Positions 1 to 64,000 of a DNA stretch of 64,000 nt are shown piece by piece. The stretch's first letter is position 1; each line of letters starts with the position of its first letter. Both the position numbers and the translations under genes were made by a program. This DNA is from Azotobacter chroococcum (GTDB lineage: Bacteria; Pseudomonadota; Gammaproteobacteria; Pseudomonadales; Pseudomonadaceae), in the NCBI RefSeq assembly GCF_004339665.1, contig NZ_SMMU01000009.1, positions 62,001-126,000 of the forward strand, given 5' to 3'. Below the pieces are notes generated by a model. It saw only the letters and a program-made list of their open reading frames with translations, had not been told where the DNA came from and did not search any database.

Positions 1-552
1 ACCGGCCAGCAGCAGCGCCTTTTCCGCGGCCCGCGCCGGATAGCCCAGCGACAGGCGCATGAGGAAGCGGTCAAGCTGCGACTCCGGCAGGGCGAAGGTG
101 CCGCCCTGGGTGACTGGGTTCTGGGTGGCGATCACGAAGAACGGCGACGGCAGCGGCCGGGTCGCCCCCTCGATGGTCACCTGCCCCTCCTCCATCGCCT
201 CGAGCAGCGCGCTCTGGCTTTTCGGGGTGGCCCGGTTGATCTCGTCGGCCAGGATCAGCTCACAGAAAATCGGCCCCGGATGAAAGACGAACTGCGCGCT
301 TTCCTTGTCGAACACCGAGGTTCCGAGGATGTCGCCGGGCAGCAGGTCTGCGGTGAACTGGATGCGCTGGAAACCCAGGCCCAGCACCCTGGCCAGCGCA
401 TGGCTGAGGGTCGTCTTGCCCATGCCGGGCAGATCCTCGAGCAGCAGATGGCCGCGCGCCAGCAGACAGGTCAGAGCCAGACGCACCTGCAGCTCCTTGC
501 CCAGCAACACCCGGTCGATACTCTGCAAACAGCTTTCCAGTCGCGCGCGCAT
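1..552 (-). CDS. MoxR-family AAA+ ATPase (3' truncated by window edge)
   Basis: The frame is open from an ATG at 552 to the window edge, so the first 184 residues are present and the C-terminal part lies outside. A Walker A motif (GMGKTTLS, about residues 43-50) and a Walker B-like LADEINRA (about 105-112) are followed by the sensor-I region IATQNP, the classic MoxR arrangement. A GAGGAG ribosome binding site sits about 6 bases before the ATG. MoxR ATPases are cytoplasmic chaperones that usually act with VWA-domain proteins in cofactor insertion or envelope stress; the expected DUF58/VWA partners would lie beyond position 1. Family assignment is secure; the specific role is not known. Confidence 0.9.
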   Translation of the reverse strand, partial: MRARLESCLQSIDRVLLGKELQVRLALTCLLARGHLLLEDLPGMGKTTLSHALARVLGLGFQRIQFTADLLPGDILGTSVFDKESAQFVFHPGPIFCELILADEINRATPKSQSALLEAMEEGQVTIEGATRPLPSPFFVIATQNPVTQGGTFALPESQLDRFLMRLSLGYPARAAEKALLLAG

Positions 553-709
553 GCCTGACTCCTCGATTGCGAAAGCCCGATGCTACCGGCCTGCCGGGCG
601 AGGGCAAGGTTGCGGATGTACCCGGAGGTAAAAATGTGACGCAGGCGATGGACCAGACTGGCGCGGTGCCACTCCAGCTGCGGCTATCCGGTTCTTGGTG
701 GAGGCCCCC

Positions 710-1777
710 TCACCACCCCGGATACCGCTCCCAGATCGCCCGGCTCGCCTCGCTGCCGTCATTCCGGTAACTGGCGGGTACCAGGCTGATGTCCAGGGCG
801 ATGCGCTCGATCGCGTCGCGCAGCTCCAACTGGTCCAGCCAGCGCGCCGGAATGGCCTCGTGGCCGTGGAGCAGGCCGAGGAAGTGGCCGGCGATCAGCC
901 CGGTGCTGTCGCTGTCGCCGCCGTGGTTGACCGCGCGGATCACGCCCTCCTCGAGGCTGTCGGCCGACAGTGCGCACCAGAGGCCGATGGCCAGCGCCTC
1001 CTCGGCGACCCAGCCGCCGCCGAGCTGCTCGATGCGCCGGGGCGTCGGCCTCATGTCCTCGGCGTGCAGCGCGAGGACGTGCCCGACCAGGCGGCGGGTT
1101 TCCTCCATGCCGGGCCGCCCGCCGTGCGCGGCGAGGCTGGCCTGGGTGGCGGCGGCGAGCGAGTCCTCACCGTTCCAGAGGCGCGCGAGGATGTCGGCGA
1201 ACAGCCCGGCGGCCAGATAGCCGGTGGGATGGCCGTGGGTCAGGCGCGCGGAGTCGGCGGCCTTGTCGAAGGGGTTGGGAAAGAAGGCGCAGGGCGCCAC
1301 GCGCATCACTCCGCCGCAGCCCTTGCTGGCGTTGCCGGCCGGTTCGCCAAGGCGGCGGCTGGCGCGCAGCAGGCCTTCGTCGGTGAACAGCATCATCTGG
1401 GTGTCGTCGGTGATGGCGCCAAGCTGGCCGTAGGCCGGGACGAAATCGACGATGCCGCGCGTGCCGAACTGCCGTTCGATCCCGGCCCAGTGGAGGAACT
1501 CGACCGGCGCACCGAGGGCATCGCCCACCGCCCCGCCGAGCAGACAGCCGAGCACGGCGGCGGGATCGCGCTTCAGGCGCGGGGCATCGTCCAGCGGCTG
1601 CAGGTGGGCCTCGTCGCTGCGCGAAAGGGTTATTTCCGCAGGGTTTCCCAGCTGATCCTGGCCGTCGACGGCGATGCTGCCCGCCAGCAGCGGGCCGACC
1701 CGGAGGACGCGCAGCAAGGTGCCGCAGCGACTGTCGCGCAGCAGCATCCAGGGTTGAATCCGTTCCAGTGCGAGCAT
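710..1777 (-). CDS. ADP-ribosylglycohydrolase family protein (DraG/ARH-like)
   Basis: The protein of about 355 residues has the metal-binding signatures of ADP-ribosylglycohydrolases: GGAVGDALG near residue 81, TDDTQM at 123-128 and HGGDSDSTG near 285-293. Such enzymes remove ADP-ribose from proteins or small molecules using two divalent metals. I prefer the ATG at 1777 to one at 1792 because a GGAG lies 8 bases upstream of it. Two features are odd. There is an N-terminal extension of about 75 residues before the catalytic fold, and the stretch between TDDTQM and NASKGCGG is only about 20 residues, much shorter than I expect for the family. It is monocistronic and divergent from the P-type ATPase. 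Substrate unknown. Confidence 0.85.
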   Translation of the reverse strand: MLALERIQPWMLLRDSRCGTLLRVLRVGPLLAGSIAVDGQDQLGNPAEITLSRSDEAHLQPLDDAPRLKRDPAAVLGCLLGGAVGDALGAPVEFLHWAGIERQFGTRGIVDFVPAYGQLGAITDDTQMMLFTDEGLLRASRRLGEPAGNASKGCGGVMRVAPCAFFPNPFDKAADSARLTHGHPTGYLAAGLFADILARLWNGEDSLAAATQASLAAHGGRPGMEETRRLVGHVLALHAEDMRPTPRRIEQLGGGWVAEEALAIGLWCALSADSLEEGVIRAVNHGGDSDSTGLIAGHFLGLLHGHEAIPARWLDQLELRDAIERIALDISLVPASYRNDGSEASRAIWERYPGW

Positions 1778-2034
1778 CGTGAAAGACTCCATGCGGGGGT
1801 GCCGGTGAATGGAGTCAGCATGCCAGCAGCGCGCGACAGCTCATGTCGTACTCGCCGAGGCGCAGGGCCGGCCGGATTCCGGCACAATCCGGAAACAGTC
1901 GATGAACGGCGCTTGCCGTGCCGAATGCGCTATGTTGTCCGACTGCCGACGACATGCGGCTGGAACGGGAGCAAGAAAGCACCCAGCCAGCGCCGGCGCA
2001 CCCGCGACGATGGACAGACAGGACGAGGAACGCG

Positions 2035-4749
<2,715 letters not shown>

Positions 4750-4755
4750 CCCCTG

Positions 4756-4787
4756 GGGCGTGCCCGGCCCCGGGCACGCCCGCTTTC
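4756..4787 (+). terminator. Rho-independent terminator after the P-type ATPase
   Basis: An 11-bp perfect stem (GGGCGTGCCCG at 4756-4766 with its complement at 4771-4781, 4-base loop) ends seven bases after the stop codon and is followed by a short CTTT. The T tract is weak. Confidence 0.6.
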
Positions 4788-5010
4788 CCCCATCCGCCCC
4801 CGCCCCCCCCCCAATTCCGGGTATATCCGCAAGCCCCTACCCCCGGCCTCCAGCGGCGCCAGGCCCGCCGAAGCCTTGCCGCTTCGCCGTTTCGCATCAA
4901 CGGAGCGGCCTGGTATGGAAGTTGCCCGTGGCTGATGGCAGCCAGCCAGTGGTGTGTACAGGCAGTCCAGAAGTCCACGAGCGGCCCTGCTCATCATCAG
5001 GGAGAGACTC

Positions 5011-6387
5011 ATGCGCAGAACCTTCTCGACAGCCGCGACCGCAGCCCTGCTCGGCCTCGCGGCAGGCAATCCCGCCCAGGCGGCGCTGTTCGCCGTGGAC
5101 AGCGGACCCTACGGCAACGACACCGCCGGCTTCGCCGCCTGGTACCAGGACAGCCACGGCCGGGTGCTCGACCTGTGCCTGTCCAAGGCGCTCAGCTCGC
5201 GGGTGCCAGGTACGCCCGACGCCCCCAGCTACATGTGCGCGCTGCTGCCCGAACCGGGCGTCTTCGACGATACCGCGGACATCGTGTTCCCCGGCAACTT
5301 CCCCAGCGAGGCCTTCTGGTTCACCGCCGATGCCTTCATCCAGCAGGGCGGCGTCAACCTCGGCTATGGCGCGGCCCTGGAGGCCGCCTTCAATACCGAA
5401 CAGCCGGTCGACGGCGACCAGATCAGCTTCGCGCGCATCCGCCTGCGCGTCGACCTGACCAGCGCCGGCAGCTACACCATCACCCACCCCTACGGTGTCG
5501 AGGTGTTCGAGGTCACGGCAGAGGACCTCGGAACCGACGGCGTGGGGGCGATCAACCTGACCCGCGACATCGGCATCGGCGCACCGGGCGACTTCAGCGG
5601 CGCCCTCAAGGGCGACGTCGGTCCCTTCCTGCGCAGCGTCAACGGCCCCTACGAGGAAACCGACCCGGACACCGGCACGCTCGAACGCTTCGTCGGCGAC
5701 CCCAACCTCGAGGAACAGGTCACCGGCAGCCCGTTCGGCACCAACTACCTGCGCATCCAGGGCCCCGACGGCCTCGACCTGCGCACCGACGTCTTCGCCG
5801 TCTCCGGCAAGCTCTCCACGGTGCAGCGGCCGACTCCGCTGATCATCCAGCGCAGCACCTATTCGCGCGACACCGACGCAAGCGGCGTGACGCTGCAGAG
5901 CCAGGACCTGTTCGTCCAGGCCCCGCCGCCGCCCGGCCTGGCCAGCTTCAGGGACAGCGCCGGCGCCGGCGTCGAGATGACCGAGGCCGACGGCACCGGC
6001 CACTGGTACGGCCAGTCGGGCTCTGCGCCGACGCCGCTGGCCGAACTGGAGGTCCGCGCCGACAACAGCGCGGCCAGCCCACCCAATGCAGCGACCACCC
6101 TGCCCACCATCTTGGTCGACCAGGTGACCATCGAGCGGGCCGAGTACAACCCCGGCTCCGGCCAGTTGCTGATCGTGGCCGGCTCCAGCGACCGGATCGC
6201 GCAGCCCGTCCTGACCGCCAGCGACGCCGCCAGCGGCACGCCGATCGGCCAGCTCGACCAGCCCGTCGAAGGCGACGGCGCGCTCAAGCGCCTGGACACC
6301 GGCATCAGCCCCATCCCCCCGGCACGGGTCACGGTGAACTCCGCCAACGGCGGCAGCGACACCGAAGAAGTGCTCATCGTCCAGTGA
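5011..6387 (+). CDS. Secreted protein of unknown function, paralogue of the next gene
   Basis: The 458-residue product starts at the ATG at 5011, preceded by GGGAGAG, and begins with a typical Sec signal peptide ending near AQA (residue 24). The mature part is homologous to the first 400 or so residues of the downstream protein. Shared blocks include WYQD, LSKALS, LLPEPGV, a THPYGVE segment and RDIGIGAPGDFSGAL. No catalytic motif is recognisable; the fold looks like a beta-rich extracellular or periplasmic domain. There are only 32 bases to the next start, so the two genes are probably cotranscribed. I do not recognise a named family with certainty. Confidence 0.8.
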   Translation: MRRTFSTAATAALLGLAAGNPAQAALFAVDSGPYGNDTAGFAAWYQDSHGRVLDLCLSKALSSRVPGTPDAPSYMCALLPEPGVFDDTADIVFPGNFPSEAFWFTADAFIQQGGVNLGYGAALEAAFNTEQPVDGDQISFARIRLRVDLTSAGSYTITHPYGVEVFEVTAEDLGTDGVGAINLTRDIGIGAPGDFSGALKGDVGPFLRSVNGPYEETDPDTGTLERFVGDPNLEEQVTGSPFGTNYLRIQGPDGLDLRTDVFAVSGKLSTVQRPTPLIIQRSTYSRDTDASGVTLQSQDLFVQAPPPPGLASFRDSAGAGVEMTEADGTGHWYGQSGSAPTPLAELEVRADNSAASPPNAATTLPTILVDQVTIERAEYNPGSGQLLIVAGSSDRIAQPVLTASDAASGTPIGQLDQPVEGDGALKRLDTGISPIPPARVTVNSANGGSDTEEVLIVQ

Positions 6388-6419
6388 CCGGCAGCGCACC
6401 CACATTGCCAGGAGGCATC

Positions 6420-8630
6420 ATGAACAAGCGGACAGGATTACTGCTCGGCGCTCTCGGACTGGCCGTCGCGGCCGGCGCGGCCCGGGCCGAACTCGCAGCC
6501 GTCGACCCCGGCCCCTATACCCCTGCGACCGGCGGCTTTCCCCAGTGGTACCAGGACGAAAACGGGCTGAGCCTGGAGCTCTGCCAGTCGAAGGCGCTCA
6601 GCCCGTCCGGAACGCCGGGCGCCTATCTCTGCACCCTGCTCCCCGAGCCGGGCGTCTACGACGACACCCAGCCGATGGTCTTTCCGGACAACTGGCCGCC
6701 GGAACTCTTCTGGTTCCTCGCCGAGACCAGCATCCCCGACAACGGCGGCCTCGAACTGGAGGTCTACGTCGCCGCCATCGAGGCGGCCTTCGCCCTGGAG
6801 CAGCCCAGGGACGGCGACCAGCAGAGCTTCGCGCGCATCCGCATCCGCGCCTCGGTGCCGGTGGCCGGCACCTACACCATCACCCACCCCTACGGCGTGG
6901 AAACGGTCCAGGTCGAAACCGCCGGCCGGCGGGCGATCAACATCACCCGCGACATCGGCATCGGCGCGCCGGGCGACTTCAGCGGCGCCCTGCAGGGTGA
7001 TGTCGGCCCCTTCCTGACCAGCACGGCCGGCCAGGTCACGGCTGTCAATCCGGAAACCAACCTGCCTGAAACCTTCATCGGCGACCCCAACGTACCGACG
7101 ACCGTGACCGGCGGGCTGTCCGGCAACAATTTCGTGCGCATCGAGGGCCCCGGCGGGAGAGTCATCCAGACCGACCAGTTCGTCCTGTCCGGCAAGGTGC
7201 GCGACGCCCGCCCGGCGACCGCACTGAGCGTCGGCCGCGCCACCTACGGGCGCACGACCGCAAGCACCCGCCTCGACCTGTTCGCCAGCTCCGCCAACGG
7301 CGCCGAACTCTGCTACCGCGAAACCCTGGAACTGGTCGACGGCACTCCGCCCTCGCCCTGTCTGGAGGGGGCCGAGCTGACCGGCGACAACAACGGGCAT
7401 TTCTTCGCCAGCAATCCGCCGAGCCAGGGCCTGCCGCCCTTCGTGGTGCTCACCGCCAGCGATCCGTCGGGAACGACCCGGCCGACCGCGCTGTCGGCGC
7501 GCCTCAGCGACGTGGTGAAGATCAGGACCGCCCGCTACGCCTGGGCCGACCGCAGCCTGACCATCGAGGCCAGCTCCAGCGACGAAACCGCGCTTCCCGA
7601 CCTCGCCGCGCAGGGCTACGGGCTCCTGGCCAAGACCGGCACCCTGCAGACCCTGACCGTGAGCGACCTGGCCCAGCCGCCGGCCAGCGTCACCGTGAAG
7701 TCCTCCGCCGGCGGCGTGGACAGCGAGCCGGTGACGATGGTCGGCAGCGCCCCGGTCGTCGGGCCGAACCAGGACCCCGTGGCGGAAAACGACAGCGCCA
7801 CGACCAGCGCCGGCGTGCCGGTGCCCATCGCCGTGCTGGCCAACGACAGCGACCCGGACGGCAACACGCCGCTCAGCGTGGTCGGCCTGACCCAGCCGGC
7901 CGACGGGCAAGGCAGCACCGCCCTCAGCGGCAGCACCCAGGTGGTCTACACACCGCCGGCCACGGTCACGACCCAGCTGGTCACGACCTTCACCTACCGG
8001 GTCCAGGACGCCCGCGGCGGCCAGTCGACACCGGCCACCGTCACCGTCAGCGTGGCGCCCAACCAGGCTCCGGTCGCGGCGAACGACACGGCGAGCGCCA
8101 TCGGCAACGGCACAGCGGTGAGCATCGACGTGCTGGTCAACGACAACGATCCGGAGGGCAACCTGCCGCTGAGCATCGTCAACCTGACCCAGCCGGCCAG
8201 CGGCCAGGGCACGCTCGCCACCGACGGCACCCAGGTCACCTACACCCCGCCGAGCGGCGTCACCGCGAACTTCAGCACCAGCTTCAGCTATCAGGTCCGC
8301 GACAGCCTCGGCGCCGTCTCCAACGTCGCCAGCGTGACGGTCGCGGTCACGGCAGCGGCGGTGCAGGAAAACCTCGCGGTGCAGAGGGCCACCGTGCAGG
8401 CGAAGAACGCCAACCGCTGGAGCTGGGACATCCGCGGCACCACCAGCGTGGTGACCGGCAACAGCATCCGGGTGCTGGTCGATGGCGTCACCTTGGGAAC
8501 GGCCACGCCGAGCCAGAACGGCCGCTGGCAGATCAAGGCCAGCAACAGCGCCGTGGCGCCGCCGGCCGACAGGACCGTGACCCTGACCAGCAGCCTGACC
8601 AGCAGGGAGATCACCGTGACCGTCCAGTGA
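6420..8630 (+). CDS. Secreted multi-domain protein with two cadherin/Ig-like repeats
   Basis: The product has 736 residues, with a signal peptide ending near ARA (residue 23), and a GGAGG lies 4 bases before the ATG at 6420. Residues to about 400 parallel the upstream paralogue. Two tandem repeats of about 90 residues follow (around 450-640), each opening with PVAxND, containing LxNDxDP and ending VTVxV, as in bacterial cadherin-like/Ig-like (Big_9/VCBS-type) domains. A third beta-rich domain of about 90 residues ends the protein. The DxDP motifs suggest calcium-stabilised folds. No LPxTG, PEP-CTERM or autotransporter barrel is visible. A role in adhesion or the extracellular matrix is inference. 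Confidence 0.8.
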   Translation: MNKRTGLLLGALGLAVAAGAARAELAAVDPGPYTPATGGFPQWYQDENGLSLELCQSKALSPSGTPGAYLCTLLPEPGVYDDTQPMVFPDNWPPELFWFLAETSIPDNGGLELEVYVAAIEAAFALEQPRDGDQQSFARIRIRASVPVAGTYTITHPYGVETVQVETAGRRAINITRDIGIGAPGDFSGALQGDVGPFLTSTAGQVTAVNPETNLPETFIGDPNVPTTVTGGLSGNNFVRIEGPGGRVIQTDQFVLSGKVRDARPATALSVGRATYGRTTASTRLDLFASSANGAELCYRETLELVDGTPPSPCLEGAELTGDNNGHFFASNPPSQGLPPFVVLTASDPSGTTRPTALSARLSDVVKIRTARYAWADRSLTIEASSSDETALPDLAAQGYGLLAKTGTLQTLTVSDLAQPPASVTVKSSAGGVDSEPVTMVGSAPVVGPNQDPVAENDSATTSAGVPVPIAVLANDSDPDGNTPLSVVGLTQPADGQGSTALSGSTQVVYTPPATVTTQLVTTFTYRVQDARGGQSTPATVTVSVAPNQAPVAANDTASAIGNGTAVSIDVLVNDNDPEGNLPLSIVNLTQPASGQGTLATDGTQVTYTPPSGVTANFSTSFSYQVRDSLGAVSNVASVTVAVTAAAVQENLAVQRATVQAKNANRWSWDIRGTTSVVTGNSIRVLVDGVTLGTATPSQNGRWQIKASNSAVAPPADRTVTLTSSLTSREITVTVQ

Positions 8631-8634
8631 AACC

Positions 8635-8667
8635 CGGCCCGTCCCCCGCCCGCCGGGGGACGGGCCG
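8635..8667 (+). terminator. Hairpin after the secreted-protein pair
   Basis: A 14-bp perfect stem (8635-8648 pairing with 8654-8667, five-base loop) begins four bases after the stop codon. There is no T tract, so it may be a weak or Rho-assisted terminator. Confidence 0.5.
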
Positions 8668-8700
8668 AAACCGGGACCGCGTCCGCCGCGGCCCCGGTCT

Positions 8701-8969
8701 AGGGCCTGTTAACACTACTCTCCGCGAGCCGCGTTGCTGCGCCAAATGGCGCCAGGCGAGGCGCGGGACGCAGGGAATGGCATTCCCTTGCCAAGTCCCG
8801 CAACGACGCATGGCGCCATTTGCCGCGCAACCCGCAGGGACGGGCCTGTTTTTGCGCGGTGCGTCGTTGCTCGTCGTTCATTTGGAATGACCAAACTTCT
8901 CTCCTCGCGCCTAACCCCGCGCAAAAACAGGCTCCGTCGCGGCCGCGCGGAGTAGTGTTAACAGGCCCT
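8701..8969. mobile_element. Foldback, MITE-like element of 269 bp
   Basis: The ends are perfect 20-bp inverted repeats (AGGGCCTGTTAACACTACTC at 8701-8720 and its complement at 8950-8969), and the complementarity continues inward with a 2-base slip. Two further hairpins are nested inside: 8731-8754 with 8811-8834, enclosing the palindrome GGGAATGGCATTCCC, and 8843-8859 with 8917-8933. No transposase or convincing reading frame is present. The structure fits a non-autonomous foldback element. No clear target duplication is visible at the borders. Confidence 0.7.
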
Positions 8970-9074
8970 GTCCCCGGCAGCAGGCCCGCCATGACGGAAT
9001 GCAGCCTCCTGCCACCAAGCTGTCGCCCGATGCGTCTACCCTGAAAACAGTTTCCAGCCACGGAACGCAGGCAC

Positions 9075-10832
9075 ATGTACAACCCGTATTTCGGCTTTTC
9101 CGAGGCCCCCTTTTCCATCTCGCCCGATCCGCGCTACCTGTTCATGAGCGAGCGGCACCGCGAGGCGCTGGCCCACCTGCTCTACGGCCTGCAGATCGAC
9201 GGCGGCTTCGTGCTGCTCACCGGCGAGGTCGGCACCGGCAAGACCACCCTGTGCCGCTGCCTGCTCGGGCAGGTGCCGGAGCACTGCGACATCGCCTTCA
9301 TCTTCAACCCCAAGCTGAGCCGCCTGGAACTGCTCAAGACCCTCTGCGAGGAACTGCACATCGCCCCGCCCGAGGGCGTCTGCAGCCTCAAGGCACTGTT
9401 CGACCGGCTCAACGCCCACCTGCTGGAAAGCAACGCCCGCGGCCGCAAGACGGTGCTGATCGTCGACGAGGCGCAGAACCTGTCCGCCGAGGTGCTGGAG
9501 CTGCTGCGCCTGTTGACCAACCTGGAAACCGAGCGGCACAAGCTGCTGCAGATCATCCTGCTCGGCCAGACCGAGCTGCGCGAGCTCGTCGCCCGCGAGG
9601 ACATGCGCCAGCTCGCCCAGCGCATCGTCGCCCGCTACCACCTGGAGCCGCTGTCGCGCCCAGAGGTCGGCGCCTACGTCCGCCACCGCCTGGCCGTCGC
9701 CGGCACCCGCGCCGAGCTCTTCGCGCCGCCGCTGCTGGAGCGCCTCTACCGGCTGAGCGGCGGCACGCCGCGGCTGATCAACGTGCTCTGCGACCGTGCC
9801 CTGCTCGGCGCCTACGTGCAGGACAAGCCCGCGGTGGACCGGGCCACCCTGGACAGCGCCGCCCGCGAGGTGTTCGGCCTGCCGCGCCGGCCGAAAGTCC
9901 CCGCCGCCCTCGCCGCCGCCCTCGGCGTCAGCCTGCTCGCCGGCATGGCCACGGCCGGCTGGCAACTGGCGCCGCAGCCGCTGCTCGCCGCCGGCCGCAG
10001 CGGCCTGGACAACCTGCTCGCCAGCGCGTCCGCGCCTGCCGACGCCGCACCGCCGGCTCCCAGTCCCGTGCCCGAGCCGTCCAGCACCACCCCCGGCAAG
10101 GGCGACACGCCATCGCCCCCCGCCGCGCCGGCCGGATCTCCAGACCTGGAAAGCGAGCCGCCCCTGGAGCCGCCACATCCCGAACCCGCCGAACCGCCGC
10201 CGGAGGAGGAACTCGCCGGCCCCGCGAGCGAGGATCACTGGCTGCACGAGGCGCTGGCGGTGCGCGCGCTGTTCGGCCACTGGCAGGCGGGCATCCGCCA
10301 GCCCAGCGATCTCGACGGCGCCTGCCGGCAGGTCGAGGAGATGAGCCTGCGCTGCCTGCGCCGGCAGGCCGCGGCGGAGTCCCTGGCCAGCCTGCAGCCG
10401 CCCCTGATCGTCGAACTCGCCCCGGCCGGGGGGCCGCCCTTCCTCGCCACCCTGCTGGAGCGCGACGGGCGGCGGGCACGGCTGGTCGTGGCCGGCGAGG
10501 TCCGCGAGGTCGGCCTCGCCGCGCTGGCACGGCGCTGGAGCGGCCGCTACGTCCAGCTGCAGCAGGCGCCGCTGGCCCGCAGCCGGCGCCTGACCCTGGG
10601 CAGCCGCGGCGCCGACGTGGCCTGGGTGGACCTGCAGCTGGCGCGCTGGGAAGGACAGAGCCGCCCGCGCGCCGGCGACCCGCTGTTCGGCAGCGAACTG
10701 GAGCAGCGCGTGCGCCAGTTCCAGCAGGCCAACGGCCTGCTCGCCGACGGCGTGGTCGGCGCGCAGACCCTGGAACGCCTGGCCCGCCTGGGCGCCGCGG
10801 AGATGACCGCCCTGACGAGGCAGAGCCACTGA
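9075..10832 (+). CDS. gspA: GspA/ExeA-type AAA ATPase with peptidoglycan-binding domain
   Basis: The protein has 585 residues. The N-terminal AAA domain carries Walker A (GEVGTGKTT, residues 50-58) and Walker B (VLIVDEAQN) and begins MYNPYFGFSEAPF, the hallmark of the ExeA family. A single membrane segment lies near 280-295, followed by a proline-rich linker and a C-terminal peptidoglycan-binding domain (about 515-575). ExeA/GspA works with ExeB/GspB to remodel peptidoglycan so that the type II secretin can assemble. The next gene is gspB and overlaps by one base (TGATG), so the pair is translationally coupled. No other type II secretion genes are in the window. Confidence 0.92.
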   Translation: MYNPYFGFSEAPFSISPDPRYLFMSERHREALAHLLYGLQIDGGFVLLTGEVGTGKTTLCRCLLGQVPEHCDIAFIFNPKLSRLELLKTLCEELHIAPPEGVCSLKALFDRLNAHLLESNARGRKTVLIVDEAQNLSAEVLELLRLLTNLETERHKLLQIILLGQTELRELVAREDMRQLAQRIVARYHLEPLSRPEVGAYVRHRLAVAGTRAELFAPPLLERLYRLSGGTPRLINVLCDRALLGAYVQDKPAVDRATLDSAAREVFGLPRRPKVPAALAAALGVSLLAGMATAGWQLAPQPLLAAGRSGLDNLLASASAPADAAPPAPSPVPEPSSTTPGKGDTPSPPAAPAGSPDLESEPPLEPPHPEPAEPPPEEELAGPASEDHWLHEALAVRALFGHWQAGIRQPSDLDGACRQVEEMSLRCLRRQAAAESLASLQPPLIVELAPAGGPPFLATLLERDGRRARLVVAGEVREVGLAALARRWSGRYVQLQQAPLARSRRLTLGSRGADVAWVDLQLARWEGQSRPRAGDPLFGSELEQRVRQFQQANGLLADGVVGAQTLERLARLGAAEMTALTRQSH

Positions 10833-11521
10833 TGTCCTACATACTCGAAGCCCTGAAGCAATCCGAGCACGCCCGCCAGCAGGGCAAGGCGCCGGCCCTC
10901 AACAGCCTGCCGCCGCTGCTCGCCCCGCCCCGCGAAACCGCCGGCCGGCGCCCGCCGGCCTACCTGCTGCTGGCGCTCGGCCTGGCGCTGATCGGCGCCG
11001 GCCTCGGCTGGTGGCGCCCCTGGCAGAACGCGGTGGCCGGCGCGGTCGTTCAGGCGCCGCCAGCGGAAACGCCCGCTCCGCGCAGCGCACCTCCGGCACC
11101 CGTCGCCCCGGCCCCGGCAGCGGTTGCCGCCAGCCCCGCGCCCGCGACGGAACGGCCCGGACCCGCCGTCGCCAGCCAGCCGCCGCTGATCCGCCTGGAC
11201 CCGCCGGCGGCGCCCGAGATCCCGCCCTCCGCTCCAGCGCTCGCCGCCACGCAACCGGCAGCCCGGCCCGCCCCTGCCCTGCCGGCGCCGCCCGAGCGGG
11301 TGCTCGGCTTCCACGAACTGCCCGCCGAGCTGCGCCAGAGCCTGCCGAGGCTTTCCCTCTCCGGCTTCTCCTACGCCGAGGAGCCGCAGCTGCGCATGGC
11401 GGTGATCAACGAACGCATCCTGCACCAGGGCGACCAGGCCGGCCCCGGCATCGTCCTGGAGCGGATCGCCAGCGACGGCGTGGTGCTGAACTACCGGGGC
11501 TTCCGCTTCCGCCCGCGCTGA
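10832..11521 (+). CDS. gspB: GspB/ExeB-type general secretion pathway protein
   Basis: The 229-residue product starts MSYILEALKQSE, typical of GspB. It has one inner-membrane helix (about residues 43-61), a long Pro/Ala-rich periplasmic linker, and a C-terminal globular domain of about 80 residues that starts near ELPAELRQSLP and contains RILHQGD, as in GspB. It is the partner of the upstream ATPase in secretin assembly through the peptidoglycan layer. The start overlaps the gspA stop. Confidence 0.88.
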   Translation: MSYILEALKQSEHARQQGKAPALNSLPPLLAPPRETAGRRPPAYLLLALGLALIGAGLGWWRPWQNAVAGAVVQAPPAETPAPRSAPPAPVAPAPAAVAASPAPATERPGPAVASQPPLIRLDPPAAPEIPPSAPALAATQPAARPAPALPAPPERVLGFHELPAELRQSLPRLSLSGFSYAEEPQLRMAVINERILHQGDQAGPGIVLERIASDGVVLNYRGFRFRPR

Positions 11522-11617
11522 GCGCCAGCCCTGTCAACGTTCAAGGGCTTTGCGCGTCGCGAAGATAGAGGAGCGCCGGCCCGTTCCCGGCGGGAGCTCC
11601 CGTACGACACGCCATCC

Positions 11618-13057
11618 TCATTCGGTCCCGGCGACGGTTTGCCCTCCCTCGAGGGACTCGTTCCAGCCGCCCCCCAGCGCCTCCATCAGCATGGTCGCGG
11701 CCATCAGGCCATCGATGCGGCTGCGCACCTGCCTGCGCTGCAGCGACAGCGAATTGTCCTGGGCCCGGGTGACCTCCAGGTAGTTGCTCTGCCCCACCGC
11801 ATAGCGGGCCGCGGCGACATCCGCACGCCGCTGGGAAGCCTCCAGCGCCTCGTCGAGGATGCTCAGCCGCTCCCGGGCCGCCTGGACCTGGGTCAGGCCG
11901 TCGTCCACCTGGCGCAGGGCGATGAGGATGTTGACCTTGTGCACGTTCACATGCTGCTGGTAGCGCAGGCGCGCCGCCTCCAGGTTGGCCCGGTTGCGCC
12001 CGGCGTCGAAGATCGGCAGGTTCAGGGAGATCGGCACGAAGGAGAACTCCCGGGAAGCGTGCTTGGTGAGGTCGCTCAGGTCCTGGGAGGCGAAGCCGTA
12101 GCGGCTGGTCAGGCTGATGCTGGGATAGAAGGCGGTTTCGGCGATCCGCTCCTGGGCGATCAGGGCGCGCAGGCGTTCGGAAGAGTCCATCAGGTCCGGA
12201 CGGCGGGACAGGATGGTCGCCGGCAGGCCGGGAGCCACCGTGGGAATCTCGGGCAGGGCGTACTCCGGCGGAGACGGCACGCGGAAGTCCTTCACGTCCA
12301 CCACCATCAGGATCGCCAGTTCCTGCTCGTTCATGTCGCGCTTGACCACGGCCTCGTGCATCTCGGCCTCCACCCTGGCCAGCCTGACCTTGGCCTCGAG
12401 CAGGTCCTGCTCGGTGTTGAGGCCGGTATCCAGGCGCATGCCGATCAAGCGGACCGCCTCCGCCCGCTCGGCGCGGATCTGCTCCAGCAGGGCGTGGTCG
12501 GCCTCGGCGGCGCGGAACTGCCAGTAGGCGACCGCCACCTCGCGGGCGAGGACCAGCGCCACGCTGCGCCGGGTGGCCTCGGCCACGCCCAGCTTGGCCT
12601 TGGCCAGCTCGACGGACTGGGCGATCCGCCCCCAGAGGTCGATCTGCCAGGCCGTATTGGTGGTGATGCGGTTGCTCTGGCCGGCGATGGTTCCCTGCTG
12701 GAGCAGCTCGCCCAGCGGGGTATTGGTCGAGGTGTGGCTCTCGTCCCGGCTGGCGCCGAAGTTCAGGTTGGGGAAGAGATCGGCCCGGGTGCTCAGCACG
12801 CCCGCCTGCCCTTCGGCCACGTGCAGCTCGCCGAACTGGGTGTAGGGGTTGCGCTCCAGGACGCCCTCGACCAGGTAGTCGAGCACCGGGTCCCGGTAGA
12901 CCCGCCACCAGCGGACATCCACGTTGTTCGGCTCGTCCGGGGAAGCCTTACGGTAGCTCGACGGCAACTCCGGGTCGGGCGCCAGCACGAAAGGCTCGAT
13001 GCTGCAGCCCTGCAGCAGGACGGCCAGTCCCAGCAGGAGGGGAAGTCGGTTGTTCAT
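11618..13057 (-). CDS. Outer-membrane efflux lipoprotein, NodT/OprM family
   Basis: The 479-residue product opens with a lipoprotein signal whose lipobox LLQGC places the acylated cysteine at residue 18. Two repeated coiled-coil/beta-barrel halves typical of TolC-like factors follow, with motifs such as FPNLNFGASRDES, ILSRRPDLM and YPSISLTSRYGF. It is the outer-membrane duct of a tripartite exporter whose pump and adaptor are encoded immediately upstream. Its ATG overlaps the pump gene stop (ATGA). It is the last gene of the operon that starts with the NRPS, which suggests that the system exports the NRPS product. Confidence 0.92.
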   Translation of the reverse strand: MNNRLPLLLGLAVLLQGCSIEPFVLAPDPELPSSYRKASPDEPNNVDVRWWRVYRDPVLDYLVEGVLERNPYTQFGELHVAEGQAGVLSTRADLFPNLNFGASRDESHTSTNTPLGELLQQGTIAGQSNRITTNTAWQIDLWGRIAQSVELAKAKLGVAEATRRSVALVLAREVAVAYWQFRAAEADHALLEQIRAERAEAVRLIGMRLDTGLNTEQDLLEAKVRLARVEAEMHEAVVKRDMNEQELAILMVVDVKDFRVPSPPEYALPEIPTVAPGLPATILSRRPDLMDSSERLRALIAQERIAETAFYPSISLTSRYGFASQDLSDLTKHASREFSFVPISLNLPIFDAGRNRANLEAARLRYQQHVNVHKVNILIALRQVDDGLTQVQAARERLSILDEALEASQRRADVAAARYAVGQSNYLEVTRAQDNSLSLQRRQVRSRIDGLMAATMLMEALGGGWNESLEGGQTVAGTE

Positions 13058-14628
13058 CGGTTGTCCTTCCCCTTGGCGCCGGGAGCCACGATGCGATCCG
13101 CCAGCCAGACCAGGCCGACCGACGCCAGCAGCATGCTGCCCAGGATGAAGAAACTGTCGCTGTAGGCCATCACGAAGGCCTCGCGCTGCACCACGCCGTT
13201 CAGGGTGGCCATGGTCTGCTGAGTGGCAAGGGCGATGTCGCCGTTGTTGTTCATATGCATCGTGGTAATCGCCGCGATCCGTTCGCGAGTGGCTGAAGAA
13301 AACAGGGAAACCGCCTCGACCAGGTGCTCGGAATGCAGGTGCTCGCGCATGGTGATGGCCGTGGACAGGAGTGCCGTGCCGACCGCACCGCCCAGCACCC
13401 GGGTCATGTTGTACAGGCTGGAGGCCGAGGACAGGTTGGTCAGCTCGATCCGGTGGATGGCCATGTTGGACAGGGTGATGAGGATCAGCGGCTGTCCGAG
13501 GGCGCGAAACACCTGGGAGACGATCAACTGGTCGTAGCCGGTGTCGGCTGTCATGTAGGCGTTCATGAAGCAGGAGCCGGAGAACAGCAGCAGGCCGGCC
13601 GAGCAGATGATGCGGTTGTCGATCTTCTTGGCCAGCACCGCCGCCACCGGGGTCATGATGATCTGCGGCAGGCCCATCCACATGATGGTCTCGCCGATCT
13701 GCCGCGAGTTGTAGTCGGCGATGTGGGCGAGGAACAGCGGCAGGACGAAGGTCGAGCCGTACAGTCCCAGGCCCGCCACCGCGCCGACCCCGGACGCCAC
13801 CCAGAAGTTGCGCCGGCCGAACAGCCAGACGTTGACGAAGGGGTCGGGGCGCAGCAACTGGCTGCCGATCCACAGGAGGATGCCGGCGAAGGCGACGAAG
13901 CTGGTGGTGCGGATGAACTCCGAGTCGAACCAGTCCTTGCGGTTGCCCTCCTCGAGAAAGACGATCAGCGCGCCCAGGCCGACGATCATCCCGGCGATGC
14001 CCAGCCAGTCCATCCTCAGCAGCAGATTGAACTTCTGCGGCTGCGCATCCAGGCCAATGGCGATGCCGGCCAGCATCAGGACGCCGGGGAGCCAGTTGAT
14101 GTAGAAGATCCACGGCCAGCTGTAGAACTCGGTGAGGATGCCGCCGACCGTCGGCCCCAGCGTCGGCGCCAGGGTGCTGGCCAGCATCAGCCAGGCGAGC
14201 GCCATCGGCCGCTTGCCCGGCGGCAGGCTGACGATGATCAGGGTCATCGCCGTCGGAATCAGCGCGCCGCCGAAAAAGCCCTGCAGCGTGCGGAACACGA
14301 TCATCGACTCGAGGTTCCAGGCCATTCCGCAGAGGGTCGAAAACACCAGGAACAGCACCGTGTTGCCCAGGATGAAGGCGCGCGGGCCGAAGACCCGCAG
14401 GAAGACGCCGGTCAGCGGAATGGCCACCACCTCCGCCGCGAGGTAGGTGGTGCTCATCCACGAGCCTTCCTCCATGGAGGCCGACAGCGAGCCGAGGATT
14501 TCCGGCAGCGAAGCGTTGGTGATCTGGGTGTCGAGCACTGCCATGAACACCCCGAGGACCGCCGCGGCGATGGCGATCCAGGTCCGCGACGTCACCTGAT
14601 CCGCGGCGGGCGCGGGTGGGCCGCTCAT
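13054..14628 (-). CDS. EmrB/QacA-type MFS drug/metabolite exporter (DHA2)
   Basis: This is a 524-residue integral membrane protein with about 14 predicted helices. The first helix contains LGVFMAVLDTQITNASLPEI, the conserved DHA2-family D-x-x-I-x-N-x-A-L-P motif, and the motif-A-like RxFGPRxF follows helix 2. It is the inner-membrane pump of a tripartite system with the EmrA-like adaptor (4-base overlap upstream) and the NodT-like channel (4-base overlap downstream). The location in a biosynthetic operon suggests export or self-protection; the substrate is not deducible. Confidence 0.93.
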   Translation of the reverse strand: MSGPPAPAADQVTSRTWIAIAAAVLGVFMAVLDTQITNASLPEILGSLSASMEEGSWMSTTYLAAEVVAIPLTGVFLRVFGPRAFILGNTVLFLVFSTLCGMAWNLESMIVFRTLQGFFGGALIPTAMTLIIVSLPPGKRPMALAWLMLASTLAPTLGPTVGGILTEFYSWPWIFYINWLPGVLMLAGIAIGLDAQPQKFNLLLRMDWLGIAGMIVGLGALIVFLEEGNRKDWFDSEFIRTTSFVAFAGILLWIGSQLLRPDPFVNVWLFGRRNFWVASGVGAVAGLGLYGSTFVLPLFLAHIADYNSRQIGETIMWMGLPQIIMTPVAAVLAKKIDNRIICSAGLLLFSGSCFMNAYMTADTGYDQLIVSQVFRALGQPLILITLSNMAIHRIELTNLSSASSLYNMTRVLGGAVGTALLSTAITMREHLHSEHLVEAVSLFSSATRERIAAITTMHMNNNGDIALATQQTMATLNGVVQREAFVMAYSDSFFILGSMLLASVGLVWLADRIVAPGAKGKDNR

Positions 14629-15734
14629 TGGGCGGCCACCTTGGGCGGTTCCTGGCGCAGATCGACCTCGATCAGCGCCGACATGCCCGGCACCACCCGT
14701 TCCATCAGGGCCTTCGGCGTTTCCGGGGAGAAGGTGATCTTCACCGGCACGCGCTGGACGATCTTGGTGAAGTTGCCGGTGGCGTTCTCCGGCGGCAGCA
14801 GGGCGAACTTGGCGCCCGAGGCCGGCGCGAAGCTGTCCACCCGTCCCTCGATCTTCTCGCCGGGGAAGGTGTCGAGGCGGATGTCGACCTTCTGTCCCGG
14901 AATCAGGTCGCGCAGCTGGGTTTCCTTGAAGTTCGCCGTCACCCAGACGCCGTCCTGGATGATCGCCACCAGGCGCTGGCCCTTCGCCACATGATCACCG
15001 ACCTCGACCGACTTGTTGCCGATCCGGCCGTCCACCGGCGCCTTGAGGGTGGTGTACTCGAGCTGCAGCTCGGCGTCCCGCCGCTTGGCGGCGAGCACTT
15101 CCTTGCGGGCGAGCAGGACGGCGCGGGACGAGCGGGTCGCCTCGACGCCGGCCTGGGCCGCACGGATTTCCTCCTGCTGGGCGGTGTAATCCGCCTGGGC
15201 GCCGTCGCGGGCGGCGATGGCCGCGTCCAGCTCCGTCCCGGTCACGGCCTTGATGTCCTGGTTGCGCAGCGCCAGCTGGCGCTCGGCGTCCTGCCTGTGG
15301 CGCTTGAGCTCGGCCTGACGCCGGGCCGAGCGCGCGGTCAGCGCGCGGACCCTGGCCTCGTCCTGCTCGATGTCGGCATCCAGCTTGAGCAGTTCGGCAT
15401 CGACTTCCAGGACCTGGGCCTTGATCTCCTCGACCCGCACGGCATAGTCGGCCGGATCGAGTTCGACCAGCACGTCGCCGGCGCGAACCTTCTGGTTGTC
15501 CTCGAACAGGACCCGGGTCACCACCCCGTCGACCCGGGGCGCGATGGCGCTGATATAGCCCTCCACGTAGGCGTTGTCGGTTTCCTCGAAATAGGTGCTG
15601 CGCCACCACATGCGTCCCACGACGACGAGGCCGGCGACGGCGATCAGCGCGAGGATCGCCTTGGCCTTGCGGGCGCTTCCCGGTGTCGGGCCAGCGGGTT
15701 GTGCGGCGGCGTTCGCCGGTGCTTCTTGACTCAC
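14625..15734 (-). CDS. EmrA/HlyD-type membrane fusion protein
   Basis: The 369-residue protein has one N-terminal membrane anchor (about residues 24-42). A periplasmic barrel-sandwich half-motif (TDNAYVEGYISAIAPRVDG region) follows, then a long alpha-helical hairpin (about 90-220) and a second lipoyl-like half with TLKAPVDGRIG. It bridges the EmrB-like pump and the outer-membrane factor. It lies four bases after the monooxygenase gene and overlaps the pump gene by 4 bases. Confidence 0.92.
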   Translation of the reverse strand: MSQEAPANAAAQPAGPTPGSARKAKAILALIAVAGLVVVGRMWWRSTYFEETDNAYVEGYISAIAPRVDGVVTRVLFEDNQKVRAGDVLVELDPADYAVRVEEIKAQVLEVDAELLKLDADIEQDEARVRALTARSARRQAELKRHRQDAERQLALRNQDIKAVTGTELDAAIAARDGAQADYTAQQEEIRAAQAGVEATRSSRAVLLARKEVLAAKRRDAELQLEYTTLKAPVDGRIGNKSVEVGDHVAKGQRLVAIIQDGVWVTANFKETQLRDLIPGQKVDIRLDTFPGEKIEGRVDSFAPASGAKFALLPPENATGNFTKIVQRVPVKITFSPETPKALMERVVPGMSALIEVDLRQEPPKVAAQ

Positions 15735-15738
15735 GACC

Positions 15739-16977
15739 TCAGCCCTTCCCGTTGTCCCGTGCCTGGATATGTCCGGCGATGTGCTCGGCGTCTTCGCCGA
15801 CGCCGCTCAACAGGCCGGAGCGCTTGTTGTACAGCCAGGGCAGACCGACGAAGTAGAGCCCCGGCTGGGCCGTGGCGCCGCGCTGCTGCAGCGGATAGCC
15901 GTCCTCGTCGAACACCGGGAACCTGACCAGATCGAAGCTGAAGCCGTAGCCGGTGGCCCAGATCAGCGTGGTGACGCCGGCCTCGGCCAGGTCGAGCCGC
16001 TCGGCCAGCGGCGCGGCGTAGCCGTCTTCGAGGCGCTCGGGCTGCTCCTCGGGCAGGTCCAGCTTGCGCATGCTCACCAGCATGTCGATCTTGCCCAGCA
16101 GTTCGGCCTCGCGCTGGTCGGTGCCGGCCAGGTTGTCGTGCAGGTCGGGCGCGAGGTTCAGGCCGGTCCCGTCGATGCCCTGCAGCGTGCCGAGCAGCCG
16201 CACGCCATTGCGGGCCAGCCGGTGCACGTTGAGGCTGCCGCCCTCGCGGCGGCCGGCCATGATCGGGTTGGGGGCGAACCTGAGCTTCGGCGACGGCAGG
16301 CTGTCGACGGTCTGGTCGGCCAGCCCGGACAGGCGCATCCACTCGAAGATGTCCTTGCCGCGGTAGCGGCGCGGCGCCCGGTCGTGCCGGCCGACGCACA
16401 GGTAGACGGTGCGCCCGGCGCGGTTCAGCTCGTCGGCGATCTGGCAGCCGGACTGCGAGCTGCCGACCACCAGCACCGCGCCGGGTGCCAGCGCCGCCGG
16501 GTTGCGATAGGCGCCGGAATGCATCTGGACGATCGACGGGGACAACCCGGCCGCCATCGCGTGCCGGCGCGGGAACTGGAACAGCCCGGTGGCGACCACC
16601 ACGTTGCGCGCGGTGTAGTCTCCGTCGCGGGTAGAGACGCGGAATCCGGCGGGATCGGCGCAGATCTCGGTGACCTCGCAATTGAACTTCACCGGCAGTT
16701 GGTGGCGCTGGACGTAGTCGGCGAAGGTCCGGACGATCTCCTCACGGGGCATGAAACCGTCGGGATCATCGCCGGCGTAGGTGGCGCCGGGCAGGCGGAA
16801 GTCCCAGTTGGGCGTGACCAGGGTGAAGGCGTCCCAGCGGTCGTCGCGCCAGACCGGCGCGGGGATGTCGCCACGCTCCAGCACCAGGTGGGAACGCTGC
16901 TGCAGGGTCAGGTAATAGCTCGTAGAGAGCCCGCCCTGACCGCCGCCGACGATCAGGGTGTCGAAATGTTCACTCAT
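15739..16977 (-). CDS. Flavin-dependent monooxygenase (FMO/CzcO-like)
   Basis: The 412-residue product has two Rossmann motifs. GGGQGG near residues 11-16 binds FAD, and VVGSSQSG (about residues 188-195) is the NADPH-binding signature of FMO-type enzymes. An ATGYG motif near the C-terminal side completes the FMO pattern. Enzymes of this class hydroxylate nitrogen or sulfur atoms or carry out Baeyer-Villiger and ring-oxidising reactions. It is encoded 77 bases after the NRPS and directly before its exporter, so I infer that it tailors the peptide product, for example by oxidising a thiazoline or an amine. The start at 16977 was chosen over an upstream in-frame ATG because it begins directly at the beta-alpha-beta fold. 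Confidence 0.85.
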   Translation of the reverse strand: MSEHFDTLIVGGGQGGLSTSYYLTLQQRSHLVLERGDIPAPVWRDDRWDAFTLVTPNWDFRLPGATYAGDDPDGFMPREEIVRTFADYVQRHQLPVKFNCEVTEICADPAGFRVSTRDGDYTARNVVVATGLFQFPRRHAMAAGLSPSIVQMHSGAYRNPAALAPGAVLVVGSSQSGCQIADELNRAGRTVYLCVGRHDRAPRRYRGKDIFEWMRLSGLADQTVDSLPSPKLRFAPNPIMAGRREGGSLNVHRLARNGVRLLGTLQGIDGTGLNLAPDLHDNLAGTDQREAELLGKIDMLVSMRKLDLPEEQPERLEDGYAAPLAERLDLAEAGVTTLIWATGYGFSFDLVRFPVFDEDGYPLQQRGATAQPGLYFVGLPWLYNKRSGLLSGVGEDAEHIAGHIQARDNGKG

Positions 16978-17054
16978 TGAATTTTCAATCCGAGACTGGG
17001 AAAGAGGACGACCGCCCACTGCCGTGGCAGGGGGCGGTCGCGATTATCCGGTTT

Positions 17055-20000
17055 CTACCAGCAGGCGACCTCGCTGGAATTGGCGAGGTGCGCCAGGATC
17101 TCGCGCAGGGAGTTCCGCTCGACCACCGAGAAGTGGTCGCCTTCCCAGTCGACCACCTGGAGATGCGCGGCCTCCGCCAGGGCGAACGGCGCCAGCAGCG
17201 GGAAGTCCATGCCGCGGCTGGCCCGGTACAGGCGCGCGGGTGTGGCCGTCGGGCGCGGGGCGTGAGCGACCAGCGCGTCGTAGTTGGCTCTATACTCGCC
17301 CAGGAGAGCGAGGAACTCGTCCCGGGACAGGTCGGAGCCGATGCCGCCGGCCTGCTTCAGCGCCTGCACGATGGCTTCCGGCTGCTCGGCCTCGTCCAGC
17401 CGCGACAGGCTGTCGAAGTCGATCGGCAGCGGCTCGCCGGACAGCAGGTCACGGAGGAAGTTGAGCAACAGGGCCTCCCCTTCCAGACGCAGGCCGCCTT
17501 CGCTCTGTGGCGCGGCCATCCAGCTGTCGATCATCGTCACCCCGTTCGGCGCGATGCCGCGGGCCTCCATCTGCCGGGCCATTTCCTGGGCGATCACCCC
17601 GCCCATGGACCAGCCCAGCAGGTGAATCGAAGCCGGGTCGGCAATCTGGGTACAGAGGGCATCCACATAGCTGGCGGCCAGCGCCTCCAGCTGGCGCGGG
17701 GCGCCGTCGCCGGGGGACTGCAGGCCGAGCAGGGTCACGCCGGCGGGCAGCAGCTCGATCAGCTCCCGGTAGCAGAGGATGTTGCCGCCTACCGGGTGGA
17801 CCACGGCCAGGGTGGCCTGCCCGCCCTCGCGCATCACCGCCAGCGGGGTGCGCTGGTGGCCGGCGTGCTCGGACGCGTCAAGCATGCCGGCCTGGGCGGC
17901 GATGGTGCCGTGACGCAGCAGCGACACCAGCGGCAGGGTCTGGCCGAACTCGCTGGTGATGGCGTTGATCAGGCGCACCGCCAGCAGCGAGGTACCGCCC
18001 AGCTCGAAGAACTCGTCGTCCACACCCAGTTCCTCGAGGCCGAGCAGCTGGCGCCACAAACCGGCCAGGCGCCGCTCGGTTTCGCTGCCCGGACTGCGCC
18101 GGGGCCGCTCCTCCGGGCCGAGCGCGTCGGCCATGACCGACAGCGCCTTGCGGTCGACCTTGCCGTTGGCCGTGACCGGCAGGCTGTACAACGCCATGAA
18201 CTGCGACGGGATCATGTAGGGAGGCAGGGCGGTCGCCAGATGGGCGCGGATCGCCTCGACCTCCAGCGGTTCGGCCGATGGCTGGTAGAAAGCCACCAGA
18301 CGGCTGTCGTCGCCGCTGCGCACCGCCACCGTGGTGACGGCGCGGATGCCCGGGCAGCGCGCGAGGTTGGCGTCGATTTCTTCCAGCTCGATGCGGAAGC
18401 CGCGGATCTTCACCTGGCCGTCGAGGCGGCCGAGGAACTCCAGGCAGCCGTCCTCGAAGTAGCGGCCGACGTCACCGGTGCGGTACAGGCGCTCGCCGCT
18501 CTGCGGATGGATGATGAAGCTTTCCGCGGTGCGCGCCGGGTCGCCGTAGTACTCCCGGGCCAGGCCGATGCCGCCGATGTACAGGTCGCCCGGCACCCAG
18601 TCGGGAGCCGGTTCGAGCTCCCGGGTCAGCACATGGAAGCTCTGGTTGGACAGCGGCCAGCCGTAGGGAATGCTCTTCCAGCCCGGCGCGACCCGCTCGA
18701 CCGGGAAGTAGTTGGACCAGATGGAGGCCTCGGTGGCGCCGCCGAGGCTGATCAGGGTGACGCCCGGCACCACCTTCTTCAGGCGCTCCGGCAGGGTGAT
18801 CGGGATCCAGTCGCCACTGAGCATCACCAGCCGCAGGCTGTGCAGATGGACGGCGGCCTGCGGGCCGAGGAACTCGATCAGCATCTCCAGCGAGGCCGGC
18901 ACAGTGTTCCACACCGTCACCCCATGCTCGCGCACGCAGGCGGTCCACTGGTCGGGCGCCGGCGTCTCGCTATGCGGCGGCAGCACCAGGGCGGCGCCCA
19001 CGGCCAGACCGCCGAAGATGTCGTGGACCGACAGGTCGAAGTTGAAGCTGGACAGGCCGATCATCCGGTCTTCGCAGCTCAGGCCGAAGCGGGCGATCAC
19101 GTCCTGGATGGTGTTCACCGCCCCGCGATGGTCGATGGCCACGCCCTTGGGCTGACCGGTCGAGCCGGAGGTGAAGATCACATAGGCCAGATCACGCTCG
19201 CCCTGGGCCGGCTCCAGCGCCACCGCCGGCGGCGGTGCATCGGGCAGCGCATCCTCCAGCAGCAGCACGCGGACGTCCGGCGGCAGGCTCAGGCCGGTGG
19301 CCAGCTCGCGCTCGATCAGCACGACCTTGACCCCCGGACGGGCGATCAGCCATTCCTTGCGTGCCGCCGGCTGGTCGCTGGTGATCGGCAGATAGGCCGC
19401 GCCGGACTGGACCACCCCGAGCAGGGCCGTCACCTGGCGCCAGCCACGCTTGGCCACCACGGCGACCAGATCGTCGGCCCCCACGCCGGCCTGACGCAGG
19501 CGGGCCGCGAGGCTGGTGCTCCAGCCCCACAGGCTCTGGTAGTCGACGACGCGGTCGGCGGCGATGATCGCCGCCCGCTCGGGATAACGGGCACAGGCCT
19601 CGGCGACGAAGTACTCCAGCCGGCCGGTCGGCAGCTCACGCCCGGTCTGGTTGGCTGCCTGGCGCGCCAGCAGCGCCTGCGGCGGAACCCTGGGCAGCAG
19701 CAGCGCTTCCTGGGGGGCGTCGTGCTGCAGGATGGCTTCGATCTGCTGCTCGAAGGCCGCGAACATGTTTTCGATGACCCCGGGCAGGAACAGGCCTTCC
19801 ACATAGTCCCAGTTCAGCACCAGCTCATCGAGGTACATGTAGACCTGGCAGTCCAGCCAGACCTGGGGGGTGTGCAGACCGCCACCCATGTTCTTCAGGC
19901 CGAACTCGTTGGGCAGCAGCAGGCCCTCCGGCAGGTCGAGGCCGAGGGAACTGGCGAACACCACCGGCATGACCGGCAGGCCGGTGCCGGTGCTGCCCAT

Positions 20001-21035
20001 GGCGCGGATCACGTCGACGCCCTCGACACGGGAGTGGCGTATATCCCGCGCCAGCTGCCGTTGCAGGACCTTGGCCCGCTCGACGAACAGCCCAGGGGCA
20101 TCGACGGACTCCAGCAGCAATGTGCTGCCGAAGTTGCCGAAGGCGCGCTGGAAGCGCGGATCGCCCGAGGGGCGGTGGCTCATCAGCATGTTGATGGTGA
20201 AGGATCGATTGCGCGACCAGAGGCGCAGCACATCGGTATAGGCGGTGCAGAACAGCATGCTGGGACTGATGCCCAGCTTGCGCGCCTGCTCGTTGAGGCG
20301 GGCCACCCGCTCCGGGCCGAACACGAAGCGGATGCGCCGGAGGCGGGACTCATCCGGCATGCGTTCGTGCTCGACCACCGGCAGCTCCGGGGCGTTGCGC
20401 AGCGTGGCGATCCGCTCCTGCCAGTACTGCATGGAGCGCTGGAAGACGCTGGTCTGCTTGAGCGCCTGGCGCTTGGCCATGAACTCGGCGAAGAAGGCAC
20501 GCGGCTCCTCGGGCAGGCCCATGCCGTTATAGACCCGCACCAGCGCGTTGTAGAACAGGCGCACCGAGAAGGCGTCGAAGGAAATCAGGCGGAAGGCGAA
20601 GTTGACGTAATAACCGTCGGCGACACGGTCCAGGAATGCCGTGACCTGTACCCTGGCGCCGAGCAGGGCCAGCTTCTCCTCCATGCCCTTCTTGCGCAGA
20701 TCCTGCAGCTCGGCCGTGCCGATCGGCGGTCGGTCGCGCCAATCGGTCAACTCGAGGGAAACCTTCCCGATCGGCTCCAGCGCCGGACGTTGGGTGCCGT
20801 CGGAGAGGAACTCCATGGACAATTCGGGATAAGCCTCGAGTACTGTCTGGAGTGCCGTTTCGAGCCGGGGAATGTCGAGGTCCTCGGTGAAATAGCAGAA
20901 ATAAAGGAACGGGACAGTATGAAACTTGTAGACCTTTTGCTCGCCAACCCAATAGGCGTGCTGCAACCCGGTCAGCGGGCATGACTCCGATACCGACTCA
21001 CAAACAGCAGCCCGCTCTTCCGATACATCGAACAT
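17055..21035 (-). CDS. Single-module NRPS: cyclization-adenylation-carrier-thioesterase
   Basis: The protein has 1326 residues. Residues 18-435 form a heterocyclization (Cy) domain (PLTGLQHAYWVG; TPQVWLDCQ; LNWDYVEGLF). Residues 465-965 are an adenylation domain (FTSGSTGQPKG; YRTGD; NGKVDRKAL). Residues 985-1055 are a carrier with Ser1016 in GGTSL. Residues 1075-1320 are a thioesterase with Ser1143 (GWSMGG), Asp1170 and His1301. The ten specificity positions read D-L-H-N-M-S-L-I-W-K, two changes from the cysteine code DLYNLSLIWK, so cysteine is the predicted substrate, to be closed to a thiazoline. In the Cy core motif the first aspartate of DxxxxDxxS is Arg149; Asp154 and Ser157 are kept. 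No upstream module or loading enzyme is encoded nearby, so the acyl donor is unknown. Confidence 0.93.
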   Translation of the reverse strand: MFDVSEERAAVCESVSESCPLTGLQHAYWVGEQKVYKFHTVPFLYFCYFTEDLDIPRLETALQTVLEAYPELSMEFLSDGTQRPALEPIGKVSLELTDWRDRPPIGTAELQDLRKKGMEEKLALLGARVQVTAFLDRVADGYYVNFAFRLISFDAFSVRLFYNALVRVYNGMGLPEEPRAFFAEFMAKRQALKQTSVFQRSMQYWQERIATLRNAPELPVVEHERMPDESRLRRIRFVFGPERVARLNEQARKLGISPSMLFCTAYTDVLRLWSRNRSFTINMLMSHRPSGDPRFQRAFGNFGSTLLLESVDAPGLFVERAKVLQRQLARDIRHSRVEGVDVIRAMGSTGTGLPVMPVVFASSLGLDLPEGLLLPNEFGLKNMGGGLHTPQVWLDCQVYMYLDELVLNWDYVEGLFLPGVIENMFAAFEQQIEAILQHDAPQEALLLPRVPPQALLARQAANQTGRELPTGRLEYFVAEACARYPERAAIIAADRVVDYQSLWGWSTSLAARLRQAGVGADDLVAVVAKRGWRQVTALLGVVQSGAAYLPITSDQPAARKEWLIARPGVKVVLIERELATGLSLPPDVRVLLLEDALPDAPPPAVALEPAQGERDLAYVIFTSGSTGQPKGVAIDHRGAVNTIQDVIARFGLSCEDRMIGLSSFNFDLSVHDIFGGLAVGAALVLPPHSETPAPDQWTACVREHGVTVWNTVPASLEMLIEFLGPQAAVHLHSLRLVMLSGDWIPITLPERLKKVVPGVTLISLGGATEASIWSNYFPVERVAPGWKSIPYGWPLSNQSFHVLTRELEPAPDWVPGDLYIGGIGLAREYYGDPARTAESFIIHPQSGERLYRTGDVGRYFEDGCLEFLGRLDGQVKIRGFRIELEEIDANLARCPGIRAVTTVAVRSGDDSRLVAFYQPSAEPLEVEAIRAHLATALPPYMIPSQFMALYSLPVTANGKVDRKALSVMADALGPEERPRRSPGSETERRLAGLWRQLLGLEELGVDDEFFELGGTSLLAVRLINAITSEFGQTLPLVSLLRHGTIAAQAGMLDASEHAGHQRTPLAVMREGGQATLAVVHPVGGNILCYRELIELLPAGVTLLGLQSPGDGAPRQLEALAASYVDALCTQIADPASIHLLGWSMGGVIAQEMARQMEARGIAPNGVTMIDSWMAAPQSEGGLRLEGEALLLNFLRDLLSGEPLPIDFDSLSRLDEAEQPEAIVQALKQAGGIGSDLSRDEFLALLGEYRANYDALVAHAPRPTATPARLYRASRGMDFPLLAPFALAEAAHLQVVDWEGDHFSVVERNSLREILAHLANSSEVACW

Positions 21036-22201
21036 TTTCAGTTTTTCTTAAATATAAAGTTATTAAGAGAAGTTCGAATAGGAGACGTACGACATGAATG
21101 CATGCCGAAACCTTGACGCAAAGGAGTGACTGGAAACCGCCAGCGAACAACACTGGCAGCACCGGGACCAGGCTTCCGACTCTCCCTGTCCGAATCAACT
21201 TGTTCTTTAGAAACTCTCGAGTTTTTCGCCGCGCAACGTCTTATATTTCAAAGTGATTACGAAAAATCTTGTAACCGTATGTAAGTATGGCGGTTTCAGG
21301 ATCCAAGGGCAATACAATTGCCATTAATTCGCTACTGCATCGCAATCAAGGACTTTTGACGCTTCGGGTCGGGAGCACCGATCAGGAAGAGCAACCCTGC
21401 AGAATAAAAGCTCCTGCGCCGGCGATTCTACGGGTTTCGATGCACCGTTCGATGCTCGGCGACGGGCTTTGGTCGAGGCTGAAAAGTTCCGCGTCGAAAG
21501 GCCATTTACCAGCCCGATCTGCACCGGGTACTTGCGGGGATGCTCCAGCGGATCATGTGGGCTGCCGGCCGCCAGCCACTCCACGCCGGCATGGGGTTAC
21601 GCCAGTCCGGCCCCTCGACCCGAAGCGCTCGCAGGGCGGACTCCCGCATCCGGAGGCACTGCGCTGGGCAGGCTTCTCTCTCTTGGGATGGTTCGCGTGC
21701 ATCCGCCGGATGCATTTGCACTCATTCAACCGTCACGCACGGGCCCGGCTTTTGGCAGATGGATTTCCGAAAAAACTTTTCCGGCTTCGGCCAAAGTTTA
21801 TCGCTGGGCATCAGTCGTGGCATTGCCAATCGACAAAGTTGTCGCCATGGGAATCTCGACTCTACAAGTTCGCCTCATCGCCTTCCCTGACTCGAAATGT
21901 CGACGGCACCTGGTTCGGAAGTGATACGCCATGCCTTCTGGAAAATGAACAAATGAATCCTGCAACCGCTTCGCTAGCTTTCGGAGTATCAGCGTCTAGA
22001 TTTGGCAGTCAACCGCTCTTGATCACAAGACCGCCAAGGGAGTCACAACAGAACATGGCAATATAATTAAAAGTCGAAAAATCATTGCACAAGTACTGTT
22101 TCAGATTCCCCCTCAGCGGTTATCGAGTGGATGCGATGTCAAAGATCGACGCACCCACACTGCTCGCCAACCTGTTGTGCCCCTATCGCGCGGAGAGTGA
22201 G
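21036..22201. other. Gene-poor, A+T-richer stretch between the NRPS and the metallopeptidase
   Basis: About 1.17 kb contains no reading frame with recognisable protein features. Several short open frames on both strands overlap each other and lack family signatures, plausible ribosome sites or consistent codon use. The first 250 bases beside the NRPS start are A+T-rich and should hold its promoter, and the last 150 bases should hold that of the metallopeptidase. The mixed composition suggests decayed, transferred DNA. Confidence 0.5.
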
Positions 22202-24493
22202 ATGGAAAGGAACGGCCATAGAAAAATATCCCTTTTGGGCAAGATGTCGCTGCTTATCCTGGTTAGTGGCGCAGGCTGGGCTGCAAGTGGTGCGCATGCT
22301 GGCGACAAAATGCCCGGGGGTACGGGAGATGCCGGAAAGTCGAATGACAACGAACTGAGGAGTCAGGCTACCCAACCATCCGAAAAGCTTTCAGCCCTGG
22401 TGGAAGAATATCGCACACAGGACCCGAACGCTTCGTTCTCATTTTTCAATGGCCACATCGACAGCTTTTCCACGACGCCTAAAGAGACTATTCCAGAATA
22501 TTCCGTCAAGACCTTGAAAGAGCTTGGCCTGCCGGCGCAGGCCGCCGAACCATTGAAGATCCAAGCGCCGATTTTCTCGGGGACTCTGGAAAAACAGAGC
22601 CACGACATCGAAGCGCAACCAGACGAACAACTGCCCTACGTCGGCGAGGAGTTGCAGACGCCGGAAAAATCCAAAGGCAAGGAAAAGGAAGACTCCAGGG
22701 AAAGCTCCGCCGATGAGGTGACGGAGGAGAACAGAACGGAAGCTGCGTCCTCGCCCCACGAAATGCTGGACTGGGAGCGCCCGACAAAAGAGTTGCTGGC
22801 AAAGGAAAAACGGGCGGCCTCAAAGATCCTGCAGGCCTTTCTCGAGCAGCATGGAAATCTCTTCGAGATCAGCGCGAAAGAACTCAATGAAAGCATGAAA
22901 CTGATGGACTTTACGCATGGCGCCTACACGAGAAAGGCCATCTACAAACAGTTCTACTCGAAAAACGAGGCCGTCCTGTATGGCAAGACCATCGTGCAAT
23001 TCGATATCAACTGGAACGTGGTCGGCATCAGCCGAATGATCGTGACGCCGCAGAAATTTCCCCTGGACAAGTTGAAAGCCGGGATACCGGGTGACAAGGC
23101 AATCAAGATCGCCTCGAATGCCAAGGAAGACTGCGCGAGCGACGATGCAAAACCGCTGCTGGTGGAACCATCGATCGACCTGATCCGCAAGAGACGGGTA
23201 TGGAACGTCGAACTGACTTCCAAGCGGGGAGCATGCCATTGGCGTGTCATCGTGGATCGTGCGGAAGGCACGGTATTGAACGTGAGCGACCTGGTTAGCC
23301 AGGCCTATAACGATGCGAAGGTGAATCGCTGGTATTTTACGGGCGGTGACCTGTTCAGCCCGCAGCAGATCGTCTCGCCGAACCAATATACGCGGAACGA
23401 TCGGCGCCTGGAGCATGACTTCTTCTACATGATGAACGATCATCGTTGCGAGGGCAGCGCGGAAACCGACTGCTCCCTCACGCCGCAGGTTGGCGACACT
23501 TGGTGTGAAAATGCGTATGGAACCGATAACGGATCTTCTTATATCCGCGCCACCCGAAGACTTGATCGGGATTTTGTCTCGTATTTTCCGGGCGGCGAAT
23601 CGGAAACTTTCGGCGAAACCAATGCCTATTACTGGGGGCGCTGGTTCAGCCAGTGGCTGAAACCCTCTCTCGATGCCCTGGGGGTCCTGCCGAGTTCCGC
23701 AAGCGATTATCCGCGCGTGCTCATCATCAGCAACGCCTGCACTGAGGAGAATCGCTCCTGGTACAACTCCGTCTTTCCAGTCACGACCGATGACGACAAG
23801 GGTGAAGGTGGCGACGTTATTCGCCTTGCCCACAAGGATCCTGCAGGTTCATCCGATAGCAATGCGGGCTGTCAAGGTGACGGCTGCTTCATCAATCCAA
23901 GTGAACTGCATCACGAACTCAACCACTTTTATTTACAGCGCTACCATGCTGTGGATACCGACCTGGACTGTGGTGGCTCGAACGAGTTGCAGTTGACGCA
24001 CGAGGGAGTACTTGGCACGGCAGTACCTCATGCCTTTTGGCATGATTACTACAATGTCGGCTATGCCCCGGCCGATACGAACAAGCTGTATTTCTCAAAC
24101 TCGAGCGTCGGCCGGGTTCATACGAATGACGGCAATCTGTCGAAGTTGACGGACTTTTCCTGTGCCAATGCTGCCAGCACCGAAGATCCCTATAGTGCCG
24201 GGCGCGTGGTCGGGCAGGCCCTGTGGAAGTTCTACCATGGAAAGAAAGTCGATGGCGCCACCATCACCAATACCTGGTATCCCAGCACCGATACGGACTT
24301 CAACACACTGGTGTACTGGGCTGCCGAGTTGCAATCCAGCTCCACCTATCAGGACAGGTACGAGTTCGCGAATCGCGTCATGGAGATCCTGGACAAGCAC
24401 AGCAACTGGTCCAGTTCAGGGAAAGGCGATTATTGCGATATCTTCGCCACGCACGAGCTTGGTAACTATATCGATCCAGAGTATTGCAATTGA
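22202..24493 (+). CDS. Secreted HExxH zinc metallopeptidase (gluzincin, fungalysin/thermolysin-like)
   Basis: The product has about 763 residues from the ATG at 22202, preceded by GGAGAGTGAG; an in-frame ATG at 22085 would bury the signal sequence. A Sec signal ends near AHA (residue 33). A long, charged, Glu/Lys-rich linker and a propeptide-like region (about 240-390) precede the catalytic domain. The zinc site is HELNH at 571-575, with a probable third ligand Glu601 in the sequence THEG, the spacing seen in M4/M36 gluzincins. Many paired cysteines suggest disulfides. Base composition is visibly lower in G+C than the flanking genes, indicating transfer. Overall similarity to named families is weak, so the substrate is unknown. 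Confidence 0.75.
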   Translation: MERNGHRKISLLGKMSLLILVSGAGWAASGAHAGDKMPGGTGDAGKSNDNELRSQATQPSEKLSALVEEYRTQDPNASFSFFNGHIDSFSTTPKETIPEYSVKTLKELGLPAQAAEPLKIQAPIFSGTLEKQSHDIEAQPDEQLPYVGEELQTPEKSKGKEKEDSRESSADEVTEENRTEAASSPHEMLDWERPTKELLAKEKRAASKILQAFLEQHGNLFEISAKELNESMKLMDFTHGAYTRKAIYKQFYSKNEAVLYGKTIVQFDINWNVVGISRMIVTPQKFPLDKLKAGIPGDKAIKIASNAKEDCASDDAKPLLVEPSIDLIRKRRVWNVELTSKRGACHWRVIVDRAEGTVLNVSDLVSQAYNDAKVNRWYFTGGDLFSPQQIVSPNQYTRNDRRLEHDFFYMMNDHRCEGSAETDCSLTPQVGDTWCENAYGTDNGSSYIRATRRLDRDFVSYFPGGESETFGETNAYYWGRWFSQWLKPSLDALGVLPSSASDYPRVLIISNACTEENRSWYNSVFPVTTDDDKGEGGDVIRLAHKDPAGSSDSNAGCQGDGCFINPSELHHELNHFYLQRYHAVDTDLDCGGSNELQLTHEGVLGTAVPHAFWHDYYNVGYAPADTNKLYFSNSSVGRVHTNDGNLSKLTDFSCANAASTEDPYSAGRVVGQALWKFYHGKKVDGATITNTWYPSTDTDFNTLVYWAAELQSSSTYQDRYEFANRVMEILDKHSNWSSSGKGDYCDIFATHELGNYIDPEYCN

Positions 24494-24554
24494 TCGGCAG
24501 CAGTCGATTTTCCGTCGCGCCCGTCCGGTCGGAACATGAAGGGCGCCTGCCTGG

Positions 24555-24575
24555 CGATGGCTCGTCGAGCCATCG
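24555..24575. terminator. Palindrome in the convergent intergenic region
   Basis: Ten-base arms (CGATGGCTCG and its complement) flank a single central base, followed on the plus strand by AAAAA. It lies between the convergent metallopeptidase and TonB-receptor genes and may help terminate one of them, though it lacks a T tract in either direction. Confidence 0.4.
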
Positions 24576-24697
24576 AAAAAGCCCCGAGCCAGCGGCTGTC
24601 CGGCACAGCGCGCAGCAGACCGGATAGCCGGGCAAGAAGGCCCCCGGCGCAGGTAGCGTCGTGGCCCGCCAGCCGCCCCGCTAACGACGAAGCTGCA

Positions 24698-24726
24698 GCT
24701 GGTTGGGGCCATCCGCCCCAACCAGC
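24698..24726 (-). terminator. Hairpin downstream of the TonB receptor
   Basis: A perfect 12-bp stem (GCTGGTTGGGGC at 24698-24709 with its complement at 24715-24726) and a 5-base loop lie about 47 bases after the receptor stop codon. No T tract follows, so its strength as a terminator is uncertain. Confidence 0.5.
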
Positions 24727-24772
24727 CATGCACGCGGCACAACCGGGGTATGGGACCCCGGAGCCTCCACCG

Positions 24773-26809
24773 TCACAACCGCCATTCCACCCCGGCATAC
24801 AGACTGCGCCCATCGCCCGGCAGGAACTGGGCGCTGTCCTGCCCGCGGGCATCGGCGATCACCCCGGTGGTGGCGGCGTAGCGGCGGTCGGACAGGTTGC
24901 GGCCCTCGATGAAGAAGCTCGGCCCCTGCGCCGCCCGGTAGCCGGCCTTCAGCCCCCAGAGGGCGTAGCGGTCGGTGTACAGGGTCTCCGCGTGGTCCAC
25001 CGCGTAGTGGCTCGGCACCCACTCGAAGGTCGGCCCGGCGTACCAGCCCGCCCGTTGCCAGAGCAGCTCGCCCTTGACGAACTGGCGCGGCACGCCGGCC
25101 AGGCGGTTGTCGCCGTAGACATCGTCGTCGTCGAAGCGGAAGTCGTTGAACAGGTATTGCCCGCGCAGCACGAAGGCGCCGACCGACCAGGAACCGCCCA
25201 GCTCGACGCCCTGGTGCAGGGTGCGGTCGGCGTTGATCGTGCCCAGCGGGTCGCCGTTGGCGTCGTTGAGCGCCAGCAGCTCGTCGCGGATCTCGCTGCG
25301 GTAGAGCGCCAGGTCGAGCTCCACGCCGCCGCGGCTGTAGCGCAGGCCGGCCTCCCAGGTCCTGGCCCGCTGGGCGTCGTTCTCGCTGACGATCTGGCCG
25401 CCGGTCAGCTCGCTGAAGGTCGGCGGCTCGTAGCTCTGGCTGAAGTTGGCGAACAGCTGCACGCCCTCGGCCAGATCGTGACGCACGCCGAGGCGCGCGA
25501 CGCGGCCGACGTAGGTCGACTCGAAGGATTCGTCCTGGAACACGCACCGGCTGGTGACCGCGGTGCTGCACTTGAGGCGGTCGTCGACCTCGCGCTCCTG
25601 GTGCAGCCAGGCCAGTCCGCCGATCAGCGCCCAGCGCTCGGCCAGCGGGATTTCCAGCTCGGCGAAGGCATTCAGGTTGCGCGCGGTCTGGCGCAGCTCG
25701 TTGAGCTTGCGCCCGGCGTGTCCGCCGACGTTCTGGTGGCGCACGTCGCGGTTGCGCCCGTGGCTGGCCTCGATGCCGCCGGTCCAGCGCCAGCCCTGGC
25801 GCTGCCACTTGTGGGTGAGGCGCAGGCCGTAGTCCTCGCTGTCCACATCGAGCACCTGATAGATCGGGTGCCAGAGATCCTTCTCGCTGTAGAAGCTGGC
25901 CAGCTCCAGGCTGTGGCCGCCGTCCAGCAGCCAGACGGTGCGGTTGCCGAGGCGGTCGAGGGTGAAGTCGCGGCGCTGGTCGTTGCGCAGGTTGTTCGGC
26001 GCGGCCTGCTCGTCGTCGTCATGCATCTGCGCCCTGGTCAGGTTGCCCGGCAGTTCGGAGTCGGTTTCCACGTGGGTCAGGTAGAAGCGGGTGGACAGCC
26101 GCTCCGTGAGCCGCCCGCCGAGGTTGGCGAAGTAGCGCTGGTTGTCCTGCCGGGCATGGTCGCGAAAGCCGTCCTGGGAGGAGTCGGTCATGCTCAGGTA
26201 GGCGTCCCAGTCGCCGAAATCCTGGGCGACCGCCATGAACAGCCGCTGATAGTCGAAGCTGCCGCCCTCGTAGCGCAGGTCCAGCGGCGGCGCGCTCTTG
26301 CCGGTCGGCGCGACGAAGTTGACCGCCCCGCCGAGGGTGGCCGTGCCGTAGTGCCAGGCGTTGGCGCCGCGCAGCACCTCGATGTGGTCGGTGGCCAGCG
26401 GCTCGATGACCTGGAAGTCGAAACTGCCGTCGGCCAGGTTGACCGGCGCGCCGTCCTGCATCAGCAGCAGGCCGCGGCCGTGGAAGGTGCGCTGCAGGCC
26501 GGAGCCGCGGATCGACAGGCGCGACTCCTCGGCTCCGAAGCGCGGCTGGACGAACACCCCGGTGGCCATGCCCAGGGCGTCCTGCAGGGTGCTGCTGCGG
26601 CCGGTCTTGTAGATTTCGCCGTCGACCAGCGTGGCGCCGCCGGGAATCCGCGCGAACTCGGCACGTTTCTCGGCCAGGGTCGGCGCGGTCGGGTCCGGCT
26701 CGCGGCGTCCGTCGATGGTCATGCTGTCCAGCTCGATCTGTTCGGCCAGGACAGGGGTTGCCAGGCCGGCGCTCAGCGCCAGCAGGCTCAGAATGGATGA
26801 AGGGCGCAT
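24773..26809 (-). CDS. TonB-dependent outer-membrane receptor (probable metal receptor)
   Basis: The 678-residue protein has a signal peptide (cleavage after VLA, about residue 22) and a plug domain with LSIRGSGLQRTFHGRG and IEVLRGANAWHYGTATLGGAVNF, followed by a beta-barrel ending in VEWRL with a terminal aromatic-rich strand. There is no STN signalling domain. The ATG at 26809 follows CAGGAG. The gene upstream on the same strand encodes a DUF2946 protein with His/Met/Cys clusters, an association often seen with copper-linked receptors. Transport of a metal or metallophore is therefore likely and copper is a reasonable guess; no Fur box was seen here. Confidence 0.88.
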   Translation of the reverse strand: MRPSSILSLLALSAGLATPVLAEQIELDSMTIDGRREPDPTAPTLAEKRAEFARIPGGATLVDGEIYKTGRSSTLQDALGMATGVFVQPRFGAEESRLSIRGSGLQRTFHGRGLLLMQDGAPVNLADGSFDFQVIEPLATDHIEVLRGANAWHYGTATLGGAVNFVAPTGKSAPPLDLRYEGGSFDYQRLFMAVAQDFGDWDAYLSMTDSSQDGFRDHARQDNQRYFANLGGRLTERLSTRFYLTHVETDSELPGNLTRAQMHDDDEQAAPNNLRNDQRRDFTLDRLGNRTVWLLDGGHSLELASFYSEKDLWHPIYQVLDVDSEDYGLRLTHKWQRQGWRWTGGIEASHGRNRDVRHQNVGGHAGRKLNELRQTARNLNAFAELEIPLAERWALIGGLAWLHQEREVDDRLKCSTAVTSRCVFQDESFESTYVGRVARLGVRHDLAEGVQLFANFSQSYEPPTFSELTGGQIVSENDAQRARTWEAGLRYSRGGVELDLALYRSEIRDELLALNDANGDPLGTINADRTLHQGVELGGSWSVGAFVLRGQYLFNDFRFDDDDVYGDNRLAGVPRQFVKGELLWQRAGWYAGPTFEWVPSHYAVDHAETLYTDRYALWGLKAGYRAAQGPSFFIEGRNLSDRRYAATTGVIADARGQDSAQFLPGDGRSLYAGVEWRL

Positions 26810-26962
26810 CCCGTTCTCCTGAAGTTCTTCTTCGTTCCGTGTCGGGCATGGCCCGGCCGTGGCCGGGACCACGCCGAAGTCGCAGGAAGGGCCGGCTTCG
26901 CCGGCGCACGCTCGCCCCGGGCAGGCCCGGAGGATGGGAGCGACGGCGAAGCCAGGCTGGAA

Positions 26963-27337
26963 TCAGGGCGCGCGGGGGTTGGCCGGAGGCCAGTGCTGGC
27001 GTGGGGGTGCCTTGCCGCGCCGGGCCAGGCTGCGACGCCAGACATGCAGCGGGCGCAGCCAGGCGCCGAGGACGAACAGCAGGGCCAGATCGACGAGGGC
27101 GAGGCAGCTGCAGAGCGGGCAGTTGAAGAAGGCCGGCATCTCCGCCGAACCCTCGTCATCGCCATGCGACATCGATCCGCCATGCCCCTCGGTCGCACAG
27201 GAGCCGTCCGACCCGGCCAGCATGAAGCCGACCATCTGCCCATGGCCGAAGCTGCAATGCAACGCGCCGAGCAGGATGCTGAAAAACAGCATCCAGGCGA
27301 TCAGCGAGCGGTGGTCGCGCGGAAGGTCCATGGGCAT
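26963..27337 (-). CDS. DUF2946 small membrane protein, metal-linked
   Basis: The 124-residue product has an N-terminal hydrophobic helix, a short periplasmic loop rich in His and Met (GHGGSMSHGDDEG) and the conserved Cys pair in NCPLCSC, followed by a second helix and a basic tail. This is the layout of DUF2946 proteins, which are frequently encoded next to TonB-dependent copper receptors. It is 153 bases upstream of the receptor on the same strand, so cotranscription is likely. The function is inferred from context; alternative starts exist at 27337 and 27331. Confidence 0.7.
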   Translation of the reverse strand: MPMDLPRDHRSLIAWMLFFSILLGALHCSFGHGQMVGFMLAGSDGSCATEGHGGSMSHGDDEGSAEMPAFFNCPLCSCLALVDLALLFVLGAWLRPLHVWRRSLARRGKAPPRQHWPPANPRAP

Positions 27338-27375
27338 GGAGCAGGCCGGAGATTCGGAGGACGAAAATCTATCCG

Positions 27376-28113
27376 ATGGCTGCGCCCCATGACAGCCCCG
27401 CCGCGCCTATTTACACTGCCCTCAGTCCTGTACCGACGCCTCTGCCGCCGATGCCGCCACTCCTCCAGTACTTCATCCGCCTGCCTTCCGCCGGACTGCT
27501 GTTCATCCAGTTGCTGGGCGTACTGCTCTATCCGCTGATGGAGGGCACCCAGATCGGACCGGCGCTGCTCGGGGCCTTCGGGATCGTCGTGCTGGGCGCG
27601 GCGCTGCGCATGGTGCGCCGCAGCGCCGCGGTGACCTGGATCGCCCTGGTGCTGGCCGCCGCCATCCTCGTCCTGATGCTGGCCAACACCCTGGCCTCCG
27701 CCTGGGAGATCAAGCTGAGCCTGGCCCTGCTGGAGAGCGCCTTCTATTTCTATGCGGCAGGCAGCCTGATCTTCTACATGATGGAGGACCAGCGGGCGAC
27801 CACCGACGAGCTCTTCGCCGCCGGCGCGACCTTCACCCTGCTGGCCTGGGCCTTCGCCTACCTGTTCATGGCCTGCCAGCTCGTCGCCCCGGACAGCTTC
27901 GTCGGCCAGGTGAATCCCGGCGCGACGCGCAGCTGGATGGACCTGCTGTTCTTGAGCTTCACCACCCTCTCCGGGGTCGGCGTCGGCGACATCCTGCCGC
28001 TCAAGCCCTTTGCCCGCGCCCTGGTGATGCTCGAGGAATTCGCCGGGGTCATGTATTTCACCCTGGTGGTCTCGCGCCTGATCGGCCTGACGATCCTCGG
28101 CGCCAGGCGTTAG
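27376..28113 (+). CDS. Potassium-channel-like membrane protein (Ion_trans_2)
   Basis: The product of up to 245 residues has about six hydrophobic helices and a re-entrant pore segment reading TTLSGVGVGDILP. This corresponds to the K+-channel selectivity filter TxGxGD, with VGVGD preserved. It lacks RCK/TrkA or cyclic-nucleotide domains, so it is a minimal channel. The first ATG (27376) has GGAGG 14 bases upstream and an alternative ATG at 27451 lacks a clear site, so the start is uncertain. It is divergent from the DUF2946 gene with only 38 bases between starts. Confidence 0.75.
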   Translation: MAAPHDSPAAPIYTALSPVPTPLPPMPPLLQYFIRLPSAGLLFIQLLGVLLYPLMEGTQIGPALLGAFGIVVLGAALRMVRRSAAVTWIALVLAAAILVLMLANTLASAWEIKLSLALLESAFYFYAAGSLIFYMMEDQRATTDELFAAGATFTLLAWAFAYLFMACQLVAPDSFVGQVNPGATRSWMDLLFLSFTTLSGVGVGDILPLKPFARALVMLEEFAGVMYFTLVVSRLIGLTILGARR

Positions 28114-28203
28114 GCAGGCTTCCTCGCCCCTCCGGGCCGGGTCGCCCATCGACGGCACAGGCCGCTAGACTGGGATCAGCCCCTTCCCAGCCTGCGAGGC
28201 CCC

Positions 28204-29550
<1,347 letters not shown>

Positions 29551-29617
29551 AGAAGGCAGGCAGCCCGACGCACAGGCCCCCGGATAGTGGCGGATTGATC
29601 TATCCTGCGCCATGGCT

Positions 29618-29650
29618 CCGTCTGCAGCCTGCGGCGCAGACGGGTTTATT
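29618..29650 (+). terminator. Terminator downstream of bauA
   Basis: An 8-bp perfect stem (CCGTCTGC at 29618-29625 with 29636-29643) is followed by GTTTATT, 68 bases after the stop codon. It separates bauA from the diguanylate cyclase gene. Confidence 0.6.
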
Positions 29651-29688
29651 CCCGCCGGCCGGAGTGCCGGCCCAGCAGTAGATCGGAC

Positions 29689-30645
29689 ATGCATTCGCCC
29701 AGGAGCAACCGAAAGAAGAGCAGCCGCCGGCCACGGAAGGCCAGCGACTGCAGCCGCGCCACAGACTTCGAAATCATCCTCGACAGCCTCGACGCCATCG
29801 TCTACGTGGCGGACATGCACAGCTACGAGCTGCTGTTTCTCAACAGCTACGGGCGCCAGCACTATGGCGATCCCGCGGGGATGAAATGCTGGCAGCTGCT
29901 GCAGGCCGGACAGACCGGCCCCTGCGACTTCTGCAGCAACCCCCACCTGCTCGACGCCAACGGCGAGCCGGCCGGGGTCTACGTCTGGGAGTTCCGCAAC
30001 ACCCGCACCGGACGCTGGTACGAATGCCATGACCAGGCCCGGCACTGGGCGGACGGCCGCCTGGTGCGCATCGAGATCGCCACCGACATCACCGAGCGCA
30101 AGCGCATGGAAGAGGAACTCGCCGAGGCCAAGCGGCAGGCCGAGGCCCTCGCCCACATCGACGAACTCACCGGCCTGAACAACCGCCGGGCGTTCTTCCA
30201 GCTGGGCCTGCAGGCCTTCCGGCAGGCCGCGCGCGCCGCCAGCCCCATCGCCGTCATCATGTTCGACCTGGATCATTTCAAGCAGATCAACGATATCCAT
30301 GGCCACTTCGTCGGCGACAAGGTCCTGGTCGCGGTGGCCAACAGCGTGCGCGAACACGTGCGCGAGGCGGACATCGCCGGACGCCTCGGCGGCGAGGAGT
30401 TCGCGCTGATCCTGCCGCAGACCAGCCTGCCCGAGGCGCTGGTCGCCGCCGAACGCCTGCGCGGCACCATCGCCGCCACCAGCCTCGCCCACGGCGAGGC
30501 CCGCATCCGCTGCACCTCCAGCTTCGGCGTCGCCGTCTGCGCGGATGGCTCGCTGGACCTCGAGCACATGCTCAGCCTGGCGGACGCGGAGCTGTACCAG
30601 GCCAAGCGCAACGGGCGCAACCGGGTGGAGCACGCCGGCGCATAG
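29689..30645 (+). CDS. PAS-GGDEF diguanylate cyclase
   Basis: The 318-residue cytoplasmic protein has an N-terminal PAS domain (about 25-140) with a GPCDFC cysteine pair, a short helical linker, and a GGDEF domain (about 150-315). The active-site loop reads GGEEF, and an RxxD inhibitory I-site (READ) stands exactly five residues upstream, so it should make cyclic di-GMP with product inhibition. The metal-binding FDLDHFK motif is intact. There is no membrane segment, so the PAS domain probably senses an internal ligand or redox state. The N-terminal 24 residues are very basic. Confidence 0.93.
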   Translation: MHSPRSNRKKSSRRPRKASDCSRATDFEIILDSLDAIVYVADMHSYELLFLNSYGRQHYGDPAGMKCWQLLQAGQTGPCDFCSNPHLLDANGEPAGVYVWEFRNTRTGRWYECHDQARHWADGRLVRIEIATDITERKRMEEELAEAKRQAEALAHIDELTGLNNRRAFFQLGLQAFRQAARAASPIAVIMFDLDHFKQINDIHGHFVGDKVLVAVANSVREHVREADIAGRLGGEEFALILPQTSLPEALVAAERLRGTIAATSLAHGEARIRCTSSFGVAVCADGSLDLEHMLSLADAELYQAKRNGRNRVEHAGA

Positions 30646-30728
30646 GCCAGCGGGCGGTCGTCCCGGAAGAATGGCAGGCGGGACATGCCGCACCGACCGG
30701 GCATCCGGTTTTGCTTGCTCTCGAAGCC

Positions 30729-30750
30729 AAATGCGTATAATTATCAATTG
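30729..30750. promoter_or_regulatory. Possible Fur box upstream of the HMA2 gene
   Basis: An A+T-rich segment containing ATAATTATCAATTG stands out in a G+C-rich context about 105 bases before the ATG at 30854 and partly matches the Fur consensus built from GATAAT units. It is clearly weaker than the box at 42716, and it could equally be a -10 region. Confidence 0.4.
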
Positions 30751-30853
30751 CCAATTTCGCACACCCCGTCGATGACGACTCCCCGCCCTGCGTCTTGCCG
30801 CCAGCCATGACTGGCGGGGCCGTCGCTCATCTGTCGTACAGGATGAATCACCC

Positions 30854-31282
30854 ATGAGTCGTATCGTTTCCGCGCTGCCCGGGCGCATCCGTATTCGTGA
30901 CAGAGCGCTGCGGGACCGGGCGCGCCTGGCCCGGATCGAGGAAGCGCTGTCCGCCCTCGAAGGCATCGCCAGCCTGCAGCCCAATGCCGGCGCCGGCAGC
31001 CTCGTGATGCACTTCGATGCCGCGCGGATCGCGGTCGAGGTACTGGAGGCGAAGGTCGACGCGATCATCGACGCCGAACTGGCCCGGCCCCACGCGCCGC
31101 GCCGGCGCTCGCTGAAGATGCAGATCAACCGCGGCGCCAAGCTCGGCATGCTGGGCAGCCTGGCCGCCTCGCTGGCGCTGGCCGCGGCCGGCAAGAAAGG
31201 CGCGCACGCCATCACCGGCGGCCTGTTCGTCGCCTGCCTGGGCGTGCACCTGGGCGTGCACCGGCGCTCGCTGGTGCGCTGA
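30854..31282 (+). CDS. HMA2-like small membrane protein, iron-region associated
   Basis: The 142-residue protein begins with an HMA-like ferredoxin fold carrying LPGRIRIR (residues 8-15) in place of the CxxC metal site. Two C-terminal hydrophobic stretches (about 98-115 and 120-135) follow. The GR[IV]R[FIL] motif is shared with the N-terminus of the P1B-6 ATPase and with the protein at 42044-42382. It resembles HMA-domain proteins of ferrosome clusters (FezC-like), but that is inference. It is convergent with dps and lies in the same iron region as its relatives, 7 kb away from them. Confidence 0.65.
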   Translation: MSRIVSALPGRIRIRDRALRDRARLARIEEALSALEGIASLQPNAGAGSLVMHFDAARIAVEVLEAKVDAIIDAELARPHAPRRRSLKMQINRGAKLGMLGSLAASLALAAAGKKGAHAITGGLFVACLGVHLGVHRRSLVR

Positions 31283-31321
31283 GCGCTCTCCCGGCCACGC
31301 CCTTCCCCGTGGCCGGACTCC

Positions 31322-31816
31322 CTACTCCTCCAGAAGACTGCGCAGCATCCAGGCGGTCTTCTCGTGCACTTCCAGGCGCTGGGTGAGCAGATCGGCCGTC
31401 GGCTGGTCGCCGGCCTTGTCGACCACCGGGAACAGCTTGCGGGCGGTGCGGGCGGTCGCCTCCTGGGCGGAAACCAGATAACGGACCATCTCGCCGGCCT
31501 TTGGCACCCCCTTCACCTCCTCGATGGAGGCCAGCTTGGCGAACTCCCTGTAGGTGCCCGGCGCCGGAAAGCCCAGCGCGCGGATGCGTTCGGCGATCAG
31601 GTCGAGGGCGGCCCATTGCTCGGTGTACTGGGTCATGAACATCTGGTGCAGCGTGTTGAACTGCGGGCCGGTCACGTTCCAGTGGAAGTTGTGGGTCATC
31701 AGATAGAGCGTGTAGCTGTCGGCGAGCAGTGCCGACAGGCCATCGGCGATCTTTTCGCGATCCGCGGCATCGATGCCTATATCGATGGCGGGAGTCCTGC
31801 CTTTGCGGTTTTCCAT
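31322..31816 (-). CDS. dps: Dps-family iron-storage/DNA-protection ferritin
   Basis: The 164-residue protein has the Dps signature [19 protein letters not shown] followed by [26 protein letters not shown], which hold the intersubunit ferroxidase ligands. Dodecameric Dps oxidises ferrous iron with hydrogen peroxide, stores it and may bind DNA. The start at 31816 is supported by GAGGAGGG about 5 bases upstream. It lies 37 bases downstream of katA on the same strand, so peroxide removal and iron storage are probably cotranscribed. Confidence 0.94.
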
Positions 31817-31853
31817 GGGAACCCTCCTCTCGAAGAAACGATGTTTCCGACGC

Positions 31854-33293
31854 TCAGTCGAGCCCCAGCGCCCTGGCCACCCCCGCGCCGTAGGCCGGGT
31901 CGGCCTTGCCGCAGTTGGCGACATGGCGCCGCTTGACCTCCTCCGGCGCCTCGCCCAGGGCGCGGGCGGTGTTCTCGAACAGCACCTGTTGCTGCTGGGG
32001 CGTCATCAGGCGGAACAGCGCGCCGGGCTGCGAGTAGTAGTCGTCGTCATCCTCGCGGAAGTTCCAGTGATCCGCCGAACCCGCCAGCGCCAGCGGCGGC
32101 TCGCGGAAGTCGGGCTGTTCCCGCCATTCGCCATAGCCGTTCGGCTCGTAGCCGAGGGTGCTGCCGAAATTGCCCTCGACGCGCATGGCGCCGTCGCGGT
32201 GATAGCTGTGCACCGGGCAGCGCGGGGCGTTGACCGGGATATGGGCATGATTGACGCCGAGCCGGTAGCGCTGGGCGTCGCCATAGGAGAACAGCCGGCC
32301 CTGCAGCATCTTGTCCGGCGAAAAGCCGATCCCCGGCACGACGTTGGCCGGATTGAAGGCGGCCTGCTCCACTTCGGCGAAGTAGTTGTCCGGGTTGCGG
32401 TTCAGCTCGAGGATGCCGACCTCCTGCAGCGGGTAGTCCTTGTGCGGCCAGATCTTGGTCAGGTCGAAGGGGTGGTACGGCACCCTGGCGGCGTCCTGCT
32501 CCGGCATGATCTGCACGCAGAACTGCCATTTCGGGAAATCGCCGCCCTCGATGGCCTCGTAGAGGTCGCGCTGGTGGGTTTCCCGGCATTTGCCGATGGC
32601 CGCCTCCGCCTCGGCGTCGCTCAGGTTGCGGATGCCCTGCATGCACTTGAGGTGGAACTTCACCCAGTAGCGCTCGTTTTGGGCGTTGATGAAGCTGTAG
32701 GTATGGCTGCCGAAACCGTGCATGTGCCGGTAGCTCGCCGGGATGCCGCGGTCGCTCATGACGATGGTGATCTGGTGCAGCGCCTCGGGCAGCAGGGTCC
32801 AGAAATCCCAGTTGTTTTTCGCGCTGCGCAGGTTGGTGCGCGGGTCGCGCTTCACCGCGTGGTTGAGGTCGGGAAACTTGAGCGGATCGCGCAGGAAGAA
32901 CACCGGGGTGTTGTTGCCGACCAGGTCCCAGTTGCCCTCCTCGGTGTAGAGCTTGACCGCGAAGCCGCGGATGTCGCGCTCGGCGTCGGCGGCGCCGCGT
33001 TCGCCGGCCACGGTGGAGAAGCGCACGAACAGCTCGGTCTGCTTGCCCACTGCGGAAAACAGCTTCGCCCGGGTGTAGCGGCTGATGTCCTGGGTGACGG
33101 TGAAGGTGCCATAGGCGCCCGAGCCCTTGGCGTGCATGCGCCGCTCGGGAATCACCTCGCGGTCGAAGTGGGCCAGCTTCTCCAGGAACCAGACGTCCTG
33201 CAGCAGTTGCGGACCGCGCGGGCCGGCGGTCATGACGTTCTGGTTGTCGACGACGGGGCAGCCCGCCGCCGTGGTGAGCTTTTTCTCGGTCAT
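31854..33293 (-). CDS. katA: Monofunctional haem catalase
   Basis: The 479-residue small-subunit catalase has the active-site His54 in [12 protein letters not shown], the [13 protein letters not shown] and [18 protein letters not shown] regions, and the haem-tyrosine region [14 protein letters not shown]. It decomposes hydrogen peroxide. I chose the ATG at 33293 over one eight codons upstream because MTEKK is the usual beginning of the family and GGAAGG precedes it. It is cotranscribed with dps downstream, and a 147-base gap upstream probably contains its own promoter. Confidence 0.95.
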
Positions 33294-33440
33294 GCCGGTT
33301 TTCCTTCCTTTTCCCATCCAAGAAAAACGAGGTGTCTGGGGCCGCCTCGATTCCCGGACCAGGTGGAAGGCCTTCCCCTTCGGAAAAAGAGTAGTCCTGA
33401 AACATGAAAGCGTCGCCGGGAGCGACGGGAAGGCCCCGCC

Positions 33441-34556
33441 CTACCCCAGCCATCCGGGCCGCAGCAGCATGACCCCGCCCAGGGCCAGCATGACCGCCCC
33501 GCTCAGCAGCTTGAGCCAGCGCCCCGCCCGCTCCGACAGCCGGCGCCCGCAGAGGGCGAGCAGCGCGCCGGCCACCATCAGCAGGTCGTCCGCCAGGTAG
33601 CCCAGGACATACAGGCCCAGGTAGGCGTAGTGGAGCGCCGGAGACAGTCCCTGGCGGGCGAGGATCGCCGTGTAGAGCGCCGGGAAGCCGGCGGTGCAGA
33701 GCAGCTCGACGACGTTCACCAGCACCGCCAGCACGGCGACGCCGGCGAGCGCGGGCAGCAGCCGCCCGGCCTGCAGGATGGCGCGCAGGCGGGCATAGAG
33801 CCCAGGCTTGGCCGCGGCCGGTATCGACAGCGCGAAATCGCCGCCCGGACGCAGGCCGTCCCGGAGGTTGAGCGCGCCGATCAGCAGGGCCAGGCCGCCG
33901 AGCAGCCGGGTCAGCGTCGTGGAGACGCCGAGCAGCAGGAACAGGTTGAGCCAGGCGGCCAGGAAGGCGTAATAGACCGCGCCGCCGGTCAGCACGAAGG
34001 TACCGGCGACCAGCGCCATGCGCCGGCGGTCGTGCAGGCGCACCAGGAGCGAGAGAAGAAACAGCAGCAGCCACATCGCGCAGGGGTTGAAGCCATCGAG
34101 CAGGCCGAGGGCCAGGGTAAACAGCGGCAGCCCCAGGCGCTCCACGCTGAGGCAGCCGAACAGCCCGGTCTCGAGCGCATCGCTGGGCGCCGCCTGGCGG
34201 TCGAGCAGCGCGACCAGCTCGGCACCGCTGCGTCCGGCGCTGTCGAAGCCAACCAGTACCCGCTCGTCGATCACGAAGGTCGGCACGCTCGGCGGCCAGA
34301 CGCCGGCCTGGCGGGAAATCCGCAGCAGATCCTCCCGCGCCGCGGCATCCCGGTCTACCGGGCGCAGGACGATGCGCAGCTCGGGGCGCCCGGCGGCCAG
34401 CTCGGCGAGAAAGGCCTTGGCCGCGCTGCAATGCGGGCAGCCGTCGCGCACGAACACCTCGATGGTCTGCGTCCCGCCCTGTTCCGGCGGCACGGCGAGC
34501 GCCGAAGGCAGGCCTGCGAGCAGGAACAGCAGCACCAGCCTGCATGGCAGCGACAT
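33441..34556 (-). CDS. Glutaredoxin-like domain fused to a CcdA/DsbD-like membrane domain
   Basis: The 371-residue product has a signal/anchor sequence and a periplasmic glutaredoxin-like domain with CPHC (residues 40-43) and the cis-proline region SVPTF. About six membrane helices follow (from about residue 140), beginning with the LLDGFNPCAMW cysteine motif typical of CcdA/DsbD transmembrane reductases. A second membrane cysteine (LLCTAGFPALY) completes the pair. It could pass electrons across the membrane to periplasmic thiols. It lies 12 bases after the preceding gene in the Feo-linked run, suggesting a role in keeping iron reduced or in maturing metal proteins; that is inference. Confidence 0.8.
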   Translation of the reverse strand: MSLPCRLVLLFLLAGLPSALAVPPEQGGTQTIEVFVRDGCPHCSAAKAFLAELAAGRPELRIVLRPVDRDAAAREDLLRISRQAGVWPPSVPTFVIDERVLVGFDSAGRSGAELVALLDRQAAPSDALETGLFGCLSVERLGLPLFTLALGLLDGFNPCAMWLLLFLLSLLVRLHDRRRMALVAGTFVLTGGAVYYAFLAAWLNLFLLLGVSTTLTRLLGGLALLIGALNLRDGLRPGGDFALSIPAAAKPGLYARLRAILQAGRLLPALAGVAVLAVLVNVVELLCTAGFPALYTAILARQGLSPALHYAYLGLYVLGYLADDLLMVAGALLALCGRRLSERAGRWLKLLSGAVMLALGGVMLLRPGWLG

Positions 34557-34568
34557 GCCGGGCCTCGC

Positions 34569-35129
34569 TCAAGGCCCTTCGAGCCGCCCGACGCAGCCGG
34601 CGGCGATGGCGATCAGTTCGCGGGCCAGCTCGCGGGCGCCCGGCCATTCATCCGACGCCGGCTCCGGCAGATAGATTTCCAGGCCCAGATAGAGAAAGGC
34701 CGGGTTGTGCCATACCTGCGGCGGGATGATGGTCCGCGCATGGAGGTCGGCGCCCTCGTCGCCAAGGGGCACCACGCGGACTTCCACGCCGGCCAGCTGC
34801 TCGGCGCCGGCCACGGCCGTGCGCAGACAGGCGCACAGTGCCGGGTCGGCGCAGATCAGGTCGGCGCCGAGCTGCGGGTCGGCGCCGCTGTGCAGATCGA
34901 CGAGCAGCCGGTGATGATTCAGCACATGAGGCAGCAGCTGCAGGTACAGCGCCCGGTGCAGGGTCTCGTACTGGAAACGCCGCGCGGCGGGCGGCGGCTG
35001 CCCGGAAAGCCCCTCGGGGATCTCCAGCACCGCCACCTGCGCCGGGTCCACGCCGCCGGCCACGGCCTGGCCGAAGGCCAGTTCCTCGCGGTGGATGCCG
35101 ATCACCAGCAGCGTGGGGGGGATATCCAT
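34569..35129 (-). CDS. Conserved protein of unknown function in the feo operon
   Basis: The 186-residue soluble protein begins TLLVIGIHREELAFG and contains LLVDLHSG, reminiscent of N-formylglutamate amidohydrolase or M14-like zinc hydrolases in which an early His-Glu and a DLHSG strand contribute to the active site. Similarity is slight and I do not assign an activity. GGAGG stands 6 bases before the ATG, and the gene starts 28 bases after feoC and ends 12 bases before the glutaredoxin-CcdA gene, so it is probably part of the operon. Confidence 0.6.
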   Translation of the reverse strand: MDIPPTLLVIGIHREELAFGQAVAGGVDPAQVAVLEIPEGLSGQPPPAARRFQYETLHRALYLQLLPHVLNHHRLLVDLHSGADPQLGADLICADPALCACLRTAVAGAEQLAGVEVRVVPLGDEGADLHARTIIPPQVWHNPAFLYLGLEIYLPEPASDEWPGARELARELIAIAAGCVGRLEGP

Positions 35130-35157
35130 CGGTTGCCTCCGCGGCGCTCAGGCGGTG

Positions 35158-35382
35158 TCAGTCGCCGATCCACTCGTAAAGCGCGAGCGTGGCCGGATCG
35201 CACTGGCAGCAGGCGGTGCCGCAGGTGGAGCCGGCTGGCAGGCGACGCACGCGGCCCTTGCGCGCCAGGCTGGCGAGCATGGCCTCGACCGCCTCCGGCG
35301 TGCTGCCGGTGGTCGTCGCCAGATCGCGCAGGCTGGCCCGACCATGCTGGCGAAGGTACTGGCCGATCTCCGCGAGGATCAT
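35158..35382 (-). CDS. feoC: FeoC-like [Fe-S] winged-helix regulator
   Basis: The 74-residue protein has an N-terminal winged helix (MILAEIGQYLRQHGRASLRDL) and a cysteine cluster (CGTACCQC, C-x4-C-x-C type with an extra Cys) near residues 57-64, which fits FeoC. FeoC binds FeoB and is thought to control its stability or activity through an oxygen-sensitive cluster. It starts 10 bases after the feoB stop. Confidence 0.85.
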   Translation of the reverse strand: MILAEIGQYLRQHGRASLRDLATTTGSTPEAVEAMLASLARKGRVRRLPAGSTCGTACCQCDPATLALYEWIGD

Positions 35383-35392
35383 GGCTTCTCCC

Positions 35393-37735
35393 TCAGGCCC
35401 GCTGGGCAACGGCCGCCGCAGCGGCTTCGCGCCCGGCGAAACGGCGCATGGCATACAGCGCCAGGCCGAAGCCGGTCAGCAACGCACCGATCCAGGCCAG
35501 CGAGGACAGCGGGTGCCGCGTCAAGGTCGCCGCCTGATAGAACAGGGTCGACACGCCATAGGCCAGCCCGGTGGTCCAGAGCGCCACGAACAGCGTCCAG
35601 TGCGGGCCGGACTCCTGGTAGACCGTCGCGGTTGCCGAGGTGCAGGGCATGTAGAGCAGGATGAACAGCAGGTAGGCGAAGGCGCCGGCACGCCCGTCGA
35701 AGCGGCTCGCCATGGCGCCGAAGATGCTGCTGGTCCGGGCCTGATCCGCCTCCGGCAGGCTCTGGCTCTGCGCCTCGATGCCGGCGACATCCCGGCGCCA
35801 GGAAGTGCTGCCCGGCAGCAGCTTGAGCCAGCCGTCGAACAGCGCGGCGAGGTTGGCGGGGATGGTCGCGAAGGCGGCGGCGATGCCGGCGCCCAGGGCG
35901 AGGGGTGACCTCTCGCCGGCATCCTGCGAGCCTGCCGCCAGGGACGCATAGGCGGCGTTCAGGGTGCCCACTATCGCCTCCTTGGCCAGCACGCCGGTGA
36001 AGATGCCGACCACCGCCGGCCAGTTGTCCTCGTCCAGCCCCAGCGGCGCGAAGGCCGGTGCGACGCCGCGGCCCACGGCGGCCAGCACCGAGCGGTCGCT
36101 GTTCTCATTGCTGTAACTGCCGTCGGTGCCCACTGCATTGAGCACGTTCACCACCAGCACCATGGGCACGATCACCCGCCCGGCGCGGAAGATGAAGCGT
36201 TTCAGGCGCTCCCAGGCATGGATCAGCACACCCCGCACGGTCGGCACATGGTAGGGCGGCAACTCCATGATGAAGGGCGTGGCCTCGCCCTGCAGCAGGG
36301 TGTTCTTCAACACCAGCCCGGTCAGCACCGCCACCGCAATGCCGATCAGGTACAGGCCGAACACCACGTTCTGTGCACCCTCGGGGAAGAAGGCCGCGGC
36401 CAGCAGCACATAGACCGGCAGGCGGGCACCGCAGGACATGAAGTGCGCCATGGCGATGGTCATCAGGCGGTCGCGGCGGTGTTCCAGGGTGCGGGTCGCC
36501 ATGATCGCCGGCACCGTGCAGCCGAAGCCGACCAAAAGCGGCACGAAGGACTTGCCCGGCAGGCCGATCCAACGCATGAAGCGGTCCATCACGAAGGCGG
36601 CCCGGGCCATATAGCCGGAATCCTCCAGCAGCGACAGGGACAGGAACAGAAAGCCGATTATCGGAATGAAGGAGGCCACCACCCGCAGGCCGCCGCCGAC
36701 GCCCTGCGCCAGCAGCAGCTCCAGCCAACCCGGTGCGCCGAGACTGGCCAGCAGCGCACCCAGACCGTCGACCAGCAGCACCCCGACGAGCTGCTCGAAG
36801 AAATCGATGAAGGCGCCGCCGAGGTTGATGGTGAGCATGAACATCAGATACATCATCGCCAGGAAGATCGGGATGCCGAGGGCGCGGTTGAGCACCACGC
36901 GGTCTATGCGCTCGGTGAGGTCGCGCCCGACCCGGCCGCCGATGCCGACCACCTCGCCGGCCAGGCGGTTGGCCAGCCCGTAGCGGGCATCGGCCACCTG
37001 GATGTCGAGGTCCTCGCCCAGCTTCGCGGCGAGCGCCTGCGCCTGCCCGCTCAGCGCACTGCCGGCGGTCTGCCGGGCAAGATCGTCGCCCTCCAGCAGG
37101 CGCACCGCCAGCCAGCGCGCCGAGGTGCCGGCATGGGCGGCGGTCGCCGCCAGCTGCGGTGCCAGGGCAGCGATCGCCTCCTCCAGCGCCGCCTCGTAGG
37201 CGACCTCGGCGGTCGCGCCACGGCGTTCGGCGACGGCCTCGGCGATGGCCACCTTGAGCGTTTCGATGCCCTCGCCCTCGGAGGCGACCACCGGCACCAC
37301 CGGGCAGCCCAGGCGCTCGGCCAGCGCCCTGGCGTCCAGCGTCATGCCCCGGGCCTCGGCCACGTCGACCATGTTGAGCACTACCAGCAGCGGCACGCGC
37401 ATCTCGACGAGCTGGCTGGTCAGATAGAGGTTACGCTCGAGATTGGCGGCATCGACGATGTTGATCACCAGATCGGCCTCGCTGCCGTGGACATAATCAC
37501 GGGCGAGCTTCTCGTCGAGGGAGACCTCCTGATCGGTCACATCCAGCGAATAGGTGCCCGGCAGGTCCACGACCTCGAAGCGCAGCCCGCGAAAAGCGTA
37601 CTCGCCGCTCTTGCGCTCGACGGTCACCCCCGGCCAGTTGCCGACCCGCTGGTGCGAGCCGGTCAGGGCATTGAACAGCGTGGTCTTGCCGCAGTTGGGA
37701 TTGCCGACCAGGGCGATCCGGTAAAGGTCCTTCAT
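35393..37735 (-). CDS. feoB: Ferrous iron transporter FeoB
   Basis: The 780-residue protein has an N-terminal G domain (G1 GNPNCGKTT at 12-20; PGVTVE switch; DLPGTYS; LNMVDVAE), a helical GDI domain, and a C-terminal membrane domain with two Gate regions (FVPLLVGFGCTVPAIMATRTLE and a later copy). It imports Fe2+ across the inner membrane. The start overlaps the feoA stop by 4 bases (ATGA). Its operon continues upstream into the P1B-6 ATPase set. Confidence 0.97.
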   Translation of the reverse strand: MKDLYRIALVGNPNCGKTTLFNALTGSHQRVGNWPGVTVERKSGEYAFRGLRFEVVDLPGTYSLDVTDQEVSLDEKLARDYVHGSEADLVINIVDAANLERNLYLTSQLVEMRVPLLVVLNMVDVAEARGMTLDARALAERLGCPVVPVVASEGEGIETLKVAIAEAVAERRGATAEVAYEAALEEAIAALAPQLAATAAHAGTSARWLAVRLLEGDDLARQTAGSALSGQAQALAAKLGEDLDIQVADARYGLANRLAGEVVGIGGRVGRDLTERIDRVVLNRALGIPIFLAMMYLMFMLTINLGGAFIDFFEQLVGVLLVDGLGALLASLGAPGWLELLLAQGVGGGLRVVASFIPIIGFLFLSLSLLEDSGYMARAAFVMDRFMRWIGLPGKSFVPLLVGFGCTVPAIMATRTLEHRRDRLMTIAMAHFMSCGARLPVYVLLAAAFFPEGAQNVVFGLYLIGIAVAVLTGLVLKNTLLQGEATPFIMELPPYHVPTVRGVLIHAWERLKRFIFRAGRVIVPMVLVVNVLNAVGTDGSYSNENSDRSVLAAVGRGVAPAFAPLGLDEDNWPAVVGIFTGVLAKEAIVGTLNAAYASLAAGSQDAGERSPLALGAGIAAAFATIPANLAALFDGWLKLLPGSTSWRRDVAGIEAQSQSLPEADQARTSSIFGAMASRFDGRAGAFAYLLFILLYMPCTSATATVYQESGPHWTLFVALWTTGLAYGVSTLFYQAATLTRHPLSSLAWIGALLTGFGLALYAMRRFAGREAAAAAVAQRA

Positions 37736-37959
37736 AGCCGCTCCACCGAGAGCGCGTCGGCCTCGTCACGGCGCAGCGACAGCGCGAAGCCGCGCACGCG
37801 GATCTCCACCGGATCGCCCATCGGCGCCACCCGGGTGATGCTGATTTCCGCACCCGGCGTGAGGCCCATCGACAGCAGCTTGCGGCGGTAGGCGCCGCCG
37901 CCCTCGGCGAAGCCGAGGACCCTGGCGCGCTCGCCAACGTGTAGATCCCTGAGCAGCAT
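37732..37959 (-). CDS. feoA: Ferrous iron transport accessory protein FeoA
   Basis: The 75-residue SH3-like protein contains LLSMGLTPGAEISITRVAPMGDPVEIRVRG, the core of FeoA (cited here as the region about residues 28-57). It has a strong AGGGAGG ribosome site. It lies only 27 bases after the P1B-6 ATPase stop and overlaps feoB, which places Feo uptake in the same transcription unit as the ferrosome-like genes. Confidence 0.95.
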   Translation of the reverse strand: MLLRDLHVGERARVLGFAEGGGAYRRKLLSMGLTPGAEISITRVAPMGDPVEIRVRGFALSLRRDEADALSVERL

Positions 37960-37986
37960 GGCAAACCTCCCTGTTTCGGTTGTCGG

Positions 37987-40137
37987 TCAGTGGCCCGTGG
38001 TGGAGCGTTTTGCGGTGCGGCGCTTCGTCCGGGTCCCGTTCTGGCGCGGCAGGCCGGCGCCGGCCAATGCGCGCAGGAGGATGGCGATGGTGCTGCCGTT
38101 GTGCAGCATCGAGGCGGCCACCGGGGTCAGCAGGCCAAAGGCCGCCGCGCCGAGGATGCTGGTGTTGAGGCCGGCGGTGAGCTTGAAGTTGCCGTCGATC
38201 AGCCGGCGGGTGGCCAGCGCCAGCGCCCGGGCATCGGCGACCCGGGAGAAGTCGTCCTCCAGCAGGGTGATGTCGGAGGCCAGGCGGGCGATGTCGGCGC
38301 CGTGGTGCATGGCGATGCCGACCAGGGCGCCGGTCAGGGCCGGCGCGTCGTTCACCCCGTCGCCGACGAAGGCGATGCGCGCGCCCTCGGCGGCGAGCTG
38401 CTGCAGCACCTCGGCCTTCTGCTCCGGCAGCAGGCCGGCGCGGAACTCGTCGAGGCCCAGCTCCGCGGACAGCGCGCCGGCGCGCTCCGGCTGGTCGCCG
38501 GTGAGCATCAGGATGCGCCGGACGCCGAGTTCGCGCAGCCGCGCCACGGTGTCGGCGGCGTTGTCGCGCACGCTCTCGGTCAGCGCCAGGACGCCGATCA
38601 GTTCGCCGCCGAAGCCGATGTAGAGCAGGATCTTGCCTTCGGCGTGCAGGCGCTCGATCACCTCGGCATGGGCCGCGGTGGAGATGCCCTCGTCGTCCTC
38701 GATGAAGTGCCGCGAACCGACCACGATGCGCCGGCCGTCGATCATGCTCGCCACGCCATGGGCGACGACGAACTGCACGGCCTGGTGGTCGAAGTGGTGC
38801 GGATGGTCGAGGCGGTGGGCCGCCGCCACCACCGCCTCGGCGACCGGGTGGACGTAGTGCTCCTCGACCGAGGCGGCCAGGTTGGTCAGGTCCTCGGAAG
38901 TGTAGGCGGCGCTGAAAGCGATCGAGTCGGTCACCTTGAGCATGCCGGTGGTCAGGGTGCCGGTCTTGTCGAAGACGAAGGTATCGGCGCGGGCCAGACG
39001 CTCCAGCGCCTTGGCGCTCTTGATCAGGATCGCCGACTGGCCGGCGCGGTACATCGCTGCCTTGAAGGCCACCGGGGTGGCCAGCTTCAAGGCGCAGGAA
39101 TAGTCGGCCTGCAGCACCGCCGCGACGCGCTGCCCGTCGGAGGTCAACAGCCAGGTGGCGCCGGCCAGGCCGAGCACCATCGGCACCAGGCGGTCGGCCA
39201 GGCGCGCCGCTTCGAGCTGGGTCTCGCTCTTCACCGACAGCGACTGTTCGACGAATTCGGCGATCCGCGCGGCGGCGGCCTGGCGGCCGACCCGCTCGGC
39301 GTAGATGCGCAGGCGGCCCTCCTCGACCAGAGTCGCCGACAGCACCCGGTCGCCGCGCCGGCGTACCACCGGCACGCCCTCGCCGGTCATGGTCGCCTCG
39401 TTGACCAGCGCCTCGCCGCCGAGCACGGTGCCATCCACCGGAATCACCGTGCCGGTGGCGGCGATCACGCTGTCGCCGACCTGCAGCTCGGCGGCGTCGA
39501 TGAGCGTCTCGACACCGTTGCGCTCGACCCACACCTCGCCGCCCGGCGGGTGCAGCAGATGCTTGAGCATTTCATCGGAACGGCGCTCGATGGACTCCTC
39601 GAGGTACTCGCCGAGGGCCAGCAGGAAGGAGGTGGTGTTGGCGGCGAGGTAATCGCTGCGGCTGATGGAGATACCCACGGCGAGGGCTTCCAGCACATGG
39701 GAGGTGATGCCCCGCTCGAGGAAGTCGTCGACCGCCTCGCCGAGCAGCGGCACCGCGGCGCCGAAGGCGACCGGTGCCTGCAGGGTCGGCTGCAGGCTGC
39801 GGGTGGCCAACAGGGTGGCGCCGCTCAGGGCCACCGCCCCCAGGCGCGCGGCCTCGCTGTGCCGGTGGTTGGCGGCCGGCAGCGGCAGGCCCGACGGCGA
39901 CAGGGCGAGGATGGCGGCGGCGAGGCTGTCGGAGTCGGTGACCTCCGGCTCGAACTCCACCACCAGCGAGCGCGCCGCCGGATTGGCGCGCGCCTGCAGC
40001 ACGCCCTTGAGGGTCCTGACCTCGTGCTCGATGCTGTGCGCATCGAGCGGTGTGCCCGCGCGGCAGCGGTAGCGGAAGCGCACCCGACCGGGTGTCCGGT
40101 GCAGCGACTGCAGCCGGACGAACCAGGTACCGTCCAT
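37987..40137 (-). CDS. P1B-6-type metal ATPase (FezB-like)
   Basis: The 716-residue P1B ATPase has an N-terminal HMA-like domain with PGRVRFRY (16-23) instead of CxxC. The actuator motif is TGEG (251-254). The M4 metal motif is SCALKLATP (347-355), which I associate with subgroup P1B-6, and DKTGT has Asp390. The HP motif is His430-Pro431, and GDGVNDAP is in the hinge. P1B-6 ATPases define ferrosome (fez) clusters and are thought to load iron into membrane compartments. It overlaps the Gly/Tyr-rich gene by one base and is followed 27 bases later by feoA. The C-terminal tail is strongly basic. Iron as substrate is inferred from context. Confidence 0.88.
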   Translation of the reverse strand: MDGTWFVRLQSLHRTPGRVRFRYRCRAGTPLDAHSIEHEVRTLKGVLQARANPAARSLVVEFEPEVTDSDSLAAAILALSPSGLPLPAANHRHSEAARLGAVALSGATLLATRSLQPTLQAPVAFGAAVPLLGEAVDDFLERGITSHVLEALAVGISISRSDYLAANTTSFLLALGEYLEESIERRSDEMLKHLLHPPGGEVWVERNGVETLIDAAELQVGDSVIAATGTVIPVDGTVLGGEALVNEATMTGEGVPVVRRRGDRVLSATLVEEGRLRIYAERVGRQAAAARIAEFVEQSLSVKSETQLEAARLADRLVPMVLGLAGATWLLTSDGQRVAAVLQADYSCALKLATPVAFKAAMYRAGQSAILIKSAKALERLARADTFVFDKTGTLTTGMLKVTDSIAFSAAYTSEDLTNLAASVEEHYVHPVAEAVVAAAHRLDHPHHFDHQAVQFVVAHGVASMIDGRRIVVGSRHFIEDDEGISTAAHAEVIERLHAEGKILLYIGFGGELIGVLALTESVRDNAADTVARLRELGVRRILMLTGDQPERAGALSAELGLDEFRAGLLPEQKAEVLQQLAAEGARIAFVGDGVNDAPALTGALVGIAMHHGADIARLASDITLLEDDFSRVADARALALATRRLIDGNFKLTAGLNTSILGAAAFGLLTPVAASMLHNGSTIAILLRALAGAGLPRQNGTRTKRRTAKRSTTGH

Positions 40138-40721
40138 CAGGTATCTCCGTGACGCTCGGTGGCGACCTCGGCCTTGATGTCGGCCATCTGCTCCTTCATC
40201 TCCTCGAAACCGCCGGCGATGCCGGCATAGAGCTTCATGCCGGCCTTGATCAGCTTGCCGCGCAGTTCCTCGTCGGCCAGCACCCAGGCCGCGGTGGCGC
40301 CGAGCACCGCACCGAGCAGGAACTGCTCGGCATTGCCCGAACGCAGGAAGGCCGGCATGCCCTGCAGCAGGCCGTCGTCGAACAGGCCGGCACCGGGAAA
40401 GCCACCCGGAGCGCCCCCGCCATACCCATAGCCATAGCCCTGGTGCTTCAGCGAATGATGGAAGGCGGCGCCCGCCGGGTCGTAACCGTAGCCGTAGCCG
40501 TGGTGGTGCGCATGCGGATGCGGCCCGCCGCCATAGCCTCCGTAGCCGCCATAGCCGCCCTGCGGGGGAATTCCGGCACCGTAGTCCGGCCCCATGCCGT
40601 ATTCCGGCCCGCCGCCATAGGGCGGAGCGGCGGCGTCCGGCGGCGGGTAGCCGTAGCCCATACCGCCAGGCCCAAGGCAGCCGCGCTGCATCTTCTTCTG
40701 CTGCTTATTCTTCTTGGCCAT
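40137..40721 (-). CDS. Gly/Tyr/His-rich protein with a single membrane helix
   Basis: In this 194-residue protein the first 110 or so residues are a low-complexity Gly-Tyr-Pro-His sequence (GYGYGYDP, GGYGGYGGYGGG, HPHAHHHGY). A membrane helix follows near 130-148 (LLGAVLGATAAWVLADEE), then an amphipathic tail. The basic N-terminus begins MAKKNKQQKK. The composition recalls phase-separating or membrane-scaffold proteins, and the helix-plus-tail half resembles small magnetosome or YtxH-like proteins. It overlaps both neighbours, so it belongs to the ferrosome-like operon. A structural or iron-binding role is a hypothesis. Confidence 0.75.
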   Translation of the reverse strand: MAKKNKQQKKMQRGCLGPGGMGYGYPPPDAAAPPYGGGPEYGMGPDYGAGIPPQGGYGGYGGYGGGPHPHAHHHGYGYGYDPAGAAFHHSLKHQGYGYGYGGGAPGGFPGAGLFDDGLLQGMPAFLRSGNAEQFLLGAVLGATAAWVLADEELRGKLIKAGMKLYAGIAGGFEEMKEQMADIKAEVATERHGDT

Positions 40722-41061
40722 GCCGTTTCTCCTTGTCGAGCCGAGTCGTATCGCGCAGCAGCTGCTCGATCAGCAGCACGCCACCGGCGCCGACCACGGT
40801 GGCCACCAGCGCGCTGGAGTAGTCGCCCTGATGGACGGCCGTCGCAGCACGGGACCCGGCGGCGAAGGCCGTGCCGCCCTGCAGGGCCTGGCGCAGCACC
40901 CGCCGGAGCTGGACCGGCGAGGTCGCACGGGGCTCGCCCTGGAATGCCGAGAGGCAGGCGGTGGCGACGAAAGCACGGGTGAACTCGCTGCTCAGGGGGA
41001 GCGGCGGATAAGGCGGAAAAACCGCCTGGCCATAGCCATAGCCGCGGAGCGGATATCTCAT
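40705..41061 (-). CDS. Small membrane protein of the ferrosome-like operon
   Basis: The 118-residue product has two Gly/Ala-rich hydrophobic segments (about 52-68 and 84-102), the second reading ALVATVVGAGGVLLIEQLL. The N-terminus is Tyr/Pro-rich (YGYGQAVFPPYPPLPL) and echoes the Gly/Tyr-rich neighbour. No known domain is recognised. Its ATG overlaps the upstream stop (ATGA) and its end overlaps the next gene by 17 bases, strong evidence of translational coupling. Confidence 0.7.
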   Translation of the reverse strand: MRYPLRGYGYGQAVFPPYPPLPLSSEFTRAFVATACLSAFQGEPRATSPVQLRRVLRQALQGGTAFAAGSRAATAVHQGDYSSALVATVVGAGGVLLIEQLLRDTTRLDKEKRHGQEE

Positions 41062-41372
41062 GACGCCCGTCCCTCCGTGCCTGCGGGCTTGCCGGGCGTC
41101 ACCGGCTCGGCGGCGGCCCGCGCCATGGCTGCCTCCGCCTCGCTGAGGTGCGGGCCTTCGCTGGCGGGGGCCCCGGGCTCGGCCGGTTTTTCGGCAAGGC
41201 GGGCGCGGGCCTTGGCCGAAGCGCTCTCGATCGCCTCCAGACTGGAGACGGTGGCGCTGCGCAGGCCGCCCTGGGCCTTTTCCAGGCCCTCCTGGGTCTT
41301 GTCGCTCCTTAACAGCTTGAGGATCACGGCTCCCGTCACTATGCCGACGGCAAAGGGAATGATATGGAACAT
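41058..41372 (-). CDS. Small single-helix membrane protein of the ferrosome-like operon
   Basis: The 104-residue product has one N-terminal membrane helix (IIPFAVGIVTGAVILKLL) followed by a charged, Ala/Glu-rich coiled tail. This resembles YtxH-like or phage-shock-style anchors but has no diagnostic motif. AAAGGAGG stands before the ATG, and the start lies one base from the stop of the ferritin-like gene. The function is unknown. Confidence 0.7.
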   Translation of the reverse strand: MFHIIPFAVGIVTGAVILKLLRSDKTQEGLEKAQGGLRSATVSSLEAIESASAKARARLAEKPAEPGAPASEGPHLSEAEAAMARAAAEPVTPGKPAGTEGRAS

Positions 41373-41373
41373 T

Positions 41374-42057
41374 TCAGTCCTCCTTTCGATTTCGACCTGG
41401 CCGGTTCTTCAACAGGTAGATCCCTGCTCCGCCTGCCACCAGGCCGGCCAGCATGGCGGGATGGCTGTGACGCAAGAGGGGGCTGAAAATACCGAGCGGG
41501 CCGGCATGGGCGAGCGCCCGCTCCATGAAGTCGGAGAACGGCCCGTGGCGCACGTAGGCCGCCTCCGGCGGTATGCCCCGGGCCGCGTGGTAGCGCTCCT
41601 GGGCCATGGCATCCGCCACCGCTTGGCGAAAGGCCGGCAGATGCCGCTCCCGCGAGGCCGCCTGCAGGTTCAGGAACACCCGGCGTGCCTCCGGCTCGCC
41701 GACCTCGCCGAGCAGGTAGTCGTACAGGCGGATATTGGCGATCTCGCCGGCGACGGCCCGCTCGCAGTTGACCAGCCAGCTGGGCGCGACCGACGTTTCC
41801 TGCGGAAAGGGATTCAGCGGACGGGGAATGCCGAAGCGCTGGCATAGGTTCGAGAGCGCGGCGATGTGCCGTTCCTCCGAACGCAGGATATTGGCGAAGG
41901 GCGGACGCGGGCCGAAGGCCTCGACGACGCCGGCATAGAAGGCGTGGGCGGCGTATTCGTCGTAGAGCGCGATGCGCACCGCCTGGTGCAGGATGGGAAA
42001 GGGAGCGGCGGGATCGATACTCTGACTGCGCAGAATCGGCTCGTCATAGTTTCTCAT
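41374..42057 (-). CDS. Membrane-anchored ferritin-like (DUF2202-type) protein
   Basis: The 227-residue protein has a four-helix ferritin-like core. Candidate di-iron ligands are Glu34 (DEYAAH), Glu61 with His64 (EERH), Glu99/Glu105 and Glu137 with His139 (RERH), a pattern typical of DUF2202. Unusually, a hydrophobic helix at about 201-216 (AMLAGLVAGGAGIYLL) followed by a basic tail predicts C-terminal tail anchoring. A ferritin-like domain facing one side of a membrane next to a P1B-6 ATPase fits an iron-storing compartment. The ATG at 42057 lies within the end of the upstream gene (14-base overlap). Confidence 0.82.
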   Translation of the reverse strand: MRNYDEPILRSQSIDPAAPFPILHQAVRIALYDEYAAHAFYAGVVEAFGPRPPFANILRSEERHIAALSNLCQRFGIPRPLNPFPQETSVAPSWLVNCERAVAGEIANIRLYDYLLGEVGEPEARRVFLNLQAASRERHLPAFRQAVADAMAQERYHAARGIPPEAAYVRHGPFSDFMERALAHAGPLGIFSPLLRHSHPAMLAGLVAGGAGIYLLKNRPGRNRKED

Positions 42058-42382
42058 GCATGATCTCCCGATAGATCTCACGCAGAATCTGCTCGAGGGT
42101 GGCTGCGGCAGGCGACTCGACCCCGGCCAGGAAGTCGCTCCAGGCCTCGGCCGGAATCACTTGCGGGTCGTATTCCACGGAGCACGAACGGGCCAGCACA
42201 TTGACCCGCACCGAATGGACGCCCGGCGTGCGATCGAGAATAGACTGGAATTGCCGGGCCTGCCGGCTGCGTCCGGCGAGCGACTCGTAGCCGGCGACCA
42301 GCTTGAGGCGGATGCGCCCGTGGATGTGGTGGGCGATGCGGATGTGCACGAGGTAGCCGCGCAGTTCGTCGAAGGCGGGCAT
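42044..42382 (-). CDS. HMA2-like protein, first gene of the ferrosome-like/feo operon
   Basis: The 112-residue soluble protein has an HMA-like fold with HGRIRLKL (21-28) at the usual metal-loop position and a VNVLARSCSVEYDP strand, but no CxxC. The start at 42382 follows GGAGGAGG at a good distance. It is the most upstream gene of the minus-strand run that continues through the ferritin-like protein, three small proteins, the P1B-6 ATPase and FeoABC. It shares the GRxR motif with the ATPase N-terminus and with the protein at 30854, so it may act as a partner domain for the ATPase. Confidence 0.72.
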   Translation of the reverse strand: MPAFDELRGYLVHIRIAHHIHGRIRLKLVAGYESLAGRSRQARQFQSILDRTPGVHSVRVNVLARSCSVEYDPQVIPAEAWSDFLAGVESPAAATLEQILREIYREIMHEKL

Positions 42383-42546
42383 CTGGACACCTCCTCCAAG
42401 GAAATTCGAATGGGCTGGCGGGGATGCACTCCCCCACCGTTCGCCGCCCGAGTACCGGGCGTGCATGCCGAGTCAATCCATGGAGCGGCCGGCCGACCTG
42501 TCCTGGCGCCGATCAAAAGCTATGGCAGCATTGTGCGAAGCTGTCA

Positions 42547-42567
42547 AAATGCGAGCAGATCGCATTT
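42547..42567. promoter_or_regulatory. Inverted repeat in the divergent iron promoter region
   Basis: Perfect 8-base arms AAATGCGA and TCGCATTT are separated by 5 bases, about 165 bases upstream of the ferrosome-like operon. The symmetry suggests an operator for a dimeric regulator, which cannot be named from sequence. Confidence 0.5.
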
Positions 42568-42715
42568 CGTTCCCGGCGTTTCCCGCCCCATCGCATCCGT
42601 GCCGGCAGCAGCCGGACAAGTCCGCACTCGGCGTCCTTTCCCTGCGCAGTCGACCGTCCATCCGGCCATGGCGCATCCGTCCGCATCCGGCGCTTGCCCG
42701 GCCCGGCCCTTTTGT

Positions 42716-42736
42716 TAATGATATTGTTTATCATTA
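42716..42736. promoter_or_regulatory. Fur box upstream of the ECF sigma gene
   Basis: AATGATA, five bases, TATCATT form a perfect dyad inside an A+T-rich island and closely match the Fur consensus. It ends 21 bases before the fecI-type ATG, so iron-bound Fur should block transcription. It also lies in the shared region with the divergent ferrosome-like operon. Confidence 0.85.
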
Positions 42737-42757
42737 GCAGACTATCGACCCGATCCG

Positions 42758-43282
42758 ATGACCGCCTCCCTGCCACTGCCCTCCGCGCTGCGCCTCCAGG
42801 TCCTCCATCGCCTGTTCGGCGAGCATCACGGCTGGCTGCTCGGGCGCTTGCGCGCCCGGCTCGGCTGCGCCCACGACGCCGCCGACATCGCCTCGGAAAC
42901 CTTCACCCAGGTCGTCGCCCTGGAGGACCCCGGCGCCATCCGCGAGCCGCGCGCCCTGCTGACCACCATCGCCAAACGCCTGGTCTATGCCAGCTGGCGC
43001 CGCCGCGACCTGGAGCGCGCCTATCTGGAGGCCCTGGCGCAGCAGCCGGAGGCCGTCCAGCCGTCTGCCGAGGAAACCGTCCTGGTCCTGGAGGCCCTGA
43101 CGGCCATCGACCAGCTGCTCGACGGACTTTCCCCGAAGGCCCGCGCGGCCTTTCTCTACAGCCAGCTGGAAGGCCTGACCTACGCCGAGATCGCCACGCG
43201 CCTGGGGGTGTCCGTCACCCGCGTGCACCAGTACGTGGTCAAGGGGCTGACCACCTGCTACCTGGCACTGGAGCCGGCATGA
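42758..43282 (+). CDS. FecI-type ECF sigma factor
   Basis: The 174-residue protein has sigma region 2 (HHGWLLGRLRARLGCAHDAADIASETF) and region 4 (LSPKARAAFLYSQLEGLTYAEIATRLGVSVTRVHQYV), as in FecI/FpvI iron-starvation sigma factors. It is repressed by the Fur box just upstream. It overlaps the FecR gene by 4 bases. It probably activates the TonB receptor gene downstream when the receptor signals ligand binding through FecR. Confidence 0.94.
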   Translation: MTASLPLPSALRLQVLHRLFGEHHGWLLGRLRARLGCAHDAADIASETFTQVVALEDPGAIREPRALLTTIAKRLVYASWRRRDLERAYLEALAQQPEAVQPSAEETVLVLEALTAIDQLLDGLSPKARAAFLYSQLEGLTYAEIATRLGVSVTRVHQYVVKGLTTCYLALEPA

Positions 43283-44232
43283 ATCCCGCCCGCCTGTCGC
43301 CCGAGGAAATCGCCGCCATCGAATGGCTGGCCCAGCAACGCTCCGGCCGGATGAGCGCTGCCGAGCGGCAGCGCTTCGAACGCTGGCTCGCCGAAAGCGA
43401 ACGGCATCGCGGCGCCTGGGAGCGCCTGCAGCGACGGCTGGACAGCGCCTTCGCCGGCGTCGCCGAACAGCCTGCCGACCTTGCCCGAAACACCCTGCTG
43501 AGCGCCGGAACCAGCCGGCGCCAGGCCCTGCGCGGGGCTCTCGTGCTGGCCGGTCTCGGGCTCGGCGGCCTCGGGCTGACGCGCCCCGGCATGCCGCTGG
43601 ACGGCCTGGTCGCCGACCTGAGCACCGCCACGGGCGAGCGCCGGCGCTTCGTCCTGACCGACGGCAGCAGCGTGCTGCTCAACGCGCAAAGCCGTGTCGA
43701 CGTCGATTTCGGCGGCGGGCGGCGGCGCCTGCAGCTGCGGCGCGGCGCCCTGCTCGCCGAGGTGACGGCCGATGCCCGGCGGCCATTCGTGGTCGAAACC
43801 CCCTTCGGTCACGTGCAGGCGCTGGGAACGCGCTTCAGCGTCGCGCTCGGCGAACGGGACGCCACGGTCTGGGTGCAGGCAGCGCAGGTCCGTCTGGAAA
43901 CCCGCTCCGGCAACAGCCTGGTACTGGCGACCGACGAAGGCGCCCGTTTCGACCGGGACGTCTGCCAGCGCCTGGAGGGGCAGCGCAAGAACGAGTTCGC
44001 CTGGCAGGACGGCTGGCTGGAACTCCACGACCGTCCTCTGGACGTGCTGATCGCCGCCCTGCGCCCCTATCACCCGGGTCACCTGCGCCTTTCCCCGGCC
44101 GCCGCCGCCCTGCGCATTTCGGGTCTGTTTCCGCTGGACGACAGCGAGCACGTGCTGGCTTCGCTCGAGGAAATCCTGCCCCTGCGCATCCAGCGCTACC
44201 TGGGCTGGTGGACGACCATCGAACACAGCTGA
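43279..44232 (+). CDS. FecR-type transmembrane anti-sigma regulator
   Basis: The 317-residue product has the cytoplasmic N-terminal helical domain (IEWLAQQRSGRMSAAERQRFERWL) with the conserved WL and RF pattern, one membrane helix (about 88-102), and a periplasmic FecR domain with LTDGSSVLLNAQSRVDV and the C-terminal STN-interacting part. It relays the signal from the STN domain of the receptor to the ECF sigma factor. The ATG overlaps the sigma factor stop. Confidence 0.93.
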   Translation: MNPARLSPEEIAAIEWLAQQRSGRMSAAERQRFERWLAESERHRGAWERLQRRLDSAFAGVAEQPADLARNTLLSAGTSRRQALRGALVLAGLGLGGLGLTRPGMPLDGLVADLSTATGERRRFVLTDGSSVLLNAQSRVDVDFGGGRRRLQLRRGALLAEVTADARRPFVVETPFGHVQALGTRFSVALGERDATVWVQAAQVRLETRSGNSLVLATDEGARFDRDVCQRLEGQRKNEFAWQDGWLELHDRPLDVLIAALRPYHPGHLRLSPAAAALRISGLFPLDDSEHVLASLEEILPLRIQRYLGWWTTIEHS

Positions 44233-44312
44233 TTTTTTTTCGCACGCCCCCTGAAAATTCCAGGGCCTCGTTGCACATGAACGGTATTCCTTGCCTGTTC
44301 AGCGGAGCCGTC

Positions 44313-46715
44313 ATGTCTCGCCGTTTGTCCTTTCCCCTGTCGCCGGTATCCCTGTCGTTGCTGCTGGCCTGCCTCGCCCCGCCGGTTCTGGCCGAGAGCC
44401 CAGCCGCCACGCAGCAGCGAACCCTGGCCTTCGACGTGCTGGCCGGCCCCCTGGAAAACAGCCTGACCGCCATCGCCCGACAGAGCGCGCGCGGCATTCT
44501 CTTCGATCCGGCGCTGGTGCGCGGGGAGCAGGCCGAGGCCCTGCACGGGGATTTCACCGTCGAGCAGGCCATCGAGCGGCTGCTGCAGGGGCGGAACCTG
44601 CGGTTGCGCGTCACGGAAAGCGGCGCCCTGAACATCGAGGCGCTGCCCGGCAGCGGCAGCGCCCTGGAACTCTCGTCCCTTCTGGTGAGCGACTCCTGGC
44701 AGGAGGACGCCCGGGGTCCGGCCTACGGCCTGGTGGCCAGCCGCAGCGCCACGGCGACCAAGACGGACACGGCCCTGCGCGAAACGCCCCAGGCCATCTC
44801 GGTGATCACCCGCGAGGAGATGCAGACCCGCCGGCACGACAGCCTCGCCGACACGCTGCAGTACACCTCCGGCGTGGTCACCCAGCCGAACGGCTACAGC
44901 CGCGTGGCGGACGACTATCGCCTGCGCGGCTTCGACATCGGTCCGCGCACCGGCGGCGTGCTGCGCGACGGTCTGAAGCTGCAGAGTTCCCAGTTCGAGG
45001 GCGGCCAGGAGCCTTACGGACTGGAGCGGGTCGAGGTGCTCAAGGGCGCCTCCTCGGTGCTCTACGGCCAGCTGTCTCCCGGCGGCCTGGTGAATACCGT
45101 GAGCAAACGTCCCACCGACGATCCGCTGCACGAAATCAACGTCGAATACGGCAACTACCAGCGCCGCCAGATCTCCACCGACCACGGCGGTCCGCTCGAC
45201 GAGTCGGGACGCTTCACCTACCGGCTGACCGCCCTCTGGCGCGACAGCGAAACGCAGTACACCTCGATCGACGACGACAGGCGTTTCTTCGCCCCGGCCC
45301 TCACCTGGCACATCGACGACGATACCCGCCTGACCCTGCTCGCCACCTATCAGGAAACCCGCACGACCCTGACCCCGGCGATGAACTACAACGTCACCAA
45401 ATACAGCGCGACGCCCGGCCGCAAGATCCCCTACGACCTGTTCGCCGGCGAGCCGAGCTTCGACGACTACTCGGGCGACATGGGCACCCTCGGCTACCTC
45501 TTCGAGCACCGGCTCGACGACGGCCTCGAACTGCGCCACGCCCTGCGCTATTTCCATTCCGAAAGCGACTACGACTACATCAGCCTGAACGGCAGCCGGA
45601 TCACCGGCGCGGATCGCTCCACGCTGACCCGCAGCTACAACTCGCGCGAGGACATCGCCACCGGCTGGGCCAGCGACAGCAGCCTGCAATGGTCGTTCGA
45701 CAGCGGCCGCTGGGAGCACACCCTGCTCGCCGGCCTCGACTACTACTACAAGACCTACGACAGCCATCGCTGGAGCGGCAATGCGCCCTCGCTGGATCTG
45801 GCCAACCCAACGTACGGCAACCTGCCCACGGTCAATACCGCCATCGACCGCGGCTCCGACCTGCACAGCCGGCAGGCAGGCTTCTACCTGCAGGAACAGG
45901 CCAAGTTCGCCGAACGCTGGGTCTTCGTGCTCGGCCTGCGCCAGGACTGGGCCAGCAGCCACACCCGCAACTACCGCGACCGGAGCCGCAGCACCAAGAG
46001 CGACCAGGAGCTGTCCGGCCGCATCGGCATGGTCTACCTCGCCGACAACGGCCTGGCGCCCTACATCAGCTACAGCCAGTCGTTCCTGCCCACCGACGGC
46101 GTCGACAGCGAAGGCCGCAGCTTCGAACCCACCGAGGGCGAACAGTATGAGATCGGCCTGCGCTACCAGCCGCCCGGCCGCGACCTGATGCTCAGCGCCG
46201 CCGTCTACCGGCTGACCCAGGAGAATGTGGTCAGCTCGATTCCCGGCTCCGACTTCGACGAGCAGACCGGCAAGGAGCGCAGCAAGGGCCTCGAACTGGA
46301 ACTCAAGGCCGGCCTGACGCCGCAGTTGAACCTGAGCGCCTCCTACGCCTATACCGATGCCCACATCATCGCCGACAACGATCCCGTGCTCGAAGGCTCG
46401 CGCATCGAGGGCATCCCCTATCACAGCGCGTCCCTGTGGCTGGACTATCGTCTGGCCAGGTTCGGCCTGCCGAACCTGAAGATCGGCGCCGGCGCCCGCT
46501 ACAACGGCACCACGCGCACCTCGGCGAGCGTCAGCGACCGCAACATTCCGGCCTATACCCTGGTCGATGCGCTGCTCAGCTACGACCTCGACGCCCATTG
46601 GCAGATGACCGCCAAGGTGCAGAACCTGACCAACAAGCGCTACCTGTACTGCGCCAACGCCTGCCGCTACGGCGACGAACGCACGGCCATCGGCACGCTC
46701 AGCTATCGCTGGTAG
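44313..46715 (+). CDS. TonB-dependent siderophore receptor with STN signalling domain
   Basis: The protein has about 800 residues from the ATG at 44313, which has GGAG upstream; an ATG at 44277 is possible. A signal peptide ends near LAE (residue 27). An STN domain follows (about 35-110: FDVLAGPLENSLTAIARQSARGILFDPALV), then a plug with RETPQAISVITREEMQ and VEVLKGASSVLYGQLSPGGLVN. The 22-strand barrel ends in a terminal W (LSYRW). The order ECF-FecR-STN receptor is the standard cell-surface signalling set for ferric siderophores such as ferrichrome- or hydroxamate-type ligands; the ligand is unknown. Confidence 0.94.
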   Translation: MSRRLSFPLSPVSLSLLLACLAPPVLAESPAATQQRTLAFDVLAGPLENSLTAIARQSARGILFDPALVRGEQAEALHGDFTVEQAIERLLQGRNLRLRVTESGALNIEALPGSGSALELSSLLVSDSWQEDARGPAYGLVASRSATATKTDTALRETPQAISVITREEMQTRRHDSLADTLQYTSGVVTQPNGYSRVADDYRLRGFDIGPRTGGVLRDGLKLQSSQFEGGQEPYGLERVEVLKGASSVLYGQLSPGGLVNTVSKRPTDDPLHEINVEYGNYQRRQISTDHGGPLDESGRFTYRLTALWRDSETQYTSIDDDRRFFAPALTWHIDDDTRLTLLATYQETRTTLTPAMNYNVTKYSATPGRKIPYDLFAGEPSFDDYSGDMGTLGYLFEHRLDDGLELRHALRYFHSESDYDYISLNGSRITGADRSTLTRSYNSREDIATGWASDSSLQWSFDSGRWEHTLLAGLDYYYKTYDSHRWSGNAPSLDLANPTYGNLPTVNTAIDRGSDLHSRQAGFYLQEQAKFAERWVFVLGLRQDWASSHTRNYRDRSRSTKSDQELSGRIGMVYLADNGLAPYISYSQSFLPTDGVDSEGRSFEPTEGEQYEIGLRYQPPGRDLMLSAAVYRLTQENVVSSIPGSDFDEQTGKERSKGLELELKAGLTPQLNLSASYAYTDAHIIADNDPVLEGSRIEGIPYHSASLWLDYRLARFGLPNLKIGAGARYNGTTRTSASVSDRNIPAYTLVDALLSYDLDAHWQMTAKVQNLTNKRYLYCANACRYGDERTAIGTLSYRW

Positions 46716-46835
46716 GACCCCGCACGCGCATTCGGAGAAAGGAAAGGGTTGATCGGAGGGCCGGTCAGCGCCATGTCTGGAGAGTTCCCATGGCCTGCCG
46801 GCCTTTGCCCGTGGCCGAAGCCAGAGCAGCCGAAG

Positions 46836-47441
46836 CTAGAGCAGCCCCTCCGCCTGCATCGCCTTCTGCACCGCGGGCCGCGCCGCCACCCGGTCGTGGA
46901 AGGCGCGCAGGGCCGGCCAGGGGGAAAGGTCGATGTCCAGCGGCTTGGTCCAGCTCAGCACGGTGAATAGATAGGCATCCGCCACGGAGAAGCGCGCGCC
47001 GTTCAGGTAGTCCTGTCCGGTGAGCACCTTGTCGACATAGGCCAGGCGCTGCTCGACGGCGGCCAGCGCGGCCTTCTTCCACTCGGAGGTGATCTGCGGA
47101 TTGAACAGCTGGCCGATCTCCTTGTGCAGTTCGCTGCCGATGAAGAACAGCCACTCCTGGACGCGGAAGCGCTCCAGGCTGCCGTTGCCCGGCAGCAGAC
47201 CGGCCTCGGGCAGCTTCTCGGCGAGGAACAGGGCAATGGCCCCACTCTCGGTGAGCCGCTGGCCGTCGTTCAGCTGCAGGGTCGGTACATAGCCCTTGGG
47301 ATTGACGTTGTAGTAATCCCCACCACCCTCGATGGTATGGCTCTTCAGATCCACCTTCTCCAGTTCGTAGGGCAGGCCCAGTTCGCAAAGAACGATGTGC
47401 GGAACCAGGGAGCAGGCCCCCGGGGTGTAGTAGAGCTTCAT
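46836..47441 (-). CDS. gstA: Beta-class glutathione S-transferase
   Basis: The 201-residue protein opens MKLYYTPGACSLVPHI with Cys10 of the beta class, followed by the NPKGYVPTL cis-proline and ESGAIALFL glutathione-binding motifs. It aligns over its length with my recollection of Escherichia coli GstA, including the C-terminal FSVADAYLFTVLSW. It conjugates or uses glutathione in detoxification or oxidative-stress repair. GAGGAG precedes the ATG. The gene is convergent with the TonB receptor. Confidence 0.92.
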   Translation of the reverse strand: MKLYYTPGACSLVPHIVLCELGLPYELEKVDLKSHTIEGGGDYYNVNPKGYVPTLQLNDGQRLTESGAIALFLAEKLPEAGLLPGNGSLERFRVQEWLFFIGSELHKEIGQLFNPQITSEWKKAALAAVEQRLAYVDKVLTGQDYLNGARFSVADAYLFTVLSWTKPLDIDLSPWPALRAFHDRVAARPAVQKAMQAEGLL

Positions 47442-47569
47442 GGTTTCTCCTCGATCGACGAATTACTCAGCTCGCCGGGCAAGCTTAGGCCGCTCCCGGC
47501 GCCTGCGCTATCCTGCCGCCCACCTCCATCACCTGCCCTTGAGTAACCCACAGAAGACGTGGATTGTTA

Positions 47570-47578
47570 TGTGGATAA
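47570..47578 (-). promoter_or_regulatory. DnaA-box consensus match
   Basis: TGTGGATAA equals the complement of the strong consensus TTATCCACA. It lies in the gst-sir2 intergenic region; whether DnaA binds here is untested. Confidence 0.45.
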
Positions 47579-47780
47579 AATCGGTATGACCGGCCGCAAG
47601 GCCGATGGAATCTGGCTCGCGGGCTGCTGATCATTTTTTGAGCACAGCATTGACAAAGCCTCCTGCCAGCACATAACAGACTGAAATATCAAGCCATTTC
47701 CAGTAGGCCGACAGGCGATAACCAGCGCGTCTGAAGGTACTACAAGCCCCTGCTTGTCAACTGCCGGCAGAAGAAAAAAA

Positions 47781-47789
47781 TGTGGATAA
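47781..47789 (-). promoter_or_regulatory. Second DnaA-box consensus match
   Basis: An identical nonamer in the same orientation stands 211 bases from the first, directly after an A-rich run (AAGAAAAAAA). Confidence 0.45.
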
Positions 47790-47930
47790 CCTCGGGGACT
47801 GCGGAGCAGTACGACGGCCGGACCCACTCTGCCTTATGCTCAGGCTTTTCCGTCTCGCCCTGCCCCTGCAACCGAGACAGCGCTTGACCGGCCGGTCGCT
47901 TCTGCCGGGCCGACAGATGTGGAGATGCCC

Positions 47931-48779
47931 ATGCTGCACGACTTCGATCCCCCTGCCGCCCTGCTGGAGCTGTGCGAGCTCATGGTGCGCCAGCCGCTGT
48001 TGGTGCTGACCGGCGCGGGCATCAGCACGCCCTCCGGCATTCCGGCCTATCGCGACAAGGAGGGCGTCCGCCACGGCCGGGCGCCGATGACCTATCAGGA
48101 GTTCATCGGCTCGGCCGCGGCGCGCCGGCGCTACTGGGCGCGCAGCATGATCGGCTGGCCGAAGGTGCATCAGGCACGGCCGAACACGGCGCACCAGGCC
48201 CTGGCCAGGCTCGCGGCCGGGCGGCGGATCGCCGGCCTGATCACCCAGAACGTGGACGGACTGCATCAGCAGGCCGGCAGCGAGGAGGTGATCGAGCTGC
48301 ACGGCAACCTGCACCGGGTGCGCTGCCTGGACTGCGGCAAACGGCTGTGGCGCAGCGAGATCCAGGCCGAGCTGGAGGCGGAGAACGCCTACCTGCAAGG
48401 CGTCGAGGCCGTCCTCGCCCCGGACGGCGACGCGCGGCTGGCGGAGGCCTATCTGGAAGGCTTCCGCATCCCCTGGTGTCCCTGCTGCGGCAGCGACCTG
48501 CTCAAGCCGGACGTGGTGTTCTACGGCGAGGGCGTGCCGGCCGAGCAGACCGAGGCGGCGTCGTCGAGCATCGAGCGGGCGCCGGCGCTGCTGGTCGTCG
48601 GCTCGACGGTGATGACCTATTCGAGCTTCCGCCTGTGCCGCTCGATTGCCGAGCGGGGCAAGCCGCTAGCGGCCATCAACCAAGGCGCGATGCGCGCGGA
48701 AGCGCTGCTGAACCTGAAGATCGAACGGCCCTGCGAGCAGGTGCTGCCCTGGCTGGCCGAGCGGCTGGGGAGTGCATAG
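47931..48779 (+). CDS. Sir2-family NAD+-dependent protein deacylase
   Basis: The 282-residue sirtuin has GAGISTPSGIPAYRD (NAD loop), TQNVDGLHQQAG, the catalytic His in ELHGNLHRV, and two zinc CxxC pairs (RCLDC and CPCC). The insert between the zinc pairs is longer than in CobB and resembles the class II (SIRT4-like) sirtuins of proteobacteria. It removes acyl groups from protein lysines. The ATG at 47931 has GGAG six bases upstream, and two weaker in-frame starts lie just before it. Confidence 0.92.
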   Translation: MLHDFDPPAALLELCELMVRQPLLVLTGAGISTPSGIPAYRDKEGVRHGRAPMTYQEFIGSAAARRRYWARSMIGWPKVHQARPNTAHQALARLAAGRRIAGLITQNVDGLHQQAGSEEVIELHGNLHRVRCLDCGKRLWRSEIQAELEAENAYLQGVEAVLAPDGDARLAEAYLEGFRIPWCPCCGSDLLKPDVVFYGEGVPAEQTEAASSSIERAPALLVVGSTVMTYSSFRLCRSIAERGKPLAAINQGAMRAEALLNLKIERPCEQVLPWLAERLGSA

Positions 48780-48810
48780 CGCGTTGCGTCCCGCCGCCTC
48801 CCGGCGGGCG

Positions 48811-49239
48811 TCAGGCCGGAACGCCGAGAATCACGCTGGAGGCCTTGATCACTGCACAGGCCTTGACGCCCGGCTTCAGGCCCAGCTCGGTGGCGGCCTC
48901 CTTGGTCACCACGGCGGTGATCCTGGTGCCGCCCGGCAGGGCCAGGGTGACTTCGACGTTGACCTTGCCCGCCTCGACCGACTCGACGGTGCCGGCCAGG
49001 ATGTTGCGGGCGGACAGACGGTAGCCGCTGCCATCGGTCGCCAGCATGACCCAGGGTGCCTTGACCACGGCCACCACCTTCGTGCCGACGACCAGCCCCA
49101 GGGATCTGGCGCTTTCCAGGGTGACCACGGCGGCCAGCTTGTCGCCGCCTCCCAGACTGACATCCACTTCGGCGTTGACGACGCCTTCCTTCAGAGCGCT
49201 GACGGTGCCCTCGAGCACGTTGCGGGCGCTGACCTTCAT
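48811..49239 (-). CDS. modG: Tandem-Mop molybdate-binding protein (molbindin)
   Basis: The 142-residue protein consists of two Mop/TOBE repeats, each starting SARN[VI]L.GTV and ending VIKAS or VVKAP. The length and sequence match my recollection of Azotobacter vinelandii ModG, a cytoplasmic protein that assembles as a trimer, stores molybdate and buffers its supply. No modEABC transporter genes are in the window, so it is a stand-alone gene. The start at 49239 begins the first repeat directly. Confidence 0.92.
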   Translation of the reverse strand: MKVSARNVLEGTVSALKEGVVNAEVDVSLGGGDKLAAVVTLESARSLGLVVGTKVVAVVKAPWVMLATDGSGYRLSARNILAGTVESVEAGKVNVEVTLALPGGTRITAVVTKEAATELGLKPGVKACAVIKASSVILGVPA

Positions 49240-49433
49240 GCTGCTTCCCTCATATCGGATGCATAAGTACGGGACTCGTGCCAATCGGCATGGCCTTTCC
49301 CACATGACTCACCGCAAGACCAACCAGCCATGCGTACGCCACTGTAGTCGAGCGTCCTGTATGGGGAAACAACAGGAATCCGGCCTCCGGTCGCCGAATC
49401 GCTAAAGCGCGGTAGATAGATAATCCGCCGGCA

Positions 49434-49745
49434 TCAGGGCAGCGGCCGGATCGTCGCCACGTCGAAATGCACGGCGAGCATCGCCACCAGCTCCGCCAGC
49501 GGCACGTTCTCGTGGGTGTCGGTGCTGTTCGGGTATTCCAGGTGCACGCCGTAGCGGTCCGGGCTCTGGCCGAGCGTGTAGAGCCAGGCGCGCACGCCGG
49601 GCTCCTCGCGGTGCAGCAGGTAGATCGCCCGCGGGTCCAGCGAGGTCACCGCATCGACGACGAAGGCATCCGGCCCCAGTTGCTCCTGCAGCAGCAACAG
49701 CACGTGACGGATGTCCTGATGTTTGTCCAGCGCCCAGATATTCAT
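49434..49745 (-). CDS. Small conserved protein of unknown function
   Basis: The 103-residue soluble protein begins MNIWALDKHQDIRHVL and has no signal peptide, helix bundle or recognised motif. The sequence contains acidic and aromatic residues distributed as in a compact alpha/beta fold, and codon use matches its neighbours. I do not recognise the family. It is divergent from the next plus-strand gene. Confidence 0.6.
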   Translation of the reverse strand: MNIWALDKHQDIRHVLLLLQEQLGPDAFVVDAVTSLDPRAIYLLHREEPGVRAWLYTLGQSPDRYGVHLEYPNSTDTHENVPLAELVAMLAVHFDVATIRPLP

Positions 49746-50046
49746 GCTTTCGCTCCGCACTCCCGCCGCTCTCGAAACAGCCTTATTCAAAACCGGTTGC
49801 AAAAACCGAGCGTTGCGCTGGCGGTATCACGGCGGATGACGATCTGCTCTAATGCGGCCCGATCGGCGGCTCGGCCTCACACCAGTCGATCCCGCCGATG
49901 CGCGTCGGCGAGGGCCCGGATGTTGCCAAACCGCTCGCCGGACGGCAACGACGAGCCGGGCGACCCGCCGGGCACGGACGGAAGCACATCATGAAACGCA
50001 AGGCCCGGCGTACGAGCGGCGGCTTTGCAGTGACAAGGGGAAACCA

Positions 50047-50331
50047 ATGGGTGAGGTGAAGTCATCGCCTGCAGCGACGGAAGTGTTCAATCTGATCGTC
50101 CCGCTCGAGAGGAAGCTCAAGGCTTATCTGCGCCTGCTGTCCGATCCGCACCGCGCCGACACCTGGCTGCTGGAAGTGCGCCTGTTCTATGAAGCCGAGC
50201 CGGTGGGCCGGACCAGCTTCACCCTGAACGGCTATACCCAGGAAGAAGCCGAATCGGTGGCGCGCAACATCCGAAGCAATGCCTTCCTGATGCAGGAAAT
50301 CGATCAGTATCTCTGGAGCGAGAACGACTGA
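50047..50331 (+). CDS. Small conserved protein of unknown function
   Basis: The 94-residue protein starts after AAGGGG and is acidic at its C-terminus (YLWSEND). It contains LLEVRLFYEAEPVGRTSF and no membrane segment. It may be a small regulatory or stress protein; nothing specific can be assigned. The 300 bases upstream, between it and the divergent unknown gene, show no other feature. Confidence 0.6.
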   Translation: MGEVKSSPAATEVFNLIVPLERKLKAYLRLLSDPHRADTWLLEVRLFYEAEPVGRTSFTLNGYTQEEAESVARNIRSNAFLMQEIDQYLWSEND

Positions 50332-50425
50332 TCCCTGCCTTCGGTATGCCCAGACGCCCGGCCTGGGCATGCCACCCCGAACGCAGCGGCCCGCCCTGAA
50401 GCGCGGGAGCCCGCGGGCCTGCCCC

Positions 50426-50818
50426 TCAGCGCAGCGAAATGCTGTACAGCAGGATCAGCCGGTTCTCGTCGATGTCACGCTGGCTGGCCACGTCGCTGCG
50501 CAGCGAGGCGTTGGCCCAGGCGATGCCCAGGCCCTTGAGCGGGCCGCTCTGCACTACGTAGTCGAGGCGCAGGTCGCGCTCCCATTCCCGATCGGTGCGC
50601 GAGCGGCCGGCGACGTCGATGAGCCAGGCCTTGTTGTAGATCACCCGGGCGCTCAGGCCGGGAATGCCGAGGGCGGCGAAGTCGCAGCCGTAGATCGCCC
50701 CCAGCACCCGCTCGCCGGCGCGGCTGAAGCCGCCGATCTGGCGGGTGGCGTGGTGTCGCTGGTGGCGCCCTCGTTCTGCTGGTAGCCCAGACCGAGCGCA
50801 TGGCCGCCGGGGCGCTTC
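50426..50818 (-). pseudogene. Frameshifted C-terminal remnant of an OprD-family porin
   Basis: The last 100 or so codons read as the end of an OprD porin (LGIPGLSARVIYNKAW, DYVVQSGPLKGLG, terminal YSISLR). Upstream, a second piece in another frame reads GHALGLGYQQNEGATSD, matching the preceding barrel strands. The switch of frame lies near 50740-50755, and everything further upstream is gone, replaced by the LysR gene. It is therefore a truncated, broken porin gene, distinct from the intact OprD at 55712. Confidence 0.8.
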
Positions 50819-50820
50819 AC

Positions 50821-51693
50821 TCAGCCGGTTACTGCAGCGAATGCCTCGGCGATGGCGTCGATGACCGCACGGACCCTGGCGGTATGGCGCACGTCCTTGT
50901 GGGTCACCAGCCAGATGTCATAGGGCGGGCATGCGCGTGCGGGCCACAGACGCAGCAAACCGTCGGCCTCGCCGAGCGGGAGCGGGATCTCGCCAACGCC
51001 CAGGCCATTGGCCACCGCGCGGCGCACCAGCAGGCCGGAAGTGCAGGTCATCGCGATGCGGCCATGGGTGATTGGTTCGGAAGCCAGCGTCACTTCCTTG
51101 CCGCTGTCCAGATACGGCTGGTAGAGCACCAGGTGATGCCCTGCGAACGCCGTGCCGGGCTCGGGCACACCGTGGGCCTGCACGTAGGCCGCCGAGGCGA
51201 AGATGCCACTGCTCCAGCGCGCGACGCGGCGCACGATCAGGTCGGGGTTCTCCGGCTTGAGGGTGCGCACCGCGATGTCCGCCTCGCGCTTGCTCAGATT
51301 GAGCAGTTGGGTCGAAGCCTGCAGTTGCACCTCGATGCCGGGCTGCGCCCGGTGCAGGCGGGCGATCGCCGGGATGACGACATCAATGGCGAACGAGTCT
51401 GTGGTGGTGACCCGCACCACGCCGCTCATGCGGTCATCCATGCCGAGGATTTGCCGCTGCAGCTCGGCGGCCGAGGACTCCATGTTCAGCGCTGCGGCCA
51501 TCGCCACTTCGCCAGCAGCCGTCAGGCTGTAACCGCCGGAGGTACGCAGGAACAGGGTGGCACCCAGGGCGTGCTCCAGGGAGGCCAGACGGCGCCCGAC
51601 GGTGGCCTGGTCGATGCCCAGCACACGGGCCGCGCCCCGCAGGGTCTGCTCGCGGCACAGGGCGAGAAAAATCCGTGCATCGTCCCAGTTCAC
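50821..51693 (-). CDS. LysR-family transcriptional regulator
   Basis: The 290-residue protein starts at the GTG at 51693, five bases after AAGGAG. It has an N-terminal winged helix-turn-helix (LRGAARVLGIDQATVGRRLASLE) and a periplasmic-binding-like effector domain. It is divergent from an MFS transporter gene, the classic arrangement for a LysR regulator controlling its neighbour and itself. The stop codon abuts the broken porin remnant. Confidence 0.93.
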   Translation of the reverse strand: MNWDDARIFLALCREQTLRGAARVLGIDQATVGRRLASLEHALGATLFLRTSGGYSLTAAGEVAMAAALNMESSAAELQRQILGMDDRMSGVVRVTTTDSFAIDVVIPAIARLHRAQPGIEVQLQASTQLLNLSKREADIAVRTLKPENPDLIVRRVARWSSGIFASAAYVQAHGVPEPGTAFAGHHLVLYQPYLDSGKEVTLASEPITHGRIAMTCTSGLLVRRAVANGLGVGEIPLPLGEADGLLRLWPARACPPYDIWLVTHKDVRHTARVRAVIDAIAEAFAAVTG

Positions 51694-51708
51694 GAGGACT
51701 CCTTGGTG

Positions 51709-51722
51709 ATGCAAATCTGCAT
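51709..51722. promoter_or_regulatory. Candidate LysR operator
   Basis: ATGCA-4-TGCAT is a perfect dyad containing the T-N-A type symmetry expected of LysR boxes. It lies 16 bases upstream of the regulator start and in the region shared with the MFS gene. Confidence 0.5.
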
Positions 51723-51821
51723 AGATGGCATTTGAAATTGCTGCATTATTTCATCAAGCAGCGCCTCTATGATCCCATCATCGCCACTGGCTGCGCTTCT
51801 CGACAGGCGCAAGGGATCATC

Positions 51822-53048
51822 ATGAATGCCGAACGCTCCTCTCTCATTGCCAACCGCCCTTCGCCATGGCTGCCGATCTGGGCTGGACTGTGCGCCAGCC
51901 TGGTCGGCATCGGCCTTGCCCGTTTCGCCTACACCCCTCTGGTGTCCGCGCTGATCGAGGCGCACTGGTTCTCTCCATCCGCGGTGGTCTATCTGGGGGC
52001 GGCCAATCTCGCCGGCTACCTCATCGGAGCATTGGGAGGACGGCCGCTCGCCGCCCGCTGGTCGAGCACCGGGGTGCTGCGCGCCATGATGGTGTTGGTG
52101 GCCCTGTCGTTCCTCGCCTGCGCCGTACCGCTGTCCATGGCCTGGTTTTTCGGTTGGCGGCTGCTGTCCGGCATCGCCGGTGGGGTGATCATGGTGCTTG
52201 CGGCAAGCACCATCCTGCCGCATGTCGCGCCGAACCGTCGCGGCCTGGCCAGCGGCGCGATCTTCCTCGGAGTCGGCTTGGGCATCGCCGGCTCGGGCAG
52301 CCTGGTGCCGTTCCTGCTCTCCTTCGGCCTGTTGCCGACCTGGCTGGGCCTGGGCGCGGTAGCACTGCTGCTGACTGCCACCAGTTGGTTCGGCTGGCCT
52401 CAGGAGAGCCCGCATGCGCCGGCCACTTCGAGCGCATCCGCCATGCGTGGCTCGACGGGCATCTACGTGCTGTTCGCTCAATACGCGCTGATGGCCGCCG
52501 GGCTGGTGGCGCCGATGATGTTCCTGGTCGACTACGTCAGCCGTGGCCTCGGCGCCGGCAGCCACAGCGGCGCGCTGGTCTGGACGCTGTACGGGGTGGG
52601 CGCCATCGTCGGGCCGGTGGTGTACGGTTTCCTGGCCGACCACTGGGGCGCGCGCTCGGCGATCCGCCTGGTACTGCTGGTCCAGGCCGGCGCCCTCGCG
52701 GTACTGGTGACGGTCGCCGACATGCGCCTGCTGGCCGTCGCGGCGCTGGTGATAGGTTCGTTTCCGCCCGGCATAGTGCCGCTGGCGCTGGCCCGCGTGC
52801 AGCAGCTGGTTGCCGGCCACCATGAGCAGAACGCCACCTGGAGCCGTGCCACTGTGTCCTTCGCGAGCTTCCAGGCCCTGGCCGGGTATGCCTATTCGGC
52901 GCTGTTCTCCGCCAGCCATGGCCACTACGCGCTGCTGTTCTCCGTCGCCGCGGGCGCCATCGGCCTGGCCCTGGCGCTGGATCTGCTGCTGGTGTTCAAG
53001 GAAATCTTCCGCCCCTCCACTAGAGCCGACGTGGCACCGGAGCCATAA
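51822..53048 (+). CDS. YbfB/YjiJ-family MFS transporter
   Basis: The 408-residue membrane protein has about 12 helices. The N-terminus contains LCASLVGIGLARFAYTPL, the signature of the YbfB/YjiJ branch of the major facilitator superfamily. GGGAT precedes the ATG. The substrate is unknown; control by the divergent LysR regulator is inferred. A hairpin follows about 100 bases downstream. Confidence 0.9.
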   Translation: MNAERSSLIANRPSPWLPIWAGLCASLVGIGLARFAYTPLVSALIEAHWFSPSAVVYLGAANLAGYLIGALGGRPLAARWSSTGVLRAMMVLVALSFLACAVPLSMAWFFGWRLLSGIAGGVIMVLAASTILPHVAPNRRGLASGAIFLGVGLGIAGSGSLVPFLLSFGLLPTWLGLGAVALLLTATSWFGWPQESPHAPATSSASAMRGSTGIYVLFAQYALMAAGLVAPMMFLVDYVSRGLGAGSHSGALVWTLYGVGAIVGPVVYGFLADHWGARSAIRLVLLVQAGALAVLVTVADMRLLAVAALVIGSFPPGIVPLALARVQQLVAGHHEQNATWSRATVSFASFQALAGYAYSALFSASHGHYALLFSVAAGAIGLALALDLLLVFKEIFRPSTRADVAPEP

Positions 53049-53151
53049 GAGGGCGTTCTCATCGAAAGCCGCCGTTTTCCGGCCTCACCCTTGTTTCCAA
53101 GTCAGTCCTGAACCAATGGTGCACCGGTGCTCGCCCCTACCGGATGAACCT

Positions 53152-53186
53152 GAAAAAAGGCGAAGGCAGGGCTGCCTTCGCCTTCA
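53152..53186. terminator. Strong hairpin downstream of the MFS gene
   Basis: A perfect 11-bp stem (GGCGAAGGCAG at 53159-53169 with 53172-53182), extended by AA/TT pairs, is preceded by AAAAAA. It gives a T run on the minus strand, so it may terminate in both directions. Confidence 0.65.
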
Positions 53187-53351
53187 GGGAAGTTCCGAGT
53201 TAAAAGCCTACTCATGGTCTTTTGTGGATATTCGCCAATAAAACCCGGCAAGATTTTTCAAATTCGCTCCCATTTGCTGGGTATTGCCTGAAAACCAACG
53301 CCTTGCTACAGGGCGTGGCCGGCTACTTGTCAAACAAAAAGGCAGCTCATA

Positions 53352-53365
53352 AGATAGCGCTGTCT
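53352..53365. promoter_or_regulatory. GntR-type operator 1
   Basis: AGATAGCGCTGTCT, a near-palindrome containing the TAGCGCT core known for Pseudomonas GntR, lies 164 bases upstream of gntK in an A+T-rich promoter region. Confidence 0.75.
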
Positions 53366-53498
53366 TTGGAAATGGCGCAGTAATCGTATGATGTTAAACT
53401 ACATGCCATCACCTACAGACAGCCACAATTGGGGAATATCCATGTTAACGACAACAAATCAGTAACGTTATTAGCTTCTTATTTTCTTGACCATGTAA

Positions 53499-53512
53499 AG
53501 ATAGCGCTGTCT
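53499..53512. promoter_or_regulatory. GntR-type operator 2
   Basis: A second identical 14-mer ends 17 bases before the gntK start, where a bound repressor would block initiation. Confidence 0.8.
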
Positions 53513-53529
53513 CAATGCTGAGGTGCCTT

Positions 53530-54054
53530 ATGCTTCCCCCCATCAACGCTCTGGTCATCATGGGCGTCGCCGGTTGCGGCAAGTCCAGCGTCAGCCAGGC
53601 GATCTGCGCGCTCAACGGCGCCACGCCCATCGAGGGCGACGCCTTCCATCCACCGGAAAACATTCGCAAGATGAGCGCCGGCATTCCGCTGACCGACGCG
53701 GATCGCAGCGGCTGGCTCGGCATCCTGTGCGACGAGTTGCGCCGCTCCATCGACGCCGGGCAGCCTCCGGTGCTCTCCTGCTCGGCCCTCAAGCGCAGCT
53801 ACCGCGAGCGCCTGCGCAGCGCCGTGCCCGGGCTCGGCTTCGTCTACCTCGAGCTGACGCCCGCCGTCGCCGCCCGCCGGGTCGCCGAACGCCCCGGCCA
53901 TTTCATGCCGACGAGCATGATCGACAGCCAGTTCGCCACCCTCGAACCGCCTGTGGACGAGCCCCTGACCCTGGTTCTGGATGCTTCGCGCCAGAATATT
54001 CCGCAACTGGCCACCGCTGCCCACCACTGGTGGCGCCAGCATGAACCAGACTGA
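53530..54054 (+). CDS. gntK: Gluconokinase
   Basis: The 174-residue P-loop kinase phosphorylates D-gluconate to 6-phosphogluconate. Walker A is GVAGCGKSS (12-20), followed by the GDAFHPP substrate loop, the SCSALKRSYRERLR region and GHFMPTSMIDSQFATLE, as in thermostable gluconokinases. The ATG at 53530 has GAGG at the right distance; an ATG at 53515 is possible. It is the first gene of the gluconate locus, with operators before and after it. Confidence 0.94.
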   Translation: MLPPINALVIMGVAGCGKSSVSQAICALNGATPIEGDAFHPPENIRKMSAGIPLTDADRSGWLGILCDELRRSIDAGQPPVLSCSALKRSYRERLRSAVPGLGFVYLELTPAVAARRVAERPGHFMPTSMIDSQFATLEPPVDEPLTLVLDASRQNIPQLATAAHHWWRQHEPD

Positions 54055-54083
54055 CTGAAACGACTTTTTTATTTAGCCGTAAA

Positions 54084-54097
54084 AGATAGCGCTGTCT
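54084..54097. promoter_or_regulatory. GntR-type operator 3
   Basis: A third identical 14-mer lies between gntK and gntP, 44 bases before the gntP start, so gntP has its own regulated promoter. Confidence 0.8.
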
Positions 54098-54141
54098 CAG
54101 CGCTGCTCCAACTCAAGAACAACGACAATAGGAGACTTACC

Positions 54142-55494
54142 ATGTTGGGCCTGTCCCATACCACCCTGCTGCTGCTCGATGCGCTGATCGCCATCGTCGG
54201 CCTGATCGTCCTGATCACCCGCTTCAAGCTGCATCCCTTCCTCGCCCTGATCATTTCCGCCTTGTTCCTCGGCCTGGTCTCGGGCATGCCGGTGGACAAG
54301 GTCATCAAGTCCTTCCAGGAGGGCTTCGGCGGCGTCCTCGGCTTCGTCGGCATCATCCTCGCCCTGGGCACCATGCTCGGCAAGATGATGGCCGAGTCCG
54401 GTGGCGCCGATCAGATCGCCCGCACCCTGATCCAGGCCTTCGGCAAGGAGCGCGTGCAGTGGGCGATGATGTTCGCCGCCTTCCTGGTCGGCATTCCGCT
54501 GTTCTTCGAGATCGGTTTCGTCCTGCTGATCCCGCTGGTGTTCATCGTCGCCCGGCGCACCGGGGTCTCGCTGATCAAGGTCGGCATTCCGCTGCTCGCC
54601 GGCCTGTCCGTGGTGCACGGCCTGGTGCCGCCGCATCCCGGCCCGCTGCTGGCCATCGGCGTGTTCGGCGCCGACATCGGCAAGACCATCCTCTACGGCC
54701 TGATCGTCGCCCTGCCGACCGGCATCATCGCCGGCCCGCTGTTCGCCTCCTTCATCGCCCGCCATGTTCCCGGCACACCCTCGCCCGAACTGATGGAGCA
54801 GCTCGCCCACGAGTCCGAGGCCAGCAACCTGCCGAGCTTCAGCGTGACCCTGGTGACCGTGCTGCTGCCGGTGTTCCTGATGCTGCTGAAGACCTTCGCC
54901 GACGTGGCCCTGCCCGAGGGGCACCTGGTCCGCGCCTGGATGGACATGATCGGCCACCCGATCACCGCCCTGCTGCTGGCCCTGCTGCTGTCGCTGTACA
55001 CCTTCGGCTACGCCCGCGGCTTCGAGCCCAAGCGGGTCTTCCGGCTGCTCGAGGAGAGCCTGGCGCCGACCGCCGCCATCGTCATGATCATCGGCGCCGG
55101 CGGCGGCTTCAAACAGATGCTGGTGGCCAGCGGGGTGGGCAACGTGATCGGCCAGATGGCGGTGAGCGCGCAGATCTCGCCGATCCTGCTGGCCTGGCTG
55201 GTCGCCGCGGTGATCCGCATCGCCACCGGCTCGGCCACGGTCGCCACCATCACCGGCGCCGGCATCGTGGTGCCGGTGATCGAGCTGATCCCCGACGTCA
55301 ACCGGGAGCTGCTGGTACTCGCCACCGGTGCCGGTTCGCTGATCCTTTCCCACGTCAACGACGCCGGTTTCTGGATGGTCAAGCAGTACTTCAACATGAC
55401 CGTCAGTGAAACCTTCAAGACCTGGACTGCCATGGAGACCCTGCTCTCCGTGGTCGGCCTGCTGTTCATCCTGCTGCTCTCGCTGGTGGTTTGA
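54142..55494 (+). CDS. gntP: GntP-family gluconate permease
   Basis: The 450-residue inner-membrane symporter has about 12 to 14 helices. Conserved blocks are GFGGVLGFVGIILALGTMLGKMM, HGLVPPHPGPL, and GAGGGFKQMLV in the second half, as in GntT/GntP. It brings gluconate into the cell for the adjacent kinase. AGGAG precedes the ATG. A strong hairpin follows. Confidence 0.95.
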   Translation: MLGLSHTTLLLLDALIAIVGLIVLITRFKLHPFLALIISALFLGLVSGMPVDKVIKSFQEGFGGVLGFVGIILALGTMLGKMMAESGGADQIARTLIQAFGKERVQWAMMFAAFLVGIPLFFEIGFVLLIPLVFIVARRTGVSLIKVGIPLLAGLSVVHGLVPPHPGPLLAIGVFGADIGKTILYGLIVALPTGIIAGPLFASFIARHVPGTPSPELMEQLAHESEASNLPSFSVTLVTVLLPVFLMLLKTFADVALPEGHLVRAWMDMIGHPITALLLALLLSLYTFGYARGFEPKRVFRLLEESLAPTAAIVMIIGAGGGFKQMLVASGVGNVIGQMAVSAQISPILLAWLVAAVIRIATGSATVATITGAGIVVPVIELIPDVNRELLVLATGAGSLILSHVNDAGFWMVKQYFNMTVSETFKTWTAMETLLSVVGLLFILLLSLVV

Positions 55495-55500
55495 TCGAGC

Positions 55501-55545
55501 GGAGAGGCGATCCAAGCTCGCTCGCCGAGCCGGGATCGCCTCTCC
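55501..55545 (+). terminator. Hairpin after gntP
   Basis: A perfect 13-bp stem (GGAGAGGCGATCC at 55501-55513 with 55533-55545) with a 19-base loop starts six bases after the stop codon. It lacks a T tract. Confidence 0.55.
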
Positions 55546-55711
55546 CGCCACGCCGGTCAGCTGTCAGTCCCTCGATAGCCCCCAAGCGGTTCGCTCAGGC
55601 CGGCCAGTGCCTGTGGCGTGCCACAGCAATTACCGATAGCGCCCGATTTCACCCTGTAACGGCGGCATTGGATGCCGCCCGGATATTTATCCGATTGCCA
55701 GGCCAACAATA

Positions 55712-56980
55712 ATGAAAAACAGCAATAAACCCTCTCTGCTGAATCGCCCTCGTACCATTGCTCTGCCCCTGCTGCTGGCAGGAGTCCTGCCAGGTGCCCA
55801 GGCCGAATTCCTCGACGACGCCAAGGGCACCCTGACCCTGCGCAACTTCTACATCCACCGCAACTTCGTCGACGACGGCGCCACCCGCAGCAAGGCCGAG
55901 GAATGGACGCAGAGCTTCATCCTCGACCTGCAGTCCGGCTACACCGAAGGCCCCGTCGGCTTCGGCATCGACGTGCTCGGCCTCTGGTCGGTCAAGCTCG
56001 ACGGCGGCAAGGGCACCAGCGGCACCCAGTTGCTCCCCGTCGGCAAGGACGGCGACCCGGCCGACCAGTTCGGCCGCCTGGCGGTGGCCGGCAAGCTGCG
56101 CTTCTCGAAAACCGAGGTGAAGGCCGGCGAATGGTCGCCGGCGCTGCCGATCCTGCGCTCCGACGACGGCCGCTCGCTGCCGCAGACCTTCCAGGGCGGC
56201 ATGCTCACCTCGAAGGAGATCAGGAACCTGACGGTCTACGGCGGACGCTTTCGCGGCAACAGCCCGCGCGACGACAGCAGCCTGAATGACATGAGCTGGG
56301 TCGGCAATTCCAGCGTCACCTCCGACCGCTTCAGCTTCGCCGGCGCCGAATACGCCTTCAACGACAATCGCACGACGGTCGGCGCCTGGTTCGGCCAGCT
56401 CGAAGACATCTACAAGCAGCGCTACTTCCAGCTCGTGCATACCCAGTCGCTGGGCAAGGACTGGAGCCTCGGCGCCAACCTCGGCTACTTCGACGGCGAG
56501 GAAGACGGCAGCGCCCAGGCCGGCGAGCTGGACAACAAGCTGCTCTCCGGGCTGTTCTCCCTCAAGCATGGCGCCCATGTCTTCTACCTCGGCCTGCAAC
56601 GGGTCACCGGCGACGACAAGTGGCTGCGGGTCAACGGCACCAGCGGCGGCAGCGCGGCCAACGACACCTACAACGGCAGCTTCGACAACGCCCGCGAACG
56701 CTCCTGGCAGCTGCGCTACGACTACGACTTCGCCACCATGGGCATCCCTGGGCTGACGCTGATGACCCGCTACCTCAAGGGCACCAACGTGCACGTCGGC
56801 AACATCGACGACGGCGAGGAATGGAACCGCGAGACCCAGCTCAGCTACGTGGTGCAGAGCGGCCCGGCGAAGAACCTGACCCTGCGCTGGCGGAACTCGA
56901 CCATCCGCCGCGACTGGGGCGCCAACAACAAGTACGACGAGCAGCGGATCATCGTCCAGTACCCGATCTCGTTGTTCTGA
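55712..56980 (+). CDS. OprD-family outer-membrane porin
   Basis: The 422-residue protein has a signal peptide (cleavage near AQA, residue 31) and an OprD barrel with FLDDAKGTLTLRNFY at the start, YVVQSGPAKNLTLRWRNS, and a final strand ending in Phe. OprD porins take up specific carboxylates or amino acids, and its position after gntK-gntP suggests gluconate. Upstream lie a small hairpin (55661-55679) and, at about 55635, a partial GATAGCGC copy of the operator found before gntK. Confidence 0.92.
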   Translation: MKNSNKPSLLNRPRTIALPLLLAGVLPGAQAEFLDDAKGTLTLRNFYIHRNFVDDGATRSKAEEWTQSFILDLQSGYTEGPVGFGIDVLGLWSVKLDGGKGTSGTQLLPVGKDGDPADQFGRLAVAGKLRFSKTEVKAGEWSPALPILRSDDGRSLPQTFQGGMLTSKEIRNLTVYGGRFRGNSPRDDSSLNDMSWVGNSSVTSDRFSFAGAEYAFNDNRTTVGAWFGQLEDIYKQRYFQLVHTQSLGKDWSLGANLGYFDGEEDGSAQAGELDNKLLSGLFSLKHGAHVFYLGLQRVTGDDKWLRVNGTSGGSAANDTYNGSFDNARERSWQLRYDYDFATMGIPGLTLMTRYLKGTNVHVGNIDDGEEWNRETQLSYVVQSGPAKNLTLRWRNSTIRRDWGANNKYDEQRIIVQYPISLF

Positions 56981-57048
56981 ACTCTCTACAAGGCCTGTCG
57001 TTCTTTACAGCCTCGCTATCCGGGCATGAAGGCTTCGATGCCGTCCGC

Positions 57049-57726
57049 TCAGCACGACGACAGGCCTTTTTCCAGGAACAGGCCGGAATCGACTTCCTTC
57101 CGCCAGCCGACGGCATGTACGGCAAAGTCGATCTGGGGCGTCAGACAACGGCCACGTCCTCTCAGGTATCCGGCAATCGACAGGATCAGGTACATGTTAT
57201 GGCGAATATCCTGGAGAGATGTGCCTTCACCCCGCCATCCGAAGCTGAATTCGGCCGCCATGGATTCAACGTGCCGTTTTTCATGCTCGGCCACATCGGA
57301 CGGGTAGTTGAATATCGAATGCCCCTTGGCAAGGGCGAGCAATCCATCGCTCGCATAATCGTATACGGCCGCCAGGATGGACTTTTCTTCGAGGCTTACC
57401 GGAAGAGTGAGTATCCATGAGCAGCTTTTTACCCGGGACTCGACGACTGCCTTCAGGTAATTCCGCCGCCTGAAGCGCTCCTGCTCGTCTGCGATGATTT
57501 GCATGACCGCCTCTACGCTCTCGGGGCCCTCCGCCACAAAACGATCCTTTACCGGCCGGATGAGTTCGACGAAGCCCGCGGCAGTGATATAGCCATGCCT
57601 GTTCCTGGCGATCTTCCGTTGCACATACAGCGACGGAATGGAAATTCCGGCACCGACATAGAAGGTGGCGCGATCGGCGGCCAGTATGACGCAGTCCCCC
57701 ATGCTGACCGTCGCGATAAAAGTCAT
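57049..57726 (-). CDS. Proteasome-like Ntn-hydrolase candidate
   Basis: The 225-residue protein begins MTFIATVSMGDCVILAADRAT. Removal of Met would leave Thr1, with Asp (residue 18) and Lys (residue 38) placed as the Thr1-Asp17-Lys33 set of HslV and proteasome beta subunits. A glycine-containing strand (GYITAAGF) follows at the expected place. It is not HslV (no hslU is nearby and the length differs) and not clearly Anbu. It could be a self-processing hydrolase of unknown substrate. GGGAGAG precedes the ATG. It is convergent with the porin gene. Confidence 0.6.
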   Translation of the reverse strand: MTFIATVSMGDCVILAADRATFYVGAGISIPSLYVQRKIARNRHGYITAAGFVELIRPVKDRFVAEGPESVEAVMQIIADEQERFRRRNYLKAVVESRVKSCSWILTLPVSLEEKSILAAVYDYASDGLLALAKGHSIFNYPSDVAEHEKRHVESMAAEFSFGWRGEGTSLQDIRHNMYLILSIAGYLRGRGRCLTPQIDFAVHAVGWRKEVDSGLFLEKGLSSC

Positions 57727-57959
57727 GCATCTCTCCCCCGCAGGCATATGACTCGGCCATAGCGCATTGCCAACACTGGAGACAGAACGCTCGCGCCCAT
57801 TAACCATAGGTGCATTCGGCGCGGCCTTCCGCGCCCGCCCGGCGGCCTAGAAGGCGCTGGCCGCCGAAGGCTGTTGCAGGTCCGGCGCCCGCCGATCCGC
57901 GACAGGCCGCCACATGGAGTACTCTGCCCTTCCACCCATTTCAGCAAAGGAAATCTGCG

Positions 57960-60381
<2,422 letters not shown>

Positions 60382-60483
60382 ATTGGTTACAGGCCTTTCC
60401 CACCGGCGGCGCGGTCATGGTGGAAAATCGCTGCGCGAGTTTTTCACCCTACGCGCGGCACCGTCGAATCTCCGGAGGATGCA

Positions 60484-61932
60484 GTGATCCAGTTTCTCCT
60501 CAACCGCGAACTGCGCAGCGAGCGCACCCTCGACCCGAACCTCACGGTGCTCCGCTACCTGCGCGAGCACCGGCACAAGACCGGCACCAAGGAGGGTTGC
60601 GCCTCCGGCGACTGCGGCGCCTGCACCGTGGTGGTCGGCGAACTGGTCGGCGAGGGCGGCCGGGAGCGCCTGCGCTACCGCAGCCTCAACGCCTGCCTGA
60701 CCTTCGTCGCCGCCCTGCACGGCAAGCAGCTGCTCACGGTGGAAGATCTCAGGCACGACGGGCAGCTGCACGCCGTGCAGCAGGCGATGGTCGACCAGCA
60801 CGCCTCGCAGTGCGGCTTCTGCACGCCCGGCGTGGTCATGTCGCTGTTCGCCCTGCAGAAGAACGCCGACAACCCCGACCGGGAACAGGCCTGCGCAGCC
60901 CTAGCCGGCAACCTCTGCCGCTGCACCGGCTACCGGCCGATCCTCGCCGCCGCCGAGCAGGCCTGCAGCGCTCCAGAGCCGGACCAGTTCGATGCCGCCG
61001 AGGCCGAGATCATCGCTGCGCTCAAGGCCATCGCCCGGGACGCCACCGAACTGACTGACGGCGACAAACGCTGCCTGCTGCCGGCCAGCGTCGCCGAGCT
61101 GGCCGCGCTCTATGCGGCCCACCCCGAGGCGCGGCTGTTCGCTGGCGGCACCGATCTCGCGCTGGAGGTGACCCAGCAGCACCGCGCCCTGCCGCTGAGC
61201 ATCCACCTCGGCCGCATCGAGGAGCTGAAGCGGGTGACGCTGGGCAGCGATACCCTCGAGATCGGCGCCGCCACGCCGCTCACCGACTGCTACGCCGCGC
61301 TGGCCGCCGAGTACCCGGACTTCGGCGCCCTGCTCGCGCGCTTCGCCTCCCTGCAGATCCGCAACCAGGGCACCCTGGGCGGCAACATCGGCAACGCCTC
61401 GCCGATCGGCGACGCGCCGCCGCTGCTGATCGCCCTCGGCACCCGCCTGCTGCTGCGCAAGGGCGAGGCCACCCGCACGCTCGCGCTGGAGGACTTCTTC
61501 CTCGACTACAAGGTCACTGCCCTGGAGCCGGGCGAGTTCATCGAGAAGATCCTCGTGCCGCGCGCCCGTCCCGGCCAGGCGTTTCGCGCCTACAAGCTGT
61601 CCAAGCGCCTGGACGACGACATCTCGGCGGTCTGCGCCGCCTTCAATCTCGCGATCGAGGACGGCCAAGTGCGCGAGGCGCGCATCGCCTTCGGCGGCAT
61701 GGCGGCGACGCCCAGGCGCGCCGTGGCCTGCGAGCAGGCGCTGCGCGGCCAGCCGTTCGATGCCGCTGCCATCGAGCGCGCCTGCACGGCGCTGGCCGGC
61801 GACTTCGCGCCGCTCAGCGATTTCCGCGCTAGCCGCGAGTACCGCCTGCTCGCCGCGCAGAACCTGCTGCGCAAGGCCTTCCTCGAACTGCACACGCCGG
61901 CACTGCCGACCCGGGTGACCGATCATGTCTGA
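60484..61932 (+). CDS. xdhA: Xanthine dehydrogenase small subunit (2Fe-2S/FAD)
   Basis: The 482-residue protein has two [2Fe-2S] domains: cysteines of the plant-ferredoxin cluster at 39, 44 and 47, then CGFCTPG and NLCRCTGY for the helical cluster. A FAD-binding domain follows from about residue 195 (AGGTDLALEV; NQGTLGGNIGNASPIGD). It passes electrons from hypoxanthine or xanthine to NAD+. Translation starts at the GTG at 60484, five bases after GGAGG. It overlaps xdhB by 8 bases. Confidence 0.95.
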   Translation: MIQFLLNRELRSERTLDPNLTVLRYLREHRHKTGTKEGCASGDCGACTVVVGELVGEGGRERLRYRSLNACLTFVAALHGKQLLTVEDLRHDGQLHAVQQAMVDQHASQCGFCTPGVVMSLFALQKNADNPDREQACAALAGNLCRCTGYRPILAAAEQACSAPEPDQFDAAEAEIIAALKAIARDATELTDGDKRCLLPASVAELAALYAAHPEARLFAGGTDLALEVTQQHRALPLSIHLGRIEELKRVTLGSDTLEIGAATPLTDCYAALAAEYPDFGALLARFASLQIRNQGTLGGNIGNASPIGDAPPLLIALGTRLLLRKGEATRTLALEDFFLDYKVTALEPGEFIEKILVPRARPGQAFRAYKLSKRLDDDISAVCAAFNLAIEDGQVREARIAFGGMAATPRRAVACEQALRGQPFDAAAIERACTALAGDFAPLSDFRASREYRLLAAQNLLRKAFLELHTPALPTRVTDHV

Positions 61933-64000
61933 CCTCACACCTCATACCCAGGAAGAACTCGCCGCGCTGTTCCGCGCGGAGCTGGTCACCGGCGTCGGCC
62001 GCAGCGTCAGGCACGAGAGCGCGGCCAAGCACGTGACCGGCGAGGCGCTCTACGTCGACGACCGCCTGGAGTTCCCCAACCAGCTGCACGTCTACGCGCG
62101 CCTCTCCGAACGCGCCCACGCACGCATCCTCAGGATCGACACCGCACCCTGTTACGCCATCCCCGGCGTGGCCATCGCCATCACCAGCGCCGACGTGCCC
62201 GGCAAGCTGGACATCGGCCCGGTGTTTCCCGGCGACCCGCTGCTCGCCGACGGCATCGTGCAGTACCTCGGCCAGCCGGTGCTGGCGGTGGCCGCCGACA
62301 GCCTGGAGAACGCCCGCCGCGCGGCGCTGGCGGCAATCATCGAATACGAGGACCTGGAGCCGGTGCTGACGGTGGACGAGGCCCTGCGCCGCCAGCAGTT
62401 CGTCCTCGACAGCCACAGCCACCGGCGCGGCGACGCGGTCGCGGCGCTGGCCAGCGCCCCCCATCGCCTCGCCGGCAGCCTGCGGATCGGCGGCCAGGAG
62501 CATTTCTACCTGGAGACGCAGATCGCCGCGGTGCTGCCCACCGAGGACGGCGGCATGCTGGTCCACAGCTCGACCCAGCACCCCACCGAGGTGCAGAAGC
62601 TGGTCGCCGAGGTGCTCGGCGTGCCGATGAACAAGGTGGAGGTGGACATGCGCCGCATGGGCGGCGGCTTCGGCGGCAAGGAGACCCAGGCCGCAGCGCC
62701 GGCCTGCCTGTGCGCGGTGATCGCCCGCCTCACCGGGCGGCCGACCAAGATGCGCCTGCCGCGCAGCGAGGACATGCGCATCACCGGCAAACGCCACCCC
62801 TTCCAGGTGGAGTACGAGGTCGGCTTCGACGATGACGGCCGCCTGCACGGCGTGCACATCCAGCTGGCGGCCAACTGCGGCTATTCACCGGACCTCTCCG
62901 GGGCCATCGTCGACCGCGCCATGTTCCACGCCGACAACGCCTATTACCTGGGCGAGGCGCTGATCGACGGCCACCGCTGCAAGACCAACCTCGCCTCGAA
63001 CACTGCCTTTCGCGGCTTCGGCGGCCCGCAGGGGATGCTCGCCATCGAGGAGATCATGGACGCCATCGCCCGCCACCTCGGCAAGGACCCGCTGGCGGTG
63101 CGCAAGCTCAACTACTACGGCAAGACCGAGCGCAACGTCACCCACTATCACCAGACGGTGGAGCACAACCTGCTCGAGGAGATGACCGCCGAGCTGGAGG
63201 AAAGCTGCGCCTACGCCGCGCGCCGCGAGGAAATCCGCGCCTTCAACGCGCAGAGCCCGGTGCTCAAGAAGGGCCTGGCGCTGACCCCGGTGAAGTTCGG
63301 CATCAGCTTCACCTCGAGCTTTCTCAACCAGGCCGGCGCGCTACTGCACGTCTACACCGACGGCAGCATCCACCTCAACCACGGCGGCACCGAGATGGGC
63401 CAGGGCCTCAACACCAAGGTCGCCCAGGTGGTCGCCGAGGTGTTCCAGGTGGACATCGCGCGCATCCAGATCAGCCCGGCGAACACCGGCAAGGTGCCCA
63501 ACACCTCGCCCACCGCCGCCTCCAGCGGCGCCGACCTGAACGGCAAGGCGGCCAAGGAGGCGGCGCAGACCATCAAGCAGCGCCTGGTCGAATTCGCCGC
63601 CCGGCACTGGCAGGTCGGCGAGGAAGATGTGCAGTTCAGGAACGGCCAGGTGCGCATCCGCGACCGCTACCTGAGCTTCGAGGAGCTGATCCAGGCGGCC
63701 TACGTCGGCCAGGTGTCGCTCTCCAGCACCGGCTTCTACCGCACGCCGAAGATCTACTACGACCGCACCCAGGCGCGCGGCCGGCCGTTCTACTACTACG
63801 CCTTCGGCATGGCCTGCGCCGAGGTGCTGGTCGACACCCTGACCGGCGAGTACCGCCTGCTGCGCGCCGACATCCTCCACGACGTCGGCGCCTCGCTGAA
63901 CCCGGCCATCGACATCGGCCAGGTCGAGGGCGGTTTTGTCCAGGGCATGGGCTGGCTGACCAGCGAGGAGCTGGTCTGGGACGACCAGGGCCGGCTGCTC
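61925..64000 (+). CDS. xdhB: Xanthine dehydrogenase large subunit (3' truncated by window edge)
   Basis: The first 692 residues are present and the frame is open to the window end. Molybdopterin-binding features include HFYLETQIA, RRMGGGFGGKE, NTAFRGFGGPQG and HGGTEMGQGLNTK. With XdhA it forms the dehydrogenase that oxidises hypoxanthine to xanthine and urate. The expected xdhC maturation gene would follow outside the window. Molybdenum supply by ModG, encoded 12 kb upstream, is a possible functional link. Confidence 0.95.
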   Translation, partial: MSDLTPHTQEELAALFRAELVTGVGRSVRHESAAKHVTGEALYVDDRLEFPNQLHVYARLSERAHARILRIDTAPCYAIPGVAIAITSADVPGKLDIGPVFPGDPLLADGIVQYLGQPVLAVAADSLENARRAALAAIIEYEDLEPVLTVDEALRRQQFVLDSHSHRRGDAVAALASAPHRLAGSLRIGGQEHFYLETQIAAVLPTEDGGMLVHSSTQHPTEVQKLVAEVLGVPMNKVEVDMRRMGGGFGGKETQAAAPACLCAVIARLTGRPTKMRLPRSEDMRITGKRHPFQVEYEVGFDDDGRLHGVHIQLAANCGYSPDLSGAIVDRAMFHADNAYYLGEALIDGHRCKTNLASNTAFRGFGGPQGMLAIEEIMDAIARHLGKDPLAVRKLNYYGKTERNVTHYHQTVEHNLLEEMTAELEESCAYAARREEIRAFNAQSPVLKKGLALTPVKFGISFTSSFLNQAGALLHVYTDGSIHLNHGGTEMGQGLNTKVAQVVAEVFQVDIARIQISPANTGKVPNTSPTAASSGADLNGKAAKEAAQTIKQRLVEFAARHWQVGEEDVQFRNGQVRIRDRYLSFEELIQAAYVGQVSLSSTGFYRTPKIYYDRTQARGRPFYYYAFGMACAEVLVDTLTGEYRLLRADILHDVGASLNPAIDIGQVEGGFVQGMGWLTSEELVWDDQGRLL

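Follow-up and report, generated by a model that had tools for sequence, protein, structure and literature searches.

A run of overlapping genes that leads directly into feoABC in Azotobacter chroococcum, probably a nitrogen-fixing soil bacterium, raises the question of whether iron uptake is joined here to iron storage in ferrosomes. The fez clusters of ferrosomes are known from Rhodopseudomonas palustris, Shewanella putrefaciens, Desulfovibrio magneticus and Clostridioides difficile, and most of the bacteria in which ferrosomes have been described are anaerobic or facultative, whereas Azotobacter is aerobic. From our analysis of a 64,000-nt stretch of its DNA (the window), we put at roughly 0.6 the probability that a ferrosome-type (fez-like) cluster for iron storage is joined here to a ferrous-iron importer. 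Literature linking ferrosomes and Azotobacter was not found in open-licence PubMed Central, where a query for ferrosomes with a feoB gene cluster returned ferrosomes named only in discussion and reference list.

Organization of the locus

The six-gene operon of the preliminary description was recovered in full as codirectional open reading frames on the minus strand (42382-37987), all with ATG starts and with coding-type GC3 values of 0.79-0.94 (Table 1). From the HMA end to the ATPase the junctions measure -14, +1, -4, -17 and -1 bases, that is, four overlaps and a single 1-base gap. The 27 bases claimed between the ATPase and feoA were also confirmed; beyond them, feoA/feoB (-4) and feoB/feoC (10) are contiguous and their FeoA, FeoB and FeoC domains lie in order, all above the Pfam gathering score. 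The whole may be cotranscribed. Seven family genomes, among them that of the window, share the six-gene order, so the arrangement is not a product of chance.

The product of the gene at 34569-35129 matched nothing in Pfam up to E 0.1; the gene is probably on the feoC transcript and is kept in two of the compared genomes (G033 and G044) and partial in a third (G017). The glutaredoxin-type gene begins 12 bases after this gene and is possibly the last gene of the unit. A terminator-like stem follows (33427-33411), such sites being not above chance (5 vs 4.3 expected in shuffles). Dps and catalase, which had been described as lying downstream, are both present in the window, but the position of catalase is not conserved: in the G033 and G044 stretches Dps lies near the unit with no catalase between, and the stretch read in G017 has catalase on the far side of the FezC-like gene and no Dps match. 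Catalase was therefore rejected as a conserved part of the unit.

Upstream of the HMA gene, a putative promoter block is conserved in 4/4 genomes of the genus, its repeat intact in two and imperfect in two; a consensus scan found no promoter-like site. The repeat at 42716-42736, which we take to resemble the Fur consensus, is nearer the divergent sigma-like gene than the operon. Passages of one paper report Fur control of the C. difficile ferrosome genes (PMC12574912).

Table 1. Features of the locus, in window coordinates
Feature	Position	Strand	Basis or remark
Fur-box-like inverted repeat	42716-42736	-	TAATGATA-aacaa-TATCATTA; between operon and divergent sigma-factor-like gene
Possible promoter	42519-42567	-	Inverted repeat AAATGCGA-tctgc-TCGCATTT (42567-42547) overlaps TTGACA (42547-42542); CATAGC at 17 bases
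Small HMA_2-domain protein, 112 aa	42044-42382	-	Pfam HMA_2; motif HHIHGRIRLK; without CxxC
Ferritin-like (DUF2202-fold) four-helix protein, 227 aa	41374-42057	-	Alignment, AlphaFold2, PDB match; weak C-terminal membrane helix
Small protein (TM), one N-terminal membrane helix, 104 aa	41058-41372	-	Hydropathy 2.01 at residue 3
S118, small protein with C-terminal membrane helix, 118 aa	40705-41061	-	Hydropathy 1.94 at residue 84
Gly/Tyr-rich protein, YtxH/DUF5132-like C-terminus, 194 aa	40137-40721	-	Weak Pfam matches
P1B-type ATPase, P1B-6-like	37987-40137	-	TIGR01525, PF00122, PF00702, tree, motif counts
feoA	37732-37959	-	Pfam FeoA E 2e-23
feoB	35393-37735	-	Pfam FeoB_N E 5e-65; NF007105 803 bits
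feoC	35158-35382	-	Pfam FeoC E 5.6e-20
Conserved protein of unknown family	34569-35129	-	Starts 28 bases after feoC
Glutaredoxin-type domain fused to polytopic membrane part	33441-34556	-	Pfam Glutaredoxin E 5e-7
Catalase	31857-33317		Downstream neighbour
Dps (ferritin family), start codon uncertain	31322-31924	-	Pfam Ferritin E 7e-28
FezC-like protein, HMA_2 and two membrane helices	30854-31282	+	Convergent to operon

The ATPase and its partners

The ATPase contains E1-E2_ATPase and Hydrolase domains above the Pfam gathering score and an N-terminal HMA_2-like domain without CxxC. SCALKLATP sits at TM4, as had been stated, and TM6 reads HNGST. On a quick tree the protein falls inside a supported clade of 99 rows marked by [SA]CxxK in TM4 (96 of the 99 rows) and HN[GS]xT in TM6 (92 of the 95 rows of at least 650 aa, the remaining three having HNGMT). 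Two CPC-type pumps, one from the same genome, were placed outside this clade, in a tree with long outgroup branches, an unsure root and no P1B-4 sequence among its references. The tree leaves out L033, whose reading frame is broken; L127, which shares its contig with the genome of L032; L131, for its short length; and L041 and L042, which have no ATPase. The clade and the TM4 and TM6 motifs are consistent with a P1B-6-type ATPase (FezB), P1B-6 being what we take to be the label of this class.

Copper and zinc/cadmium ATPases (P1B-1/P1B-2) carry CPC in TM4, and the P1B-4 (Co/Fe efflux) ATPases carry SPC in TM4 and HEGxT in TM6; neither signature is found here, where SCALK and HNGST stand instead. 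Export of Cu, Zn, Cd or Co, with an accidental adjacency to feoABC, would fit the family models that match the ATPase, which are of general heavy-metal or cadmium type (TIGR01525, 450 bits; TIGR01512, 336 bits against a cut-off of 313.5), and the closest solved chains by sequence, which are copper pumps. Such an export role is nonetheless very improbable given the TM4 motif, the position of the CPC-type pumps on the tree and the recurrence of feoB linkage in separate lineages described below; in addition, CxxC is absent from the HMA protein, the ATPase and the FezC-like protein of the window, unlike copper chaperones. A copper or zinc pump was rejected on the missing CPC and CxxC.

The preliminary description had found that the accessory proteins look different from those of described clusters, which mostly does not hold. 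The first gene matches Pfam HMA_2 (E 4.5e-8, 33.6 bits against a cut-off of 30), and a small HMA_2 gene occupies the same place in seven family genomes, that of the window included. The 104-aa protein has homologues in the clusters of genus g11, Azospirillum and Arcobacter, and the Gly/Tyr-rich protein matches DUF5132 (E 0.002) and YtxH (0.04), both under the Pfam cut-off. Because relatives of the YtxH-type C-terminal part of this 194-aa protein, S118 HMM relatives (many of them weak matches) and HMA partners accompany the ATPase in 77, 67 and 40-60 of the 80 named loci, respectively, the accessory set is mostly ordinary, and an entirely new one was rejected. The ATPase with HMA, S118-type and YtxH-type neighbours recurs in Gammaproteobacteria, Shewanella included, Alphaproteobacteria and Campylobacterota, and in the window the HMA_2, TM, S118 and YtxH-type genes are contiguous, as a fez-type partner set. 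An EFWKG-type protein lies near the ATPase in 68 of the 80 loci; its profile had no match anywhere in the window. The unusual accessory member is the ferritin-like gene.

A further gene, at 30854-31282 and absent from the preliminary description, encodes a protein that matches HMA_2 (E 2.3e-8) and, below threshold, DUF4405 (E 0.027), shares 37% identity with the product of the first Azospirillum cluster gene and scores 27 bits with a FezC-like profile built in this analysis. Its H118 and H132, both in the two-helix tail, are invariant in 10 aligned rows and fit with FezC, which is a DUF4405-like haem protein in the passages of one account (PMC11334425). The window protein appears to resemble this ferrosome cytochrome. 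Its gene was found in 4/4 genomes of the genus searched, that of the window included, and not in four g11 genomes searched, three of them cluster-bearing. The likely kinship of the window proteins to FezB and FezC is drawn from motifs, cluster make-up and genus.

Since PfeT-type P1B ATPases are known to export Fe(II), the ATPase might instead be a plasma-membrane efflux pump acting against Feo-imported excess, with the small proteins as regulators and no vesicle. The Fur-box-like repeat and the nearby Dps gene are compatible with iron stress, and HNGxT in TM6 resembles the HEGxT of P1B-4 pumps, but TM4 has SCALK rather than SPC, the HMA, S118 and YtxH-type partners are conserved here, a FezC-like partner is present in the window, and we know of no P1B-4 pump that travels with such proteins. 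We therefore consider an efflux pump unlikely.

Ferritin-like protein, Feo linkage and distribution

The ferritin-like protein had been called membrane-anchored. Its fold stands: an AlphaFold2 model (mean pLDDT 83) shows a four-helix bundle above 90, and MJ0754 is its closest counterpart in the PDB, at E 1.2e-6 by profile and 3.4e-4 by Foldseek, with only sub-threshold Pfam matches to DUF2202 (E 0.003) and COQ7 (0.007). The anchor is weak, the C-terminal helix being of low model confidence and no 19-residue hydropathy window exceeding 1.4. The E, ExxH, E, H pattern of DUF2202/ferritin-like proteins is present, with diiron ligands predicted by eye from the alignment at E34, E61, H64, E105 and H139. 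The genome inferred to be that of A. vinelandii (G044) no longer has E61, and G017 has lost both E34 and E61; a ferroxidase role is therefore not conserved. The gene lies near the ATPase in 12 of the 78 scoreable rows (21 of the 99 lacked flanking DNA), with at least five changes on the quick tree, and is thus recurrent in apparently separate lineages but not fixed.

The feoB linkage behaves similarly, occurring in 18 of the 74 scoreable rows (25 of the 99 lacked flanking DNA) with at least 10 changes on the quick tree. Among full 20-kb loci it was found in 10/53 (14/80 loci overall), where chance would give 0.3-0.5 among 53 for an assumed 4-Mb genome with one or two copies; chance adjacency was therefore rejected, although this fraction is no population estimate because loci were selected for similarity to L034, which is itself linked to feo. 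Feo is not beside the cluster in three genomes (G017, G010 and G051), one of them a congener. By these neighbourhoods the fusion is recurrent in separate lineages yet neither fixed nor obligatory. Of the proposed uptake-to-storage unit, there remains a fez-type cluster contiguous with feoABC, in a coupling seen in other lineages; an obligatory union does not.

The distribution within the family bears on another explanation, in which the cluster would be an iron-trafficking route that quickly feeds nitrogenase and other iron proteins and not a long-term store. The ATPase was found in 7 of the 148 family genomes, all seven of which exceed the nifH cut-off, and in none of the 130 under it (chance 1.2e-7 if genomes were independent, which they are not, the counts being confounded because only two genera carry the ATPase). 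However, 11 of the 18 genomes exceeding the cut-off are without the ATPase, G039 of genus g11, counted among the 130, shows nifH fragments and no ATPase match, and Shewanella, Vibrio and enteric relatives carry the cluster. Because only 2 to 7 first-look candidates per genome were scored, these absences are less sure than the presences. Such a feeding route is, in our judgement, rather improbable.

A proposed storage model and its relation to known systems

For the ferrosome-type reading, we propose that FeoB, aided by FeoA and FeoC, would bring Fe(II) into the cytosol, that the small HMA, S118 and YtxH-type proteins would shape vesicle membranes housing the P1B-6-like ATPase, and that this ATPase would pump Fe(II) into the vesicle lumen for storage as mineral. 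Oxidising iron or passing it on at the membrane is a possible role of the ferritin-like protein, for which the C-terminal helix perhaps serves as a tether; by shuttling electrons, the FezC-like protein may set the redox state of the stored iron.

On one side of our estimate we weighed the ATPase clade, the conserved partners, the motif counts, the lack of CxxC, the Shewanella loci and the FezC-like partner, together with the recurrent feoB and ferritin-like linkage, the 27-base gap and the overlapping genes. On the other we weighed Feo standing apart in three genomes, the lost diiron ligands, the FezC-like gene not found in g11, the lack of an EFWKG-type match in the window and the aerobic life of Azotobacter.

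The presence of feo, fez-type genes and a ferritin-like protein on one stretch suggests a built-in iron bank. A bolder joint reading is that Azotobacter, an aerobic diazotroph, builds ferrosomes with a lining of tethered ferritin-like protein, fills them directly through its own Feo importer and draws on them as an iron bank for the nitrogenases; uptake and storage would be one transcriptional unit, and their coupling would have originated more than once, in several independent events. We offer this tentatively, as a possibility with well under even odds; if true, ferrosomes would not be a store of anaerobes only. A review of A. vinelandii iron, in the passages that concern us, describes large knowledge gaps on iron uptake and use (PMC10669500). 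A conserved, feo-joined ferrosome-type cluster in a genetically tractable model diazotroph would open iron storage for N2 fixation to gene deletion and tomography, and the repeated union of feo with fez-type genes in other bacteria leads to the simple hypothesis that uptake is coupled to storage.

Shewanella is a genus reported to make ferrosomes, and two of its named loci (L125 and L133) have the same cluster type as the window. The closest clusters found outside the family, on Azospirillum plasmids or chromids (L043, L044 and L048; ATPase approximately 59-60% identical), have the same HMA, TM, S118, YtxH, ATPase order as the window, but have no ferritin-like gene and no feo match within 16 kb, and begin with an HMA2-FezC fusion. 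A plasmid cluster of Arcobacter sp. DSM 115972 (L045), from a different phylum and with an ATPase 45% identical, has no feo match within 9.7 kb, yet keeps the window's order of HMA, DUF2202 ferritin-like, TM, S118, YtxH and ATPase, followed by a FezC-like gene. Like DUF2202 proteins (MJ0754), the window's ferritin-like protein has a four-helix bundle, to which it adds a C-terminal extension that may contain a membrane helix. As in a Feo uptake operon, feoA-feoB-feoC is complete, but here it is preceded, across the 27-base gap, by six fez-type genes. R. palustris is reported to have a fez set of six genes (PMC12016538). Like fez clusters, the window combines HMA_2 small proteins and several further small membrane proteins with an apparently P1B-6-like ATPase and a two-helix, paired-histidine protein that appears FezC-like; unlike them, it lacks an EFWKG-type match, carries its FezC-like gene apart from and convergent to the operon, and adds a ferritin-like (DUF2202-fold) gene and contiguous feoABC. 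We propose that the cluster is a variant of the fez cluster, with the ferritin-like protein and the Feo fusion as its variant features.

Organization and extent of the operon

Six consecutive minus-strand genes extending from 42382 to 37987 are followed by feoA, feoB and feoC. Spacings within the six are −14, +1, −4, −17 and −1 bases, and computation of the junctions bore out the preliminary description, in which these genes led into feoABC with 27 bases separating the ATPase gene from feoA. No terminator-like site was listed between these two genes in a scan of the minus strand. Past feoC lie a conserved gene, the product of which contains residues (HREE, DLHSG) that we take to be reminiscent of zinc carboxypeptidase-like hydrolases, and a glutaredoxin-membrane fusion gene, beyond which a terminator-like stem is found at 33427-33411. 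Because terminator-like sites in the region are no commoner than in shuffled sequence (5 found versus 4.3 in shuffles), the end of the operon is uncertain.

Genes of the operon and its downstream region (window coordinates)
Gene product	Position	Strand	Description
HMA_2 protein	first of six genes	minus	112 aa
Ferritin-like protein	ATG at 42057	minus	227 aa
One-helix membrane protein	third of six genes	minus	104 aa
One-helix membrane protein	fourth of six genes	minus	118 aa
Gly/Tyr-rich protein	fifth of six genes	minus	194 aa; YtxH/DUF5132-like C-terminus (sub-threshold match)
P1B-type ATPase	sixth gene, ends 37987	minus	716 aa
Unclassified protein	34569-35129	minus	28 bases past feoC; conserved; without Pfam match
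Glutaredoxin-membrane fusion	after unclassified gene	minus	gap of 12 bases
FezC-like protein	30854-31282	plus	142 aa; convergent to operon

All four genomes of the genus share a conserved block (TTTTGACAGC...ATGCTGCCATAGC) ahead of the HMA gene, and an inverted repeat (AAATGCGA-tctgc-TCGCATTT) overlying the −35 element is intact in two of them and imperfect in two; a consensus scan called no promoter. A Fur-box-like repeat (42716-42736) adjoins a divergent sigma-like gene. The divergent region (42758-46715) abuts the operon, with this repeat between, and on visual inspection resembles genes for a FecI-type sigma factor and a TonB-dependent receptor.

The ATPase, ferritin-like and FezC-like proteins

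A quick maximum-likelihood tree was built from 104 rows; it included no P1B-4 sequence and was unsurely rooted. In it, the ATPase groups with those of its own genus, then with another genus of the family (g11), Azospirillum and Arcobacter (support 100). It is nested in a group (support 99) that comprises 99 rows, outside of which are two CPC-type and two odd pumps. The TM4 motif [YF][SA]CxxK occurs in 96 of the 99 rows and HN[GS]xT in 92 of the 95 that are at least 650 aa long, the remaining three having HNGMT, while CxxC is present within the first 100 residues of a single row. We take this group to be P1B-6-like. Two loci (L055, L057) encode P-type ATPases outside the clade with unusual TM4 sequences (YGTGIRVAAP, YSCGVRLSTA) and HMA2x-type matches nearby. 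The ATPase of L107, titled Synechococcaceae cyanobacterium, clusters tightly with those of Competibacter, which suggests a mis-binned contig, and that of genome G763 (L034, 7960-10045) is divided between two reading frames that overlap, through either a sequencing error or breakage of the gene.

AlphaFold2 models the ferritin-like protein as a four-helix bundle (mean pLDDT 83, pTM 0.72, >90 over residues 11-150), with C-terminal helices at low confidence. Its best structural and sequence match is MJ0754 (Foldseek E 3.4e-4, profile E 1.2e-6), the sole Foldseek match under E 0.001; Rv2844 and bacterioferritins come next, above that value. Eleven of 16 such proteins match Pfam DUF2202 at E up to 0.01. 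Residues H64, E105 and H139 are invariant in all 16 aligned rows and the window protein also retains E34 and E61, so that a ferroxidase role is possible. Predicted diiron ligands are lost in two congeners, E61 in G044 (Gly; L036 7378-8058) and both E34 and E61 in G017 (Gln34, Lys61; L037 8764-9435), and this role is therefore not conserved in the genus; it is as if the putative diiron site were decaying while the gene remains in the operon.

The FezC-like gene lies beyond the region of the preliminary description. Its product combines HMA_2 (E 2.3e-8) with a tail of two helices, for which DUF4405 gave a sub-threshold match (E 0.027). It shares 37% identity with the protein encoded first in the Azospirillum cluster and scores 27 bits against a FezC-like profile made in this analysis; G98, H118, G122 and H132 are invariant across ten aligned proteins. 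Published work showed that FezC, a ferrosome protein, binds haem, resembles DUF4405 and has conserved histidines (PMC11334425). Of the genomes searched, all four of the genus, the host's among them, have the gene near the cluster, and it did not turn up in the four of g11. Between feoC and the FezC-like gene, G044 has the unclassified gene and Dps, and congener G033 has these and the glutaredoxin fusion.

Conservation in the family and nitrogen fixation

Of 148 family genomes, seven carry the ATPase (E up to 1e-90), namely all four sampled of the genus and three of g11, and each retains the six-gene order. The ferritin-like protein is found in nine, two of which (G025, G056) have short, lone relatives without the ATPase. 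The feoABC genes come after the cluster in the window, G033, G044 and G027 (g11), and feoB is on a different contig in the other two g11 carriers (G010, G051). In G017, feoABC is not beside the cluster and a partial unclassified gene comes next (L037 12852-13234), as though feoABC had been deleted from within the operon. Dps is near the cluster in G033 and G044, where no catalase was found in the stretches around the operon; in G017, catalase is located past the FezC-like gene.

The host genome (4.86 Mb, 99 contigs) has two nifH-type genes over the cut-off. G044 (5,366,370 bases) has them at 136,768, 252,546 and 4,961,279, positions that presumably fit nif, vnf and anf of Azotobacter vinelandii. 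The nifH cut-off was exceeded in 18 of the 148 genomes, including all seven ATPase carriers, and the ATPase occurred in none of the 130 below it, one of which (G039 of g11, 78% complete) contains nifH fragments. The probability of this co-occurrence by chance is 1.2e-7 if genomes are independent; because the carriers come from two genera only and 11 nifH-positive genomes have no cluster, the link to nitrogen fixation is a lead, not proof.

Distribution and comparison with ferrosome clusters

Searches that scored few candidates per genome gave matches at E up to 1e-90 in 8 of 398 genomes sampled across the phylum and 3 of 274 sampled across the class (own genome included in each; one other in the class only 34% identical), and, with an Azospirillum query, in 5 of 385 of the class of G428, three of which (34-38% identical) look like other kinds of pump. 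Plasmid matches at E up to 1e-80 comprised 12 records (8 Azospirillum, 2 Arcobacter, 1 Cereibacter, 1 Vibrio). Scanning named genomes yielded at least 597 pattern matches and at least 562 confirmed relatives. The best 80 of the 562, judged by similarity to L034, were searched with profiles built from a few sequences each, which placed partner genes within 5 kb of the ATPase as follows: YtxH-type in 77, EFWKG-type in 68, S118-type (a small protein with a C-terminal helix) in 67, many weakly, HMA2x in 60, HMA in 40 and ferritin-like in 3. The window matches the HMA, ferritin-like, TM, S118, YtxH, ATPase, feoA, feoB and feoC profiles and has no EFWKG match.

Across the tree, 18 of 74 scoreable rows have feoB no more than 8 kb from the ATPase, which requires at least 10 changes (25 further rows had no flanking DNA); a ferritin-like gene no more than 6 kb away is present in 12 of 78, requiring at least 5 changes (21 others unscored). 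A codirectional ATPase-feoABC arrangement also occurs in Parasulfuritortus (L058) and Thiothrix (L059, L065), with one HMA gene between. In L061, L031 and L034 feoB precedes the cluster, as does, in L104, L107 and L114, a FeoB of a more distant type. The YtxH and ATPase genes lie on either side of the ferritin-like gene in L095, L100 and L106, the ATPase gene being some 4-5 kb away from it in the last.

Ten Enterobacterales loci (L110, L113, L115, L117, L119, L121, L122, L129, L135, L136) share one five-gene ferrosome-type cluster and a divergent HMA_2-type gene; carriers are Hafnia alvei, Shimwellia, Pluralibacter gergoviae, Pragia, a Serratia marcescens strain, two Budvicia, Limnobaculum, Brenneria and Leminorella.

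Shewanella, the genus of the reported ferrosome maker S. putrefaciens, accounts for two of the best 80 of 562 loci (L125, L133), and the gene order of the Arcobacter plasmid locus (L045) is that of the window. In R. palustris CGA009, the six genes RPA2333-2338 give rise to ferrosomes (PMC12016538). The Azotobacter locus is most plausibly a ferrosome-type cluster, in a variant form that includes a ferritin-like gene and a fusion to Feo, and would likely work like one.
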